A stretch of DNA of 54,988 bases from Niabella sp. (GTDB lineage Bacteria > Bacteroidota > Bacteroidia > Chitinophagales > Chitinophagaceae). The notes under the pieces were generated by a model, which saw only the letters and a program-made list of their open reading frames with translations, was not told the DNA's origin and made no database searches. Positions 1-54,988 of this stretch are shown here, in pieces; positions within the stretch are counted from its first letter, which is position 1; each line of letters starts with the position of its first letter. The DNA is taken from assembly GCA_017744795.1 (NCBI GenBank), contig JAGIAQ010000002.1, positions 64,471 through 119,458 of the forward strand, given 5' to 3'. Position numbers and translations under genes: made by a program.

Positions 1-804
1 GATCGTCGACTCCAGCGCACTGGCCGAGCCTGCCGTAAAACAGCCTTCGCCAAATGCCGCGGCATGAGAATCTCCGATCATACCGGTGATGGGCGCTTCC
101 CGTTTTAATAAACCATTTACTGTGGTGGTACCAAAATGTGCCGACGAGGGTTTTACCTCCGGTAACCGAACAGTGTTAAGTCCGAATACCTGCAACAGCT
201 CCTGATCCCATTGCAGTGAGTGGATATTAAAAAACAAGGTGCGTGATGCATTGGTATGGTCGGTAAAATAACTGTGCCCGTTGGTTAATTTATACAGCAA
301 CCAGGTATCAATGGTTCCAAAAAGAGCTTCTCCCTTTTGGACTTTTGATTTTATTGCTGCGTTCTGCTGCACCAGCCAGATCAACTTGGTGGCAGAGAAA
401 TAAGGGTCAATAACCAGGCCCGTTGCGGCACTGATCTGCCCGGATAATCCTTGTTGTTCTAATTGTTCACAAATAGCTACAGAGCGCTTGCACTGCCAGA
501 CCACAGCCGGACAAAGCGGCTCCCCGTATTTATCCCATAGCACAAAAGTTTCCCGCTGGTTGGAAATGCCGATAGTGCTGATAGCTTCTGTGGCCCAGCC
601 ATTATGCACAAAGGCATCCAGGCATTTCGCTACCGCAGCCAGCACGTTCTGATAAATTTCAATGGGGTCCTGTTCTACGAACCCCTCACCAAAATGATAG
701 GTATGCAGCGGTTCGGCGCCCCGGGCCAGCACCTGTCCCGAAGCATCCACTACCAATGCTTTGGTACCGCTTGTGCCCTGATCTATGGAAAGAATAAAAG
801 ACAT
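1..804 (-). CDS. FGGY-family carbohydrate kinase, 3' end cut by window (candidate D-apulose kinase)
   Basis: The ATG is at 804 and the frame stays open to base 1, giving 268 residues of a family that usually has about 490-510, so the C-terminal half lies outside the window. The N-terminal FGGY fold is clear: the phosphate-binding DQGTSGTKA at residues 8-16, GISNQRET at 79-86 (a glycerol-kinase-like signature), VVWQCKRS at 101-108, and GDSHAAAFG near 244-252. The family phosphorylates a polyol or ketose with ATP in the cytoplasm. It is the last visible gene of a run encoding an isomerase, a split transketolase and an RbsABC importer, which suits a ketose kinase. In the apiose transketolase pathway this step makes apulose 4-phosphate. 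Family assignment is firm; apulose as substrate is inferred from context. Xylulose, ribulose and glycerol remain possible. Confidence 0.88.
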   Translation of the reverse strand, partial: MSFILSIDQGTSGTKALVVDASGQVLARGAEPLHTYHFGEGFVEQDPIEIYQNVLAAVAKCLDAFVHNGWATEAISTIGISNQRETFVLWDKYGEPLCPAVVWQCKRSVAICEQLEQQGLSGQISAATGLVIDPYFSATKLIWLVQQNAAIKSKVQKGEALFGTIDTWLLYKLTNGHSYFTDHTNASRTLFFNIHSLQWDQELLQVFGLNTVRLPEVKPSSAHFGTTTVNGLLKREAPITGMIGDSHAAAFGEGCFTAGSASALESTI

Positions 805-872
805 TTATGATTTGTTAATTCTTTATGGTAAGTATATCCGCTGCCCCATGCACCAAAGCCGACGCTGTGCGA

Positions 873-889
873 TCCCGCCTTCTGCGGGA
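873..889. repeat. Intercistronic hairpin between permease and kinase genes
   Basis: TCCCGC (873-878) and GCGGGA (884-889) form a perfect 6-bp stem around a 5-base loop in the 134-bp gap between the permease stop and the kinase ATG. No T-run follows it on the minus strand, so it looks like an mRNA-stability or processing hairpin rather than a terminator. Confidence 0.4.
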
Positions 890-938
890 CAGGCTCCAGA
901 TTGACGCCACATGACCTGCAGCTGGGTCCATTATTTTA

Positions 939-1928
939 TTAATCATTTTTATTACCGATCTTATCAATAATAACCGCCAGCAGGATTACGCCGCCTTTTA
1001 CCACCTGCTGCCAGAAAGGAGAAACATTGAGCAGCACCAGGCCGTTGTTTAACACGCCAATGATGATAGCGCCCATCACTGTACCCCAAACTGTACCCCG
1101 GCCACCACTCAGTGAGGTGCCGCCGATAACGACCGCCGCAATAGCGTCCAGCTCGTAACTGACGCCAGCATTGGGTTGTGCAGAATCGAGCCGGGAGGTA
1201 ACAATGATACCGCCCACGGCAGCCATCATACCCGCCAGCGCATACACCATTATGACTACTTTAGGAATATTAATACCCGAAAATTTTGCCGCAGTTTCAT
1301 TGCCGCCGATGGCATAAATATAACGGCCCAGCCGGGTTTGCTTTGTTATAAAAGCCGCCAGCAATACCACCAGCAGCGCGATCCAGACCGGTACCGGGAT
1401 GCCCAAAAAGGACCCAGCCCCAATAAAAGCAAATTTTGCTCCCAGGTTGCTGATCGGCTGCCCTTTAGTGTACAACATGGTCAGCCCACGAGCAATGGTA
1501 AGCATTGCCAGCGTTGCCACAAAGGGAGGTACTTTAAATTTTGTGATCACAAAACCGTTGAACCAGCCCAGGACGCCACCTGCAATAATAGCCGCCAGCA
1601 ACACCCCAAAAATCGTAAACCCGATATAAAGATCAGCAGATGGAAATACCCATCCGTTTTTCAACAACCCGGCCGCGATCGCCCCGCAAAGCGCCAGTAC
1701 CGAGCCTACTGAAAGATCGATACCCGCTGTTAACACCACCAGGGTCATGCCTGTTGCTACACAAATATTTACCGCCGTTTGCCGAAGTATATTTAATCCG
1801 TTGTCTGTCGTAAAAAATTTATCGGTAAGCACGCTTAGCAATATACATAGCACCACCAGTGCTATCAGCGATTGCAGGCTTTTGATCCGCTGTTTATAGG
1901 TGATAGTAGTTTCCGACATTCCAGACAT
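939..1928 (-). CDS. Sugar ABC transporter permease, RbsC type
   Basis: This 329-residue inner-membrane protein has many hydrophobic segments, the first near residues 20-35, and the usual length of BPD_transp_2 permeases such as RbsC. Family landmarks are GIDLSVGSV at residues 69-77 and a GGTSLSGGRGTVWG motif near residue 275. It should form the membrane channel of an importer with the ATPase upstream and the binding protein further upstream. Its ATG overlaps the ATPase stop by one base (TAATG at 1930-1926), a sign of translational coupling. A second in-frame ATG lies three codons in. Context with a FucI-like isomerase, a split transketolase and an FGGY kinase suggests a pentose or branched pentose such as apiose as cargo. 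The family is firm, the substrate inferred. Confidence 0.93.
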   Translation of the reverse strand: MSGMSETTITYKQRIKSLQSLIALVVLCILLSVLTDKFFTTDNGLNILRQTAVNICVATGMTLVVLTAGIDLSVGSVLALCGAIAAGLLKNGWVFPSADLYIGFTIFGVLLAAIIAGGVLGWFNGFVITKFKVPPFVATLAMLTIARGLTMLYTKGQPISNLGAKFAFIGAGSFLGIPVPVWIALLVVLLAAFITKQTRLGRYIYAIGGNETAAKFSGINIPKVVIMVYALAGMMAAVGGIIVTSRLDSAQPNAGVSYELDAIAAVVIGGTSLSGGRGTVWGTVMGAIIIGVLNNGLVLLNVSPFWQQVVKGGVILLAVIIDKIGNKND

Positions 1929-3433
1929 TAATTTTTATGAATAGCCAACTGTAATAATCCGGACTCACTTGCTTCTGCGACGGGGAGGTTTCCGGTAAGC
2001 TCCCCTTCACACATGACCAATACGCGATGCGCGAGGGCGAGGATCTCCGGTATTTCCGAAGAAACAACGATAATGCCTACGCCCGTAGCAGCCAGCTCTT
2101 TTATCAATTTATATAACTCTGCTTTTGCTCCCACATCAATACCCCGTGTGGGTCCATCCAGCAGTAATACTTTTGGTTTTTTTGCAAGCCATTTCGCGAT
2201 AACGATTTTTTGCTGGTTGCCGCCGCTTAAGTGCCGCGACAAGGTTTCCTGCGACGCTGTTTTTATATTTAACTGTTTGATGTATTCCTTTACTAAGGAA
2301 CGCTCCTTTGCTTTACTGATCATCAGTCCATTTGCCTGCAGCTTTTCCAACACGGTGATGCTTGTATTGGGCCGAACGGCCAGGTCGAGGCAAAGCCCCT
2401 GCCGTTTACGGTCTTCCGGAACCAGCATAATGCCGGCAGCAACGGCGTCCGCAGGGGATTTGAGCCTTTGGGGCAAAGAATCGATGCGCACTGTGCCGGA
2501 GCTTAATTTAGGATGCAACCCAAAAAGAGTTTCCATCAGTTCGGTTCTTCCGGCGCCCATCAATCCATACAGGCCCAGGATCTCCCCTTTGTGTAAAGTA
2601 AAGCTGACATCTTTTACTAGCCAGGCCGACGACACAGACGGATTTTTAAGGCTGATATTTTTTAACTCCAGCAGCGGTTCAGCAGAATCAACAGCAGCAC
2701 TGTTCCGTTCAATGACAATTTTGCGTCCGGCCATCATTTCAATCAGCGTGTCCTGGGTCACTTCTTTCATATCTCCGGCAGCAACCGTGCTTCCGTCGCG
2801 CAAAACGATGTAGCGGTCGGCTTTTAAAAAGAGCTCTTTTAATTTATGAGAGATATAGACAATTGTTTTACCCGCCGCCTTCAATTCATCGATGATCTTA
2901 AACAGATGTTCCACTTCCCGGTCCGTAATTGCCGAAGTCGGTTCATCCATAATGATCAATTCCGCATTGGTATGCAGCGCCCGCGCGATCTCTACCAGCT
3001 GCTGCTGCCCCACTTTTAGTTTACCAACAGGTGTACCCGGCGGTATATTCAGTTGTACCCGCTGCAGCAGCTGCTTTGTTTCGCTTTTCATTTTCGGTTT
3101 ATCGAGCAATCCAAAGGGGTTGAGCAGCTCCCGTCCCAGGAAAATATTTTCGGCAATCGTCAGCTGCGGTACCAGGTTCAGCTCCTGGTGAATAATAACG
3201 ATCCCAGCCTTTTCCGCATCCTTGGTGGAAGAAAAACGAACGACATTCCCTTTATAGAGAAGTGAGCCTTCATATTCGGTGTATACCCCGGAGAAGATCT
3301 TCATTAGCGTAGATTTGCCCGCACCGTTCTCTCCAATAATTGCGTTCACCCTGCCGGGCAGCAGCTCCAGGTTCACCTTATCCAGTGCGATGATACCCGA
3401 AAATTTTTTGCTTATATTTTTAGCGACCAGCAT
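1928..3433 (-). CDS. Sugar ABC transporter ATP-binding protein, RbsA type (double NBD)
   Basis: This 501-residue cytoplasmic ATPase has two nucleotide-binding domains in tandem, the architecture and length of RbsA, XylG and MglA. The first Walker A is GENGAGKST at residues 34-42, and IIMDEPTSA near 160 is its Walker B region. The second half has a degenerate P-loop (GLMGAGRTE) and a canonical LSGGNQQK signature, as usual in this family where only one site is fully active. It powers import by the RbsC-like permease downstream. Its first 14 bases overlap the end of the DUF2291 gene and its stop overlaps the permease ATG, so the three genes are translationally packed. The sugar specificity cannot be read from the ATPase itself. 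Confidence 0.95.
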   Translation of the reverse strand: MLVAKNISKKFSGIIALDKVNLELLPGRVNAIIGENGAGKSTLMKIFSGVYTEYEGSLLYKGNVVRFSSTKDAEKAGIVIIHQELNLVPQLTIAENIFLGRELLNPFGLLDKPKMKSETKQLLQRVQLNIPPGTPVGKLKVGQQQLVEIARALHTNAELIIMDEPTSAITDREVEHLFKIIDELKAAGKTIVYISHKLKELFLKADRYIVLRDGSTVAAGDMKEVTQDTLIEMMAGRKIVIERNSAAVDSAEPLLELKNISLKNPSVSSAWLVKDVSFTLHKGEILGLYGLMGAGRTELMETLFGLHPKLSSGTVRIDSLPQRLKSPADAVAAGIMLVPEDRKRQGLCLDLAVRPNTSITVLEKLQANGLMISKAKERSLVKEYIKQLNIKTASQETLSRHLSGGNQQKIVIAKWLAKKPKVLLLDGPTRGIDVGAKAELYKLIKELAATGVGIIVVSSEIPEILALAHRVLVMCEGELTGNLPVAEASESGLLQLAIHKN

Positions 3434-4055
3434 CGGGGGATATTTTTATTCGTACTGGTATGATCTCAATAGTATCAAAATGAAGATGTTCTTTATTTAG
3501 CTCTATGGCCCCTGTAAATTCGAACCGGACACCCGGTTTCAACAGCGGCCGCCATTCGGATGCAATCTGACTGCGCACTCTTTCATTCATTGCCTCGGAG
3601 ATGCTGTTTAGATCACTGGTGTTCGGAAAAGCCGCCAGGTCTACCAACCGGGAAGCATCGCGAAGCGTATTCCCATAAACAAATTCTGTTTGAAGAGTGG
3701 CATTAAAGGGCTGTGCAGATTGTATGGTAATCAACAGATCATCTTCATGTACACTATCCACAATGGCAGTGCCTTTTACCAACACATACCGGTAATTGCC
3801 GATTGCCAGGGCGTTGGTGTACTGATCAAAGGCCTTGCTACCGCCTGTTTCCAGGGCATTTTTCAATATACTAACATCAACTGCGCTGTCCAGTTTAGCG
3901 GGCAGCCTGTCCTTCCATAATTGATCAACATAGTTGTTAACATCCAGTTTTGCTGAGGCTGAGCGAATGCTGCTTAGCTTTTTTATATAAACAGAATTGT
4001 ACAGTGCAGCGCCAAGCAGCACGATCCCGATTCCATATTTCAATAATTTTTTCAC
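3420..4055 (-). CDS. DUF2291 family protein within sugar ABC transporter operon
   Basis: This protein of 211 residues starts with GTG at 4055; no in-frame ATG lies upstream before the binding-protein gene ends. Residues 1-20 form a short basic then hydrophobic stretch (MKKLLKYGIGIVLLGAALYN) that is a signal anchor or signal peptide. The rest looks extracytoplasmic and soluble, and ends in a beta-rich segment. It resembles DUF2291 proteins, which are often encoded beside RbsABC-type importers. Their function is not known to me. The gene sits 24 bases after the binding-protein gene and overlaps the ATPase gene by 14 bases, so it is almost certainly co-translated with the transporter. A periplasmic accessory role in sugar capture or transporter assembly is plausible, not shown. 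Confidence 0.8.
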   Translation of the reverse strand: MKKLLKYGIGIVLLGAALYNSVYIKKLSSIRSASAKLDVNNYVDQLWKDRLPAKLDSAVDVSILKNALETGGSKAFDQYTNALAIGNYRYVLVKGTAIVDSVHEDDLLITIQSAQPFNATLQTEFVYGNTLRDASRLVDLAAFPNTSDLNSISEAMNERVRSQIASEWRPLLKPGVRFEFTGAIELNKEHLHFDTIEIIPVRIKISPDAGR

Positions 4056-4079
4056 TACCCCATTATTTAATTACGTTGT

Positions 4080-5027
4080 TCACTTCTTTCCGTAAGCCGC
4101 ATAATCACCAACATTCTTGTTGGTAACCAATTCTACCGCCACCGGCACTTTTTGCGGGAACGACCGTTTGCCTTTGATATATTCATCCGCAAAGACTGCC
4201 GCTGTTTGCGCCATTACTGCCGGAAACTGCATGCCCGTTGCCGCCACTTTGCCCTGTCTGATGGCATTCACCACATCATCGGCGCCATCAAATCCAAACA
4301 CTTTTACTTTGCCAGCCTTACCTGCTGTAAGCAGCGCCTGGTAAGCCCCCATGGCCATGGCATCGTTCCCGCAGAACACGCCGTCGATATCCGGATGCGC
4401 CTGAAGGATCGATTCCATTACTTCCATTGCTTTGTTCCGGTCAAAATCCGCGCTTTGCTGGGCCACCATTTTTAATCCCGGGTAATGATCCACCACGCTG
4501 TGAAATCCCTTAGAGCGGGCCCAGGTATTGTTATCGCCCACGAGGCCCAGCAATTCTACATAATTGCCGTTCTTGTGCAGGGTCTGCACAAAATATTTTC
4601 CAATAGCAACGGCGCCCGCATAACTGTCGGAAAGGATCTGGGAAGTAGCCGCCGCCAGGGAATTGATCTCGCGGTCCATGCAAAACACCGGGATACCCGC
4701 CGCTTTTGCCTTTTGCACATTGGCTACTGATCCGTCTGCGTCTGTAGGATTAAATAAAATAGCGTTATAGCCCTGCACGATGATATTATCGAAATGATCG
4801 CTTTCGAGCGCCGTATTATTCTGAGAATCGAACAGCTTCGTCTCGTAGCCCAGGGCACGTGCTTTTTCGGCCGCCTTTTCTCCCAGGAATACAAACCAGG
4901 GATTGTTCAGGGTTGAGATCACAATCGCAACTTTTTTTTGCCCGGACGAGTTGGCTTTTTGTCCGCATTGTTCAAATAGCAAAATAGTGCAGCAAATAAC
5001 CAACAGTTTGCAAATCGTTTGTTTCAT
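4080..5027 (-). CDS. Periplasmic sugar-binding lipoprotein, RbsB type
   Basis: This 315-residue type I periplasmic binding protein (Peripla_BP_4) is translated from the ATG at 5027. One codon earlier a TTG would also fit, but the ATG is the better start. A lipoprotein signal (LLFEQC, acceptor Cys21) means it is tethered to a membrane, which is usual for Bacteroidota. Family hallmarks are [16 protein letters not shown] at the start of the mature fold, FNPTDADG in the first lobe, MDREINS, and GFDGADD in the second lobe. It should deliver a monosaccharide to the RbsC/RbsA pair encoded just downstream. Ribose-, xylose- and apiose-binding proteins all belong to this family, so substrate is inferred from the neighbouring isomerase, kinase and transketolase. 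Confidence 0.92.
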
Positions 5028-5058
5028 CAATCTGCTATTTATTTTAATAATGCCTCTT

Positions 5059-6036
5059 TTAATTTTGTTCCTGTATTGTGGTCCCGATCAAGGTTTTGGC
5101 CGCTTCCGCGATACCCGCTTTGCTGATCCCATAGTGTGTGAAGATATCCCCCTGCGATCCGGTAACCGTATATTCATCCGGAATGCCCATTATCTTAAAC
5201 GGTTTGCCCATACCCTGCTGCAACAAATAAGCCGCGCAGGCTTCTCCCAATCCTCCATAAATGCTATGTTCTTCAACCGTAAGGATCGCCTGGCATTTAC
5301 GGGCAACGGCCGACAGCAATTCCGTATCCAGCGGTTTTATTGTGTGCATGCTGACTACCGTAGCTGCGATGTTCTCCTCTTGCAACAAAGCCGCCGCTTC
5401 CAATGCAGGCAGTACTGTTTCGCCGCAGGCGATGATGGCGATCGCGTCTCCTTCCGTAATGATACGTCCCTTACCAAATGCGAATATTTCATCCGCCGCT
5501 TCCTTTAAAAATGGCATGGGCTTCTTGCCAAACCGCAGGTATACCGGCAATTCTGTTTTTGCCGCCAGCTCAATAGCCTGTTCCGTTTCCCAGTTATCAG
5601 CCGGAGCCGCCACAATAATATTATTGATCGCCCTGAGCGCTGCAAAATCGTGCAGACTATGATGCGTGGTTCCCAAAGCGCCATAACTAACACCGGCACT
5701 GATGCCGATAACGTTTACAGGATTGTTGCTATAAGCCACATCATTTTTTATCTGCTCCAATGCCCGCGCCGTAAGAAAGCAGGCGGGTGAGGTAGCAAAT
5801 ACTTTTTTATTACAGGAAGCCAGTCCGGCGGCCACTCCCACCAGGTTTTGTTCTGCGATGCCCACTTCAACGATCTGTTGGGGAAAGCGTTTTCCGAAGG
5901 GCACCAGCTTACCGGAACCGCGGCTATCACTGGTAACCGCAATAATATTTCGATCGGTCTCTGCCAGCCGCTGCAAGGTTTCTGAATATACTTCCAGATT
6001 GGGCTTGTAGGATGTTGTATTAATTTGTTCTGCCAT
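5059..6036 (-). CDS. Transketolase C-terminal subunit (candidate AptB-type)
   Basis: This 325-residue protein carries only the pyrimidine-binding and C-terminal domains of transketolase, the usual form of the second half of a split enzyme. The catalytic glutamate of the TPP site is E62 in the motif VEVGIAEQN (residues 56-64). A transketolase_C domain with [12 protein letters not shown] follows near residue 255. It needs the N-terminal subunit encoded immediately upstream to bind TPP and transfer a two-carbon ketol unit. Split transketolases inside sugar operons are often dedicated to an unusual donor. With an FGGY kinase and a FucI-type isomerase in the same run, apulose 4-phosphate is the best guess, as in the apiose transketolase pathway. 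Housekeeping pentose-phosphate activity is the alternative. Confidence 0.93.
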
Positions 6037-6063
6037 TGTTTTATATATCTGTTTTCATTTTCG

Positions 6064-6126
6064 GCCGGGAAGGCGGTAAAGCGGTAATTGAAAAACAAAA
6101 TCTTCCCGACTTTTCGGCTTCCCGGC
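6064..6126. repeat. Imperfect inverted repeat between transketolase subunit genes (GCCGGGAAG family)
   Basis: GCCGGGAAG (6064-6072) and CTTCCCGGC (6118-6126) are perfect 9-bp arms about 45 bases apart in the 114-bp gap between the two transketolase subunits. A second element of the same design (GCCGGGAA at 35475-35482, TTCCCGGC at 35541-35548) lies before the GH2 gene. Both left arms are followed by CGG- and AAAGCGG-like words, so this is a dispersed repeat family rather than a gene-specific regulator. Confidence 0.6.
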
Positions 6127-6150
6127 GAACCAGGAAAGAAATTTTATATT

Positions 6151-6975
6151 CTATAAGGTCTTCAATACCTGATCCAGCTCTTTTATCGCCTGTTCATATT
6201 CCGCTTCTGATGGAACGCCATGATGCCATTTCAAAACATTTTCCATATAGCTTACCCCCTTGCCTTTTGTGGTATGGGCGATCAGCAGACTGGGTTTACC
6301 CGCTTCAAACGGATGCTGGTGCAGCACCTTTCTCAATGCTTCTACATCATTGCCATCTACTTCTTTTACCGCCCAGCCAAAGCTTTTCCATTTTTCATCC
6401 AGTGGGTCTGTATTGCATACATCCGCCGTAGGTGCGGTGATCTGCAAACTGTTTTTATCTATAATCGCACAAAGATTATCAAGCTTGTAATGAGCAGCGG
6501 TCAGCGCCGCTTCCCAATTGCTGCCTTCCGGCAGCTCCCCATCCCCCAGCAATGTGTAGACATTATAGTCTTTTCGATCCAGCTTTCCTGCAATAGCGGT
6601 GCCTACGGCGATGGGCAGGCCGTGCCCCAGCGCGCCTGTATTTTGTTCAACGCCGTTTACTTTGCGGGTGGGATGTCCGATATAATGCGATTGGTACTGA
6701 CATAAAGTATTCAGGTCTTCTTCCGGGAAAAATCCTTTATCAGCAAGCACCACAAACAATGCCTCAACGGTATGGCCTTTACTTTGAATATACCGATCCC
6801 GGTCCGGCGACGAAAAATTTTCGGGAAATACATTCATAATCCCGTTGTACAAAACATTCAGAATATCTGTACAGGATAAGCTTCCGCCGGTATGACCCGC
6901 TTTTGCCTTTACAATGTATTTAAGTATCCTTTTGCGATACTCTGCGGATTTTTGTTTTAATTCTTTTACTGTCAT
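6151..6975 (-). CDS. Transketolase N-terminal (TPP-binding) subunit (candidate AptA-type)
   Basis: This protein has 274 residues from the ATG at 6975. A TTG seven codons earlier, at 6996, is possible but lies inside a short TTCAAGGTT direct repeat, so I prefer the ATG. It is the N-terminal half of transketolase. In numbering from the ATG it has GHTGG near 27-31, SKGH near 65-68, the long HPTRKVNG...GHGLPIAVG loop near 101-125, and the TPP/metal motif GDGELPEGSNWEA near 144-156. It pairs with the C-terminal subunit encoded 114 bases downstream to make an active cytoplasmic enzyme that moves a ketol group between sugar phosphates. Position directly after a sugar isomerase points to a catabolic, substrate-specific role rather than the housekeeping enzyme. 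Confidence 0.92.
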   Translation of the reverse strand: MTVKELKQKSAEYRKRILKYIVKAKAGHTGGSLSCTDILNVLYNGIMNVFPENFSSPDRDRYIQSKGHTVEALFVVLADKGFFPEEDLNTLCQYQSHYIGHPTRKVNGVEQNTGALGHGLPIAVGTAIAGKLDRKDYNVYTLLGDGELPEGSNWEAALTAAHYKLDNLCAIIDKNSLQITAPTADVCNTDPLDEKWKSFGWAVKEVDGNDVEALRKVLHQHPFEAGKPSLLIAHTTKGKGVSYMENVLKWHHGVPSEAEYEQAIKELDQVLKTL

Positions 6976-6991
6976 CTTCAACAATTCAATG

Positions 6992-7014
6992 TTCAAGGTT
7001 TAATATTCAAGGTT
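6992..7014. repeat. Short TTCAAGGTT direct repeat at the transketolase gene start
   Basis: TTCAAGGTT occurs at 6992-7000 and again at 7006-7014, a 14-base period, in the 54-base gap between the isomerase stop and the transketolase ATG at 6975. It overlaps the alternative TTG start and is a reason to reject that start. Confidence 0.5.
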
Positions 7015-7029
7015 AGAGCGGGCTGCGTA

Positions 7030-8448
7030 TTATTGTTCATGCACATAAGTATCCCAGCCCAGGTAATTCTCCATAGCTTCTTTCAGGATGCCGGCCGTTT
7101 TGCTGGCATTCATCACCACATGATGTTCAAAACCGTTGCGGCAGATATAGTTCATCAATCCCTGTAAATTATTGATCTGCGCCACTGCCCGGTTACCAAA
7201 AGTTTTCAGCTCATCATCGGTCAGTGCGCCTTCACCCACATAAGCCTTGATCACGCCTTTGCAATCATCCGTGCTGATCCGCCCGTAAGTCAATGGCATC
7301 GCAGGTGTGCGGCCATCCAGCGCGCCGTAGGTATTCTCTGTACCAACGGTAGTGCCCAGGATTGGCGCTGTGCTGATGCTCATATCCGGCAGGAAGGATT
7401 TGGCCCAGTTGCCGCAATGGAACAACACACATTTGCTCTCATCATCCGCATAATTATTATTCCAGTCTACCAGGGCGCTTGGAGAACCGCTTGCCAATTG
7501 CAGCGCGTACATGCTCAGGGTTCCTGTAACGTCCACTTCGCAGGCGCTGGGCAGCATGTTCTCGCTCATCATGCTCATGCTGGTACAAACATTACACCCA
7601 TAATTTTGCTGTAAAGAAGTCCAGCATTGGATGGCTGTACAATCCAGCGCATTTTCCTGCATAAAGGCCCGCAGCACCACGTCCAGCTTTGCGATCTGAA
7701 CCAGTTTTTCGCCGGGCGTCTTTCCTACAGATGTGTAGGCATGGATCTGCTCCAGCTTATCTTTCACCGACTGATCGTTCGCCGTTAACTTATTGGCATT
7801 GCCGAGGATCTCTGAGAGATCTACGGTTGTAACGGAGATACCGTTGCGTTGTAAAATTTTTTCGCTGTACCGAACGGTATTAAAAGCTGTAGGCCTTGCG
7901 CCCACGGCTCCGATACGCACTTTTTTCAGCCCCCCTACTACTTTACATACGGATGTAAAATTCAAAAGGTCTTTTTTGAATATCGGATCATTTAAACGGC
8001 TTACATGTTTGGTGGTAAGGGTGTATTTGATCCCATATTGGTATAAATTATTGCACACAGATATTTTGCCGCACCAGGCATCCCGGCGGTTTACCACATC
8101 CAGTTTATTCAGATCATCCGGGTAAGCCTGCACCAGCACCGGAACGTTCAGGCCTGCCAACTTCAACGTTTCGGCCACGCCTTTTTCATCACCGAAATTG
8201 GGAAGCACCACTAATATGCCTCCTATTGCCTCCCGGTGTTGCCGAAACAGGGATGCACATTTTTGCGCATCTGCAAAGGTTTCCACACCGCCAAGTTTTG
8301 TGTCGGCATCCTCTAAAAAGATACCCCGGATATTCAGTTGTTTAAATAATTCAATCAGTTCAATGCGCGCTTCGGCCACCAGCTTATCGGGAAAGAAATC
8401 TCGATTACCGATAATGACGCCGAGCGTGGAAACAGGAGTATCTGCCAT
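7030..8448 (-). CDS. L-fucose/L-arabinose isomerase-superfamily aldose-ketose isomerase (candidate D-apiose isomerase)
   Basis: This 472-residue cytoplasmic protein belongs to the FucI/AraA-like superfamily but is shorter than E. coli FucI (about 590 residues). The acids that bind metal in this fold are recognisable: E304 in ACEVDVTG, D328 in LVDWNNN, and the histidine pair H442-H443 in GFEHHVVM. The N-terminal 170 residues form the Rossmann-like substrate lobe. Such enzymes convert an aldose to its ketose with a divalent metal. Here the gene leads the operon that continues with split transketolase, RbsABC and an FGGY kinase, so it is the predicted first enzyme. Apiose to apulose fits this gene set and the GH140 gene nearby; fucose, arabinose or another pentose remains possible. 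The ATG at 8448 is the natural start. Confidence 0.85.
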   Translation of the reverse strand: MADTPVSTLGVIIGNRDFFPDKLVAEARIELIELFKQLNIRGIFLEDADTKLGGVETFADAQKCASLFRQHREAIGGILVVLPNFGDEKGVAETLKLAGLNVPVLVQAYPDDLNKLDVVNRRDAWCGKISVCNNLYQYGIKYTLTTKHVSRLNDPIFKKDLLNFTSVCKVVGGLKKVRIGAVGARPTAFNTVRYSEKILQRNGISVTTVDLSEILGNANKLTANDQSVKDKLEQIHAYTSVGKTPGEKLVQIAKLDVVLRAFMQENALDCTAIQCWTSLQQNYGCNVCTSMSMMSENMLPSACEVDVTGTLSMYALQLASGSPSALVDWNNNYADDESKCVLFHCGNWAKSFLPDMSISTAPILGTTVGTENTYGALDGRTPAMPLTYGRISTDDCKGVIKAYVGEGALTDDELKTFGNRAVAQINNLQGLMNYICRNGFEHHVVMNASKTAGILKEAMENYLGWDTYVHEQ

Positions 8449-8483
8449 ATTATAATTTATTATACGCTACGATTCTTTACGCA

Positions 8484-8513
8484 GACCCGAAGGCACTAAA
8501 GCGCCGTCGGGTC
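8484..8513. promoter_or_regulatory. Leader hairpin about 36 bases upstream of the isomerase ATG
   Basis: GACCCGA at 8484-8490 pairs perfectly with TCGGGTC at 8507-8513 over a 16-base loop that can itself pair GGC with GCC. It would sit in the 5' leader of the isomerase mRNA. It could modulate translation or mRNA stability; no T-run makes it a terminator. Confidence 0.35.
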
Positions 8514-8805
8514 TATCATGACTGCAATACGATCTTATCTAAAAAAGCAATCGCGGCATTGTTATTTGTTTGACTTTTATATCCAAATAAAGTTATTCTA
8601 CTTATTACAGCATTGGTTGTACTATATAATTAAGCTGATGGAGTATATTACTTTTTTATGCAATCGTATGCGGGGTGGTACATGACTGATGACCGTGGTA
8701 AATACACAACCTGATTATCTTAAAACCTGTAACCATTTTTTAGGGCGATGCACCCGAAATATTATACATTCGACCCCTCCGGGGCCGCACTCTTTACACA
8801 TCCTC

Positions 8806-8824
8806 CCCCTGGCTTCGCCAGGGG
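8806..8824. repeat. Perfect 8-bp GC-rich hairpin with TTC loop
   Basis: CCCCTGGC, TTC and GCCAGGGG form a perfect 8-bp stem with a three-base loop. Two smaller hairpins with TCC loops flank it (8774-8784 and 8838-8848). All three lie 140-215 bases beyond the stop of the BNR-protein gene, so they may end or protect its transcript. The TTC-loop style recurs at 20001-20015. Confidence 0.5.
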
Positions 8825-8987
8825 CTATTCACCTTACGCCCTCCGGGCTACGCCGCCTTATTTCAATAAATATCTCCTGTTAGGATATCGCATATCCCGT
8901 GGTGAGAAAGTATCAGGTTATTTATTCATCTATAAGAAATGTGTCCGCACGATAGATGTATTATCGGGGCACTTTCACCCAATCGCT

Positions 8988-10826
8988 TTATTTTGTTTCA
9001 GCACTGAAATAATGCAGACTATAATTCGCTTCTTTAACTTTTTCCCCTGCATTGGGCAGATCATAATCCTGATCAGTGGGCGTGTCCGCATCAGGAAACC
9101 TGCGCACCCTTCCCGTCCGGAAAGTGACGTGATGAATTTTATGTACCGGGGCGAAGAAAATGCCGTTCACCGGTTTTGCCCCATTAATGGATACCGTGTA
9201 AAATCTTTTTGCTGCATCAACATCGATAACAAACTTATAGTTTTTTCCGGCCTCGTATTTGGTGAGCGACCGGTCGCGGTAGCCTGCTTTCGTGATGATT
9301 GATCCGGTTGAATCGAAAGAGATCCGCACGCAGGGCGTATTACGGGCATCCTGCAACTCAATATCCAGCCGGCCGTTTGCAGTCTGTCCCGGCGTTATAT
9401 CAAACGTTATTTTCATTGTTCCGGATTCGGGAACTACCCGCTCTGCTTTTGCAAAGTCAAACGGATCCTGATCACTCAAACTTAATACTTTTTTACCAGC
9501 AATGATTTTTATGGAAACCGGCGCCGAAAGCGGACTGTAGGTATTCCAGTTATTTAACTCAGCGCCTGTTTTCAATTGCGAAAAATCATCGTCCACGTTA
9601 CCCGACACTTTACTTCTGACAGGAATGGGAATGGTTGCCACCCAAATATCTTCCTTGTTCATACTGTAGCCTACCCAAACATTTCCATCGGGCCCTTTCC
9701 CATTAATTTCCTGGATGCCCCGTACATATTGCGGGCCATAGCTCTTATAAGCGCCCCCGTAGCGCAGGGAAGTAATTTCTCCGTTCACCAGCAGCAGGTT
9801 TTTATAGTGCAGACCATCATCACTTACTGACAGCGCCAACGGCCATCGATATTCCGAAGGATTATATACCGTGATGAACTTGCCGTCACTGGTTCGCTGG
9901 CCCCATATTTTTGCATTTGAATTTACAAAGCCCGGCGCCCTCAGTGGGTCATACTTCCAGGTTTTTCCATCGTCACCCGAAATACTGGTCAGCGCATTTT
10001 TCCAAAGCCCCACAACCCTCCCGTCCGGCAGATGGTAATAGGAGAATGCTTTCAACTCTTTCTTTATCGGTATCAATGGATCGTTCCTGTCAGCTTCCTC
10101 CACCATTTGCTGCATTAATAAAGGGGTAGCCAGTATTTCTTCGCAAGCAGCCTGAATGCCTTTATCTTTTGCGTTTTTATAAAACGGATAATTGGTATTC
10201 TGTTCACTGAACCGGTGATTGTATCTTAAAAAATAAATGGGGCCAAAACTCCCATCCTTCTTAACTTCCCGGATTACCCGACCTACACCATTGCCATCAT
10301 TGGGATCGTCTTTGGGACCCAGCGCAATACCGTAAAAGCCCAAAGCAAACAAGCGTTTTTCTTTGGAAACATAGAAACCGATCCGCTGGTGCATTACCGC
10401 GTAGCTGTTGTGCGTTATTTCTGTACGGCCTTCTTTTGTAAACCCATCCGGCAATTTATATTCCGGGAAAATAGCTACAGGATCCGACCATTTGTAACCA
10501 TCTTTGGATGTTACCAGAAAGGTAGCGCCGGGCGCCACATGCTCACCTACCGGATCACTCAGAAAATGAAGATAGAACGTATTGTTCCAGTATACCAGCA
10601 TGGGTTGATGGTTATAGGTCCAGTTCATTCCGCCGGCCCATTCCGGATGCTCCCGGTTGGCCCGGAATACCTGTATATTATGCACCCCAACGGCGGGTGT
10701 CAGCTGTCCATTGTGATAATCGACATTGGATAATGTTTCGCCGGTATAGCGAACCGTATCGTGCTGGGCGTGCAGGGCACACCCGACTAAAACCCAAAAT
10801 GCCGCTATATAATATTTCAATTGCAT
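8988..10826 (-). CDS. Secreted BNR/sialidase-like beta-propeller protein with C-terminal jelly-roll domain
   Basis: This protein has 612 residues with a Sec signal (cleavage probably after ALHA near residue 20). Residues about 45-410 form a BNR-type propeller with Asp-box-like turns: TSKDGYKW, a canonical SGDDGKTW, and SVSDDGLHY. A conserved NHQPMLVYWNN segment follows the N-terminal strand. Residues about 415-612 look like a concanavalin/LamG-type sandwich (DDFSQLKTG and TISFD-like strands). BNR_4-type folds include sialidase-like hydrolases and some uronate lyases such as ulvan lyases of PL24/PL25, so it could be an exo-hydrolase or a lyase. It follows GH140 and GH43 genes in the same operon and probably attacks the same side chain. 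I cannot assign a CAZy family. Confidence 0.7.
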   Translation of the reverse strand: MQLKYYIAAFWVLVGCALHAQHDTVRYTGETLSNVDYHNGQLTPAVGVHNIQVFRANREHPEWAGGMNWTYNHQPMLVYWNNTFYLHFLSDPVGEHVAPGATFLVTSKDGYKWSDPVAIFPEYKLPDGFTKEGRTEITHNSYAVMHQRIGFYVSKEKRLFALGFYGIALGPKDDPNDGNGVGRVIREVKKDGSFGPIYFLRYNHRFSEQNTNYPFYKNAKDKGIQAACEEILATPLLMQQMVEEADRNDPLIPIKKELKAFSYYHLPDGRVVGLWKNALTSISGDDGKTWKYDPLRAPGFVNSNAKIWGQRTSDGKFITVYNPSEYRWPLALSVSDDGLHYKNLLLVNGEITSLRYGGAYKSYGPQYVRGIQEINGKGPDGNVWVGYSMNKEDIWVATIPIPVRSKVSGNVDDDFSQLKTGAELNNWNTYSPLSAPVSIKIIAGKKVLSLSDQDPFDFAKAERVVPESGTMKITFDITPGQTANGRLDIELQDARNTPCVRISFDSTGSIITKAGYRDRSLTKYEAGKNYKFVIDVDAAKRFYTVSINGAKPVNGIFFAPVHKIHHVTFRTGRVRRFPDADTPTDQDYDLPNAGEKVKEANYSLHYFSAETK

Positions 10827-10870
10827 GCTGTTTTATTTACCCCGGATTGAAATCCGGGGCTATGTTAGCT

Positions 10871-11785
10871 TTATTTTTTAAATCGTTCGACAAATCGCCG
10901 CACTACTTTTTTCTTTACAGGAACGATCGTGCCGTGTTTATGTCCTTCCGGTACACTGATCCTGTTGTTCACATTTTCAAAATGAATAAAATCTTTGGTA
11001 CCGAAAGCCTCGTAGGTCTTTTTCCGGTACGCATCATAATAGATCAGCCATTGGTCTTTTGCCTTTACTGTTGTGGGACCTTCTGTATACTTTTCGGTAA
11101 AGGCTTTAGATACATCCCGCCAGGGGCCCAGGGGATTATTACTGAACGCCACTTTTATATCCAGCTCGTTCCGCGTATTGTCTTTTAAAACCAGTACATA
11201 ATCGTCTTTTGCCCTTTGCAGGATCGTTGCATCAATAACACTAAATTTCGGATCCAGGAATAGCCGCGTGGGCGTAAAGGTTTCAAAATCTTTTGTGGTG
11301 GTCACGTACATCCGGTGATTGTTACGCTCTTCTTCCAGGCCCCGTTCAAAGCGGCCGGGGATAGTGCTGGCCCATATGATAATATATTGTTTACGGGGTG
11401 CATCATAAAATAATTCGGGAGCCCAAACATTTACGGTGGTTGGCTCGTGCTCCATTACCGGTATAAACTTTTCTTTACTCCAGTGTATCAGATCTTTTGA
11501 AGACGCATACCCAAATCCCTTATCATCGCGCCAGCTGCTGGTCCACACCAAATGAAAGGTTCCATCCGGTCCCTGTACCATCGAGGGATCGCGCATTACC
11601 CTTTGATTCCCAACTTCCGGTTTCAGGAAAACCGTATCAAAATCTTTCCAGTGATATGCGTCATAACTATAGAGCATTCTTAAGCCAGCGTCAGCCGGTT
11701 CATGAAAGGAAGTGAACAGATAAGCCCTGTTGGAACAGGAGCTTATAATGATCATTAAAACAACTGCGCTTATAACCCTTTTCAA
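10871..11785 (-). CDS. GH43-type five-bladed propeller glycosidase, lipoprotein
   Basis: This 304-residue protein starts with TTG at 11785. No in-frame ATG precedes it, and this start gives a proper lipoprotein signal (KR then a hydrophobic stretch, lipobox IISSC, Cys17), whereas the internal ATG at codon 11 would lose the basic end. The three acids of clan GH-F are present: base D66 in MRDPS, pKa modulator D185 in VIDATI and acid E235 in TEGPTT. WAPELFYD near residue 121 is also typical. GH43 enzymes are mostly alpha-L-arabinofuranosidases or beta-xylosidases, and a surface-anchored arabinofuranosidase fits a pectin locus. It lies between the BNR and GH140 genes, all read together. Subfamily and linkage cannot be judged here. 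Confidence 0.83.
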   Translation of the reverse strand: MKRVISAVVLMIIISSCSNRAYLFTSFHEPADAGLRMLYSYDAYHWKDFDTVFLKPEVGNQRVMRDPSMVQGPDGTFHLVWTSSWRDDKGFGYASSKDLIHWSKEKFIPVMEHEPTTVNVWAPELFYDAPRKQYIIIWASTIPGRFERGLEEERNNHRMYVTTTKDFETFTPTRLFLDPKFSVIDATILQRAKDDYVLVLKDNTRNELDIKVAFSNNPLGPWRDVSKAFTEKYTEGPTTVKAKDQWLIYYDAYRKKTYEAFGTKDFIHFENVNNRISVPEGHKHGTIVPVKKKVVRRFVERFKK

Positions 11786-11852
11786 TTTGTCTTTTTTATT
11801 GAATTAAATTTATTGCGAGACTTCTCCGAACCACCCCAAAGGCCACTGTTTT

Positions 11853-11878
11853 TGCCACTGAAGCACAGAACCACAGAG
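11853..11878. repeat. GCCACTGAAGCACAGA-type dispersed repeat
   Basis: A 26-base word (TGCCACTGAAGCACAGAA then CCACAGAG) lies in the gap between the GH140 stop and the GH43 start. A close relative (TGCCACCAAGCACTGAACCA) sits at 19935-19960, and the arms of the hairpin at 23229-23272 use the same vocabulary. This is a dispersed intergenic family. Confidence 0.5.
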
Positions 11879-11918
11879 GGTTTCGCGAACCGCTTGCCAT
11901 CGGGCGACCAATCAACGA

Positions 11919-13307
11919 TTATTTTTCCAACACCAGAACCCGGTCTGTGCCGTCTGTGTCAGCCTTGGCTGCAGGCGGAGCAAATGACAATACACCCGTA
12001 GCTTTACTTAATTGCGCCGGTATATATTTCCCGCTTGCGGGGATATACCATTTTGCTTTTGCGGGTTTAAATCCGAGCTTCGATAAATCAACGCTAAAAC
12101 GTTTGCCTGTGTACGTATAAGCCATTGCATATCCTTTGCCTTTTGTAGCCAGTATGTAATCATATTTCGATCGGTTGTTGTTCACGACGAGCTCCTGTGC
12201 CGGCACGCGACTGAAATAATCATACGTTTGCACCAGCTCTTTTACAAACTGCATTTGAGTAGCGCCGGGTGCGGTCAGTTCCGCTTTCCAATTTTCCTGC
12301 ACACCATAACTGCCGTTCTTTTCGCCCGCTGCATAAAACTGCATCACTGCATTATCTCCATAGGTAAACCCGGCAGCACCGGCAAATACGCTCCAATAGG
12401 CATAGCGCCTTACATCTGCTGCAGTCCATTTGGGCTGCCGGCTGTCGTGCAGTCCCTGGGGGATATGCTCATAAGAAGGCTCTCCGTCCAGCACCGGTTT
12501 AACGGGTACCAGCGAGCGGTCATTTTTAATATACTTCCAGTTGTCTTCTCCGTAGTGATGCTTTTCTCCGGTAGTAGTATCCTGCGCATAATTGCGGTGC
12601 CCGCTTTGTACCATATTGAAATCGAGCCAGGTTTTATTATGAAACCAATCTGAAGAACTATAACGCCCACGTGGGTGAAAAGTAACCAGGTGTGCCGGGT
12701 CATATTTTTTTAATGTAGTACCGATGGTGTTCCACACTTCCATATGCTCATCTCCCGGGATATCGCCTCCATTCATCCAGATGATATTAGTATACTTTTT
12801 AAACCGGTTGGCCAGGAACCTTGCATAGACTGCCGCCTGTGCAGTGCTTACTTTTCCTTCTTTTACATTGCTGCCCCATACCGGAACCAATGCCATATAA
12901 ATCCCACGCTTCGCCGCTTCATTTATAATAAATTCCACATGATCCCAGAAATCGTATTGCGCGCTGTCTTTGAAGTCCGCTCCATTCGTTACTATCGGTT
13001 TTGAAACATCTCCATTCGCCACGGCAAAATCTCCATAAACATTTTTGGCCGCAACGGTGTGCAGTACCATCGCCTGGATCACGTTAAATCCCTGCTGTTG
13101 CCGCACATCCAGGTAATGTTGCGCTTCCTCGCGTGTGCACTTTAAAAATAACAACCACCCCGTATCACCTAACCAGAAAAACGGTTTACCATCCGCCGTT
13201 TGAAAATAATGATGATCAGCCGCCACCTGCAGCGACGGTAATTGTTGCGCCCGAAGTGTCACCGAAAAAAAACTGCACAAAAAAGCTATCGCAAGGGATC
13301 GTTTCAT
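11919..13307 (-). CDS. GH140-type apiosidase-like glycosidase (DUF4038 / PF13204)
   Basis: I start this at the ATG at 13307, because MKRSLAIAFLCSFFSVTLRA is a good Sec signal. An upstream start at 13394 would add 29 residues with no signal. That gives 462 residues. The apiosidase-like TIM barrel runs from about residue 30 to 365 with the hallmark LGDTGW at 46-51. The presumed catalytic acids are D182 in WMNGGDIPG and E276 in LDGEPSYE; in the characterised GH140 enzyme an Asp and a Glu in matching positions do catalysis. Residues about 370-462 form the small C-terminal beta domain usual in the family. GH140 removes D-apiose linked to galacturonic acid in rhamnogalacturonan II. It sits in the SusCD operon just before the candidate apiose operon. 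Family confidence is high, exact substrate less so. Confidence 0.85.
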   Translation of the reverse strand: MKRSLAIAFLCSFFSVTLRAQQLPSLQVAADHHYFQTADGKPFFWLGDTGWLLFLKCTREEAQHYLDVRQQQGFNVIQAMVLHTVAAKNVYGDFAVANGDVSKPIVTNGADFKDSAQYDFWDHVEFIINEAAKRGIYMALVPVWGSNVKEGKVSTAQAAVYARFLANRFKKYTNIIWMNGGDIPGDEHMEVWNTIGTTLKKYDPAHLVTFHPRGRYSSSDWFHNKTWLDFNMVQSGHRNYAQDTTTGEKHHYGEDNWKYIKNDRSLVPVKPVLDGEPSYEHIPQGLHDSRQPKWTAADVRRYAYWSVFAGAAGFTYGDNAVMQFYAAGEKNGSYGVQENWKAELTAPGATQMQFVKELVQTYDYFSRVPAQELVVNNNRSKYDYILATKGKGYAMAYTYTGKRFSVDLSKLGFKPAKAKWYIPASGKYIPAQLSKATGVLSFAPPAAKADTDGTDRVLVLEK

Positions 13308-13411
13308 ATTGTCTAAGTTAAACCGAACGCCAGGGAAAACAGTCGCTCCAATAATTATTTCCATTAACTTAACGGATTCCTCCATCTGTTCCACTCCCGG
13401 CTTTTTGGTAT

Positions 13412-15463
13412 CTAATATCCATTATTTCCAAACTGATCTGCGTTATTAATCTGGTTCAGGAAACCAAATGGAATGGGTCGATTGTAGTGCTTGGCAGGAA
13501 CAAAATTTGTAAAAGCCGTCCTGTTATAGTTTTGCAAGCGTGTCTCGAACGCTTTGTTCCGTTTTAAAAGCGCCCAACGATTATATTCACCGCACAATTC
13601 CCGGGCGTATTCATCAAAAACATCGTTCATCGAAGCCGTTGTCAATTGCATGCCGGTGCCAGCGTTGAAGTCGGCAATATTCCGGCAGGCGCGCTTGCGC
13701 AACACATTGAGATAGTTGGCCGCGGCAGCTCCGTCGTTATTTACATGAAGCGTTGCTTCCGCTGCAATTAAATATACTTCGGCCATCCGCATGATCATAA
13801 TGTTGCCAAGTTTTTGCTGAAAATTACCGCCCAGCCATCCGCCGTCGAAGTTGTGGTTAAACTTCATCATGGCAGGAAACAGGTTGGCCAAACTTGCCGA
13901 TGGGAACCCGTTTGTTGTTGTAACACTTTTATAAGTGCTTCCGGTGGGGTCTGCAGCCAGATCGAATAAATCATTAATATTCACGGTTACATACCTGCGG
14001 GTCTTTTTATCGGCGGCTGTCAGCGGATCTTTGCTTAAATAAGCAAAGAAGCGGTCTTCATCTGCTGCCAACGGGTAAGGGTTCACATTGGCATTGGCAA
14101 TAGTGGTCAGATCCGAAGTGGCGCCAGCATGCGCGCCTTTATTCCAGATCATCGGAATATACTGCCAGGTTGCGTTTTTAGATGCATTACGGGCATTTAC
14201 ATCGGCATAGGGATAAATTTTTTCTCCCACATGCGAAGCGTCGATACCATATTTGGTGCACATTGCCGCAGTAAGCGTAATGGTAGCGGCACTGTACGAT
14301 ACATTAGCGGGAGAAGGCACACCCGTGCCCAAACTTGCAATGGCCTGCACACCGGAATAGTTGGCAAATGCTGTGACAAAGGTATTTTCCCATCTTTTAT
14401 CATACTGGGCATTAAAGCAATCTACCAGGTATTTAGTAGGTGCAATGAATTGCTGGTTCAAACGCCCGTAGTACGCATTCGATGTATTGGAGTTTACGCT
14501 TCTTTTGAAGACGTCGGAAGTTCCGAAAGCATCATCCAGCTTGGGGTAATAGTGGAGGTATATATTAGGTTTAGAGTTCCCTGTAAAATAATCATACGAA
14601 GCGTCGTAAGGATCCAGGCCATAAGCAGTAAACAAAGCCTCCGCGTTCTTCCGGTTATTCGCCGCGGCGAACACCATCGAAAAATCATTGTACAGCGTGG
14701 CATTCAATGCACCGCTATTGTTGATCAGACTGTCTGCCACTTCTTTTGCACGCAGCCAGTACGATTTCCCATTTTCACTTAACCCCTCTCCTGCTCCCTG
14801 CGCGTATACGCGGGCCAAAAGTCCAAACGCCGCTTTCTTTGTAACCCGCGCTGCATTTCCGCCATAAGGCGTTACCGGCAGGTTTTGATAAGCAGTTTGT
14901 AAATCCGCAACGATCTGGGCATAAATTTCAGCAATATCATTGCGCTTGGGGTTTGGGTCTTTAACAGGACTATCGGTTAACACCAAAGGAATCTTACCAA
15001 ATTGAGCTACCAGTACAGAATAGTAGTACGCTCTTAAAAGCCGCGCCTCTGCGGTCAGCACTGTAATATCAGCGGCATTCCCATCTACTAATTGCGCTGC
15101 AAGCTGAATTGTTTTATTACAGTCTTTTATGGAACCCCAGGCATAATCCCATACATTTTTTACAATACCGGAATTGGTTGTAAATTCCTCATAAGCCATT
15201 ACATCTTTGTATTGATTATGGTTGCCGTAGGGGAAGGTCCACAGATCTGTGCCCACTTCAGAAACGATCCCGTAAGGCATCCCGATAAGCGATCCCCAAA
15301 GCCCGGTATAACAATTGGACTGATAGGCCTTCCAGCCATCAAAGTTGCGCAATACATTTTCTTCCGATAAAGCCGAAGGATTGTACTCTTTTAAACTGCA
15401 GGATGTTGCGAATATTGCGATAAGCAATGCCCAGCCTATTCTTTTTATATTATTAGTTTTCAT
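13412..15463 (-). CDS. SusD/RagB family outer-membrane glycan-binding lipoprotein (first SusCD pair)
   Basis: This 683-residue protein starts at the ATG at 15463; a TTG two codons earlier is possible but unnecessary. It has a lipoprotein signal (basic KRIGW, hydrophobic core, FATSCSLKEY with the acceptor Cys). SusD traits are the N-terminal SEENVLRNFDGW segment, helical TPR-like stretches such as LLRAYYYSVLVAQFGKIP near residue 145, and the C-terminal RMAEVYLIAAEA plus EYARELCGEYNRW block. It is longer than the usual 500-600 residues. It captures glycan fragments at the cell surface and closes the SusC barrel. It follows SusC by 18 bases. The genes after it encode GH140, GH43 and a BNR protein, so the ligand is probably an apiose- or arabinose-bearing pectin fragment. 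Confidence 0.95.
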   Translation of the reverse strand: MKTNNIKRIGWALLIAIFATSCSLKEYNPSALSEENVLRNFDGWKAYQSNCYTGLWGSLIGMPYGIVSEVGTDLWTFPYGNHNQYKDVMAYEEFTTNSGIVKNVWDYAWGSIKDCNKTIQLAAQLVDGNAADITVLTAEARLLRAYYYSVLVAQFGKIPLVLTDSPVKDPNPKRNDIAEIYAQIVADLQTAYQNLPVTPYGGNAARVTKKAAFGLLARVYAQGAGEGLSENGKSYWLRAKEVADSLINNSGALNATLYNDFSMVFAAANNRKNAEALFTAYGLDPYDASYDYFTGNSKPNIYLHYYPKLDDAFGTSDVFKRSVNSNTSNAYYGRLNQQFIAPTKYLVDCFNAQYDKRWENTFVTAFANYSGVQAIASLGTGVPSPANVSYSAATITLTAAMCTKYGIDASHVGEKIYPYADVNARNASKNATWQYIPMIWNKGAHAGATSDLTTIANANVNPYPLAADEDRFFAYLSKDPLTAADKKTRRYVTVNINDLFDLAADPTGSTYKSVTTTNGFPSASLANLFPAMMKFNHNFDGGWLGGNFQQKLGNIMIMRMAEVYLIAAEATLHVNNDGAAAANYLNVLRKRACRNIADFNAGTGMQLTTASMNDVFDEYARELCGEYNRWALLKRNKAFETRLQNYNRTAFTNFVPAKHYNRPIPFGFLNQINNADQFGNNGY

Positions 15464-15487
15464 TTGCAAGTTTTATGAATTCAATGA

Positions 15488-18400
15488 TTAAAATGTCACG
15501 TTCAGCCCAAGCACCACCTGTTTGGTTAACGGGTAGCTGAGCACGCCGTTCATTTCCGGGTCATATTGTTTTAGCAGCGGGCTTTTTGCAAGGACCACCG
15601 GATTGGTGATCGTGCCATATAAACGAAACTTCTGCAGCGCCAGTTTTTTTATCAGGTTCGACGGCAAAGTGTATCCTATGGTGATATTTTTAATTTTAAA
15701 GAAAGAACCGTCCACATAGGAAAGGCCGGCAAAGCCCGTCATTGAAGAGGTTGTGGCCTGATAGTTCATCACCGGGAAATCATTGGTGGGGTTTTCCGGT
15801 GTCCAGTAATTAAAATATTCCGGAATCGTTCTTGAGGGGCTTGCGTTGGTTGCAAAGCCACTGGGCTGGTACCACCCCAGCATATTATAATTGATCATTT
15901 GCCCCCATCTGAAATACGCATATACCGTCAGATCAATATTCTTGTATTTAAATCCATTCTGGAACCCAAGCGACCAGTCGGGAGAATTATGGCCCAGCAC
16001 CTGGTAATCATTGGCACTATAGCTATATTTTGAGTTGGCAGCGGTAAGGCTGGAGTTGTATTTCTGCGCCGCGGTAAGATCATTATAATAATAGGTTTGG
16101 GTACCATCTGCAGCCGTTTTTACATACACACCATTATCCAGCCGGGTCATTCCGGGCACATCTACTTTCAGGTCACCGGGGCGTTTTCCAAACACAGCGG
16201 CGTCAGTTGCTTCGCTTGTTTGCCAAACACCGTCCAGCTTATAATTCCGGAACGAGTTTACGGGCTGACCGATGGTAAGGGTGTACACGTCATTGGTGAT
16301 ATTATTGGCAACACCACCGATCAGTTTAAGAATTTTCTCTTTATTATAGGAAAATGCCGCGGAGGATGTCCACTCAAAATCCTTTTTAATAATGTTCCGG
16401 GTATTTACGGACAGTTCCAACCCCCTGTTCAGGGTCTGGCAGATATTGAGGTAAGTTTGATATTGGGTACCGAACTTATATGTTCCATAAATTATGGGGG
16501 AAGGAACGCTCCAGATAACGCCGTTGGTTTTTGTGTTATAAAGATCCAGCGCCAGATCGATACGATTCTTTAAAAGGGTGGCATCCACACCAATATTGGT
16601 GTTGTACGATTTCTCCCATCCCAAATAAGGGTTGGTAATATATTGTGAACTGCGGTAAATCGGCTGCGCTACACCACCCAGCGACATATTGCTGCTCTCA
16701 AGCGAGGTTACTGATGCATAGGGATCAATCTTAGCCGTTCCCGTAACGCCCCAGCCTACCCGTAGTTTAAGATTGTCCAGCCAATCCTTTGTACCTTCCA
16801 TAAAGGGCTCTTCAGAAATTCTCCAGCCCGCTGCCGCGGCAGGAAAATTATCCCACTGGTTGGTTTCATATAATGAAGAGGCCCCGTCCCGGCGAATGGA
16901 GGCCGATAAAAGATATTTTCCCTGATAGGAATAATTCAACCGGCCAACAAAACCAAGAGTCTTTGACATATTATACGAAGACCAGGAAGTCGAATTCACA
17001 TCTGCGGTAAAATTGTACCACTTAAAATTGTTAGATATGATGTTGCTTTGGTTCATCCGGGTTAACGTATTTTTATTGTCGTACCAGGAGCTTACCCCTG
17101 TAAGGGTAAAATCATGATCTTTTGCCACTTTGAAGTTATAGGTCAGGATATTTTCCCACTGATAGCCCAATGACCGGTTCTGAAGAATCTGCGCAGTGGC
17201 AATGCCTGCGTTATTGTAGGTATAGTTTACGGAGCCAACACCATCAAACCGGTAATTATTGGAATAGGTAAGCCAGCTACCCACGCGGGAAATAAAGCTT
17301 AAGCCTTTTACAGGTTTGATTTCGATATACGGGTTTACATAAACCTTCAGATTATTGTCCAGGTTTGCATATACGCCCGGCTGATAGTTAAGCAGCAGGT
17401 TGTACACGTTATTTCCCAGGTTCGTGTTCAGGGTACCATCGTCATTGTACGGCTTTACAAGAGGGTCGGTCACGAGGGCGTTTTCCAGTTTATCCTGGGC
17501 TTTATTCCGGTCTACATAGGATATCTGGGCGGTGCTTCCGATCGTGATCCAGTCTCTTATCTTATGATCAATGCGCATACTGGTGGAGAAGAGCTTATAA
17601 TCATCGCCCCGGTACTGGCCTTTTTCGTCTGTGTAGTTGAAAGAGGCATAGGCTTTGGTTTTCTCTGTACCGCCCGAAACACTCAGGCTATAATTTTGAG
17701 TAGCGGCATTTTTTTGCAGAAATTGATCTGCCCAGTTCACAAAATTGCCTTTCTTAAAAATAGCATACCGGTCTGTACCAAAAATTTTCTCATCGTCTGC
17801 CGGCGACTGCCAAAGCGCCCCGGTGGTTGTCCATTTGTTATTTGTCGCATCCCATACATACTTATAGGCGTCTCGCTTGGTTTGCAGATAAGAATCGCCG
17901 GAGCGCATTTTGGGGGTAACGGACCAGCCATTATAACCATAATAGCTATTAAAGTCGATATTTATTTTTCCGGCCTTACCTTTTTTTGTTGTGATAATAA
18001 TAACTCCGTTCGATCCGGCGGAGCCATACACGGCAGTCGATGACGCATCTTTCAATATATCGATTGATTCGATATCATACGGATTTAAAGTGGCATAATC
18101 TCCCGGCAACCCATCTATTATAAACAGGGGCGTACCGCTGGCTGTAAAAGAGCGGTTACCGCGCAACTGCATATTAACGCCGGCTCCCGCTTGTCCGGAG
18201 GAACGGGTGATATCCAAACCGGCAACCCTGCCCTGCAATGATTCCATTGGGTTTGGGCCCGGTCGGGCAGTAATATCTGCGCTTTTTATAGACACCACAG
18301 CGCCGGTCAGATCCCGTTTCTTAACCGTTCCGTAACCGATCACCACGACATCATCCAAATTGCCGGCAACACTGTTTAATGCAACATTCAATTCGGCCTG

Positions 18401-18676
18401 TTCTTTAATGGTGATCTCTTGGGTGGCGTATCCCGCATAGCTGATGGTTACTACCATCCCCGGTTTTGCGTCACTGATCGTGAAGCTTCCATCTGTGGCC
18501 ACCAGTGCGGCGCGATTCGTTCCTTTTATAAGTACCGTAGCATTGGCCAGCGGCTGCCCGGTAGCTTTATCAGTAACTGTACCTTTCAGCGCTCGCGTTT
18601 GGGCATGACCGGCAACGCAGCATCCGATACAAAACACTACCAATAAGGCAAGTCTGAAAATGAGTCTTGGATTCAT
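15488..18676 (-). CDS. SusC/RagA family TonB-dependent glycan transporter (first SusCD pair)
   Basis: This outer-membrane beta-barrel importer has 1062 residues. A Sec signal ends near residue 25 (CVAGHAQ), followed by a carboxypeptidase-D-like domain (LKGTVTDKATGQPLANATV), the SusC plug signature DDVVVIGYGTVKKRDLTGAV near residues 112-131, then a long barrel ending in an aromatic-terminated strand (VVLGLNVTF). There is no N-terminal STN domain, so it is not a transducer to an anti-sigma factor. Together with SusD downstream it imports oligosaccharides using TonB. A 14-bp palindromic operator lies about 90 bases before its ATG, next to the LacI-type regulator gene, so its operon is probably under that regulator's control. 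Confidence 0.97.
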   Translation of the reverse strand: MNPRLIFRLALLVVFCIGCCVAGHAQTRALKGTVTDKATGQPLANATVLIKGTNRAALVATDGSFTISDAKPGMVVTISYAGYATQEITIKEQAELNVALNSVAGNLDDVVVIGYGTVKKRDLTGAVVSIKSADITARPGPNPMESLQGRVAGLDITRSSGQAGAGVNMQLRGNRSFTASGTPLFIIDGLPGDYATLNPYDIESIDILKDASSTAVYGSAGSNGVIIITTKKGKAGKINIDFNSYYGYNGWSVTPKMRSGDSYLQTKRDAYKYVWDATNNKWTTTGALWQSPADDEKIFGTDRYAIFKKGNFVNWADQFLQKNAATQNYSLSVSGGTEKTKAYASFNYTDEKGQYRGDDYKLFSTSMRIDHKIRDWITIGSTAQISYVDRNKAQDKLENALVTDPLVKPYNDDGTLNTNLGNNVYNLLLNYQPGVYANLDNNLKVYVNPYIEIKPVKGLSFISRVGSWLTYSNNYRFDGVGSVNYTYNNAGIATAQILQNRSLGYQWENILTYNFKVAKDHDFTLTGVSSWYDNKNTLTRMNQSNIISNNFKWYNFTADVNSTSWSSYNMSKTLGFVGRLNYSYQGKYLLSASIRRDGASSLYETNQWDNFPAAAAGWRISEEPFMEGTKDWLDNLKLRVGWGVTGTAKIDPYASVTSLESSNMSLGGVAQPIYRSSQYITNPYLGWEKSYNTNIGVDATLLKNRIDLALDLYNTKTNGVIWSVPSPIIYGTYKFGTQYQTYLNICQTLNRGLELSVNTRNIIKKDFEWTSSAAFSYNKEKILKLIGGVANNITNDVYTLTIGQPVNSFRNYKLDGVWQTSEATDAAVFGKRPGDLKVDVPGMTRLDNGVYVKTAADGTQTYYYNDLTAAQKYNSSLTAANSKYSYSANDYQVLGHNSPDWSLGFQNGFKYKNIDLTVYAYFRWGQMINYNMLGWYQPSGFATNASPSRTIPEYFNYWTPENPTNDFPVMNYQATTSSMTGFAGLSYVDGSFFKIKNITIGYTLPSNLIKKLALQKFRLYGTITNPVVLAKSPLLKQYDPEMNGVLSYPLTKQVVLGLNVTF

Positions 18677-18764
18677 GTGCTTGTTTATTTTATTCTATTA
18701 TGGCAATTGGCCTTCGCAGCTCCCATCAGGATCAACTGTCCGGGCTTTTCTAAAAGACTATTAT

Positions 18765-18778
18765 TGAAAACGTTTACA
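18765..18778. promoter_or_regulatory. LacI-family operator upstream of susC
   Basis: TGAAAACGTTTACA is a near-palindrome centred on ACGT with the CG centre typical of LacI/CcpA-family operators. The same 14 bases, in the opposite orientation, lie before the regulator gene at 19838-19851. Its place about 90 bases before the susC ATG and 18 bases after the regulator stop fits control of the SusCD-GH140-GH43-BNR operon. Confidence 0.75.
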
Positions 18779-18795
18779 TTCTATTTAAAAAAAAA

Positions 18796-19818
18796 TCAAC
18801 TTTTTGTCCCGCAGGATTTACGAATCATCAATTGGGTATTAACAATATGACTTACGGGCGGACGTTGCGGCGCTTCAATTCGTTTGAACAATAATTCGAT
18901 GGCCTGGTGCCCTATTTCATATCCAAATTGCCGAACCGCTGTAAGTGCAGGGTTTAATGAATTGGCCCAATACATATCGTCAAACCCGACAATCGCTATC
19001 TCCTGTGGTATTTTAACTCCCTGTCCGTGCAGTACTTCCAATACCCCCAGTGTAAGCAGATTGTTACCTGTAAAAATGGCTGTGGGTCTTTTTTTCATTT
19101 TCAAGACCTGGGCGGCTAATTCCACCCCGCTTTCATAATTGGAGTGTTTGCTGATGATCAGCCCTTCATCCACCCGCAATTTATACTGCTGATGAGCGGC
19201 TCTGTAGCCGGCAATGCGTTCATGAGATGTGGGGATCTGCAGATCACCGGCAATATGAGCGATCCGCTTATGCCCTAGTTTAATAAGATGTTCCGTTGCC
19301 GCAAAAGCTCCTGTTTCATTATCCGATTTGACCACATCGGTTATAAGATTTTTTAACTCCCTGTCGATACATACAACGGGAAACCCTTCCCCGATCAGGC
19401 TTTCAACATACTTTTCTGTCCGGGGTGTTGTAGCTACGATACAGCCATCTACCGACTCACTCCTTAAGGTATCGATGTAGATCCTTTCCCTGCGGGCATC
19501 CTGGGAAAAATCGCCAATGATGATCGTGGCGCCGTGGGCAGACGCATAGGCGTCAATCCCGCTGATGATGTCAATATAATAAGGGTTATGAATATCGGGT
19601 ATCAGCAAGCCAATGAGCTTACGGGACCGGTGCGTACTCCGCAGACGCTGCGCTGCACGGTTGGGCCGGTAGCCCAGTTTTTTGATCGCAGCATTCACGG
19701 CAAGCCGGGTGGCCTCCTTTACAACAGCTTCCCCGTTAATTACCCGGGAAACGGTTGCTATGGAAACACCTGCGCTGCGCGCCACATCTTTTAAATCTGA
19801 TTTTGTAGTACCAGCCAT
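18796..19818 (-). CDS. LacI-family transcriptional regulator
   Basis: This 340-residue protein starts at the ATG at 19818; a GTG one codon earlier also fits. The N-terminal helix-turn-helix is classical: LKDVARSAGVSIATVSRVIN near residues 8-27, then the hinge (NRAAQRLRS) that fits in the minor groove. A type I periplasmic-binding-protein sensor domain follows (LIGLLIPDIHNPYY and GFDDMYWA motifs) and should bind a sugar or sugar phosphate. The gene lies between the two SusCD operons. Identical 14-bp operators flank it, one ahead of its own start and one ahead of susC, so autoregulation and control of the downstream operon are likely. The effector could be apiose, rhamnose or a galacturonate derivative; the sequence does not say. 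Confidence 0.95.
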   Translation of the reverse strand: MAGTTKSDLKDVARSAGVSIATVSRVINGEAVVKEATRLAVNAAIKKLGYRPNRAAQRLRSTHRSRKLIGLLIPDIHNPYYIDIISGIDAYASAHGATIIIGDFSQDARRERIYIDTLRSESVDGCIVATTPRTEKYVESLIGEGFPVVCIDRELKNLITDVVKSDNETGAFAATEHLIKLGHKRIAHIAGDLQIPTSHERIAGYRAAHQQYKLRVDEGLIISKHSNYESGVELAAQVLKMKKRPTAIFTGNNLLTLGVLEVLHGQGVKIPQEIAIVGFDDMYWANSLNPALTAVRQFGYEIGHQAIELLFKRIEAPQRPPVSHIVNTQLMIRKSCGTKS

Positions 19819-19837
19819 CACAAAGCATTCGTTAAAA

Positions 19838-19851
19838 TGTAAACGTTTTCA
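19838..19851. promoter_or_regulatory. LacI-family operator upstream of the regulator gene
   Basis: TGTAAACGTTTTCA is the exact reverse complement of the site at 18765-18778. It lies 20-33 bases before the regulator ATG at 19818, a good place for autorepression. The match over all 14 bases in two intergenic spots on either side of one LacI-type gene is strong evidence for a real operator. Confidence 0.78.
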
Positions 19852-19934
19852 AACATATGACGAATATTGCATATCTCCAAGTTTCCGGGCAATTATTTTA
19901 GCGCCTGCGGGTTTTCTTTGATCGCCACATTTTT

Positions 19935-20015
19935 TGCCACCAAGCACTGAACCACTTCAGCATTTTTTACCGCGAGCTTCGCTCACGGCTATTCAAATTA
20001 AAGCCCTTCGGGCTT
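19935..20015 (-). terminator. Repeat plus two TTC-loop hairpins after the orphan bi-domain gene; probable terminator
   Basis: Downstream of the gene ending at 20070, AAGCCC-TTC-GGGCTT (20001-20015) forms a perfect 6-bp stem; read on the minus strand it is followed by TTTAATTTG, a plausible rho-independent terminator. A second hairpin (19970-19988, stem of 7 pairs and one mismatch, TTC loop) and a copy of the GCCAC..AAGCAC repeat (19935-19960) follow. Confidence 0.5.
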
Positions 20016-20069
20016 ATCTTGACGCGTAGGTCTCCGGAACAATCCATTTTGAATTTGAAAGCAACGCTC

Positions 20070-23000
20070 CTATTGCACGATCCATGCTATGGCAGCCTCC
20101 CCCGGAAAGACCAGGCTGATCGCATTATTTTCAACGGTCACTCGTTCAGTTTTGAGCAGCTTTCCCGTTTTAGCACTGATATAATGCACGCTTGCCTTAC
20201 CATGTAATGACGGCACATTAATTTGACTCTTCCCTGATCTGTTATTATATACAATCAATCCCTTGCTACCCTGTAACACATAGTAGTCATTACCATTAAC
20301 ACCTGGCTTCATTTCCGAGGCTGCCGTAAGCAAGCCTTTATCTGTTTCCCCCGGCAATGCTGCCAGAGAGCCGCCCGCCATAAAAACGGCCCAACCAAAT
20401 TTATCGGCATCATCTGCAGAATAAATAACTGCTTTATCAGGATATTGGGCGCGATATTCTTTTACGGCCCGGTATACCTGTTCAAAAGAGCTGGGCTTGG
20501 GTTTTAATAACCGTGCCCATTGACGGGGCGCCAGGCTTTTACCGCCCTCCGGAGCATACGTCGATCCATCAGCCTGATAATGCCAGTATTTAATATCGAT
20601 AACATTCACTGTGGATGCATATTTCGGCTCTTTCAGTATGGCGTCCTGCACATCTTTAGTGGTGCTTAGGCCGATATATTCCTTTTTATTTTTTTGTTCC
20701 CAGTCAGCAATCGTTTCCAGCCAGAATTGTACAAAATGCAGGGGCCCGGTAAACTCTTCTGCCGTAAACTGTATCACATTACTATTGTTCTTAAAATTGT
20801 CCAGGCACTTCCAGATGTACTGCTGATGCAGCTTCCGGCGTTCAGGCTGCTGCACATCGTAAAACTGTTCGGCGTAAAAAATGCGCTTGTCGCCTGCAAA
20901 ATTCACCGGTTCGTTAAAACCGGTGTTATTGATATTGTTGGCTGTACGCCAGGGAAAATCGGCATAATGGGCTCCTGCCTCTATGATGTTATGCTGAAAA
21001 TAATTCTGATGCAACAATACTATCCCGTTCTGTCCGGCCAATGCGGCAAACTGCTGCATGCGGTTCCAGTACCATTGGTTGTATTGAGTCAAATCATACT
21101 TGCTCAGGCCGTCCCATGCAGAATCAATTCCTGTCCGTTTAAAGGGAAGTTCGTAAAAAGGCGGCCACACTTCGCCATCCATTCTCCGGATGCGCTCATG
21201 ATCATCTCTCCGCCGTTCATACCACAAAGCATAGTGCTGGTTGAGGCCTACAATGTTATTGGCTTTCATAGAATCCACTACCTGCTGCAGGTCATCGGTA
21301 AGTCCGGGCCCGATGCGCCCCGGAACAAAGCGGGTGATGGCCAACTTGCGTTTGGCCTGCTCCAGATCCTTCGCTTCCACGCCTCCGTTCCACCAGGGCA
21401 CTTCTTCTACCGTTCCTTTCAGCACCGCTCCGGTACCGTTTGTAAGCCAGCCGTTCTGTAGCTGCATGGATGCAGCTGTAACGGCCGGTTTAGTCTGGTT
21501 CACTACTTTAGCAATAATTTTCGCGCCCTTTGCTTCAGTGCTTATCGCATTATGTACCGCTGCCTGCCGGATCCATTCGATCATTTGCAGTTTTGGTTTT
21601 ATTGCCTCTTTGGTTAATTGCTGCGCCACCGCTACGGACGGACTGCTGGATGCTTCAGATTCCACATTTAGAATAAACGACTGCTGCAGTGCAGGTTTTC
21701 CCAACCGTTCCTGCAATTGTGTGTAATAAAAGCTCCGGGGCACCAGTGTATTGTTTGATTCCGCCCAATAGCCATCGCCGGCAAACTGGCTCCAGGAGCC
21801 TAATGCCCAGTTTTGGGCTGTGGGTGGTTTATAACAATCAATACGCGCAGCACTGCAATTCCAAAGCAAACAATTGGCAGCCGACCAGCCGGCGCCCTGC
21901 CCGTCCTGCCCCCTGTTCCCAAAACGGATGGCGTTACCATCCACCACTACCGCATCAAACAAGACACCGGAGGCCCAGCGATCAATGGTACCCGAGAAAT
22001 TATAAGGCCGTTCGGAATAACATTGCACAAAAGCATTGGGGCCTGCCGCCGTATGCCCCGCGGAAAAATCATGATAGCCATTAACCGCATAACAGCGCTG
22101 GAACAGGGTTTGCTGCCCTCTTGTAAAAAAAGTATATCTTCTTTGTCCGCCAATTTCGGAAACCGGTTCCTGCGAAATACAGTCTTCAACCGTTACCCGG
22201 CTGGCTGTTTCCAAAAGATAAACTGCCGAGCCGGCAAAATGTTTAAACGAAACCTGTCGGGCCCAGGCATCCCGGACATTTTCCATCGTTATGGCCATCC
22301 AGCGGTGATCCTCATCTTTTGGATATCGTTTATCAAAATCAGATACCAGTGTAATATTTTCTATGCCGACATCTTCGATCCGCCCGGGCCAGCTGAAACC
22401 TGCAACAGTACCGCCGCCATATTTTTTATCAAAAGCATTCGTCAAGGGTGCATCAATCGTAATTTTATTTCCGGCCACAGCTGTTATTGTTCTACCAAAA
22501 TTCAGATCTACTTCACCCGGCTTCCATCCCAATGCAGAGAGCCCTCCACCAAAGCTGCGCACGCCCAACAGATCGATCCACTCCTGTGTGGAGGGGCGTT
22601 TGATGGTGATATCGTCACCAACTTTAAAAGTACTGGCATCGGCTACCGAAAAGGAAATGGCATTTACCGGTACATAATCCTGCGCAATGGCCGTTTCTTT
22701 TTTATGCGTCCGGTCATCGGTTCCTGCCACGCGTATAAGGGCATCCCGAATGCTTCCTTTGCCAAACAGCACTGTTTCTCCTGCAGCACCAGCCCCCCGC
22801 AACACCACGCCCGATTGCTTTATAAGCAATTGCCCTGTGATCGGGTACGTTCCTTTTTGCAACAACACCGCACCACGAAACCCACTCCTGTCTGGCGCCA
22901 GAGCAGATACATAGTCAATAGCAGATTGAATAAGAGCCGTTGCATCTTCGTTTGTAACCGGCACAACAGCCTTCACCGGAACCAATGGAATGGGTTCATC

Positions 23001-23183
23001 GGAAGCCTTGTACCCGCAATAAGAATAATCGGGAATGCGATCGCCCGTATTAGCATCAGTGGTATACACCAGCTTCCCTTTTTCTGCGGTAACAGGCAAC
23101 ACCGGTTTAGGTGGCTTGGGTTTTTGTGCTGCTATCGCTGAACCAATTGCCAGCGCCGTTATTAAGAGAAATATTGTTTTCAA
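20070..23183 (-). CDS. Secreted two-domain protein: right-handed beta-helix plus TIM-barrel-like domain, function unknown
   Basis: This 1037-residue protein starts with TTG at 23183; an in-frame TAG lies 7 codons upstream with no ATG between, and the Sec signal (MKTIFLLITALAIGSAIAAQ) begins exactly at the TTG. Residues about 60-480 look like a pectin-lyase-type beta-helix: AIDYVSALAPDRSGFRGAV, GTYPITGQLLI, then repeated short strands such as VTVEDCIS. Residues about 560-930 look like a glycosidase-type barrel, with HYALWYERRRDDH, VIQFTAEEFTGP and YSADDADKFGW. A small beta domain closes it. It might match DUF6298, which I cannot check. It follows two PL1 genes, so it probably acts on pectin. 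Whether the helix is catalytic or binding, and which linkage is cut, is unknown. Confidence 0.72.
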   Translation of the reverse strand: MKTIFLLITALAIGSAIAAQKPKPPKPVLPVTAEKGKLVYTTDANTGDRIPDYSYCGYKASDEPIPLVPVKAVVPVTNEDATALIQSAIDYVSALAPDRSGFRGAVLLQKGTYPITGQLLIKQSGVVLRGAGAAGETVLFGKGSIRDALIRVAGTDDRTHKKETAIAQDYVPVNAISFSVADASTFKVGDDITIKRPSTQEWIDLLGVRSFGGGLSALGWKPGEVDLNFGRTITAVAGNKITIDAPLTNAFDKKYGGGTVAGFSWPGRIEDVGIENITLVSDFDKRYPKDEDHRWMAITMENVRDAWARQVSFKHFAGSAVYLLETASRVTVEDCISQEPVSEIGGQRRYTFFTRGQQTLFQRCYAVNGYHDFSAGHTAAGPNAFVQCYSERPYNFSGTIDRWASGVLFDAVVVDGNAIRFGNRGQDGQGAGWSAANCLLWNCSAARIDCYKPPTAQNWALGSWSQFAGDGYWAESNNTLVPRSFYYTQLQERLGKPALQQSFILNVESEASSSPSVAVAQQLTKEAIKPKLQMIEWIRQAAVHNAISTEAKGAKIIAKVVNQTKPAVTAASMQLQNGWLTNGTGAVLKGTVEEVPWWNGGVEAKDLEQAKRKLAITRFVPGRIGPGLTDDLQQVVDSMKANNIVGLNQHYALWYERRRDDHERIRRMDGEVWPPFYELPFKRTGIDSAWDGLSKYDLTQYNQWYWNRMQQFAALAGQNGIVLLHQNYFQHNIIEAGAHYADFPWRTANNINNTGFNEPVNFAGDKRIFYAEQFYDVQQPERRKLHQQYIWKCLDNFKNNSNVIQFTAEEFTGPLHFVQFWLETIADWEQKNKKEYIGLSTTKDVQDAILKEPKYASTVNVIDIKYWHYQADGSTYAPEGGKSLAPRQWARLLKPKPSSFEQVYRAVKEYRAQYPDKAVIYSADDADKFGWAVFMAGGSLAALPGETDKGLLTAASEMKPGVNGNDYYVLQGSKGLIVYNNRSGKSQINVPSLHGKASVHYISAKTGKLLKTERVTVENNAISLVFPGEAAIAWIVQ

Positions 23184-23228
23184 AATATTGTTTTTATCGT
23201 ACTATAATCTATAGCGGGCCAAATGGTG

Positions 23229-23272
23229 TTCAGTGCTTCTGTGGCAACCACATCAGCCACAGAGACACTGAA
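23229..23272. repeat. 17-bp-arm hairpin between PL1 and the bi-domain gene
   Basis: Left arm 23229-23245 (TTCAGTGCTTCTGTGGC) and right arm 23256-23272 (GCCACAGAGACACTGAA) pair at 15 of 17 positions around a 10-base loop. It lies between the PL1 stop (23296) and the TTG start of the next gene (23183). It shares words with the repeats at 11853 and 19935. It may stabilise the PL1 mRNA or attenuate read-through. Confidence 0.65.
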
Positions 23273-23295
23273 ACACTGAATAAAGAAACCCCGGA

Positions 23296-24933
23296 TTACC
23301 GGGGTGTTACTGTATCCAAATGTACTAAACTGTTCAGGTAGTTCTCAATATTGCTGTATCCGTTTGCTGCAATGGCAGGAGCATCGGCAGCGTTATGGGG
23401 ATTCAGCCCTTTTTTCTTTTCATAGTCATCCGGTATACCGTCATTATCCGAATCTTTATAAGGTGTGCCTTTATAAACCGGGTAACCGCCCACCTGCTGG
23501 ATATCTGCAATGATCCCGTCTTTGTACGAATCCGGCGCCAGCCTGCGTTTCAGGTATTTTGAAACCGGGGCCGGCTTTGCATCTTTACTGTACGTGATCT
23601 TCCCTGTTCTTACGTCTTCCACGATGCGGCGGTCCACCGGATCGCGCACGGGCAATATCGCCCCTGCATTTTTCAATACATAATCGTAGGCCTGTGTTGC
23701 TGTCAGTATCGGAAAGGCGGCCATTGGAAAAGGCTTGTCCACTTTGATCCGGCTCAGCGCAACGGCCGCATCAGCCTTATCTTCCAGCTGTACCCCACCG
23801 GCCCAGTTGTCTTTCGTAACTTTTTCATTGCCTTCTACAATATTTCCGTTTACATAGGCTTTCCCAAAGATCAGTGTATCTTTTCTTGACCGGCTGGATT
23901 CGGGTTTTAAAATACGGTAGGCAATGGGCTGATTCTTTGGGGTGATTGGTCCGGGTTTGTAATAGTTGTTGATAAAATTAAAGAAGGATTTATCATCGCC
24001 ACCGTCTGCACTGCGGTTCCACCAGTTAAAGATCACATTATTGGCGAAGCCAAAATCGCCATCCATGCCCACCGAAGGATTTCTTGCCACATTGTTAGCC
24101 CAGAGGTTGCGCATAAACGTACTGTTCCTTCCTCCAATGGTGCTGCCAAAGGCATGATTCCAGGTATCCAGTGCTTCTGAAAAAATAGAGTTCTGAATGG
24201 TAACATTTACGGTTGGTAATTTTTCGCCTTTGCCATTCGACTGCCGGTCGTATACGTGCCGGTAAATGCTCATGTTCTCATCCAGCCCCCAGCTGGCAGA
24301 AACGTGATCGATCATAATATTCCCAACAGGGTTTCCCCCCACGGCATCATCTCTCCGGGTAACTTCCGTTTGTCCTCTTCTGAACCGCATAAAACGGATG
24401 ATCACATCGTGCGTATCAATCAACAGCGATTCACCGGCAATGCAAACCCCATCGCCAGGGGCGCTTTGCCCTTCAATAGTAAGATAGGGTGCGCGGATAT
24501 TGAGTGGGCGGCTTAAATGAATGATCCCCGCTACATTAAAAACAATGATCCGCGGACCACCCTGTTCGCAGGCCCAGCGAAAACTGCCGGGTCCATCGTC
24601 ATTCAGATTTGTTACAACAAAAACTTTTCCACCGCGTCCGCCCGAAGTATAGGCCGCGCCCCCCTGCGCGCCCGGGAAGGCCGGGAGCGCTGCCTTTGGA
24701 AGGTCTGATGACTTTGAAGCGCCCGGCACATAAGGCTTTCCGGCTTTTTCGCCCGCTTCTACTATAGGCAGGGCTGTAGCCCAAGCTTTATCAGAAAGTT
24801 TTTGATAACCGGCCATAACCGCATCCGCAGAATCTTCCACCGCTTTCGGAATAACCGGGTATTGGGCTGCCGCTTGTTTCTGTGAAAGCAGCATCCCGGT
24901 AAATCCTAATACATACAACCAATTCCTGTTCAT
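23296..24933 (-). CDS. Pectate lyase, PL1 type, with C-terminal calcium-binding segment (paralogue 1)
   Basis: This secreted protein has 545 residues with a signal ending near KQAAAQ (residue 23). After a short helical leader the PL1 beta-helix begins with ALPAFPGAQGGAAYTSGG and GGKVFVVTNLNDDGPGSFRW, both typical. Further marks are NIMIDHVSASWGLDENMS near residue 210 and the asparagine-rich turns TIQNSIFSEALDTWNH. The C-terminal 50 residues hold DSDNDGIPDDYEKKKG, an EF-hand-like or thrombospondin-type calcium loop, then a helix. PL1 enzymes cleave de-esterified homogalacturonan by beta-elimination using calcium. The gene follows its close paralogue, a tandem duplication, in the second SusCD operon. 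Whether it is endo-acting and its methyl-ester tolerance cannot be read here. Confidence 0.9.
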   Translation of the reverse strand: MNRNWLYVLGFTGMLLSQKQAAAQYPVIPKAVEDSADAVMAGYQKLSDKAWATALPIVEAGEKAGKPYVPGASKSSDLPKAALPAFPGAQGGAAYTSGGRGGKVFVVTNLNDDGPGSFRWACEQGGPRIIVFNVAGIIHLSRPLNIRAPYLTIEGQSAPGDGVCIAGESLLIDTHDVIIRFMRFRRGQTEVTRRDDAVGGNPVGNIMIDHVSASWGLDENMSIYRHVYDRQSNGKGEKLPTVNVTIQNSIFSEALDTWNHAFGSTIGGRNSTFMRNLWANNVARNPSVGMDGDFGFANNVIFNWWNRSADGGDDKSFFNFINNYYKPGPITPKNQPIAYRILKPESSRSRKDTLIFGKAYVNGNIVEGNEKVTKDNWAGGVQLEDKADAAVALSRIKVDKPFPMAAFPILTATQAYDYVLKNAGAILPVRDPVDRRIVEDVRTGKITYSKDAKPAPVSKYLKRRLAPDSYKDGIIADIQQVGGYPVYKGTPYKDSDNDGIPDDYEKKKGLNPHNAADAPAIAANGYSNIENYLNSLVHLDTVTPR

Positions 24934-25277
24934 TATTTATTTTTATTTATACGATTTGTACTATTGTAACAATCACCTTCATTATTTCTGATCGGAAAGT
25001 AGCTCCAACTTTGTATGTTCGACACAGGTTTCCCGCAGATTCGCGCTGATATACACAGAAAAAGATCTGCGCTGATCAGCGGGCTAAAAACTATTTTGAA
25101 ACAGACGCCGCGGATTTTCGCAGAAGAAGGAAGTGTCATCTGCGCTTCGCCCCGGCGAAGATCCGCGAGAATCTGCGGGCCAGTGGAAAGCTTTTACTTT
25201 TTAATCACTTATCGTTTCTTCGCCTTACCGGCGCGAACAACACTTTCAATGCACCTTCGAAATGACAGTACTGAAAG
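24934..25277. other. 344-bp gap between the two PL1 genes with a long inverted repeat
   Basis: I see no gene here. The gap is dominated by CGCAGATT-type words. The outer arms CCCGCAGATTCGCG (25032-25045) and CGCGAGAATCTGCGGG (25164-25179) are near-perfect inverted copies. Inside are further GATCTGCGCTGATCAGCGG and GCGGATTTTCGCAG words. The hairpin could fold over about 150 bases and may end or protect the mRNA of the first PL1 gene. Confidence 0.6.
25032..25179. repeat. Long imperfect inverted repeat of the CGCAGATT type
   Basis: The 14-base left arm and the 16-base right arm differ by a two-base insertion (GATTC-GCG against GATTCTCGCG). The spacer of about 118 bases holds further partly palindromic words. 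A similar but separate element lies at 43150-43215. Such CAGATT-rich palindromes are a common type of intergenic repeat in Bacteroidota. Confidence 0.65.
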
Positions 25278-26912
25278 TTATTTAGACGGCACCACGTTCT
25301 TAACGTTTACCAGGCCGTTCAAATAATTTTCGATATTACTGTACCCGTTCTTTGCAATAACTGCGGCATCGGAAGCGTCATTTGGATTGAGCCCGTTTTT
25401 CTTTTCATAATCATCCGGCATACCATCGCTGTCGGAATCCTTATAAGGCGTTCCTTTATAATCAGGGTAGCCGCCGGTTTGACAGGGATCAGTGATAATA
25501 CCGATCTTATACGAATCAATAGGCAGCCGGCGGTGCACAAATTGCGTTTTAGGCAGGGGGCAGGAAGGTACATTATTGATCTTGCCGGTTTCCACCTGTT
25601 TTACAATACGCGCATCCACCGCATCCCTCCGGGGCAATGTAGCGCCAGCATTTTCCAATACAAAGGACCGCGCCGTTTGCGCATCCACCAGCGTAAGCTC
25701 TGGCATCATCAGCGGTTTCAACTGTTTCATATACGCCGTATGCTCGCCCGCATTTTTCTCCTCTTCTACCTGTACGCCGCCATTCCAGTTATCCTTTGTA
25801 ATTTCAGGATAGCCCTGCATGATATTCCCGTTTACATACGCGCGGCCATACACATGGTATTTTAATTTACTGCGGCCGCTTTCAGGTTTCAGGATCCGGT
25901 GCCCCACGTTATTATCTTTAGGCGTTGCCGGCCCGGGTTGAAAGTAGTTGTTGATGATATTGAACTGTGCCCGGTAATCGCCACCGTCAACAGAACGGTG
26001 CACCCAGTTAAATATAACGTTGTTTGCAAAATTAAAAATGCCGTTCCAGCCCACAGAGGGGTTACGCCCGGTATTATCGGCCCAGAGGTTGCGCATGAAG
26101 CTGCAATTCTCGCCGCCCAGGGTGCTTCCAAATGCGTGATTCCAGGTATCTAATGATTCGGCGAAAATGGAATTCTGAATGGTGATATTTACGGTGCCGA
26201 ACTTATCTTCTATTTTCCCAGTACTGTCGTTATACATATGCCGGTACATACTCATATTCTCATCCAGTCCCCAGGTTGCGGACACGTGGTCCACCATAAT
26301 ATTTCCCACGGGGTTACCACCGATCGCGTCATCCCTGCGTCCTACCCAGGTTTCACCCCGGCGGAAGCGCATGTAACGGATGATCACATCATGGGTATTG
26401 ATCCACACCGTTTCGCCCGCGATACAAATGCCATCACCCGGTGCAGATTGTCCTTCAATAGTAACATAAGGCGCGCGCACAATAACCGGCGATTTCAAAT
26501 GAATGATGCCGGCCACATTAAATACAATAACTCTTGCGCCGCCCTGTTCACAGGCCCAGCGAAAGCTTCCCTTCCCGTCATCATTAAGATTGGTTACCAC
26601 GATCACGCGGCCCCCGCGGCCACCCTGTGCCACTTTTCCGCCGCCCTCGGCTCCGGGAAAAGCGGGAATCGGCGCATGCGGCAACTCATCATATCTTGAA
26701 GCCCAGGGAACATAGGGCCGGCCTTCCGTCGCTTCTTTTTTTACAATGGGATAGGCGATGGCCCACATACTGTCTGAATGCTTTTCCGCAGCATCCATCA
26801 ACAGCTTTGCCTTATCCTGGTCTTCTTTTGAAACCTGGGGATATTGGGCCGCCACTACTCCGCTTAAACCAATACAGCATACCAATGCTCCAATCTTTAG
26901 TTTATTTATCAT
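25278..26912 (-). CDS. Pectate lyase, PL1 type, with C-terminal calcium-binding segment (paralogue 2)
   Basis: This protein of 544 residues has the same plan as the neighbouring PL1: Sec signal (ending near VVAAQ, residue 22), a short helical leader, PL1 beta-helix (IPAFPGAEGGGKVAQGG, VIVVTNLNDDGKGSFRW, NIMVDHVSATWGLDENMS), and a C-terminal DSDSDGMPDDYEKKNG calcium-loop segment. Long blocks are identical between the two, so they arose by duplication, but the stretch after the beta-helix (residues about 375-470) differs most. It should cut galacturonan with calcium in the periplasm or outside the cell. It starts 59 bases after the second SusD gene, so it is the first enzyme of that operon. Different chain-length or ester preference may explain keeping both copies. 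Confidence 0.9.
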   Translation of the reverse strand: MINKLKIGALVCCIGLSGVVAAQYPQVSKEDQDKAKLLMDAAEKHSDSMWAIAYPIVKKEATEGRPYVPWASRYDELPHAPIPAFPGAEGGGKVAQGGRGGRVIVVTNLNDDGKGSFRWACEQGGARVIVFNVAGIIHLKSPVIVRAPYVTIEGQSAPGDGICIAGETVWINTHDVIIRYMRFRRGETWVGRRDDAIGGNPVGNIMVDHVSATWGLDENMSMYRHMYNDSTGKIEDKFGTVNITIQNSIFAESLDTWNHAFGSTLGGENCSFMRNLWADNTGRNPSVGWNGIFNFANNVIFNWVHRSVDGGDYRAQFNIINNYFQPGPATPKDNNVGHRILKPESGRSKLKYHVYGRAYVNGNIMQGYPEITKDNWNGGVQVEEEKNAGEHTAYMKQLKPLMMPELTLVDAQTARSFVLENAGATLPRRDAVDARIVKQVETGKINNVPSCPLPKTQFVHRRLPIDSYKIGIITDPCQTGGYPDYKGTPYKDSDSDGMPDDYEKKNGLNPNDASDAAVIAKNGYSNIENYLNGLVNVKNVVPSK

Positions 26913-26971
26913 ACTTCTTGTTAATTTATCAAATTATAGCTTATAGCTCGGTATTGGTTTAGCTGTGAAAA

Positions 26972-28855
26972 TTATTTTAACGGATCAAAACCTCCGCCCC
27001 AGTTATTGTTCTGTTGCAGGTTCGGGTCATTCGAGATCGCCTTCATCGGGATCGGGAAAAAGTAATATTGGGTTAAGAAATTAATCGGATATGTATCTAA
27101 AACGGTAACAGAATTTGATTTATCATGATTGTCATTTCTTATCGTGGTAAAATACTTAGCCGTCATACTATCCAGGTTTTGGTTATCCCTGAAGGCAGCA
27201 TTAGTTAAATCTTTCAATTGCGCTGCCGTAGGTATTCCGGTTCCTGTTTTTAAAACAATCCGGATACGGTTCCGATACCATCCGTTCAGATCTGTATTAC
27301 GCTTCCACCGGTATAAATCCCAAAAGCGTTTTCCTTCAAATGCAAATTCAATTTTGCGTTCAAATAAGATAGCGTTAAATAGCTGGCTTCGCGTCATACC
27401 TGCCTGTAAGCCGTAAAGGCCATCCGAACCTGCTTCAATTCCAGCCCGTTTTCTTATCGCGATAAGCCCCGTATAACCCTCATCTCCCTGACCGGTTTTA
27501 CCTACACCCACTGCGCTTTCGGCTAAATTTAACAACACTTCCGCATAGCGGATCTCCATCCAATCCGTTCCACTGTATTGAGGATTACCCTGCGTGAAAG
27601 TCCCTTCAGACACAGCTTTGCGACAATAGAATCCTGTATTTGAAGCGTTTTGTTCATTTGACTTAGAGCTGGTTTCATAGTAGGTCCATACCTTTAAATT
27701 TGCATTGCCATCCAGCGGCCAGTTACAACCGTTATATGCAATGGTCGCGTCAAACCGGGGGTCTCTGTTTTTGTAATACAATGAATCGGAATAAACATAT
27801 TTTGTTGAAATCCCTGGCATTTTCCCATCCTTCATAGGATAGGCACTCACGAACTCCCAGGTAGGTGTGTTGGAACCGCTACCTTGCAGGTATTGCGGCC
27901 TGCAGGATTTATCCCAGCCATTGTTTTTATTTTGTTGATCGGTGGCAGTTGTATTATATTCTGTAACAAATACCGCTTCAGGGTTGCTAATGGCCAGGGT
28001 TGTACCGTTAGCTCCTTTCGTGAACCACATATTCTTATAACTGCTATTTAAGCCATACCCATTTGCGTCTAAAAGCGTTTTGGCTTGTAAATTAGCATTG
28101 TACGCTGCCTGCCAACGTTCCGGCAAATCATTAGGGTTAAACATAGGGCTTGCATAATACAATAATATACGCCCCTTCAATGCAGCAGCCGCACCTGATG
28201 TTATCTTACCATAATCTGCAGTGGATGGCCATTTTGCTGGAAGATAGGCAATTGCGGAATCCAGGTCTTTTATCATTTGCGTAAAACATTCGGACGTCAG
28301 GTTTCTTGGAAGTAATGCTGAATCTCTCGCAGTTTGCCCAACCCCCGGCAATGGGTTCAGCAAAAGCGGTACCCCACCGTAAATTCGCACCATATCCCAG
28401 TAACGGAATGCTCTGAAAAATAATGCCTGTCCATTAAACTTATTTTTAGTGTATTGTGAGAATGAGCTGGCATTTATCGATTGTATAAAAGTATTCAGCT
28501 GTCTTATTTTGCCCCAGTTGGTGCTCGGGGGGTTATTAGCGCTCAATGCTGTTCCATAATCTGCCGGTTCGTCCGTTCCAAAACTCATATTTCCCGTCAT
28601 GATGGTGGAGCTACCGGAGCTTTCTTCAGACAATTGCGACTGCGTGCCGCTTAAGCTGCTCCCTGTATTTTGGCCACCGAAGGCCGGTAAGTTAACATCG
28701 TAAATACTATTAAGATTTAGCTGAACAAGATTCGAGTCAGCAAAAACAAAGTCGGGCGACATATTACTGAGCAGGGTTTTATCCAACACCTTATTACAGG
28801 ATACCACCGCAATTGCTGCGCCGAGTAAAGCTATATATGATATTTTAAGTTTCAT
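26972..28855 (-). CDS. SusD/RagB family outer-membrane glycan-binding lipoprotein (second SusCD pair)
   Basis: This 627-residue protein has a lipoprotein signal (LLGAAIAVVSCNKVLD, acceptor Cys near residue 20). SusD features include FFRAFRYWDMVRIYGGVPLL near residues 147-166, the WMEIRYAEVLLNLAESAVG helix near 440, FAFEGKRFWDLYRWKRN near 505, and the conserved end (YYFFPIPMKAISNDPNLQQN). It binds substrate at the cell surface and works as the lid of SusC, whose gene ends 11 bases upstream. Two pectate lyases follow, so its ligand is probably a galacturonan or a pectin fragment. This sets it apart from the first pair, which precedes GH140 and GH43. Confidence 0.96.
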   Translation of the reverse strand: MKLKISYIALLGAAIAVVSCNKVLDKTLLSNMSPDFVFADSNLVQLNLNSIYDVNLPAFGGQNTGSSLSGTQSQLSEESSGSSTIMTGNMSFGTDEPADYGTALSANNPPSTNWGKIRQLNTFIQSINASSFSQYTKNKFNGQALFFRAFRYWDMVRIYGGVPLLLNPLPGVGQTARDSALLPRNLTSECFTQMIKDLDSAIAYLPAKWPSTADYGKITSGAAAALKGRILLYYASPMFNPNDLPERWQAAYNANLQAKTLLDANGYGLNSSYKNMWFTKGANGTTLAISNPEAVFVTEYNTTATDQQNKNNGWDKSCRPQYLQGSGSNTPTWEFVSAYPMKDGKMPGISTKYVYSDSLYYKNRDPRFDATIAYNGCNWPLDGNANLKVWTYYETSSKSNEQNASNTGFYCRKAVSEGTFTQGNPQYSGTDWMEIRYAEVLLNLAESAVGVGKTGQGDEGYTGLIAIRKRAGIEAGSDGLYGLQAGMTRSQLFNAILFERKIEFAFEGKRFWDLYRWKRNTDLNGWYRNRIRIVLKTGTGIPTAAQLKDLTNAAFRDNQNLDSMTAKYFTTIRNDNHDKSNSVTVLDTYPINFLTQYYFFPIPMKAISNDPNLQQNNNWGGGFDPLK

Positions 28856-28866
28856 TTTATTTTTAT

Positions 28867-31800
28867 TTACAGGTTAACACTTAAACCCAAACTGGTAGAT
28901 TTCAATTGAGGGAACGCATCAAATGATCCCTGCGAATTATCTTTATAACTGTATGGATTGTACAGATTGAAAGGATTGATCGCCATCAGGAAAAATCGTG
29001 CGCTGTTAAAGCCTGCTTTTCTAACGATCCGCTGCGGTAGCGTATAGGAAAGATTGAGCGAGGTTACCCGAAGTGTAAATGAACTTTTCCACCAGAAAGC
29101 ACTTGGCACATCGTAGGTTGATGAAAATGCCGGATTGGGATAAGCCGCATTCGGGTTATCCGGGGTATAGACGTCAGACCAGAACGCAGGACGGTTGATG
29201 TAGGTTTGATTGCCCACTTTTGTAGCCGCTGACTCTACGGCATTAATACCACCCCAGCTCATTCCTGTCATTACAGTGAGCGCAAGCGATTTATAGGAAA
29301 CGCCCCAGTTAAAGTTCATACCATAATGATTGTTTTGTTTATTGCGGATATAGGTCTGATCATTAACATCAATAACTCCGTCCGGTGCCGCATATTGGCC
29401 GGTTGTTTTATCCTGTGGTCCACGAACATCAGCATAGTAAAGCATTCCGGGCTTTAATTGATCTACTGTATAGCCCAGCATTTTGGTAACATGATATTTG
29501 GCTACATAAGCATCGATATCAGCCTGGGTGCGGAACATTCCCAGGTATTGATACCCCAGATATCCCATATCCGTTGATTTGCCGTTAGGATCTGTAAAAG
29601 TTCCTTTGTTCAATGCTGCAACGTCTGCGATCAGCTGCTTGTTATCGGCCCAGTTAAAGTTCACAGTAATATTATACCCCCAGTCTTTTCCGATCCGATC
29701 CTTCCAACCTACAGACGATTCTACCCCAAATACATTTATTGAGGCAAAATTTTCTGACGGAATGATTGCTCCAATCAGGAACGAAGGCGAAGAGGTTAGG
29801 TTAGACAACATGTTATAGCCGTGATTCAAATAACCATCAACGGAAGCTGTTAACCGATTGCGCAAAAAGGCTGCATCAATACCTCCGTTATATTTAACCT
29901 GGTCATCCCAGCGTACATTAGTATTTGCGATCTCAAGATTCGTTGCTATCGCATTACCTCTGTCTGATCCGCCGCCAAAGACAGCAGAGCGGCTGGTATA
30001 AAGCCCGTAATTCCTTAACCACTGATAGGCTTTGGTATCATCAACCCCCAAATGCCCAAGGGAGAATCTTAATTTCAAACTATTTACTACATCCTTTAAA
30101 CCCGAAAAGAATGGTTCCTCAGATATAACCCAGCCGGCAGACCCGGATGGAAAATATCCCCATCTGTTCGCGGGGGCAAAATTGGGGCTGGCATCTGCGC
30201 GAAATTGGAATTGCAATAAATATTTATTGGAATAATTATAATCTAACCGGCCAAAATAAGCCAGACGTCCGGTTTCTGAAGTAACTTCCACAGATGTCTG
30301 GGCGCCCGTAGCAAAATTCTGGTTGTCGTACCCTCCAATCAATACCCCCTGTACCATACCTGCAACGCCATCTGTAAATGATTCGCTTTGTTCATACCCG
30401 GCCAGTACCCCTACATGATGCTTTCCAAATTGCCTGTCGTAGTTAAGCAAGCCGTTTAACTGGTAGGAATTGGTATATGTGGGATTAAGACGTATCCGGT
30501 CACCATTATTCATCGAGTACACCTTATTATATGTTGTATCCATGATATGATTGTGCGTGCCCAACATATTAAATTGGTAAACATTATAAAAAGTGCCATA
30601 CTGCTTCCCAAAAGCGTAATTCAGATTTTTGTTAAAATTAACGGAAGCTCTTAGTCCTTTAAGAAAAGGGAATTCATAAGAAAGGCTACCCTGAAAATTA
30701 ACGGTAGTGCCTATAGAACTGGTATAGTTATTTGCTCCATGTACACCAAAATAATTGTAGTTATTGATACTGGCGTTCGTACCGGAATTGGGGATCAAAA
30801 TAGGCAACCCGTTTACTGTTGGTGCGTATAGCGGCGATGCAGTAATCAATGTTTTCCAGTCGTTATCCAATGATTCGCCTCCCTGTTTATTAAAAGTATT
30901 TTTAAGATCGGAAAGGTTGGCGCTTAAAGAGAGGCCCAACTTTAATCCTTTAGCCACTCTAATATCGCTGCTGGAACGAAACGTATATCTCTTGTAACGC
31001 AGCCCATCAAAATTGCTATTCTGATCAATATAGCTTAAACCGGCAAAATAGGTAGCATTCTCACCACCACCGCTAACATTAACCGTATGTCTTGTTTCAT
31101 GCGCACTATGGAAGGCCATATCCAACCAGTTATAACTTGGCGCCGTTTTAAAATAATTCAGTTCATCCTGGGTAAACGTTGAATTATTAGCATTATACTT
31201 GGCAGTATCATAGTTTGCATTGCCGAGATAATAAGCGTTTAAGTAGTTTGCCTGCTGGTAAGCATTCAGCATTTTTGGCATTTGAATAGCATTGGTAGTA
31301 CCATAAGTACCGCTATAGGTAACATTGGCTTTTCCGGCTCTACCCCGCTTGGTTTTCACAATAATGACACCATTGGCGCCTAACACCCCGTAAATGGCAG
31401 CAGCAGCATCTTTTAATACCGAAATATTTTCCACTTCTGTCACATCCAAAAGATCGAAATCAGCTTTGGTACGCACAATATCATCGATCACATATAATGG
31501 ATCTTTTGATCCTCCATCTTTTGAATAAAAGACCGGGGAGCGAACATCGATCGTAGCGGGCTGTCCGGGCCTTGCAAAACCACCTGAAACATTAACACCG
31601 GGAATCTGCCCGCGCAGGGTTTCAGAAAGATTGCCCGCAGGGATATCCTCAATGGTTCCCATATTAACCGTTCCGACGGCTCCGGTTAAATGGCTCTTCC
31701 GCTGGGTACCATACCCGATCACCACTACCTCATCCAGCTTGTTATCCTGTTTTTTGAGGCTTACTTTAATGTTATCCCCCGGCATTACTTTTAATTCCCC

Positions 31801-32052
31801 GTATTCGTAACCGACATGGGAATACTGCAGCGTAGCTCCTGCAGCAGGTATATTCATGGTAAAAATACCCTGCATATTCGATACTGCCGATTGCGGGCCA
31901 TTCTTTACTTTAATGGTGGCGCCGGAAATAACTTCTCCGGTGGAATCGTCAACAACCTGTCCCGAGATAGTTTTCGTTTGCGCCTGTGCCTGTAACCCCC
32001 AACAGGTGATCATTACGATGCACGCGACTTTTACAATTGTTTTGTAGAACAT
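28867..32052 (-). CDS. SusC/RagA family TonB-dependent glycan transporter (second SusCD pair)
   Basis: This outer-membrane importer has 1061 residues. A Sec signal ends near GLQAQAQ (residue 25), followed by a carboxypeptidase-D-like domain (ISGQVVDDSTGEVISGATI), the plug signature DEVVVIGYGTQRKSHLTGAV near residues 108-127, and a long beta-barrel that ends in LGLSVNL. No STN domain is present, so sigma-factor signalling through this receptor is unlikely. It pairs with the SusD gene 11 bases downstream to import oligogalacturonides or other pectin fragments through TonB. It starts 24 bases after the DUF3826 gene, which lies first in the operon. No copy of the LacI operator was found near it, so its control may differ from that of the first pair. 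Confidence 0.97.
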   Translation of the reverse strand: MFYKTIVKVACIVMITCWGLQAQAQTKTISGQVVDDSTGEVISGATIKVKNGPQSAVSNMQGIFTMNIPAAGATLQYSHVGYEYGELKVMPGDNIKVSLKKQDNKLDEVVVIGYGTQRKSHLTGAVGTVNMGTIEDIPAGNLSETLRGQIPGVNVSGGFARPGQPATIDVRSPVFYSKDGGSKDPLYVIDDIVRTKADFDLLDVTEVENISVLKDAAAAIYGVLGANGVIIVKTKRGRAGKANVTYSGTYGTTNAIQMPKMLNAYQQANYLNAYYLGNANYDTAKYNANNSTFTQDELNYFKTAPSYNWLDMAFHSAHETRHTVNVSGGGENATYFAGLSYIDQNSNFDGLRYKRYTFRSSSDIRVAKGLKLGLSLSANLSDLKNTFNKQGGESLDNDWKTLITASPLYAPTVNGLPILIPNSGTNASINNYNYFGVHGANNYTSSIGTTVNFQGSLSYEFPFLKGLRASVNFNKNLNYAFGKQYGTFYNVYQFNMLGTHNHIMDTTYNKVYSMNNGDRIRLNPTYTNSYQLNGLLNYDRQFGKHHVGVLAGYEQSESFTDGVAGMVQGVLIGGYDNQNFATGAQTSVEVTSETGRLAYFGRLDYNYSNKYLLQFQFRADASPNFAPANRWGYFPSGSAGWVISEEPFFSGLKDVVNSLKLRFSLGHLGVDDTKAYQWLRNYGLYTSRSAVFGGGSDRGNAIATNLEIANTNVRWDDQVKYNGGIDAAFLRNRLTASVDGYLNHGYNMLSNLTSSPSFLIGAIIPSENFASINVFGVESSVGWKDRIGKDWGYNITVNFNWADNKQLIADVAALNKGTFTDPNGKSTDMGYLGYQYLGMFRTQADIDAYVAKYHVTKMLGYTVDQLKPGMLYYADVRGPQDKTTGQYAAPDGVIDVNDQTYIRNKQNNHYGMNFNWGVSYKSLALTVMTGMSWGGINAVESAATKVGNQTYINRPAFWSDVYTPDNPNAAYPNPAFSSTYDVPSAFWWKSSFTLRVTSLNLSYTLPQRIVRKAGFNSARFFLMAINPFNLYNPYSYKDNSQGSFDAFPQLKSTSLGLSVNL

Positions 32053-32076
32053 ATGGCTTTTCTGTTTTTTTGTTAT

Positions 32077-32769
32077 TTATTTATTTGGTTGCTGTGTTTT
32101 CATACGTTCCTGCCATTCTTTGCTTTCTTTATTTACATCATAGCCATGTGATGATAAATAATTATTAATGCGCCCTTTGTATTTTCCAAACCATGCGTGT
32201 TTTTTCTCTGAAGATCCGGCATCCATTGCCTGCTCCCGCGCTTCCGTCAACGCCTCCATAATGTATCTCTTTTCTTCAGCCGTTAATCTGGGGATCATTT
32301 CCAGGTATCCCTTATAAGTGATCGGCAATACATTGTATGTCATACCATTCTTAATGACATCAATCTGTCCGGCATCCAGGGATTTAGACAGTTGTGTTAA
32401 ATAAGTCTTGTGTTGTTGCGTTTTTTCGGCGGTAACTTTTTTTTGCTCGTCCGCTAACGCCGCGTCTGTTGCTGCTTTATCCTTCCCTGTGCTTTTGATC
32501 GCTTTTACGGCAGCAGCATCCCGCGCGTCAATTGCGCTCAGGTCTATATATTGTTGTGCTACGGCATCCCGCACCTTATAAAACTTTACAGAATCTTTTA
32601 TCCCCAGCGGCGTAACAATTTTATACGCACGGGCATCGATACTTTTTTTATACGCCATTGCCGCTTCAGGCGATCCCTGCTGTGCGTGGGCTACGCCAAC
32701 GATCAGCATTCCTGTTAAAGCAAATTTTCCAATGAAACGCGAGCCATCCTTTCTAAATAACCAGAGCAT
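32077..32769 (-). CDS. DUF3826 family exported protein, first gene of the SusCD-pectate lyase operon
   Basis: I start it at the ATG at 32769 (230 residues), because residues 1-31 (ending TGMLIVGVAHAQ) give a Sec signal and because a good promoter lies just upstream at 32817-32847. The longer frame from 32853 would begin upstream of that promoter. The mature part is mostly helical and rich in Lys, Glu and Ala (KAATDAALADEQKKVTAEK), with a tyrosine/leucine cluster TYKGYLEMIPRLTAEEKRYI near residues 150-170. It resembles DUF3826, a family seen in pectin loci of Bacteroidota. Its biochemical role is unknown to me. Position ahead of susC suggests an accessory role in glycan uptake or periplasmic processing. 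Confidence 0.8.
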   Translation of the reverse strand: MLWLFRKDGSRFIGKFALTGMLIVGVAHAQQGSPEAAMAYKKSIDARAYKIVTPLGIKDSVKFYKVRDAVAQQYIDLSAIDARDAAAVKAIKSTGKDKAATDAALADEQKKVTAEKTQQHKTYLTQLSKSLDAGQIDVIKNGMTYNVLPITYKGYLEMIPRLTAEEKRYIMEALTEAREQAMDAGSSEKKHAWFGKYKGRINNYLSSHGYDVNKESKEWQERMKTQQPNK

Positions 32770-32816
32770 AGTACAACCGTTGAAGGAGTTAAAAAATGAT
32801 TTCCTGAAACTGACGT

Positions 32817-32847
32817 TAAAAATAGAACGTCCTGCAAAAGCAAGCAA
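32817..32847 (-). promoter_or_regulatory. Bacteroidota-type promoter of the DUF3826-SusCD-PL1 operon
   Basis: Read on the minus strand, TTG at 32847-32845 and TATTTTTA at 32824-32817 are 20 bases apart. This fits the Bacteroidota pattern TTG-N19-21-TAnnTTTG with one mismatch in the -7 box. Transcription would begin near 32810, about 40 bases before the ATG at 32769. Confidence 0.4.
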
Positions 32848-33049
32848 TGTCATGTTTCGCTAAGAAAATGGAATATTTTCCTATTTTACGCAATGGTTTG
32901 CGTTCACCAGCAGGAGCCCTCTAAGGCCCTTGAATGCGTTGTCAAAGCGGAAACCCCGCTAACAGCGGATTCCGGAAAGAAATTTCAGAAAGGATTAATA
33001 TGTAATATATTATTTGTATGATTTACGTTTAATTACAGGCAATCGGCCT

Positions 33050-35458
33050 TTATTTCACTAGAACTTCGACGGTTGCAGCTCCCAGTCCTGTCGCTGTAAC
33101 GCTAATGGTCGCAGTACCTTTGCGCAGGCCTTTTATTATCGCCAGCCCCAGGCCATTGTACACTTTATGCTGATCCGTCTGAAAGGGCTCCAGGTCTGCA
33201 GGGTAGCCATTATCCATGGCCACCACTTTTGCACTTGTGGTAGTCGTTACTTTAACCAGATTATCGGCCATGGGCACCTGGTTCCCGTCTTTATCCACGA
33301 TGCGAATGGTAACAAATGCCAATTCATTCTCCACCAGGTGAATGTTTCTATTTTCAACCAACAGTTCGATCCGGGCGGGCGCCCCGGCTGTTTTCACGGT
33401 TCGTTCCAAAACCTTGTTTCCGTTTTTATAGGACACCACTTTTAGCGTTCCTGGCGTATAAGGTACGTGCCAGGTTACATGAAAGGAAGTATCTGCCTTT
33501 CTTTTGCGACCCAGTGTTTTTCCATTTAAAAAAAGCTCCGCTTCGTCTGCATTATTATAATAAGCCATTACATCAACTGTCTGCCCCTTGTTCCAGTTCC
33601 AGTGCGGTACTAAATGTAGTACCGGTTTTTGCGTCCACTCGCTTTGATACATATAATATACATCCTTTGGAAAGCCAGCCAGGTCTACAATTCCGTAATA
33701 GGAACTTCGTGCAGGGTAAGGATACGGCACCGGTTCGCCGATAAAATCAAAGCCGGACCAAACAAATTCACCAGACAAATAATCATATTTTTTTATGATA
33801 CACCAGGTTTGCTCATGCGTGGCCCCCCAGTAGGCTGCAACATTATCATAAGCAGAAACGGTGAAGTCCGGGTTACCGTTTTCAACATATTTAAATTTGG
33901 AAGACGAGGGCCATTTACGAACGGAATCCGCAGGACCGTCGTAGTGTCCGCGCGTGGCCAATCCTGAGACGGTTTCAGTGGCGATGAATTTTTCTCCGGG
34001 ATAGTTTTGAGGAAAAGCCGCGTAGGAGTCGATGTGATAATTCAACCCAACAACATCCAATGCTTTGGATTGATAAATGAAATTCTTTGCAGGATCATTC
34101 TCGCTCAATGCACAGGTCACGGGCCTTGTAGCATCCAGCGCTTTAACGATGCCTGTCAATTCCTTTGCCAGGAAGATACCCGTGGAATCAAACTGCTCCC
34201 TTATTTCATTACCGATGCTCCACATAAAAACACTGGGATGGTTCCGATCCCTTTTTACCATATGTTCCAGGTCCCTGCGATGCCAGGCGGGAAAATCGCT
34301 GAAATAATCATACTTGTTCTTCTTCTTAGCCCACATATCAAAGGACTCATCCATAACCAAAAATCCCATTTCATCGCACAGATCCAAAAATTGCGGATCG
34401 GGCGGATTATGCGCGGTACGAATCGCATTGGCCCCCATTTCCTTCAATATGCGCAACTGGCGTTTTGCCGCTGAACGGTTAAAGGCAGCCCCCAAAGCCC
34501 CCAGATCATGATGCATGCAAACGCCCAATATCTTTATCGGCTCTCCGTTTAAGAAAAATCCCTTTTTTGCATCAAAATTGAAATAGCGGATGCCAAATGC
34601 AGCCTGCCATTCGTCCATCAGTTTTCCGGCTATACTTATTTTAAATACCGCTTTATATAACAGTGGGGTCTTTACCGACCAAAGCCCGGGTTGTTTAATT
34701 TCAGTCTGCACAGTGCAGGTACTGTCATTGATCCAGTTTCCTGTTGGTAACGCCGTGGCGATCTTATTGCCGGAAGGATCATAAATATCACAACGAACTT
34801 CAACTGATCTATCGTTCTTCCTGACATTCAACAACGTTGTTGTCGCATTGAATAATGCTTTTTCACTATTTACCTGGGGCGTCGTAATAAAAGTGCCCCA
34901 TTTTTCAAAGGCGATCTTCTTTGTTATAACGAGCCTTGTCTCCCGGTAAATACCGGAACCGGAATACCATCTTGAATTGGGCTGCCGGCTATTGTCTACC
35001 CTTACAGCGATCACATTTTTTTGCGCGCCCCCTTTTATAAAGGGCGTCAGGTCATACCCAAAAGAACTATAGCCATAAGGCCATTTACCCAGGTAGTGCC
35101 CGTTGATCCAAACTTCCGCATCGCGGTAAACACCATCAAACTCAATACTGATCAGGCTTCCGGGCAAAGCATCTGCAATAAATGTTTTACGATACCAGCC
35201 TATGCCTCCCGGCAAGGCGCCGCCGGCATTGCCTGCGGGATTAATGGAGTCAAAACGGCCTTCAATGCTCCAATCATGCGGCAGGTTCAGCAGGCGCCAG
35301 GTTCCGTCTTTGAACGACGCGTTTTTCCATTCAGTGTTATCGCCCAATTGAAAGCGCCAGCCTTTATTAAAGTCGATCACCTTGCGGGGAGATTGCTGCG
35401 CGGAGGTTATGCCCATCATCCATAACAAACAAATACCTATCTGTACTATATATTTCAT
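33050..35458 (-). CDS. GH2 beta-galactosidase-like enzyme with DUF4982-type C-terminal domain
   Basis: This secreted protein has 802 residues with a signal ending near GITSAQ (residue 21). Domains in order are the GH2 sugar-binding jelly roll (about 25-185), immunoglobulin-like domain (190-290), TIM barrel (295-600), a DUF4982-like sandwich (YYNNADEAELFLNGKTLG, near 620-690) and a final Ig-like domain. The catalytic acid/base is E418 in FMWSIGNEIR and the nucleophile is E495 in IATETV, so it should be active. Beta-galactosidase is the most frequent activity in this subgroup, which would remove galactose from rhamnogalacturonan side chains. Beta-glucuronidase and beta-mannosidase are alternatives. 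It is the last gene of the glycosidase run before the DUF3826 promoter. Confidence 0.9.
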   Translation of the reverse strand: MKYIVQIGICLLWMMGITSAQQSPRKVIDFNKGWRFQLGDNTEWKNASFKDGTWRLLNLPHDWSIEGRFDSINPAGNAGGALPGGIGWYRKTFIADALPGSLISIEFDGVYRDAEVWINGHYLGKWPYGYSSFGYDLTPFIKGGAQKNVIAVRVDNSRQPNSRWYSGSGIYRETRLVITKKIAFEKWGTFITTPQVNSEKALFNATTTLLNVRKNDRSVEVRCDIYDPSGNKIATALPTGNWINDSTCTVQTEIKQPGLWSVKTPLLYKAVFKISIAGKLMDEWQAAFGIRYFNFDAKKGFFLNGEPIKILGVCMHHDLGALGAAFNRSAAKRQLRILKEMGANAIRTAHNPPDPQFLDLCDEMGFLVMDESFDMWAKKKNKYDYFSDFPAWHRRDLEHMVKRDRNHPSVFMWSIGNEIREQFDSTGIFLAKELTGIVKALDATRPVTCALSENDPAKNFIYQSKALDVVGLNYHIDSYAAFPQNYPGEKFIATETVSGLATRGHYDGPADSVRKWPSSSKFKYVENGNPDFTVSAYDNVAAYWGATHEQTWCIIKKYDYLSGEFVWSGFDFIGEPVPYPYPARSSYYGIVDLAGFPKDVYYMYQSEWTQKPVLHLVPHWNWNKGQTVDVMAYYNNADEAELFLNGKTLGRKRKADTSFHVTWHVPYTPGTLKVVSYKNGNKVLERTVKTAGAPARIELLVENRNIHLVENELAFVTIRIVDKDGNQVPMADNLVKVTTTTSAKVVAMDNGYPADLEPFQTDQHKVYNGLGLAIIKGLRKGTATISVTATGLGAATVEVLVK

Positions 35459-35474
35459 AATGCTGTTCTTATTA

Positions 35475-35548
35475 GCCGGGAAGCCGGAAAAGCGGGAAGA
35501 TCTTATTGCTCAATCACTGTCCACTTACCACCTTACCGATTTCCCGGC
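35475..35548. repeat. Imperfect inverted repeat, GCCGGGAAG family, before the GH2 gene
   Basis: GCCGGGAA (35475-35482) and TTCCCGGC (35541-35548) are perfect 8-bp arms separated by 58 bases, in the gap between the propeller gene stop and the GH2 ATG. It is the second copy of the element at 6064-6126. A partial relative (GGCCGAAAAGGTGGTAAGGC) is visible at about 43014-43033. Confidence 0.6.
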
Positions 35549-35573
35549 AAAAACCTAATTATCCGTTCCGGGT

Positions 35574-36668
35574 TTATTGACCAAACCGGAGCGTACTTTT
35601 TCCCTTATCCACCGAAGTAGCCACGGCAATGCCCCGGTGATCCTTAGCATCTACGGCGCAATAAAAATGATACACCACCCCATTGTGTTTTAATACAAAC
35701 GATTTATGTGCATATTTTTTGTCATAGTCCACTGATGACTGAATCAGATTATCGCCCGTCCAATCGGTCCAGTGGATCAGGTCATACGAGCAGGCAAAGC
35801 GATTAAAGGCGCCCGGCCGGTCTGTCCAGAATGCGCCGAAGTAGAACAGCACCCATATGTTGCCAATGCGCTGGATCATCGGATCACCGGTGATCCCTGC
35901 GGGATGGTGAACTACCGGATCTTTCAGATAGCGCTTCCAATGCACCATATCATTAGACACTGCCATGCCGATGCGTTCATACCACCTTGTTTTTTTGTTA
36001 TCTTTTAAGGAGTCACCCACTGCATTATAATACATAATAAAGCGATAGCCGGTATGGCGGGCCTTATCTTCTATTACGTAACTCTTAAAAAGTTTATGTC
36101 GGTTTTCCCACCATCTTACGTCAGCGTCCTGCGCGCCCAATACCGGCGCCGGCAGCCGTTGCCACTGCAAAGCCTGCACCGGAACCTGTGTTGTGTAAGC
36201 CATCCCGATCGATAAGGGTTCGGGCTCATACCCCGCGGTGGCGCCGCCGATATAAGACATCCAATACCTGCCGTTAAATTTTCCCAAATCATAATTGCCT
36301 CCCCAACGGGTATCAACCAAAGCATTATACCCCGCTTTCTGATTGGCATCCCAGCCCGTTTTGGTAAAGGCCAATTGCCGGCCCAGGGTCTTCCAGTGCA
36401 GCAGGTCTTTGCTGGCAGATAACCAGGTCTCGTACCCCCGCCCGTCAAAAACAACATAGCTCATATACCAGGTATTGCCCTGTTTATAAACCGTAGGACA
36501 ATCTACTTTCTGAGCAGTATCCGGCGGCAAAACCACCAATCCGTATTTATAAGGTGTTTTTACCTCCTCATAAATCTTTTGCATTTCCACGGGCGGCACG
36601 CTGCGCTGCGCAAGGGCCGCATTTATTAAAAATATTCCGATCAGTCCTAAAACTATTTTTCGCATCAT
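35574..36668 (-). CDS. GH43/GH130-like five-bladed propeller glycosidase
   Basis: This secreted protein has 364 residues with a Sec signal (MMRKIVLGLIGIFLINAALA). Five-bladed propeller strands follow: DCPTVYKQGNTWYMSYVVFD near residue 56 has the conserved early Asp, then SASKDLLHWKTLG, ISIGMAYTT-like and AVSNDMVHWKRYL blade edges, and DPMIQRIGNIWVLFYFG near 265. The repeated S.D..HW motifs are typical of GH43, GH130 and related clans, but I cannot assign a family. It overlaps the GH78 gene by four bases (ATGA), so the two are translationally coupled and probably act on the same oligosaccharide. Arabinofuranosidase or another exo-activity on rhamnogalacturonan side chains is plausible. Confidence 0.7.
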   Translation of the reverse strand: MMRKIVLGLIGIFLINAALAQRSVPPVEMQKIYEEVKTPYKYGLVVLPPDTAQKVDCPTVYKQGNTWYMSYVVFDGRGYETWLSASKDLLHWKTLGRQLAFTKTGWDANQKAGYNALVDTRWGGNYDLGKFNGRYWMSYIGGATAGYEPEPLSIGMAYTTQVPVQALQWQRLPAPVLGAQDADVRWWENRHKLFKSYVIEDKARHTGYRFIMYYNAVGDSLKDNKKTRWYERIGMAVSNDMVHWKRYLKDPVVHHPAGITGDPMIQRIGNIWVLFYFGAFWTDRPGAFNRFACSYDLIHWTDWTGDNLIQSSVDYDKKYAHKSFVLKHNGVVYHFYCAVDAKDHRGIAVATSVDKGKSTLRFGQ

Positions 36669-39352
36669 TTTGATTTTACCGTAAAACTGTAGGCTCCGGA
36701 ACCTATTTTTATTTGCTGTCGCTCATAGCCTTCCGGGAAATAAATCGTAGCACTGGTGTTGGGAGGAACAGATACCGTAATAGTAAATCGTGCGGCCTCT
36801 TTTTTCCAATCTACTTCAATCAGGCCATATACCGAATGATACTGCGCGTGTGCAGTGGTGATGCTGCCAACCGGATGGGGCCTTATTTCTATTATCTTAA
36901 ACCCAACAGATCCTTCGGCCTGCCGGATGCCGCACAACCCGGAATAGAACCATTCCATTAAATGCCCCAGCATAAAATGATTATTGGAAACCGAAGGCAG
37001 CGCCGCCCAGGACTCCGTGAGCGCGGTGGCGCCATGCGCCAGCTGGAAACCATACCCCGGCACATCACTCCGGTTGTTCATATCATAGATCACGTCACTG
37101 TAGCCCGCATCTTCCAATGCCCGTAAAACGTAGCGGTAGCCCACATCACCGCCGGTGAGCGCGTTGTTGTGCGCGCGAATATCCTTTACCAGGTTCCGCA
37201 CTACCGCTGTGCGATCCTGCGGTTTCACAAGCCCCATATACAAAGCCATTGCATTTGCCGCCTGGCTGCCAGTCGCATATTGCTTTGTGGTAGTATTAAA
37301 GAATTTTTTATTGAAAGCCGTTCTTACGGTCTGCGCCCAATCTTCAAAAACGGGGATCTCATTTTTATCACCTAACACGCGGGCTATTTTAGAGAGAATC
37401 GTCAGGTCGTAATAATAGGTGGCCGTTGAGGTAACGCCCTCCGGTGTCAATTGCGAAACACCCGGCCGGTCGGGTCCCAGGTCGAACCAATCACCTAATC
37501 CAAAATATAAGATATTATCCTTCGCTTTTCCTTTAAGATACTGCACATATTTCTTCATCATCGGGTACGCGTCTCTTAAAATTGCCGTATCGCCATACCA
37601 TTGAAATGCGTACCAGGGAAAGATCACGCCGGCACTTCCCCATTCGGGCGAATCGCGAAAGCCGCCATCAAAATGTACGTATTCCGGGGCAATGTCGGGT
37701 ATCAGGCCCTCCGGGGTTTGCGCATCGATCATATCGTGCACTACTTTTTTGATCAATGCGGCAATATCATAATTGTATTGAACGGATGCGCCCATTAGTT
37801 GTGTTTCCTCCAGCCAGCCCAGCTTTTCCCGGTGCGGACAATCGGTAAAAACGCTTACCATATTACTGCGGATGGCCCAGCGGATCAGGTCGTTGGTTTT
37901 ATCAAATAACTCATTCGAACAACTGAAGGATCCTATTTCATTGGCGCTGTTGCGGATGTGCAGGCCCTGTAATCGTTTAATAACCGGAAGGCCTGTATTA
38001 TCCGCCTCCGGCGTTGCCCCTTCTACCTGCACATAACGAAACCCATAATACGCAAAACGCGGCTGCCACTCCTCCACGCCTTCCCCCTTTAAAACATAGG
38101 TATAATAATGGGGCGATCCGGTTGCCTTTTGATTGGCGCTGCCATCGGCATTGATGAGTTCCGCAGGACGCAGGCGAACAGTGTCGCCTTTTTTTCCCGA
38201 AACTTTTATCGACGGTATACCGGAAAAATTTTGGCCCAGGTCGTACACCCATATTCCTTTTGATAATTCTTTTTTACCAACCGGATCGAATGACTGCATT
38301 ACTTTAATTGGTGGTGCCATTTGCGCTACCAATTTTGGCGGTCCTGTAGTAATAATGGCTTTTTTCCAATCTGTTTCATTATACCCTTTTTGATCCCAGC
38401 CCGTTTTTTCATTGTTGGCGTCGTAATCTTCACCACCATAAATACTGGAAAAGAAAACGGGAGAAGGCGCGGTGCGCCAGCTATTATCCGAAACAATCGT
38501 TTGCTCCGTTCCATCTTTGTAACGTATGCGAATGGTTGCGATCAGCTTGGGATAGCCATAAGCGCCGGTCAGCTTTCTGTAGCGTTCTCCGGGAATATAA
38601 TAAAAACCATTGCCCAGCAGCACGCCAATAACGTTCTCCCCCAACTGCAACTGGTTTGTAATATCGAATGTTACATATTGTGCTTTTTTGGAAAATTGCG
38701 TCCAGCCGGGATCCAGGAAATGATCTCCTGTTTTTTGCCCATTGATGCGCATTTCAAATTGACCCAAACCACTGATAAAAACCGCAGCGTCTGCCACTAC
38801 TTTTGTAATGTTAAACGTTTTCCGGAACATTGGCAATACATCCCTGCGTTGCCCCCAATCCTTTTTACCATTACCATGAGCAAATGGAAGAATGATACTG
38901 GTATCCGGCAATACTTCATAGCCAATCCACCGGGCACCAGACCAATCGGCATCCGTCAGCAAACCCATTTGCCAGGAGGCGATAGTGCTAAATGAAGAAG
39001 CGGTATTCTTTTCGTTCCAGACCATTACTTTCCAGTAATATTTTTTACCTGGCTGCAATGGTTTGCCGTTGTACGAAATCTGAATGGAAGCCGCCGTTTT
39101 TATTTTTTTTGAGTCCCAGACATTTCCCTGCTCTTTAGAAAGCAGCTCTGGTTCATCTGCAACCAATATGCGATAAGCAGTTTGCCGAACGTTTTTTTCT
39201 TCGCTTTTCAGCTCCCAGCTTAAGCCTGGGTGTTGTATAGCTACCCCAAGAGGGTCTTTCCGGAACTCGCAACGTAGTTGTACGGGCTGCAATTGTGCCT
39301 GCACTGCAATCATTACTAACAAGAAGCAAGCTCCCAAAAACAATCGTTTCAT
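36665..39352 (-). CDS. GH78 alpha-L-rhamnosidase
   Basis: This secreted protein has 895 residues with a signal ending near MIAVQAQ (residue 19). It has the complete GH78 layout: N-terminal Ig-like domain (LRCEFRKDPLGVAIQHPGLSW), a rhamnosidase-N jelly roll (GLGQFEMRINGQKTGDHFLD near 192-211), a second beta domain with GIWVYDLGQNFSG, then the (alpha/alpha)6 barrel with DCPHREKLGWLEE near residue 506, the active-site stretch, and a C-terminal beta sandwich. It hydrolyses terminal alpha-L-rhamnose from rhamnogalacturonan fragments; the RhaT gene at 52224 would import the product. It is coupled by a four-base overlap to the propeller glycosidase downstream and starts 13 bases after the GH2-malectin gene. 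Confidence 0.95.
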   Translation of the reverse strand: MKRLFLGACFLLVMIAVQAQLQPVQLRCEFRKDPLGVAIQHPGLSWELKSEEKNVRQTAYRILVADEPELLSKEQGNVWDSKKIKTAASIQISYNGKPLQPGKKYYWKVMVWNEKNTASSFSTIASWQMGLLTDADWSGARWIGYEVLPDTSIILPFAHGNGKKDWGQRRDVLPMFRKTFNITKVVADAAVFISGLGQFEMRINGQKTGDHFLDPGWTQFSKKAQYVTFDITNQLQLGENVIGVLLGNGFYYIPGERYRKLTGAYGYPKLIATIRIRYKDGTEQTIVSDNSWRTAPSPVFFSSIYGGEDYDANNEKTGWDQKGYNETDWKKAIITTGPPKLVAQMAPPIKVMQSFDPVGKKELSKGIWVYDLGQNFSGIPSIKVSGKKGDTVRLRPAELINADGSANQKATGSPHYYTYVLKGEGVEEWQPRFAYYGFRYVQVEGATPEADNTGLPVIKRLQGLHIRNSANEIGSFSCSNELFDKTNDLIRWAIRSNMVSVFTDCPHREKLGWLEETQLMGASVQYNYDIAALIKKVVHDMIDAQTPEGLIPDIAPEYVHFDGGFRDSPEWGSAGVIFPWYAFQWYGDTAILRDAYPMMKKYVQYLKGKAKDNILYFGLGDWFDLGPDRPGVSQLTPEGVTSTATYYYDLTILSKIARVLGDKNEIPVFEDWAQTVRTAFNKKFFNTTTKQYATGSQAANAMALYMGLVKPQDRTAVVRNLVKDIRAHNNALTGGDVGYRYVLRALEDAGYSDVIYDMNNRSDVPGYGFQLAHGATALTESWAALPSVSNNHFMLGHLMEWFYSGLCGIRQAEGSVGFKIIEIRPHPVGSITTAHAQYHSVYGLIEVDWKKEAARFTITVSVPPNTSATIYFPEGYERQQIKIGSGAYSFTVKSK

Positions 39353-39365
39353 TTATAATAGCATT

Positions 39366-42300
39366 TTATTGGACCTCAATATTAGACACCACCAATCCCT
39401 GTGCATTCTTTAAGGCTAAACTTACGGTATAATGCCCCGCATTGATCATAGTGCCTGTATTAACTGTTGCCAGCATCCATTTGCCCGGCTGCGTAAATTT
39501 AAGGGAGATTTCCTGCGCAACCATCCTGCTGCCTCCTGCATCGGATAATGTCAGCAATGCAGTACCATTAGCCGACTGCGGCCAATAATATTTCAGCGTT
39601 ATATTATAAATATCAGCCACACCTGTTTTGATGGGCCATTTTACTGAAGTAGTGTCATTAGTAGTTACAGCCAGCCGGGGCGTGCCGGAGATTTCAGTTA
39701 TTTTGACACTCCGTCCGAAAACGGCTACGTCCGTTTTGTAAGATGCAACGGGCTTCAGATCAAATGCAGGCTGCATCGCGGAGGCCGGCACTACCGCTGT
39801 AAAAAAAACGCCCGCTTCTTTCAATGAGATTTGTTCACCGGCGGCAACGCGCTTTTTATACACCGCATATTTTCTTCCTCCGGCTTCATCGGTTATCAAC
39901 CATGTGCCCATATCGCTAAAACCTTTGGTGGCAGCGGTTTTCAACAGCTCCTGAGGTATTGCTATGTAAACATCCGATGAAAGGTAAACACGAAACGATA
40001 AGTCCTTCGTTTGACTCCGGTCGGTCTGGATCCAGTTGGCTCCAAAAAGTTCCGGTGGCAACTGGTGGATCTGATTTTTTTCATTTGTAAAAGGAACATC
40101 CCCTATATCCAGCCAGGCACGCTGCAGAACACCGTTGCCTTTAAGATCTCTTATATTTTCAAAGGTCGGCGCCGGTTGTATCTTGTTTGCCCGCGTAGCG
40201 ATCGCAATGGCTGAAATGACGGCCTGGCCCGCTTTTGACCGGGGAAAGGAAATCACCAGCCGCCCGCCCTTTACGGTTACCGGGATTATTTTTTTTAAGG
40301 CTGTATTTGTTCCCGCCTCTTTCCAGGTATCAAGATCTTTCAATACTACTTTATCATTAAACGCCACATCAAATAACCGCATCCCTGTTGCATCCTGGCC
40401 CCCGCCGATCCCTAACCAGGGTTCCATAAAATAGAGCTCTATCCTGTAATCGCCATCAGGCAGCGGAAAGGAATATTTTAATTCCGATTTTCCGTAACGA
40501 AACTGCTGAAACAGCGGCCAATCACGGGTTCCCCTTATCGGTGAAAAGCTGCGGCGCTGACTGGCGAATACCGCCGGCATACCGGGAAAACGATTGGCCC
40601 ACGAAACAGAGCCCCAGAATCTTGTTTGAAGTTCAAAGTTTAAAGTCTGACGTTCGTTTTCAGATGGCAAAGGACGGTCGGCCTGCCAGGTATTTTTATT
40701 TTCATCAACATACTCAGGACCGCCGCAATTAACCCGGTAAATATATTGATAGCCTTTTTGGGGCGCTGTTATATTTTGTACCCCTTTGTACAATTGATCA
40801 AAATGCGGCGCTTTTGGCAAATGATATAACACTATAGTATCGCGGGCAACGGCTTTCCCGTTTACATAACCCACTGCATACAAAACATTGTAACGGATCG
40901 AAACCTGATCCCATTGAAAATGATGGCCTTTGCCTTTATTTTTTTGCCTGCCCAGGGATGCCCCTTCCATGTCATTAAACAGCTCCACTTCATCGCAATT
41001 CGAATACACAATAATCGAGTCTTTGATCCCCGGCGCAGTCCACCGGCTGGGCCAGGTATGCGAGGCGATATAGACCATCGGCGCTGTTATCTTTGATGCG
41101 TAATTGGAGCGATACATATAATACACATCCGTTGGTTCTTCCCAGGAGGTCAGCATTCCTTTATAATTAACCGGGCCAATGCGATCTATTGCCCGGAACG
41201 CTTCACCGCCCTGTACCCGCCCGGGGTTATCATGCGAATTCAGCAGCCAGAAAAAATGACCGGCGCTGCTGTCCTTTGCCTGCTCGCCCAAACACAGCTT
41301 CTTTTCCATGAGGGCTACCATTTGTTCCTCCGGATAAGAAGCCGGTTGCGGCTTTTTGTTATCAGCGTGCAGATCGATGGTCCGCCACGCTCCGTACTCC
41401 CCTACCAGCACCTGTTTCCGTAGATCCTGTGCGTAAGTATCCGGATCTCCGCCGTAGGTGCCCGTCCAGTTCTGCGGTACATCCCAGTCTGTTCCTTTGC
41501 CGCCATTACAGGTAGTCACCAACCGCTGTTCCGATGCGGTAGGGTCCAGGCTCCGGATCAGTTCCGTGCATTCTTTTGCAAAATCCTCCGGCAGTTTGCT
41601 TTCATTCTGCAGGCCCCACAATATAACAGAAGGGTCATTCCGGCGTTCCAATATCCATTCTTTTAAAGACGCTTTAAACTGGTTCCGGAAGGCGGGTGTG
41701 TCGTACCAGATATGCGCCGACAATTGCGGCCACCACAGGATTCCTTTATGATCAAACAACCTGCCGTATCTTAGGTTATGCGGTTGGTGCGCATCGCGGA
41801 AGGCGTTAAAACCAGCTGCCTGCAGCCATTTCACCCTTGCATCAATTTCTTCATCAGCAAAAGCATGGCTCTGCCCCAACTGATGCTCATATTCTGCAAT
41901 ACCATTTATAAATACGGGGCGCCCGTTTAACAAAAACTGGTGGGTGGAAGTTTTCCATTGAATGGTCCTGAATCCAAAATCAGTTCTTACTTTATCCGCT
42001 TCCACACCACCTGTTTTTATTATTGTTTCTATTGTGTACAAATAAGGGGCTTCCGGCGACCACAATTCCGGCGGCTTTAGCAACAACACCTGCCGGGTTG
42101 TATTATCCGTTTTTAATCGCACTTGTTTACTATCAATCGCAACCACCTGCTGTCGCCGGTTCTTTACTATTGTAGTCAATTGCGCATCAACAGGCCGGTC
42201 GTCCGTATTTTTTATCGTAAGGTCAACAAATAATTGAGTCTGCTCTTTTTTAATATCGGCCCAGGCATGCACCCCAAAAGGCGCTATATAAACCGGGTTG

Positions 42301-42896
42301 GTAACAATTAAATGCACGGGACGGAAAATACCCATTGGCTGCGATCCTTCCGAGAAACCGCGCTCCTCACTGCAACCGCCGCAAACCCAGGGCAAGTCCG
42401 TAATTCCGGCCGGGTGTTCGGCCAGTACGGCAAGAATATTGATTCCATTTTGTTTTACGGCATCTGTTATATCCAGGGTAAACGTAGTGCGTCCTCCCGC
42501 ATGGGTCCCCACTTTGGTACCATTCACCCAAACGGTAGCATAAGAGCCAACGCCCTCAAAAAAGAGAAAATATCTTTTGCCACGCTGCTTTTGAAGGCTG
42601 AAATTTTTCCGGTACCAGGCATTGCCATGCAGGTTTCCATGCAGCAATCGCCGGTATCCGTAATAGTCATCCCAGTTATGCGGAACGGCTATCTTTTTCC
42701 AGCCGGTTGTGGAATACCCTGTATTTTCGAATCCAGCATATTTTTGTGATCCTGTATCTCCCGCAATACTCACCCAGTCTTCATTTAGCGAGATCGTATC
42801 GCGCGACTGCGCGCTCGTAATGTTGCTTAAAAGAAACTGCAACACTATAAAAACAGCGCCCCTCCGGATTTGATAAAGCATTGCAATCGCCTTCAT
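39366..42896 (-). CDS. GH2 glycosidase with malectin and C-terminal carbohydrate-binding domains
   Basis: This secreted protein has 1176 residues. A Sec signal ends near SNITSAQ (residue 30). The GH2 jelly roll and Ig-like domains occupy about 40-300, and the TIM barrel about 305-600 with an acid/base Glu in LWGLQNES and a nucleophile Glu in LVGEYGAW. A DUF4982-like sandwich follows, then a malectin domain (about 718-900) starting with YRVNCGGPEYVDENKN. The C-terminal part (about 905-1176) ends with a CBM35-like beta sandwich (AGHYTVSLALKNAQG). Malectin and CBM domains should hold the enzyme on polysaccharide. The likely activity is beta-galactosidase-type, though beta-glucuronidase cannot be excluded. 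It lies in the pectin glycosidase run before GH78. Confidence 0.85.
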   Translation of the reverse strand: MKAIAMLYQIRRGAVFIVLQFLLSNITSAQSRDTISLNEDWVSIAGDTGSQKYAGFENTGYSTTGWKKIAVPHNWDDYYGYRRLLHGNLHGNAWYRKNFSLQKQRGKRYFLFFEGVGSYATVWVNGTKVGTHAGGRTTFTLDITDAVKQNGINILAVLAEHPAGITDLPWVCGGCSEERGFSEGSQPMGIFRPVHLIVTNPVYIAPFGVHAWADIKKEQTQLFVDLTIKNTDDRPVDAQLTTIVKNRRQQVVAIDSKQVRLKTDNTTRQVLLLKPPELWSPEAPYLYTIETIIKTGGVEADKVRTDFGFRTIQWKTSTHQFLLNGRPVFINGIAEYEHQLGQSHAFADEEIDARVKWLQAAGFNAFRDAHQPHNLRYGRLFDHKGILWWPQLSAHIWYDTPAFRNQFKASLKEWILERRNDPSVILWGLQNESKLPEDFAKECTELIRSLDPTASEQRLVTTCNGGKGTDWDVPQNWTGTYGGDPDTYAQDLRKQVLVGEYGAWRTIDLHADNKKPQPASYPEEQMVALMEKKLCLGEQAKDSSAGHFFWLLNSHDNPGRVQGGEAFRAIDRIGPVNYKGMLTSWEEPTDVYYMYRSNYASKITAPMVYIASHTWPSRWTAPGIKDSIIVYSNCDEVELFNDMEGASLGRQKNKGKGHHFQWDQVSIRYNVLYAVGYVNGKAVARDTIVLYHLPKAPHFDQLYKGVQNITAPQKGYQYIYRVNCGGPEYVDENKNTWQADRPLPSENERQTLNFELQTRFWGSVSWANRFPGMPAVFASQRRSFSPIRGTRDWPLFQQFRYGKSELKYSFPLPDGDYRIELYFMEPWLGIGGGQDATGMRLFDVAFNDKVVLKDLDTWKEAGTNTALKKIIPVTVKGGRLVISFPRSKAGQAVISAIAIATRANKIQPAPTFENIRDLKGNGVLQRAWLDIGDVPFTNEKNQIHQLPPELFGANWIQTDRSQTKDLSFRVYLSSDVYIAIPQELLKTAATKGFSDMGTWLITDEAGGRKYAVYKKRVAAGEQISLKEAGVFFTAVVPASAMQPAFDLKPVASYKTDVAVFGRSVKITEISGTPRLAVTTNDTTSVKWPIKTGVADIYNITLKYYWPQSANGTALLTLSDAGGSRMVAQEISLKFTQPGKWMLATVNTGTMINAGHYTVSLALKNAQGLVVSNIEVQ

Positions 42897-43251
42897 ACAT
42901 TCCTTAATTGTAAAACCTTAAAGTTTGTATATTTTTTTTATGGCGGGCTGCAAAAAACCACTATCCTGATGTAGTTTTTTATTATAGCGATAGTGTTAAT
43001 CAATTGTTGGCCGAAAAGGTGGTAAGGCCGGAATTTTAATTTTTAACCACAGCGCAATCAAAGAAAACTCCGAGGATTACGAAGGAGTGTATTGGCTATC
43101 CGGGCACTGCTCTGGTCTTATGTGTGAGCAACAAATGTTAAGCCAATGGCTCACAGATTACACGGATTGTCACAGAAGGCTTTTAAAATCTGTGGAAATC
43201 TGCGGAATCTGTGAGAACTCTAAAATCAGTGCTCAGCGTTCGCCACTATGT
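42897..43251. other. 355-bp gap between GH95 and the GH2-malectin gene with a 27-base-arm hairpin
   Basis: I see no gene. On the minus strand this is downstream of GH95 and upstream of the GH2 ATG. It holds a long CAGATT-type hairpin (43150-43215), a partial GCCGGGAAG-family word near 43014, and an AT-rich stretch (42897-43010) that probably contains the promoter of the GH2-GH78 genes. I could not pin a -7/-33 pair with confidence. Confidence 0.55.
43150..43215. repeat. Long near-perfect hairpin, CTCACAGATT type, after the GH95 gene
   Basis: The 27-base arms (43150-43176 and 43189-43215) pair at 22 of 27 positions around a 12-base loop. Both begin or end with CTCACAGATT or its complement. 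It lies 36 bases beyond the GH95 stop on the minus strand, where it may end transcription or protect the 3' end. A related palindrome lies at 25032-25179. Confidence 0.7.
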
Positions 43252-46092
43252 TTATTGTTTCACATTTTCAACGATCCGTTTAAAATCAGCGCTCACACTG
43301 TATTGCTTTCCTTTTTTAAAATTAAACGGAAGTACCTTGTCCATGTATCGCAACTTAGCCGATCCATCGGCGATTGCTCTTATGGTTAGTTTCGTTAATT
43401 GTTTTTGTTCCCACGTGATGTCCAGTATCATTCCGCCCCGGGCATGAATGCCGTTAATAAATCCATTGGGAAGTGCATCCGGCAAAGCCGGTAAAATATC
43501 AACAAATGCCGTATGCGATTGCAGCAGCATTTCACCGATACCGGCGGCGCCGCCAAAATTGCCGTCAATCTGGAAGGGCGGATGCGCATCGAATAAATTC
43601 GGGTAACTACCCGCACTTTTGCCTGCAGGCGTCAGCAGCATTTGTATCAGCTTATAGGTATGATTCCCGTCCTTAAAGCGGGCCCACAAATTGATCTTCC
43701 AGCCCAGGCTCCAGCCCGTAGCCGCATCGCCGCGGTAGATAAGCGATTGGCGGGCCGCCTTCATTAACTCCGGCGTGGTTTCCCAGTTGATCTCATTGCC
43801 CGGGTAAACACCCCATAGATGGGATACATGGCGGTGCTTATCAGTTGTATCATCCACATCCTGCATCCATTCCTGCAACTGTCCGAACCGGCCTATTTTA
43901 TTGGGCGCGATCCGTGGATATTTTTCTTCGAGTTCCTTCCGCAGCGGTTCATCTGTTTTCAAAATTTGGGACGCTTCAATAGTGCTCTTAAATAATGCCC
44001 GGATGATCTGATGATCCATGGTTGGACCGGCCACCAATCCACCATGCTCAGGTGAATTGGAGGGCGTGCTGGTCAGGTAGCCCGTTACGGGATCCTTTAT
44101 TAAAAAATGATTGAAGAACAACGCCGCTTCCCGCATGATCGGATAAGCAGTATCCCTTAAAAACCGTTCATCTTTTGTAAACCGGTATCGTTCCCATAAA
44201 TGCGAACAAAGCCAGGCGCCGCCGGTAACCCATATCCCATGATTGGAAGCGTTAATGGCTGCTGTGCCCCGCCACAAATCGGTATTATGGTGCAACACCC
44301 AGCCTGGTGCGTTATAATATTCTTTCGCGGTTTCTTTTCCGGACACGGCCAGCTCCTCCACCATCTTGAACAACGCGTCATGCAAGGGAGATAAGCCCAG
44401 CAGCTCTGCCGGCCAGTAGTTCATTTCGGCATTGATGTTAGTGGTGTATTTACTGCCCCAGGGGGGTGATAACAATTCGTTCCAGATCCCCTGGAGATTG
44501 GCAGGGTAACAGCCCGGGCGCGAGCTGCTTATCAAAAGATACCGGCCGTACTGCATATACAGCGCCACAAACTCCGGATCTCCGGAACGGGCAAATTGTT
44601 CCAGTCGCTGATCGGTAGGCAATGATTCATTTACCGAAGGCTGATTTTTCGCACCAAAAAAATTAACAGACAGTGTATTAAAATACTGCTGATACTCCTT
44701 CACATGCGCTTTCAATACAGACGCAAATGACAGCTGCTGTATACCCTGTATTGCTGTTTTACAACGTGCTGCCGGGTCTGCAGACACGTCCTTAAAATTT
44801 TTGAAATTAGTAGCGGCCGCAATAAATACGGTGGCTTCATCGGCATTGCTAACAATTAGTTTATTATCCTTTACCCCCACTGAACCTTTGGTAACGTGCA
44901 CCTGTACATAGCTTTCGCCCCGCAACGCACCATCTTTCACCTGTACCTTCAGCACCAATGTATGCGGATCAATCATTTCAACAATATAATGCTGATGCGG
45001 GCTGCTCAATTCGGTTGTAAAGCTTACAGAGCCGGGCTGGCTTGCCGTAAAGTTCACCGCCAGCACCTGCTGCGGCTGACTGGCAATATAGGCCCGTTTA
45101 AAATCAACACCTTTATAATTGTAGGAAGTGGTCAACACAGCTGTTGCCAGGTCCAGTGTCCGGCGATAGTCTTTAACTTTCGACTCCTCTGCGTTAACAT
45201 GAAAAATCACATCGCCAAAAGGCTGATACCTTGCCTGAAACTCACCCACGGCGGGAACCTGATCGGTTTGAATCAAATATTTCCATGCTCCGTTTAAAGA
45301 CAATTTATCTTTTTCATTTCCGTTAACGGGATAAATACCAATTTGCTTACCGGCATCTTTATACCCCAGTATGCCGCCTTTGTTTGCAAAGTTGAGCACC
45401 AGTATCGCAATCGTATTCCTGCCGGGTTTCACGGCTGATGCAGGGATCTTATAGTTGCGCGCCGCATCATTGTCCTGACTACCGATCAATTCACCATTTA
45501 TATAAGTATAATCGAGGTCCGCAATTTTATTAATGTCCAGCACCAGGTCTTTCCCTTTCCAGCCTGCGGGCAGATCAAATGTTTTTCGCAGCCATACAGC
45601 ACCGTCCAATTCATTGAGCCCATCTTTTTCCCAACCGTCATAGTCAGGCTGGTGAATGTTTTTCCAGGACTGATCGTTATAGTTAGCCAGTGATGGATTC
45701 GACCGTTGCGTCAAAATCTCCTTTTGTTTTTTGATCCAGGCCTCCCGGTCGCCGTCGGCAGACTTTAATCCCAGGAATTCCCGCTCCGCCAGGTCTTCCG
45801 CCTCTTTTTGTTTACCGGCAAACAGTAAGCCTCTTATCGAATCCAGATACCGGTACGCACCTTTTTTATTGTAATCTCTTGGGTAGCCCGACCATAAGGT
45901 TTGCTCATTGAACTGCACCCGGTCCGTTTGCACGCCGCCAAAAACCATTGCCCCCAATCGCCCGTTGCCAATGGGCAATGCTTCCACCCATTCTTTAGCT
46001 GGCCGTTGATACCAAAGTTTCAGGTCCTGCGCCGGCAACTGCACCGTCACAAAAACGGCAACCAGAAACAAAATCGTTTTGCTATTCTTCAT
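43252..46092 (-). CDS. GH95-family glycosidase with an inserted jelly-roll domain
   Basis: This secreted protein has 946 residues with a signal ending near VQLPAQ (residue 22). The start of GH95 is typical: LWYQRPAKEWVEALPIGNGR and FNEQTLWSGYPRDY. The usual N-domain then breaks off after AEREFLGLK (residue 110) and resumes at QARYQPFGDVIF (residue 286). Between them lies an insertion of about 175 residues like a GH2-type sugar-binding jelly roll (AVWLRKTFDLPAGWKGKD, YINGELIGSQ, and SLNGAWKYLIQ). The (alpha/alpha)6 barrel follows, with NINAEMNYWPAELLGLSPLH near 553. GH95 members include alpha-L-fucosidases and alpha-L-galactosidases, both found in pectin side chains. The activity here is not resolved. 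Confidence 0.87.
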   Translation of the reverse strand: MKNSKTILFLVAVFVTVQLPAQDLKLWYQRPAKEWVEALPIGNGRLGAMVFGGVQTDRVQFNEQTLWSGYPRDYNKKGAYRYLDSIRGLLFAGKQKEAEDLAEREFLGLKSADGDREAWIKKQKEILTQRSNPSLANYNDQSWKNIHQPDYDGWEKDGLNELDGAVWLRKTFDLPAGWKGKDLVLDINKIADLDYTYINGELIGSQDNDAARNYKIPASAVKPGRNTIAILVLNFANKGGILGYKDAGKQIGIYPVNGNEKDKLSLNGAWKYLIQTDQVPAVGEFQARYQPFGDVIFHVNAEESKVKDYRRTLDLATAVLTTSYNYKGVDFKRAYIASQPQQVLAVNFTASQPGSVSFTTELSSPHQHYIVEMIDPHTLVLKVQVKDGALRGESYVQVHVTKGSVGVKDNKLIVSNADEATVFIAAATNFKNFKDVSADPAARCKTAIQGIQQLSFASVLKAHVKEYQQYFNTLSVNFFGAKNQPSVNESLPTDQRLEQFARSGDPEFVALYMQYGRYLLISSSRPGCYPANLQGIWNELLSPPWGSKYTTNINAEMNYWPAELLGLSPLHDALFKMVEELAVSGKETAKEYYNAPGWVLHHNTDLWRGTAAINASNHGIWVTGGAWLCSHLWERYRFTKDERFLRDTAYPIMREAALFFNHFLIKDPVTGYLTSTPSNSPEHGGLVAGPTMDHQIIRALFKSTIEASQILKTDEPLRKELEEKYPRIAPNKIGRFGQLQEWMQDVDDTTDKHRHVSHLWGVYPGNEINWETTPELMKAARQSLIYRGDAATGWSLGWKINLWARFKDGNHTYKLIQMLLTPAGKSAGSYPNLFDAHPPFQIDGNFGGAAGIGEMLLQSHTAFVDILPALPDALPNGFINGIHARGGMILDITWEQKQLTKLTIRAIADGSAKLRYMDKVLPFNFKKGKQYSVSADFKRIVENVKQ

Positions 46093-46123
46093 TCGTAAAT
46101 TTTTATTTTGTTACCAACCTGTT

Positions 46124-46263
46124 GCTCCGTTAGGAGCACCGCGCTTATAGCATGTTGGGTACCGAAAATCACGGCTCCATAGGAGCCTCGTGTTTACGCG
46201 GCACCTAATGGAGCCGCTCTCTAAAACAACAATCATTCTACAAACACAATGCTCCTACGGAGC
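46124..46263. repeat. Cluster of GCTCC/GGAGC hairpins between GH28 and GH95
   Basis: Three small hairpins share the same arms: GCTCC-GTTA-GGAGC (46124-46137), GGCTCC-ATA-GGAGCC (46173-46187) and GCTCC-TAC-GGAGC (46251-46263). An additional CTAATGGAGCCG word lies at about 46204-46215. The array fills the 252-bp gap between the GH28 stop (46345) and the GH95 ATG (46092). It is a tandem-like repeat cluster of the GCTCCNTAGGAGC type. Confidence 0.75.
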
Positions 46264-46344
46264 CAAATTCTCGTTCATCTTCGTAGTCACATTACCCTAC
46301 GAAACCCGTCAAAAATAAAGATATTCATTCAACCCAATTTCAAT

Positions 46345-47898
46345 TTAATCTTTTACAACCTCAGTACCGTTTACCTCCTTGCCTATGAACACCTGTCCGT
46401 TTTTACCATCGTTGTTTTTAAAAATGATTTGCCGCGTTTGAGCACCAGTGACGGTTGCAAATTTCGCGTTATCGCTAGAGCGCCAGCAGTTCCGGATGCG
46501 GGCCCCGTTTATATTATTCAGCTGAAGCATAAAAGCATCGCCGGCTGGCACAGCGACTTCAAAATTATTGACATCTAAATGTTCCACCTGGTCTGCTTTA
46601 AGGGCTGTACCCGCAGGAAGGTTTATTTTTACATTGTTCAGTGCTATATCAGTTGCATTTCTTAACACAATGCCCTGCCGGGCTTCAAATACCACATCAT
46701 TGAGACTGATGCCCGACACCGGCATTTCCCTGATCCCATTTATCAATAACGCCTGGTTCGTGTAGGCCGTAATATTGCTCAGCCGGATATTCCGGAATTG
46801 GGGCGTTCTTTCAGAAACCGGTTCTTCGGCGCCTTTGGCGTATTCCATATCCAGCACAATTGCCTGCTCCGCTATATTCTTCATCACAATATTGCTGACA
46901 CGGATATCCTCTACCACGCCACCCCGCCCCCTGGCGGTTTTGATGCGGATACCCCGGTCGGTTCCATCAAAAATGCAATTACTGATGGCAATTTTTTTAA
47001 CGCCGCCGCTCATTTCACTGCCGATCACCACCCCGCCGTGCCCGCGCAACATGGTGCAATTTGTGATGGTATAATTCTCTGCCGGACGGTTTTTAGAGCG
47101 CCCCGGTACATCCTTCCCTGATTTAATGGTGATACAATCATCACCCACGCTGATATGACAATCGCTGATATGCACATTACTGCAGCTTTCCGGGTTGATG
47201 CCGTCGGTATTGGGGGCATTGCTGCCCGGGTTATTGATGGTTACGGCATGAACCGTTACATTATCACAAAACTCAGGATTGATCGTCCAGAAAGGCGAAT
47301 TGCGAATGATAACACCTTCGATCAGGATATTCTTGCAGTGCATCAACTGGATAAACGGCGGCCGCAAAAAACCGCGCTTCATTTGACGCGGGTCATCGGG
47401 TAATAAAATATTTTTATTCACCCTGTCGAATTCCAGTTGCCATTTAGTACGGGGTTGCCCTTCTTTATAACTTTCTACAAAATCCCACCATTTTTTGCCG
47501 TGGCCATCGATAATACCTCGTCCTGTAATGGCGATATTTTCCGCGCCATTGGCGTAAAACAAAGGGGAGAAGCTGGTTACATCCACGCCCTCATAGCGGC
47601 TTTCCACCATCGGCAGGTAATCGTCAAAATCATCACTGAAATGCAATTCGGCGCCGGCATCGATCAGTATCGTAATATTACTTTTTAAATGAATGGGGCC
47701 GGTAAGGTATTTCCCTGCGGGGAAATAAACAGTACCGCCACCGGCCGCAGCCGCCGCCGCTATTGTTTTTTCAATCGCCTTTGTTGCTTTGAGGCTGGTG
47801 TTTTTCTTTGCACCATATTTTGTAACATCAAAATAAGATTGTCCGCCTGTACTTATGGCAATACAACAAACAACCGCTATTAAAAAAAATTTATTCAT
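46345..47898 (-). CDS. GH28 polygalacturonase-type enzyme
   Basis: This secreted protein has 517 residues with a Sec signal (KFFLIAVVCCIAIST, cut near residue 19). The right-handed beta-helix holds all four GH28 active-site motifs: NTD at residues 230-232, the DD pair 253-254 (GDDC), GHG at 286-288 with H287, and RIK at 318-320. These carry the two-Asp catalytic centre and substrate contacts, so the enzyme should be active. It hydrolyses alpha-1,4-linked galacturonic acid; exo- or endo-action and rhamnogalacturonan versus homogalacturonan cannot be told. C-terminal beta-coil rungs and a small cap follow (residues 400-517). It is encoded between the alpha-glucuronidase-like gene and GH95. Confidence 0.93.
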   Translation of the reverse strand: MNKFFLIAVVCCIAISTGGQSYFDVTKYGAKKNTSLKATKAIEKTIAAAAAAGGGTVYFPAGKYLTGPIHLKSNITILIDAGAELHFSDDFDDYLPMVESRYEGVDVTSFSPLFYANGAENIAITGRGIIDGHGKKWWDFVESYKEGQPRTKWQLEFDRVNKNILLPDDPRQMKRGFLRPPFIQLMHCKNILIEGVIIRNSPFWTINPEFCDNVTVHAVTINNPGSNAPNTDGINPESCSNVHISDCHISVGDDCITIKSGKDVPGRSKNRPAENYTITNCTMLRGHGGVVIGSEMSGGVKKIAISNCIFDGTDRGIRIKTARGRGGVVEDIRVSNIVMKNIAEQAIVLDMEYAKGAEEPVSERTPQFRNIRLSNITAYTNQALLINGIREMPVSGISLNDVVFEARQGIVLRNATDIALNNVKINLPAGTALKADQVEHLDVNNFEVAVPAGDAFMLQLNNINGARIRNCWRSSDNAKFATVTGAQTRQIIFKNNDGKNGQVFIGKEVNGTEVVKD

Positions 47899-47940
47899 CG
47901 TTTTTGATTCTATCTGTTTTTACCTGCGTCATCCCGAACG

Positions 47941-47972
47941 CAGTGAGGGATCCCGCCCTCGAACAACGGGAT
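47941..47972. repeat. CAGTGAGGGATCCCG-type dispersed repeat
   Basis: The sequence CATCCCGAACGCAGTGAGGG just before and through 47950 belongs to a common intergenic repeat type in Bacteroidota. ATCCCG (47950-47955) and CGGGAT (47967-47972) form a 6-bp hairpin. CATCGAAATGACTTCGAAGG near 48125 looks like its other end. Confidence 0.5.
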
Positions 47973-48018
47973 TTCTCTTTGGGGCTGACTAAAAGTATTT
48001 TTTACACAACAAATGATA

Positions 48019-48083
48019 AACCATTAAGGATTAAGATGCTCATTAAGCCGTTTTCTCAATGAGCTTAAAGAATCTTAATGGTT
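48019..48083. terminator. Composite hairpin between the glucuronidase-like gene and GH28, possible terminator
   Basis: AACCATTAAG (48019-48028) pairs perfectly with CTTAATGGTT (48074-48083); inside it GCTCATT (48038-48044) pairs with AATGAGC (48058-48064). Read on the minus strand it follows the stop at 48147 and is followed by TTTATCATTTG. It could end transcription or be a repeat. Confidence 0.4.
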
Positions 48084-48146
48084 CAAAAAAATTTCGCAGC
48101 GAAGCTTTTTTGGTCACCCCTCTCATCGAAATGACTTCGAAGGAAC

Positions 48147-50885
48147 TTATTCAAACAACCAATCCACCTGTTTTTTATTGCCGCTTTCGAACAACCCGGC
48201 ATCATAAACAGGAATAATATTATCTCCATCAACAAATCCCAAAATCAATGCAACCCCGCGCTCCAGTTTTAGCATATTAGCCCCGGCTTTAAAATCATAT
48301 ACATGAATATCTACCGGTGGCATGCCGGGGATCACCAATGCATTGGCAATTTTGGTATCGGCCTGGCCGTAGTCATTCGCAAGGGCATTGGTTTCCAGCT
48401 CCGGCGCTTTCAGATAAACCGTATCCTTTGTAAAGGCCGCCTTTTGCTGTTTAAAGAAGCCTACCAGCACTTTCACCGGTTTGGTATTGGTAAAGGAGAT
48501 GGTGGTTGGCTTTTTAGCCTGTTCAACAAAGGCCATCTTTATGCCCGCCAGTCCCTTCAGTTCCGGTGCATAGGAACGAATCGCAAGGGTAGTATCTTTA
48601 AAAACAGTGCTCAGGCTGTCGATCGTAAACCGTTCATAATTACCCTGCAATTGTACAGCAGCATTCGCCAAATCCGCTCTGGTATTGGCTCCCAGCCTGG
48701 ATGAAGTTTTTAAAGAATCCAATGCTTTTTCAAAATGTGCATATTCCTGTTTAAAGGGCACCAGCACTTCTGCCCAGGTTTTGAACGTACCGTTCACACC
48801 CCTGATGGGAATTTTACGTTGCTGGGTCTGCATACTATTGGCATAAAGATAACTGCCTTTGGTAAGGCGCACCAGTTGCTCATACCAATCCAGACTTTCT
48901 TTCAACAAGGGTTTTGCTTTGTCAAGGTCCTTTAAGTCATTGGAATATTTATACCGCAAAACATATAAGGCAGCTTCTGCTTTTGCTGCATAATGATAGG
49001 CCAGTGCCCTATAGCAAGCCGCATCATTCTGAATACGGGCAAATTCTTCTTTATTTTTTACTACTTCTTTATCCAATCCCTGCAAGGCAGCCACCGCATC
49101 ATCTCCATGTTTGCGCACTTCTTTTGCGATCTGCACCGGTGTTTCACCTATATGCGGCTGGTGGTTCCATTCCTTATCAGCATACTCCGTCAGCATCTCG
49201 CCTTCCGGGCTTTCGCCTTCGTATAGCAGCGTAAACAATCCATAGCGATAGGGGTTGATCAGCTGTGTCATCAGCATCCCCAATGTCAGTGTTTGGCGAT
49301 TCCCATCCGTAATACCAAAACGGCGCAGCAATTTGGGAGCAATCAGCCCCATGGCTTCATAAGAGCGCAGGATGGCTTTCCCTTTTTCTTCACTTACTCC
49401 AAACTGTCCGCCCATCAGCTGCGCCCAATAGGCGGCTTCTTCATTCTCTGGTCGTTTTGATTTCCAGGCATAGCGGCTCCAGGCATTATACCAGACCCAA
49501 TCCCGCTCCACCTGCAATAATCGTTTTCCATTTTTAACACTATCCGCAGTATAGGGCCAATCCCAGTACGACGCTTCGGGATACAAATGTAACCCATGTG
49601 CACCCAGCACTTCGTTCATCCCGATAACGCATTGCTGTATAAAATCCGGCGCCCCGTAGCGGAAGGGCTCCAGGTTCGCCAGAATATGAACGTTTGCAAT
49701 ATGTACACTTCCCAGTTTACTCAGGGTCTGATGCAGCTCCGCCCAGGGCCCCCTGGGGCGGGGATCCGTTAGCGCTTCGCCGTTAAACTTCGCCTCGGTA
49801 TATAAATTTTTATACAGGGGCAAGGCCGCTTTCATAACGGAAGGCGCATCGGTATCATGCGCGCGCAGCACGATCGGCGGCTCTTCCGACCCCGCTGACG
49901 GATCTTTTTTATGCAACGCCTTCAGTCCATCTTTTACACCGGGAATAATGGTTTTGGTAAACCATTCAATGTCGTCATTCCCGATGCCTTGCATCGCTTC
50001 GCCCAAACAGACCATCAGCCCCACATGCGGATATTTTTCAACAAAAGCCGCTATTGATTTGCGCGTGTAGTCGGCAATAATAGGTATGATCGGCCGTTCG
50101 CGCTCCTGTGTTTTTAAATGATTCTTTTCTGCAAAGGGTTTTGAAACAATTATATTATAAAACATCTGGATCACCCAGATGCCTCTTTTGTCCGCTTCCG
50201 TTGTAAGGAAACGATACATCTCTTCATTCAGCTTAAAGGTAGCATCGTCTACTTCCACGGCGTAGGGATACTCTTTGAGCCGCACCAGCGAGGCAAAAGG
50301 ATGTCCGTTCCAGAGATAAAGAGAATTCATCCGGTTATGCGCCATGGAGTCCAGCACCTGTATCCACAATTTCTTGTTATAAAACCAGGGAAAAGTTTGC
50401 GGCGTATAGGGATATTCATACACGTTGCGCCCCGGAAGGTAATAGGGCTTTTGCAAACCGATGCACTGTCCGCGGAGCACCATTTCCGGAGCATCGGAAA
50501 AATTAAGTTCCCGCGGAATACTCCCGGAACGCTTAATACGATCCGCCAGCTCAAAACAACCGTACATTGTACCCGACGCATCATCTCCGGCAACGGTTAT
50601 TTTTTTTTGAGCAGCAGTGATGGTGAACCCTTCTTTTTTTAAATGCTGTGCATTTGCCGTTGTTTGAATCAATATAAGCTCCGCAGTTCCGGATTTTGTT
50701 CCCGGCGCTACAACCAGTACTTCATACCCCACTGCTTTAAGGGCTTTCTGCAGATACTGCACGCCAAACTGAACCCGGGGAGCCTCATTGGCGGCCACAC
50801 CCAACAGTACTTTGTCTTTTACGACAACTGCCTTTGCCGGAGCGACAATAAAAAACAGGATTATGCCCGTTACGAATATTCTCAT
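48147..50885 (-). CDS. Alpha-glucuronidase-like secreted glycosidase, family uncertain
   Basis: I start it at the ATG at 50885 (912 residues), which gives a Sec signal (MRIFVTGIILFFIVAPAKA) and has an AGGAAAAGAG sequence just before it; the longer frame from 50954 adds 23 unlikely residues. The N-terminal 110 residues look like the small alpha/beta domain shared by GH67, GH20 and GH84 (ITAAQKKITVAGDDASGTMYGCFEL). A TIM-barrel-like region follows, with WNGHPFASLVRLKEY, MVCLGEAMQGIGNDD and LHLYPEASYWDWPY. The helical C-terminal half and a beta tail complete it. A uronic-acid hydrolase such as an alpha-glucuronidase or alpha-galacturonidase fits the GH28 gene next to it, but I cannot assign a CAZy family. 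Confidence 0.68.
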   Translation of the reverse strand: MRIFVTGIILFFIVAPAKAVVVKDKVLLGVAANEAPRVQFGVQYLQKALKAVGYEVLVVAPGTKSGTAELILIQTTANAQHLKKEGFTITAAQKKITVAGDDASGTMYGCFELADRIKRSGSIPRELNFSDAPEMVLRGQCIGLQKPYYLPGRNVYEYPYTPQTFPWFYNKKLWIQVLDSMAHNRMNSLYLWNGHPFASLVRLKEYPYAVEVDDATFKLNEEMYRFLTTEADKRGIWVIQMFYNIIVSKPFAEKNHLKTQERERPIIPIIADYTRKSIAAFVEKYPHVGLMVCLGEAMQGIGNDDIEWFTKTIIPGVKDGLKALHKKDPSAGSEEPPIVLRAHDTDAPSVMKAALPLYKNLYTEAKFNGEALTDPRPRGPWAELHQTLSKLGSVHIANVHILANLEPFRYGAPDFIQQCVIGMNEVLGAHGLHLYPEASYWDWPYTADSVKNGKRLLQVERDWVWYNAWSRYAWKSKRPENEEAAYWAQLMGGQFGVSEEKGKAILRSYEAMGLIAPKLLRRFGITDGNRQTLTLGMLMTQLINPYRYGLFTLLYEGESPEGEMLTEYADKEWNHQPHIGETPVQIAKEVRKHGDDAVAALQGLDKEVVKNKEEFARIQNDAACYRALAYHYAAKAEAALYVLRYKYSNDLKDLDKAKPLLKESLDWYEQLVRLTKGSYLYANSMQTQQRKIPIRGVNGTFKTWAEVLVPFKQEYAHFEKALDSLKTSSRLGANTRADLANAAVQLQGNYERFTIDSLSTVFKDTTLAIRSYAPELKGLAGIKMAFVEQAKKPTTISFTNTKPVKVLVGFFKQQKAAFTKDTVYLKAPELETNALANDYGQADTKIANALVIPGMPPVDIHVYDFKAGANMLKLERGVALILGFVDGDNIIPVYDAGLFESGNKKQVDWLFE

Positions 50886-50963
50886 CTCTTTTCCTGATAT
50901 TATTAAAATAGAAACGTTACTTATATTTAGATGAATTGGAGCCGCTGATGCCAATATCTGTTA

Positions 50964-51013
50964 CGAGAGACGATAAAGGTGAGACGGAGGCCCTTCACGT
51001 TTATCGTCTCTCG
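50964..51013. repeat. Perfect 14-bp inverted repeat extended to a 19-bp stem
   Basis: CGAGAGACGATAAA (50964-50977) and TTTATCGTCTCTCG (51000-51013) are perfect inverted copies. The stem continues past one mismatch with GTGA/TCAC (50979-50982 with 50995-50998), leaving a 12-base loop. It lies 79 bases before the ATG at 50885 and after the oxidoreductase stop. No T-run follows on either strand, so it is a leader structure, operator or mobile remnant. Confidence 0.6.
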
Positions 51014-51177
51014 GCTCACGATAACTACGCTACGTTAACTTTTATATTCCTTCTCGTACTTAACGCAAGGCTCATTTCGAAATCAGTAAAGCGGAGAGTG
51101 CAATCATTCCGGGACTATGAGATTTCTCCTCATCCACCTTGGGGCGGACTCGTCGAAATCACGACCCATGAACCGCC

Positions 51178-52221
51178 TCACACCTCCGTAAGCAGCACGC
51201 CGCCCCGCGCACTGCTTATATAAGCTGCTTCCACACATCGCATGGTTTCAAAAGCGTCGTCGATACTATTCTCAGGCCGTTCGATGCGCCCTTCTTTAGC
51301 ATCCATCATTTGCTGCATCGCTCCTATGAAGGCATGCGGGAACCAGGTACCTTTTATTTGCTTTGATTGCCATTCAACCGGCTGCTTGCCTGCGACAGCA
51401 TATTCAAAAATATCCGGCACGCCATGCGGATAATCGATCAATACCCCCAAACTCATTTTTATTACGCCGCGGGTTCCTTCAATTTTTATATGAGCCCCCT
51501 GATGTTTGTAACCAAAATCATGATGGTGGTTAGTATGGATAACCGCCCGGACCATCGCTCCGTAATCCATAATGATCGTGCTTTTTACAGACGCCAGCTC
51601 CTGCGAATCGGGATGCTTAAAGGTCTTTGCGTACACGGAATCGGGGCTTCCCAGGAACGACCGGATCAGATCAATATAATGTACGCTGTGATAATTGATC
51701 TCCATCCTTGGTTTTCCAAAAAGAAAGGACCACAGGTTCCAGGGCGTGTACACATTTACATAAACCTCAATATCTGTAAGGGTTCCGATCACTCCCTCCC
51801 GTATCATTTTTTTTGCTTCGGTTACATTCGGAGCGAAGCGCAATTGAAAATTCACCCCGGCAATCAATTGTTTTGCATGCGCCAGATCCAATATCGTGCG
51901 GGCCTCTTCTATGCTTTCCCCTAAAGGCTTTTGGATCAATACCGTTGCTTTATCAGGTAGCTGGCGCAACGTAGCAATTGTTTCGGAAGCCGGTAAGGCA
52001 TAATCATAGATCACATCAGTTCCGTGCGCTGCCACCATCGCTTCTACCGTTTCATATACTTGGGGAATATTAAACTCCGTTGCCAATGCCTCCGCTTTTT
52101 GACGGTTGCGGTTGACGATGCCATTGACTGTAAACCCCGCAATTTTGTAGGCAGGAAGGTGCGCATCTTTCACAATGCCTCCGGCCCCAACAATACATAT
52201 CGGTGTGCTTTTTTCAGCCAT
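51178..52221 (-). CDS. Gfo/Idh/MocA-family NAD(P)-dependent oxidoreductase
   Basis: This 347-residue cytoplasmic protein has a Rossmann domain at residues 1-120 with IVGAGGIVKDAHLPAYK, a glycine-rich loop near 11-15. The usual EKP motif is QKP at residues 97-99, which keeps the catalytic lysine K98. A substrate domain with an open beta-sheet follows, including GVNFQLRFAPN near 120 and YHSVHYIDLIR near 180. These enzymes oxidise or reduce sugars, sugar acids or inositols. The gene starts two bases after RhaT, itself two bases after the amidohydrolase, so all four genes form one operon. A rhamnose or rhamnono-lactone oxidoreductase fits; other deoxy or branched sugars are possible. Confidence 0.9.
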   Translation of the reverse strand: MAEKSTPICIVGAGGIVKDAHLPAYKIAGFTVNGIVNRNRQKAEALATEFNIPQVYETVEAMVAAHGTDVIYDYALPASETIATLRQLPDKATVLIQKPLGESIEEARTILDLAHAKQLIAGVNFQLRFAPNVTEAKKMIREGVIGTLTDIEVYVNVYTPWNLWSFLFGKPRMEINYHSVHYIDLIRSFLGSPDSVYAKTFKHPDSQELASVKSTIIMDYGAMVRAVIHTNHHHDFGYKHQGAHIKIEGTRGVIKMSLGVLIDYPHGVPDIFEYAVAGKQPVEWQSKQIKGTWFPHAFIGAMQQMMDAKEGRIERPENSIDDAFETMRCVEAAYISSARGGVLLTEV

Positions 52222-52223
52222 AA

Positions 52224-53252
52224 TTAAATCCCCCCTAAATAATTACCGTAGGTTAATATAATAACCGCCAGCAGCAAAACCAGCAAGGCGGCCGCCAACA
52301 TTCGCTTTGCACTGCCGCTGGTTCCCTTCCACTCCTTCAATACTAATCCTACCAGCGAGCTGAAGAACACCAGCAGGATCATATGGATGGCCCAGCTTGA
52401 AAACTGGTACCGTCCCAGCTGTATGTGTCCCAGCCCGTAAAAGAAAAATTGTCCGTACCAGAGCACGCCGGTAAGCAATGCCATCAAATAATTTAAAGGC
52501 AATCCTTTTTTTACAACGCTGCCGGTATACTGACCCCAGGTCTTATTTTTATTGTGTAAATAAATTGTATAAAATAAAGTAGTGATGAAGGCACCGGTAT
52601 TTGAAAAAATGTACACAACATTCACCTGGAAATTACCGGCACCATATTTTGCCGCAATGTCCGATATAGGTTTACCGGCATTGATCGCAAAACCATAAAA
52701 CGCAGAAAGAACACCGGCGAGCAGGCATAAAGGCAGGCCTTTTTTTAATGAAAAACCAGGTTGCAGTCCAGCGCTCTTTTTTTCCTTGAACCAGCCGGCC
52801 AGCCCGCAAAAGGCAATACCCAATGCACCAAGAAATACCCCGGTTATGATCCAGTTACCTCCATGCCCGGCGATCACATCGCCAATCGTTCCATCCATAA
52901 CCGGCGGCAGCAAAGTACCCAACACGCAGGACAGGCCCACGGAAATAGCATAGGTTAAGGAGAACCCGATATATTTTATAGCAATACCAAAAGCGGTACC
53001 GCCCACGCCATAAGCCATCCCCAATAAAAAGGAATTGCGCATAGCGGATGCGGGTGCTTCGTGTAAAACAGTGGTTAATGATGGAATGGAAAGCAGCGCC
53101 ACAAGAATCGGCAAAAGCAGCCAGCAGACAGATGCCTGCGCCAGCCAATAGGTTTGCCAGGACCAGCCCTTTACTTTTTTTTCAGGCGTATAGCACAAGG
53201 CTGCTGATGAAGCCCCCGCGCCGTGAAAAAATATACCATTGAATAACTGCAT
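52224..53252 (-). CDS. rhaT: L-rhamnose-proton symporter, RhaT family
   Basis: This 342-residue inner-membrane protein with about ten hydrophobic segments has the length of RhaT. Conserved features are GMAYGVGGTAFGIAIKYIGFSL near residues 78-99, the central loop of the DMT-like fold, and FFYGLGHIQLGRYQFSSWAI near 268. It takes up L-rhamnose with a proton, which fits the GH78 rhamnosidase encoded downstream. Spacing of two bases to genes on both sides shows one operon. Some RhaT relatives may carry other 6-deoxy-sugars such as fucose; a lactonase and an oxidoreductase next to it keep that open. The ATG at 53252 is the only sensible start. Confidence 0.92.
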   Translation of the reverse strand: MQLFNGIFFHGAGASSAALCYTPEKKVKGWSWQTYWLAQASVCWLLLPILVALLSIPSLTTVLHEAPASAMRNSFLLGMAYGVGGTAFGIAIKYIGFSLTYAISVGLSCVLGTLLPPVMDGTIGDVIAGHGGNWIITGVFLGALGIAFCGLAGWFKEKKSAGLQPGFSLKKGLPLCLLAGVLSAFYGFAINAGKPISDIAAKYGAGNFQVNVVYIFSNTGAFITTLFYTIYLHNKNKTWGQYTGSVVKKGLPLNYLMALLTGVLWYGQFFFYGLGHIQLGRYQFSSWAIHMILLVFFSSLVGLVLKEWKGTSGSAKRMLAAALLVLLLAVIILTYGNYLGGI

Positions 53253-53254
53253 GC

Positions 53255-54097
53255 TTACAGGTTATAAAATTGAACAGCATTACCCGAATACAGCTTTTCC
53301 TGTTCGCTGCGATCCAGCAAAGCCGCCAGTACTTCTTTATAGCGCTGCCAGGTGGTAACGTAATCCGCTGCCAGTAAGGACACCGGCCAATCACCCCCGC
53401 ACAGACAACGATCGGTGGAAAAGTTTTTAATAATAAATTCGATATACGGTTTCAACGTATCTGCATTAAACCGGTCACTTCCCGCTACCGTACCCAGACC
53501 CGAAATCTTTGCGTACATATTTTTATTGGAAGCAATCTCCTGCATCAGTTCGCCCCAGCGGCCAAACCGTTGCCCTTCCCGGATTGGCGGCGCATTCAGA
53601 TGATCAAACACCATACGCAGGTCCGGCACCTTTTCGGCCACTTTTAAAATCGTTTCCATATGCACCGGCAATACACCCACTACATCATAAGGAATATTAT
53701 GTGCGGCCAATAATTTAAGGCTTTCAATAACAGGTTCCCGCAGCAGCCATTCGGGGTCCGGTTCATCATGGATCAGGTGACGCACCCCCACAAAATATTC
53801 ATCCTGTAATAAACGGCGTTTTAACAGCTGGCCGGTCGCCTCCGTATCCGCCAGCGGCAGCCAGCATACTACTCCTTTGATCCAGTCCGTTCTTTTGGCT
53901 ACTTCCAGCATGTGAAAAGAATCTTCCAGCTGTACATCCGCCTGTACAAAAATACCAGCATCAATACCCGCCTGTTGCCTCGGAGCCTCCAGTTCTTCGA
54001 TCGTATAGGTACGTTTTAATAATTCAGGTGCGCCTGACAGCCAATTGTAGCTCGATTTTTCAGTATCCCAAATATGTATGTGCGTATCAATGATCAT
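53255..54097 (-). CDS. Amidohydrolase-2 family sugar lactonase (COG3618 type)
   Basis: This 280-residue cytoplasmic enzyme has the amidohydrolase-2 fold of L-fuconolactonase and L-rhamnonolactonase. Metal-binding residues are visible: HIH at 6-8 near the N-terminus, VFDHLNAPP near 163-171 and the late Asp of CGGDWPVS near 238. This family opens sugar-acid lactones in oxidative routes for fucose and rhamnose. The gene lies 18 bases after the CoA-transferase gene and two bases before RhaT. With RhaT and a Gfo/Idh oxidoreductase it suggests oxidation of an imported deoxy-sugar to a lactone and then hydrolysis. The actual sugar, rhamnose or a rarer pectin sugar, is not decided by the sequence. 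Confidence 0.85.
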   Translation of the reverse strand: MIIDTHIHIWDTEKSSYNWLSGAPELLKRTYTIEELEAPRQQAGIDAGIFVQADVQLEDSFHMLEVAKRTDWIKGVVCWLPLADTEATGQLLKRRLLQDEYFVGVRHLIHDEPDPEWLLREPVIESLKLLAAHNIPYDVVGVLPVHMETILKVAEKVPDLRMVFDHLNAPPIREGQRFGRWGELMQEIASNKNMYAKISGLGTVAGSDRFNADTLKPYIEFIIKNFSTDRCLCGGDWPVSLLAADYVTTWQRYKEVLAALLDRSEQEKLYSGNAVQFYNL

Positions 54098-54115
54098 AAT
54101 TATTTTTTTTATCGC

Positions 54116-54988
54116 CTAAGATACAACGGCATCCTGTTTTTGCAATTGATTTAGCCCAAATTCTTTATCAATGGCAACGGTATGTTCGCCCAGTAAGGGT
54201 GCGGCAATTGTTCCTTTAAGCAATGTGCCATCTACCTTAAACGGGCTGCGGGTAGTGGTGATGCGGGTGCCTTTGCTATTCACAACCGTCATTTCCATAT
54301 CCAGCGCACGATAAGCCGGGTGCTTCCGCAATGCTCCGTAACTCAATACTTCCGCGCACCATACATCCGCAGGCTCCAGCACTTCCAGCCAATCTTTAGT
54401 GGCTCTTGTTTGCAAATGCTCCGCCAGTATTGTTTTAATCTCGTCCCGCTTTTCGAACCACTCGCCTTTGTTTACATATTTCGTTAACTCAGCGCATCCA
54501 AGCAATTTTCCCAGGTTTACAATATCCGTCATTGCCAGTGCCAGCCATGCGTCTGCTGTTTTATAAATACCATAAGGCGCACCCACATAAGGATGCCCTC
54601 CGTTCACAGCGCTGCGCCGCGGCAGTTCATTACCATCGTTATAATAACACGTCAGCACCTCAAATTGAAAATCGAGTGCGCTCTCCAGCATGCTAACCGT
54701 TACGGATCCCCCCTGTCCGGATACCGCGCGTTGATAAAGCAGCGATAAGATCCCCTGTACAAGGTGTGTACCGGATAAAATATCAACGATAGAAACACCC
54801 ATGGGTGTAGGATTTTCATGAACGGTTCCATTTAACAAACTGATCCCGGAGATCGATTGTAGCAACAGGTCCTGACCCGGAAGCTGCTTCCAGGGCCCTT
54901 CTTCGCCAAAACCGCTAATGCTCCCATATACCACTAAAGGGTTGATAGCCTTTACGGTTTCATATCCCAATCCGAGCCGTTCCATAAC
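54116..54988 (-). CDS. CaiB/BaiF-type (family III) CoA-transferase, N-terminal part cut by window
   Basis: The frame is open to the right edge, so at least 100 N-terminal residues are missing; the visible 290 residues match the C-terminal part of family III CoA-transferases (usually about 390). SGFGEEGPWKQLPGQDLLLQ is the region containing the presumed catalytic Asp (D in GQDLLLQ). Further marks are MGVSIVDILSGTHLVQGIL and GGHPYVGAPYGIYKTAD. The family moves CoA between carboxylic acids, for example formyl-, succinyl- or hydroxy-acyl-CoA. Its presence upstream of a lactonase, RhaT and an oxidoreductase is unusual for simple rhamnose use and suggests that an acid is activated with CoA in this pathway. 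The ATG at 54985 is internal, not the true start. Confidence 0.88.
   Translation of the reverse strand, partial: VMERLGLGYETVKAINPLVVYGSISGFGEEGPWKQLPGQDLLLQSISGISLLNGTVHENPTPMGVSIVDILSGTHLVQGILSLLYQRAVSGQGGSVTVSMLESALDFQFEVLTCYYNDGNELPRRSAVNGGHPYVGAPYGIYKTADAWLALAMTDIVNLGKLLGCAELTKYVNKGEWFEKRDEIKTILAEHLQTRATKDWLEVLEPADVWCAEVLSYGALRKHPAYRALDMEMTVVNSKGTRITTTRSPFKVDGTLLKGTIAAPLLGEHTVAIDKEFGLNQLQKQDAVVS

Follow-up and report, generated by a model that had tools for sequence, protein, structure and literature searches.

We identified, in the window (the whole stretch of 54,988 nucleotides of Niabella sp. DNA that was analyzed), a pectin utilization locus, likely directed at rhamnogalacturonan II (RG-II), for which the catabolism of apiose is probably the best explanation, judging from the sequence. 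Apiose is a component of RG-II and of many plant glycosides, and the fate of the released sugar in Bacteroidota has been little described; a locus that would couple its release, import and breakdown makes this testable in a single strain. The initial annotation of this DNA had placed a GH140-type gene in a SusCD setting beside a run of genes from an isomerase to a kinase, and all these families are indeed present there, on the minus strand (Table 1). On that strand, the GH140, GH43-like and GH143 genes precede those for a FucI-like isomerase, a split transketolase, the RbsB-DUF2291-RbsA-RbsC importer and an FGGY kinase. The kinase gene runs on beyond the window start and is complete at L004:15761-17275 (504 aa), and a GH142-like gene lies beyond the window edge, after the kinase. 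Since a stretch of 539 bp that contains no recognized gene separates GH143 from the isomerase, it is not certain that a single transcript spans this junction in the source genome; a remnant of a DeoR gene was sought in the gap and none was found.

Table 1. Features of the putative apiose locus, with positions in the window
Feature	Position	Strand	Basis and remarks
FGGY kinase, glycerol-kinase-like, N-terminal part	1..804	-	PF00370, PF02782; cut by window start
RbsC-type ABC permease	939..1928	-	PF02653; top NCBIfam match is ribose permease, under cut-off
RbsA-type ABC ATPase	1928..3433	-	PF00005, two stretches
DUF2291 predicted periplasmic lipoprotein	3420..4055	-	PF10054
RbsB-type sugar-binding protein, lipoprotein-like N terminus	4080..5030	-	PF13407; 2fn8 is closest solved chain
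Transketolase, C half	5059..6036	-	PF02779, PF02780; in clade with E. coli apiose-cluster enzyme
Transketolase, N half	6151..6996	-	PF00456; same clade; WHHxVP motif
FucI-like sugar isomerase, candidate D-apiose isomerase	7030..8448	-	PF02952; fold model; invariant residues
GH143-FucI gap	8449..8987	.	G+C-rich inverted repeat
GH143-like protein (BT1020 N-terminal part)	8988..10826	-	PF24067; 5mqr residues 24-604
GH43-like protein	10871..11785	-	PF04616, weak (35.4 bits, cut-off 32.2)
GH140 candidate apiosidase	11919..13394, probable start 13307	-	PF13204, 378.6 bits
SusD-like protein	13412..15469	-	PF14322, PF07980
SusC-like TonB-dependent receptor	15488..18676	-	PF07715, PF13715
LacI-family regulator, candidate regulator of locus	18796..19821	-	PF00356, PF13377
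GH78-like rhamnosidase, candidate for rhamnose removal from apiose	36665..39352	-	PF17389

The GH140 protein contains the PF13204 domain as well as both residues (D211 and E305) at the positions of the catalytic pair of BT1012. Its structural matches are BT1012 (3kzs/5msy) and 8t9w, which is labeled "Apiosidase", and translation from position 13307 yields a signal-peptide-like N terminus. The product is predicted to be an apiosidase. The nearby PF24067 protein presumably belongs to the family numbered GH143. BT1012 itself is described, in the passages of PMC7939467 that were available, as a beta-apiosidase active on RG-II. The parent genome (4.57 Mb, approximately 90% complete) yielded a single match to PF13204 in the profile search and a single match to the window isomerase in the protein search, its two further PF02952 genes being of other types; under random placement, the chance of finding GH140 and the isomerase no more than 5 kb apart is about 0.002.

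This arrangement recurs. The series GH140-GH43-GH143-isomerase-transketolase N half-transketolase C half was found in eight of the 80 top-ranking loci out of 578, and in seven of these eight related cassettes the isomerase gene starts 1-10 bp past GH143. One carrier of the cassette is the cultured Niabella hibiscisoli (L008), in whose assembly several genes are broken. Two of the eight loci (L014 and L018) have kept the isomerase, both transketolase halves and the FGGY kinase without the importer genes. Outside Bacteroidota, in Listeria and Monoglobus (Bacillota), a gene for a PF13204 protein of the apiosidase fold lies beside the isomerase, transketolase pair and kinase. A locus from Subdoligranulum (L108) with FucI-like and FGGY matches was set aside, because the window transketolase halves gave no match there, and PF13204-like matches at 28-29% in L075 and L082 were not taken for GH140. 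Among 296 Bacteroidota genomes, GH140 was detected in 18 (at least 45% identity) and the isomerase in 13 (at least 48% identity), with thresholds chosen after the matches had been viewed and p values that ignore kinship. Both genes co-occur in four of the 296 genomes, the source included, and in the other three they reside on different contigs or approximately 650 kb apart; the isomerase is absent from 14 of the 17 other sampled genomes with GH140. This pattern speaks against the apiose reading. The searched passages of the open-access literature, which did not cover Carter et al. 2018, contained no report of this cassette; this is not proof of its absence from the literature.

In the transketolase trees, the window pair joins the pairs of E. 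coli SE15 and of enteric bacteria (support 100 and 95; the single node that unites the enterics with Bacteroidota plus Bacillota has support 80), and belongs to the AptAB lineage of split transketolases, apart from the other N half encoded in the genome (39% identical). The WHHxVP motif is present in 21 of 21 members of this clade and in none of nine other transketolases. The window transketolase shares 26 of 114 enteric-specific alignment columns, against 0-21 of 114-135 in proteins from outside the clade; this signal is weak, and we rely on the trees instead.

The isomerase is predicted to adopt the arabinose/fucose isomerase (AraA/FucI) fold, and its residues E304, D328, H344, H442 and H443 are invariant in all 83 sequences compared. 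It is a candidate D-apiose isomerase, and the FucI-like proteins encoded in the enteric clusters share 55-56% identity with it. Isomerases of the FucI/AraA fold act on many aldoses. As far as sequence goes, family membership alone leaves the substrate unfixed, because eight relatives at 48-52% identity occur without an adjacent AptAB-like pair or importer. These contexts would suit an operon that serves another plant sugar of the locus (for example D-arabinose, L-galactose or a methylated sugar), with the neighborhood of GH140 reflecting only shared regulation; we regard this as improbable, as here the isomerase and kinase accompany a transketolase pair of the apiose-cluster clade, and this set is repeatedly found in the company of PF13204 genes in two phyla. 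The only NCBIfam match of the isomerase is the sulfoquinovose isomerase SftI, which could point to the sulfoquinovose transketolase pathway. We rejected this pathway as extremely improbable: the match reaches 87.9 bits, far under the cut-off of 700, and in the scanned genes we recognized no sulfoquinovosidase or sulfonate gene. Nor is that route known to require an FGGY kinase.

The kinase scores 537.7 bits against PRK00047 (cut-off 498) and 530.5 bits against TIGR01311 (cut-off 590), glycerol kinase profiles being the best match for both the window protein and the enteric apiose-cluster kinases, and is 40% identical to E. coli GlpK and 35-36% identical to the enteric apiose-cluster kinases. 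Its tree failed as proof of an AplK assignment, since the branches have low support (22-53) and do not set the lineage of the window kinase apart from that of glycerol kinase (GlpK). The source genome encodes a separate glycerol kinase and a full-scoring ribokinase elsewhere, the latter on another contig and adjoining a sugar-type permease, and hence the window kinase would not be needed for ribose or glycerol.

The importer leads to the most serious competitor, a D-ribose (or D-arabinose) operon that happens to lie beside RG-II genes, in which RbsABC would import the sugar, the isomerase would produce ribulose, the kinase ribulose 5-phosphate, and the transketolase would aid the pentose phosphate pathway. 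The solved structure closest to RbsB is the T. maritima ribose-binding protein (2fn8), and the ribose-contact residues are kept; RbsB differs at several site positions from the apiose-linked proteins of R. etli and enteric bacteria, of which the former resides in an apionate cluster. These residues are not decisive between apiose and ribose, and RbsABC with DUF2291 is found in both E. coli SE15 and R. etli. The operon genes that were scanned include no ribokinase, RbsD or epimerase, the operon directly adjoins GH143 and GH140 in seven of the eight cassettes, and the transketolase falls into one clade with that of the E. coli apiose cluster. RG-II is not known to contain ribose. On balance we consider the ribose operon unlikely.

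A further point that would suit ribose is that nucleoside-hydrolase-like genes lie near the operon in 34 of the best 80 loci (in 23 within the operon span), and that PF07632 is present in four of four other sampled operon-bearing genomes versus 22 of 291, an association stronger than that of GH140 with the operon. Nucleoside hydrolases classically free ribose. In other Bacteroidota, the place of GH140 in the operon is often taken by exported PF07632 proteins of this nucleoside-hydrolase-like type; examples of operons with an embedded PF07632 gene are those of Runella (L040) and Adhaeribacter (L027). No substrate can be deduced for PF07632, since the protein model is of middling quality (pLDDT 75) and its top match, 2yhg from S. 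degradans, is of unassigned function. We tentatively raise the possibility, which we hold to be somewhat doubtful, that the isomerase-transketolase-kinase unit is a widespread Bacteroidota apiose module fed by interchangeable releasing enzymes: GH140 with its RG-II partners in this lineage, DUF5060/PF13204 proteins in some others and, in a larger number, exported PF07632 proteins, which would form a second, so far unrecognized family of apiofuranosidases. PF07632 is a candidate glycosidase family, with a substrate so far unassigned; the searched passages of the open-access literature contained no paper on PF07632 and apiose, which does not prove that none exists.

Returning to apiose catabolism, what we observe are gene content and order, families, conserved residues, the transketolase clade and recurrence of the cassette, and from these we infer every substrate and every reaction of the following route. 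GH140, together with the GH43-like and rhamnosidase enzymes, would free apiose in the periplasm, and the RbsB-DUF2291-RbsA-RbsC system would take it up. The isomerase could then convert apiose to apulose and the kinase apulose to apulose 4-phosphate, from which the dedicated transketolase, following the known scheme of the apulose-4-phosphate transketolase reaction, would transfer two carbons onto glyceraldehyde 3-phosphate, so that dihydroxyacetone phosphate and xylulose 5-phosphate are formed. The apiose route proposed in the initial annotation is thus partly supported, gaining from the recurrence of the cassette, the neighbors in Bacillota and the transketolase trees. The use of apiose in Bacteroides has already been reported, according to a second-hand mention.

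Among known systems, T. maritima offers a parallel that favors ribose: according to the available passages of PMC3750489, its RbsR-regulated operon joins RbsABC, a transketolase and two predicted D-arabinose enzymes, a make-up similar to that found here, and has ribose and xylose as its inducers, but it includes a ribokinase, which in our genome is on another contig. We compared only the binding protein of that operon by sequence. T. maritima has matches to PF02952 and PF13204 in the profile search, and we suggest testing its "ribose" operon with apiose. The operons of Listeria and Monoglobus share the order of the catabolic genes and the transketolase clade with the window; however, their FucI proteins are only 25-26% identical to ours, their PF13204 proteins are remote from the window GH140 (27% and not significant), and Listeria uses a PTS importer instead of RbsABC. 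The isomerase-transketolase-kinase set could serve as a marker for apiose use across phyla. In B. thetaiotaomicron the corresponding enzymes are BT1012 (GH140) and BT1020 (GH143-GH142); our locus encodes GH140 as well as the two parts of BT1020, the latter as separate genes, one on each side of the isomerase-to-kinase run. The closest system is the D-apiose transketolase pathway (ApsI, AplK, AptAB; MetaCyc PWY-8089; Carter et al. 2018 as cited in PMC13001218), which has in common with our locus the FGGY kinase, the split transketolase clade and RbsABC with DUF2291. The E. coli SE15 cluster is the reference for a cluster whose carriers (three E. coli and one E. fergusonii), unlike K-12, were able to grow on apiose according to PMC13001218. 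The SE15 cluster has RbsABC, DUF2291, the FGGY kinase and the same transketolase pair, with two SDR genes and no isomerase, whereas other enteric versions carry this set together with a FucI-like gene (their transketolases share 73-79% and their kinases 70-72% identity with the E. coli proteins). Unlike in that pathway, the set described here is joined to a GH140/GH143/GH142 SusCD pectin locus.

Profile searches recovered every gene that the initial annotation had named for linked apiose release and catabolism. The FGGY kinase, which extends beyond the window edge, is whole in the parent contig, where it is followed by a protein matching residues 616–1098 of 5mqr (the C-terminal half of the B. 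thetaiotaomicron RG-II enzyme BT1020), an esterase, GH2, GH78 and further genes. The two halves of BT1020 belong to GH143 and GH142; proteins resembling these halves thus flank the run from the isomerase to the kinase. The remainder of the window comprises a second SusCD pair, GH2, GH78, GH95, GH28 and further genes, a content that would be anticipated for an RG-II locus. Several loci have relatives of the ~545-aa proteins listed in the table next to the cassette, and relatives of the window's RhaT-like and amidohydrolase genes adjoin the FucI operon in two loci (L010 and L017).

Coordinates of features in the window and in two related loci
Location	Feature	Remarks
Window 7030-8448	FucI-like isomerase (FucI), minus strand	Candidate D-apiose isomerase
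Window 8449-8987	539-bp gap between GH143 and FucI	G+C-rich inverted repeat, no recognised gene
Window 11919-13394	GH140, BT1012-like	Candidate apiosidase
Window 23296-24933; 25278-26912	Two proteins of ~545 aa	Adjoin DUF6298 protein; no Pfam match at E 0.001
Window 51178-54985	Oxidoreductase, RhaT-like transporter, amidohydrolase, CoA-transferase III	Consecutive genes
L009:419-1183	DeoR-family regulator	
L095:5296-13086 (Listeria)	LacI, FucI-TKn-TKc-FGGY, PTS, PF13204	Consecutive genes; candidate apioside operon

A scan of genome contigs for relatives of the isomerase confirmed at least 578 loci, of which the best 80 (isomerase identity 76–89%) were examined. Within these 80, tblastn detected the N and C halves of the split transketolase (TKn and TKc) in 78 and 77 loci, RbsB in 70, DUF2291 in 67, RbsA in 66, FGGY in 65 and RbsC in 61, the counts being affected by contig ends that truncate some loci; L014 and L018 are without importer genes between TKc and FGGY. 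GH140 (at least 50% identity) is found in eight of the same 80 loci, where it and the GH43-like and GH143 genes directly precede FucI. These eight (two from Niabella and six from MAGs named Ferruginibacter, Chitinophagaceae or Chitinophagales) are mutually related and thus do not represent eight independent events. The GH143 stop and the FucI start are 1–10 bp apart in seven of them; in the eighth (L008) the FucI frame is not intact in the assembly. Clustering placed a DeoR-family regulator gene in 54 of the best 80 loci, mostly immediately upstream of FucI; the window and the parent-contig stretch with the whole kinase (L004) yielded no such gene.

Among 296 Bacteroidota genomes, 27 have isomerase matches (13 with at least 48% identity) and 32 have GH140 matches (18 with at least 45%), both thresholds having been chosen after the matches were seen. 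At these thresholds four genomes possess both, including the source genome; in the other three, the two genes are separated by ~650 kb or sit on different contigs. For this co-occurrence Fisher p is 0.025 when the source genome is excluded (p values here ignore kinship). Of the 17 other genomes with GH140, 14 do not have this isomerase and must handle apiose differently or not use it. Eight of the 13 isomerases (48–52% identity; L137–L144) have no adjacent TKc, DUF2291 or RbsB; seven of these have a sodium symporter match nearby, and two a distant (33%) TKn match ~4–5 kb off. Four other genomes encode an isomerase of 72–78% identity, as part of the operon in three and as FucI-TKn before a contig end in G119. 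GH140 is present in two of the four (p 0.018), and PF07632 in all four vs 22 of the 291 others (p 5e-5). The PF07632 gene adjoins the operon in one (G158) and was not found within the stretch fetched around it in the other three; in the source genome it is on a different contig.

Clustering of the best 80 of the at least 578 loci also revealed a nucleoside-hydrolase-like gene in 34 (including L011, L027, L030, L040 and L049), within the operon span in 23. Its types, defined by one scanned representative each, overlap: 29 loci have PF07632, 10 PF07632 with DUF5060, and six IU_nuc_hydro. No such gene occurs in the eight GH140 loci, of which L024 and L025 are short. The N termini resemble signal peptides, which predicts export, and PF07632 members show DIENEPDD, DIEADPDD, DPELDD or DGEIDD-like motifs, except for three broken or partial frames; among solved structures, the functionally unassigned S. 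degradans protein 2yhg is the closest. DUF5060 proteins occur in seven of these 80 loci, inside the operon span in four; PF13204 scored above the cut-off in three of four scanned (L011, L019, L083) and was absent at E 0.001 from that of L007. The sharing of DUF5060 with PF13204 proteins, together with a location in the place of GH140, suggests that PF07632 proteins may release the same furanose as GH140; a sober alternative is that they release ribose. The linkage is seen independently in Bacillota, the order being FucI-TKn-TKc-FGGY-PTS-PF13204 in Listeria and FucI-TKn-TKc-FGGY-DUF5060/PF13204/DUF5605 in Monoglobus pectinilyticus. The Listeria PF13204 protein is 27% identical to the window GH140; for that of Monoglobus, BLAST found no significant similarity to the window GH140. 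The GGD/DGEP pair of BT1012 did not turn up in either protein when looked for by a simple search; they have the apiosidase fold, but are not proven apiosidases.

Ribose is a rival candidate for the substrate of the whole operon: the window binding protein is nearest to the T. maritima ribose-binding protein, and PMC3750489 describes the T. maritima ribose operon as ribose- and xylose-responsive, with genes for a transketolase and for two enzymes predicted to act on D-arabinose. The Niabella operon, however, includes no epimerase, ribokinase or RbsD. A full-scoring ribokinase is encoded on a different contig, where its neighbours are a GH127 gene and a permease with a match to PF07168 and a weaker one to PF06800. 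These observations argue against a role in ribose use. The T. maritima control genome matches both PF02952 and PF13204, and T. maritima may use apiose too.

A tree of 29 concatenated transketolase sequences unites the window, 13 Bacteroidota, Listeria, Monoglobus, enterics and Agrobacterium in one clade (support 100), outside which lie seven other split transketolases and TktA. The N half of the other transketolase in the Niabella genome (39% identical) also falls outside, the support then being 95. The window kinase is about equally close to E. coli glycerol kinase and to the kinases of the enterics, and the tree does not separate them; a separate glycerol kinase is encoded elsewhere in the Niabella genome. 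According to PMC13001218, in which E. coli SE15 provides the reference copy of the apiose cluster, three strains of E. coli and one E. fergusonii that carry the cluster grew on apiose and K-12 did not. The window transketolase shares 50% (N) and 43% (C) identity with that of the E. coli cluster. The SE15 cluster comprises two SDR genes, RbsABC, DUF2291, FGGY, a regulator and the transketolase pair, and it differs from the window, with its FucI-like isomerase, in having no isomerase gene. Records from Klebsiella, Rahnella and Sodalis contain the SE15-type set (transketolase halves 73–79% and kinases 70–72% identical to those of E. coli), with the SDR pair replaced by a FucI-like protein that is 55–56% identical to the window isomerase.
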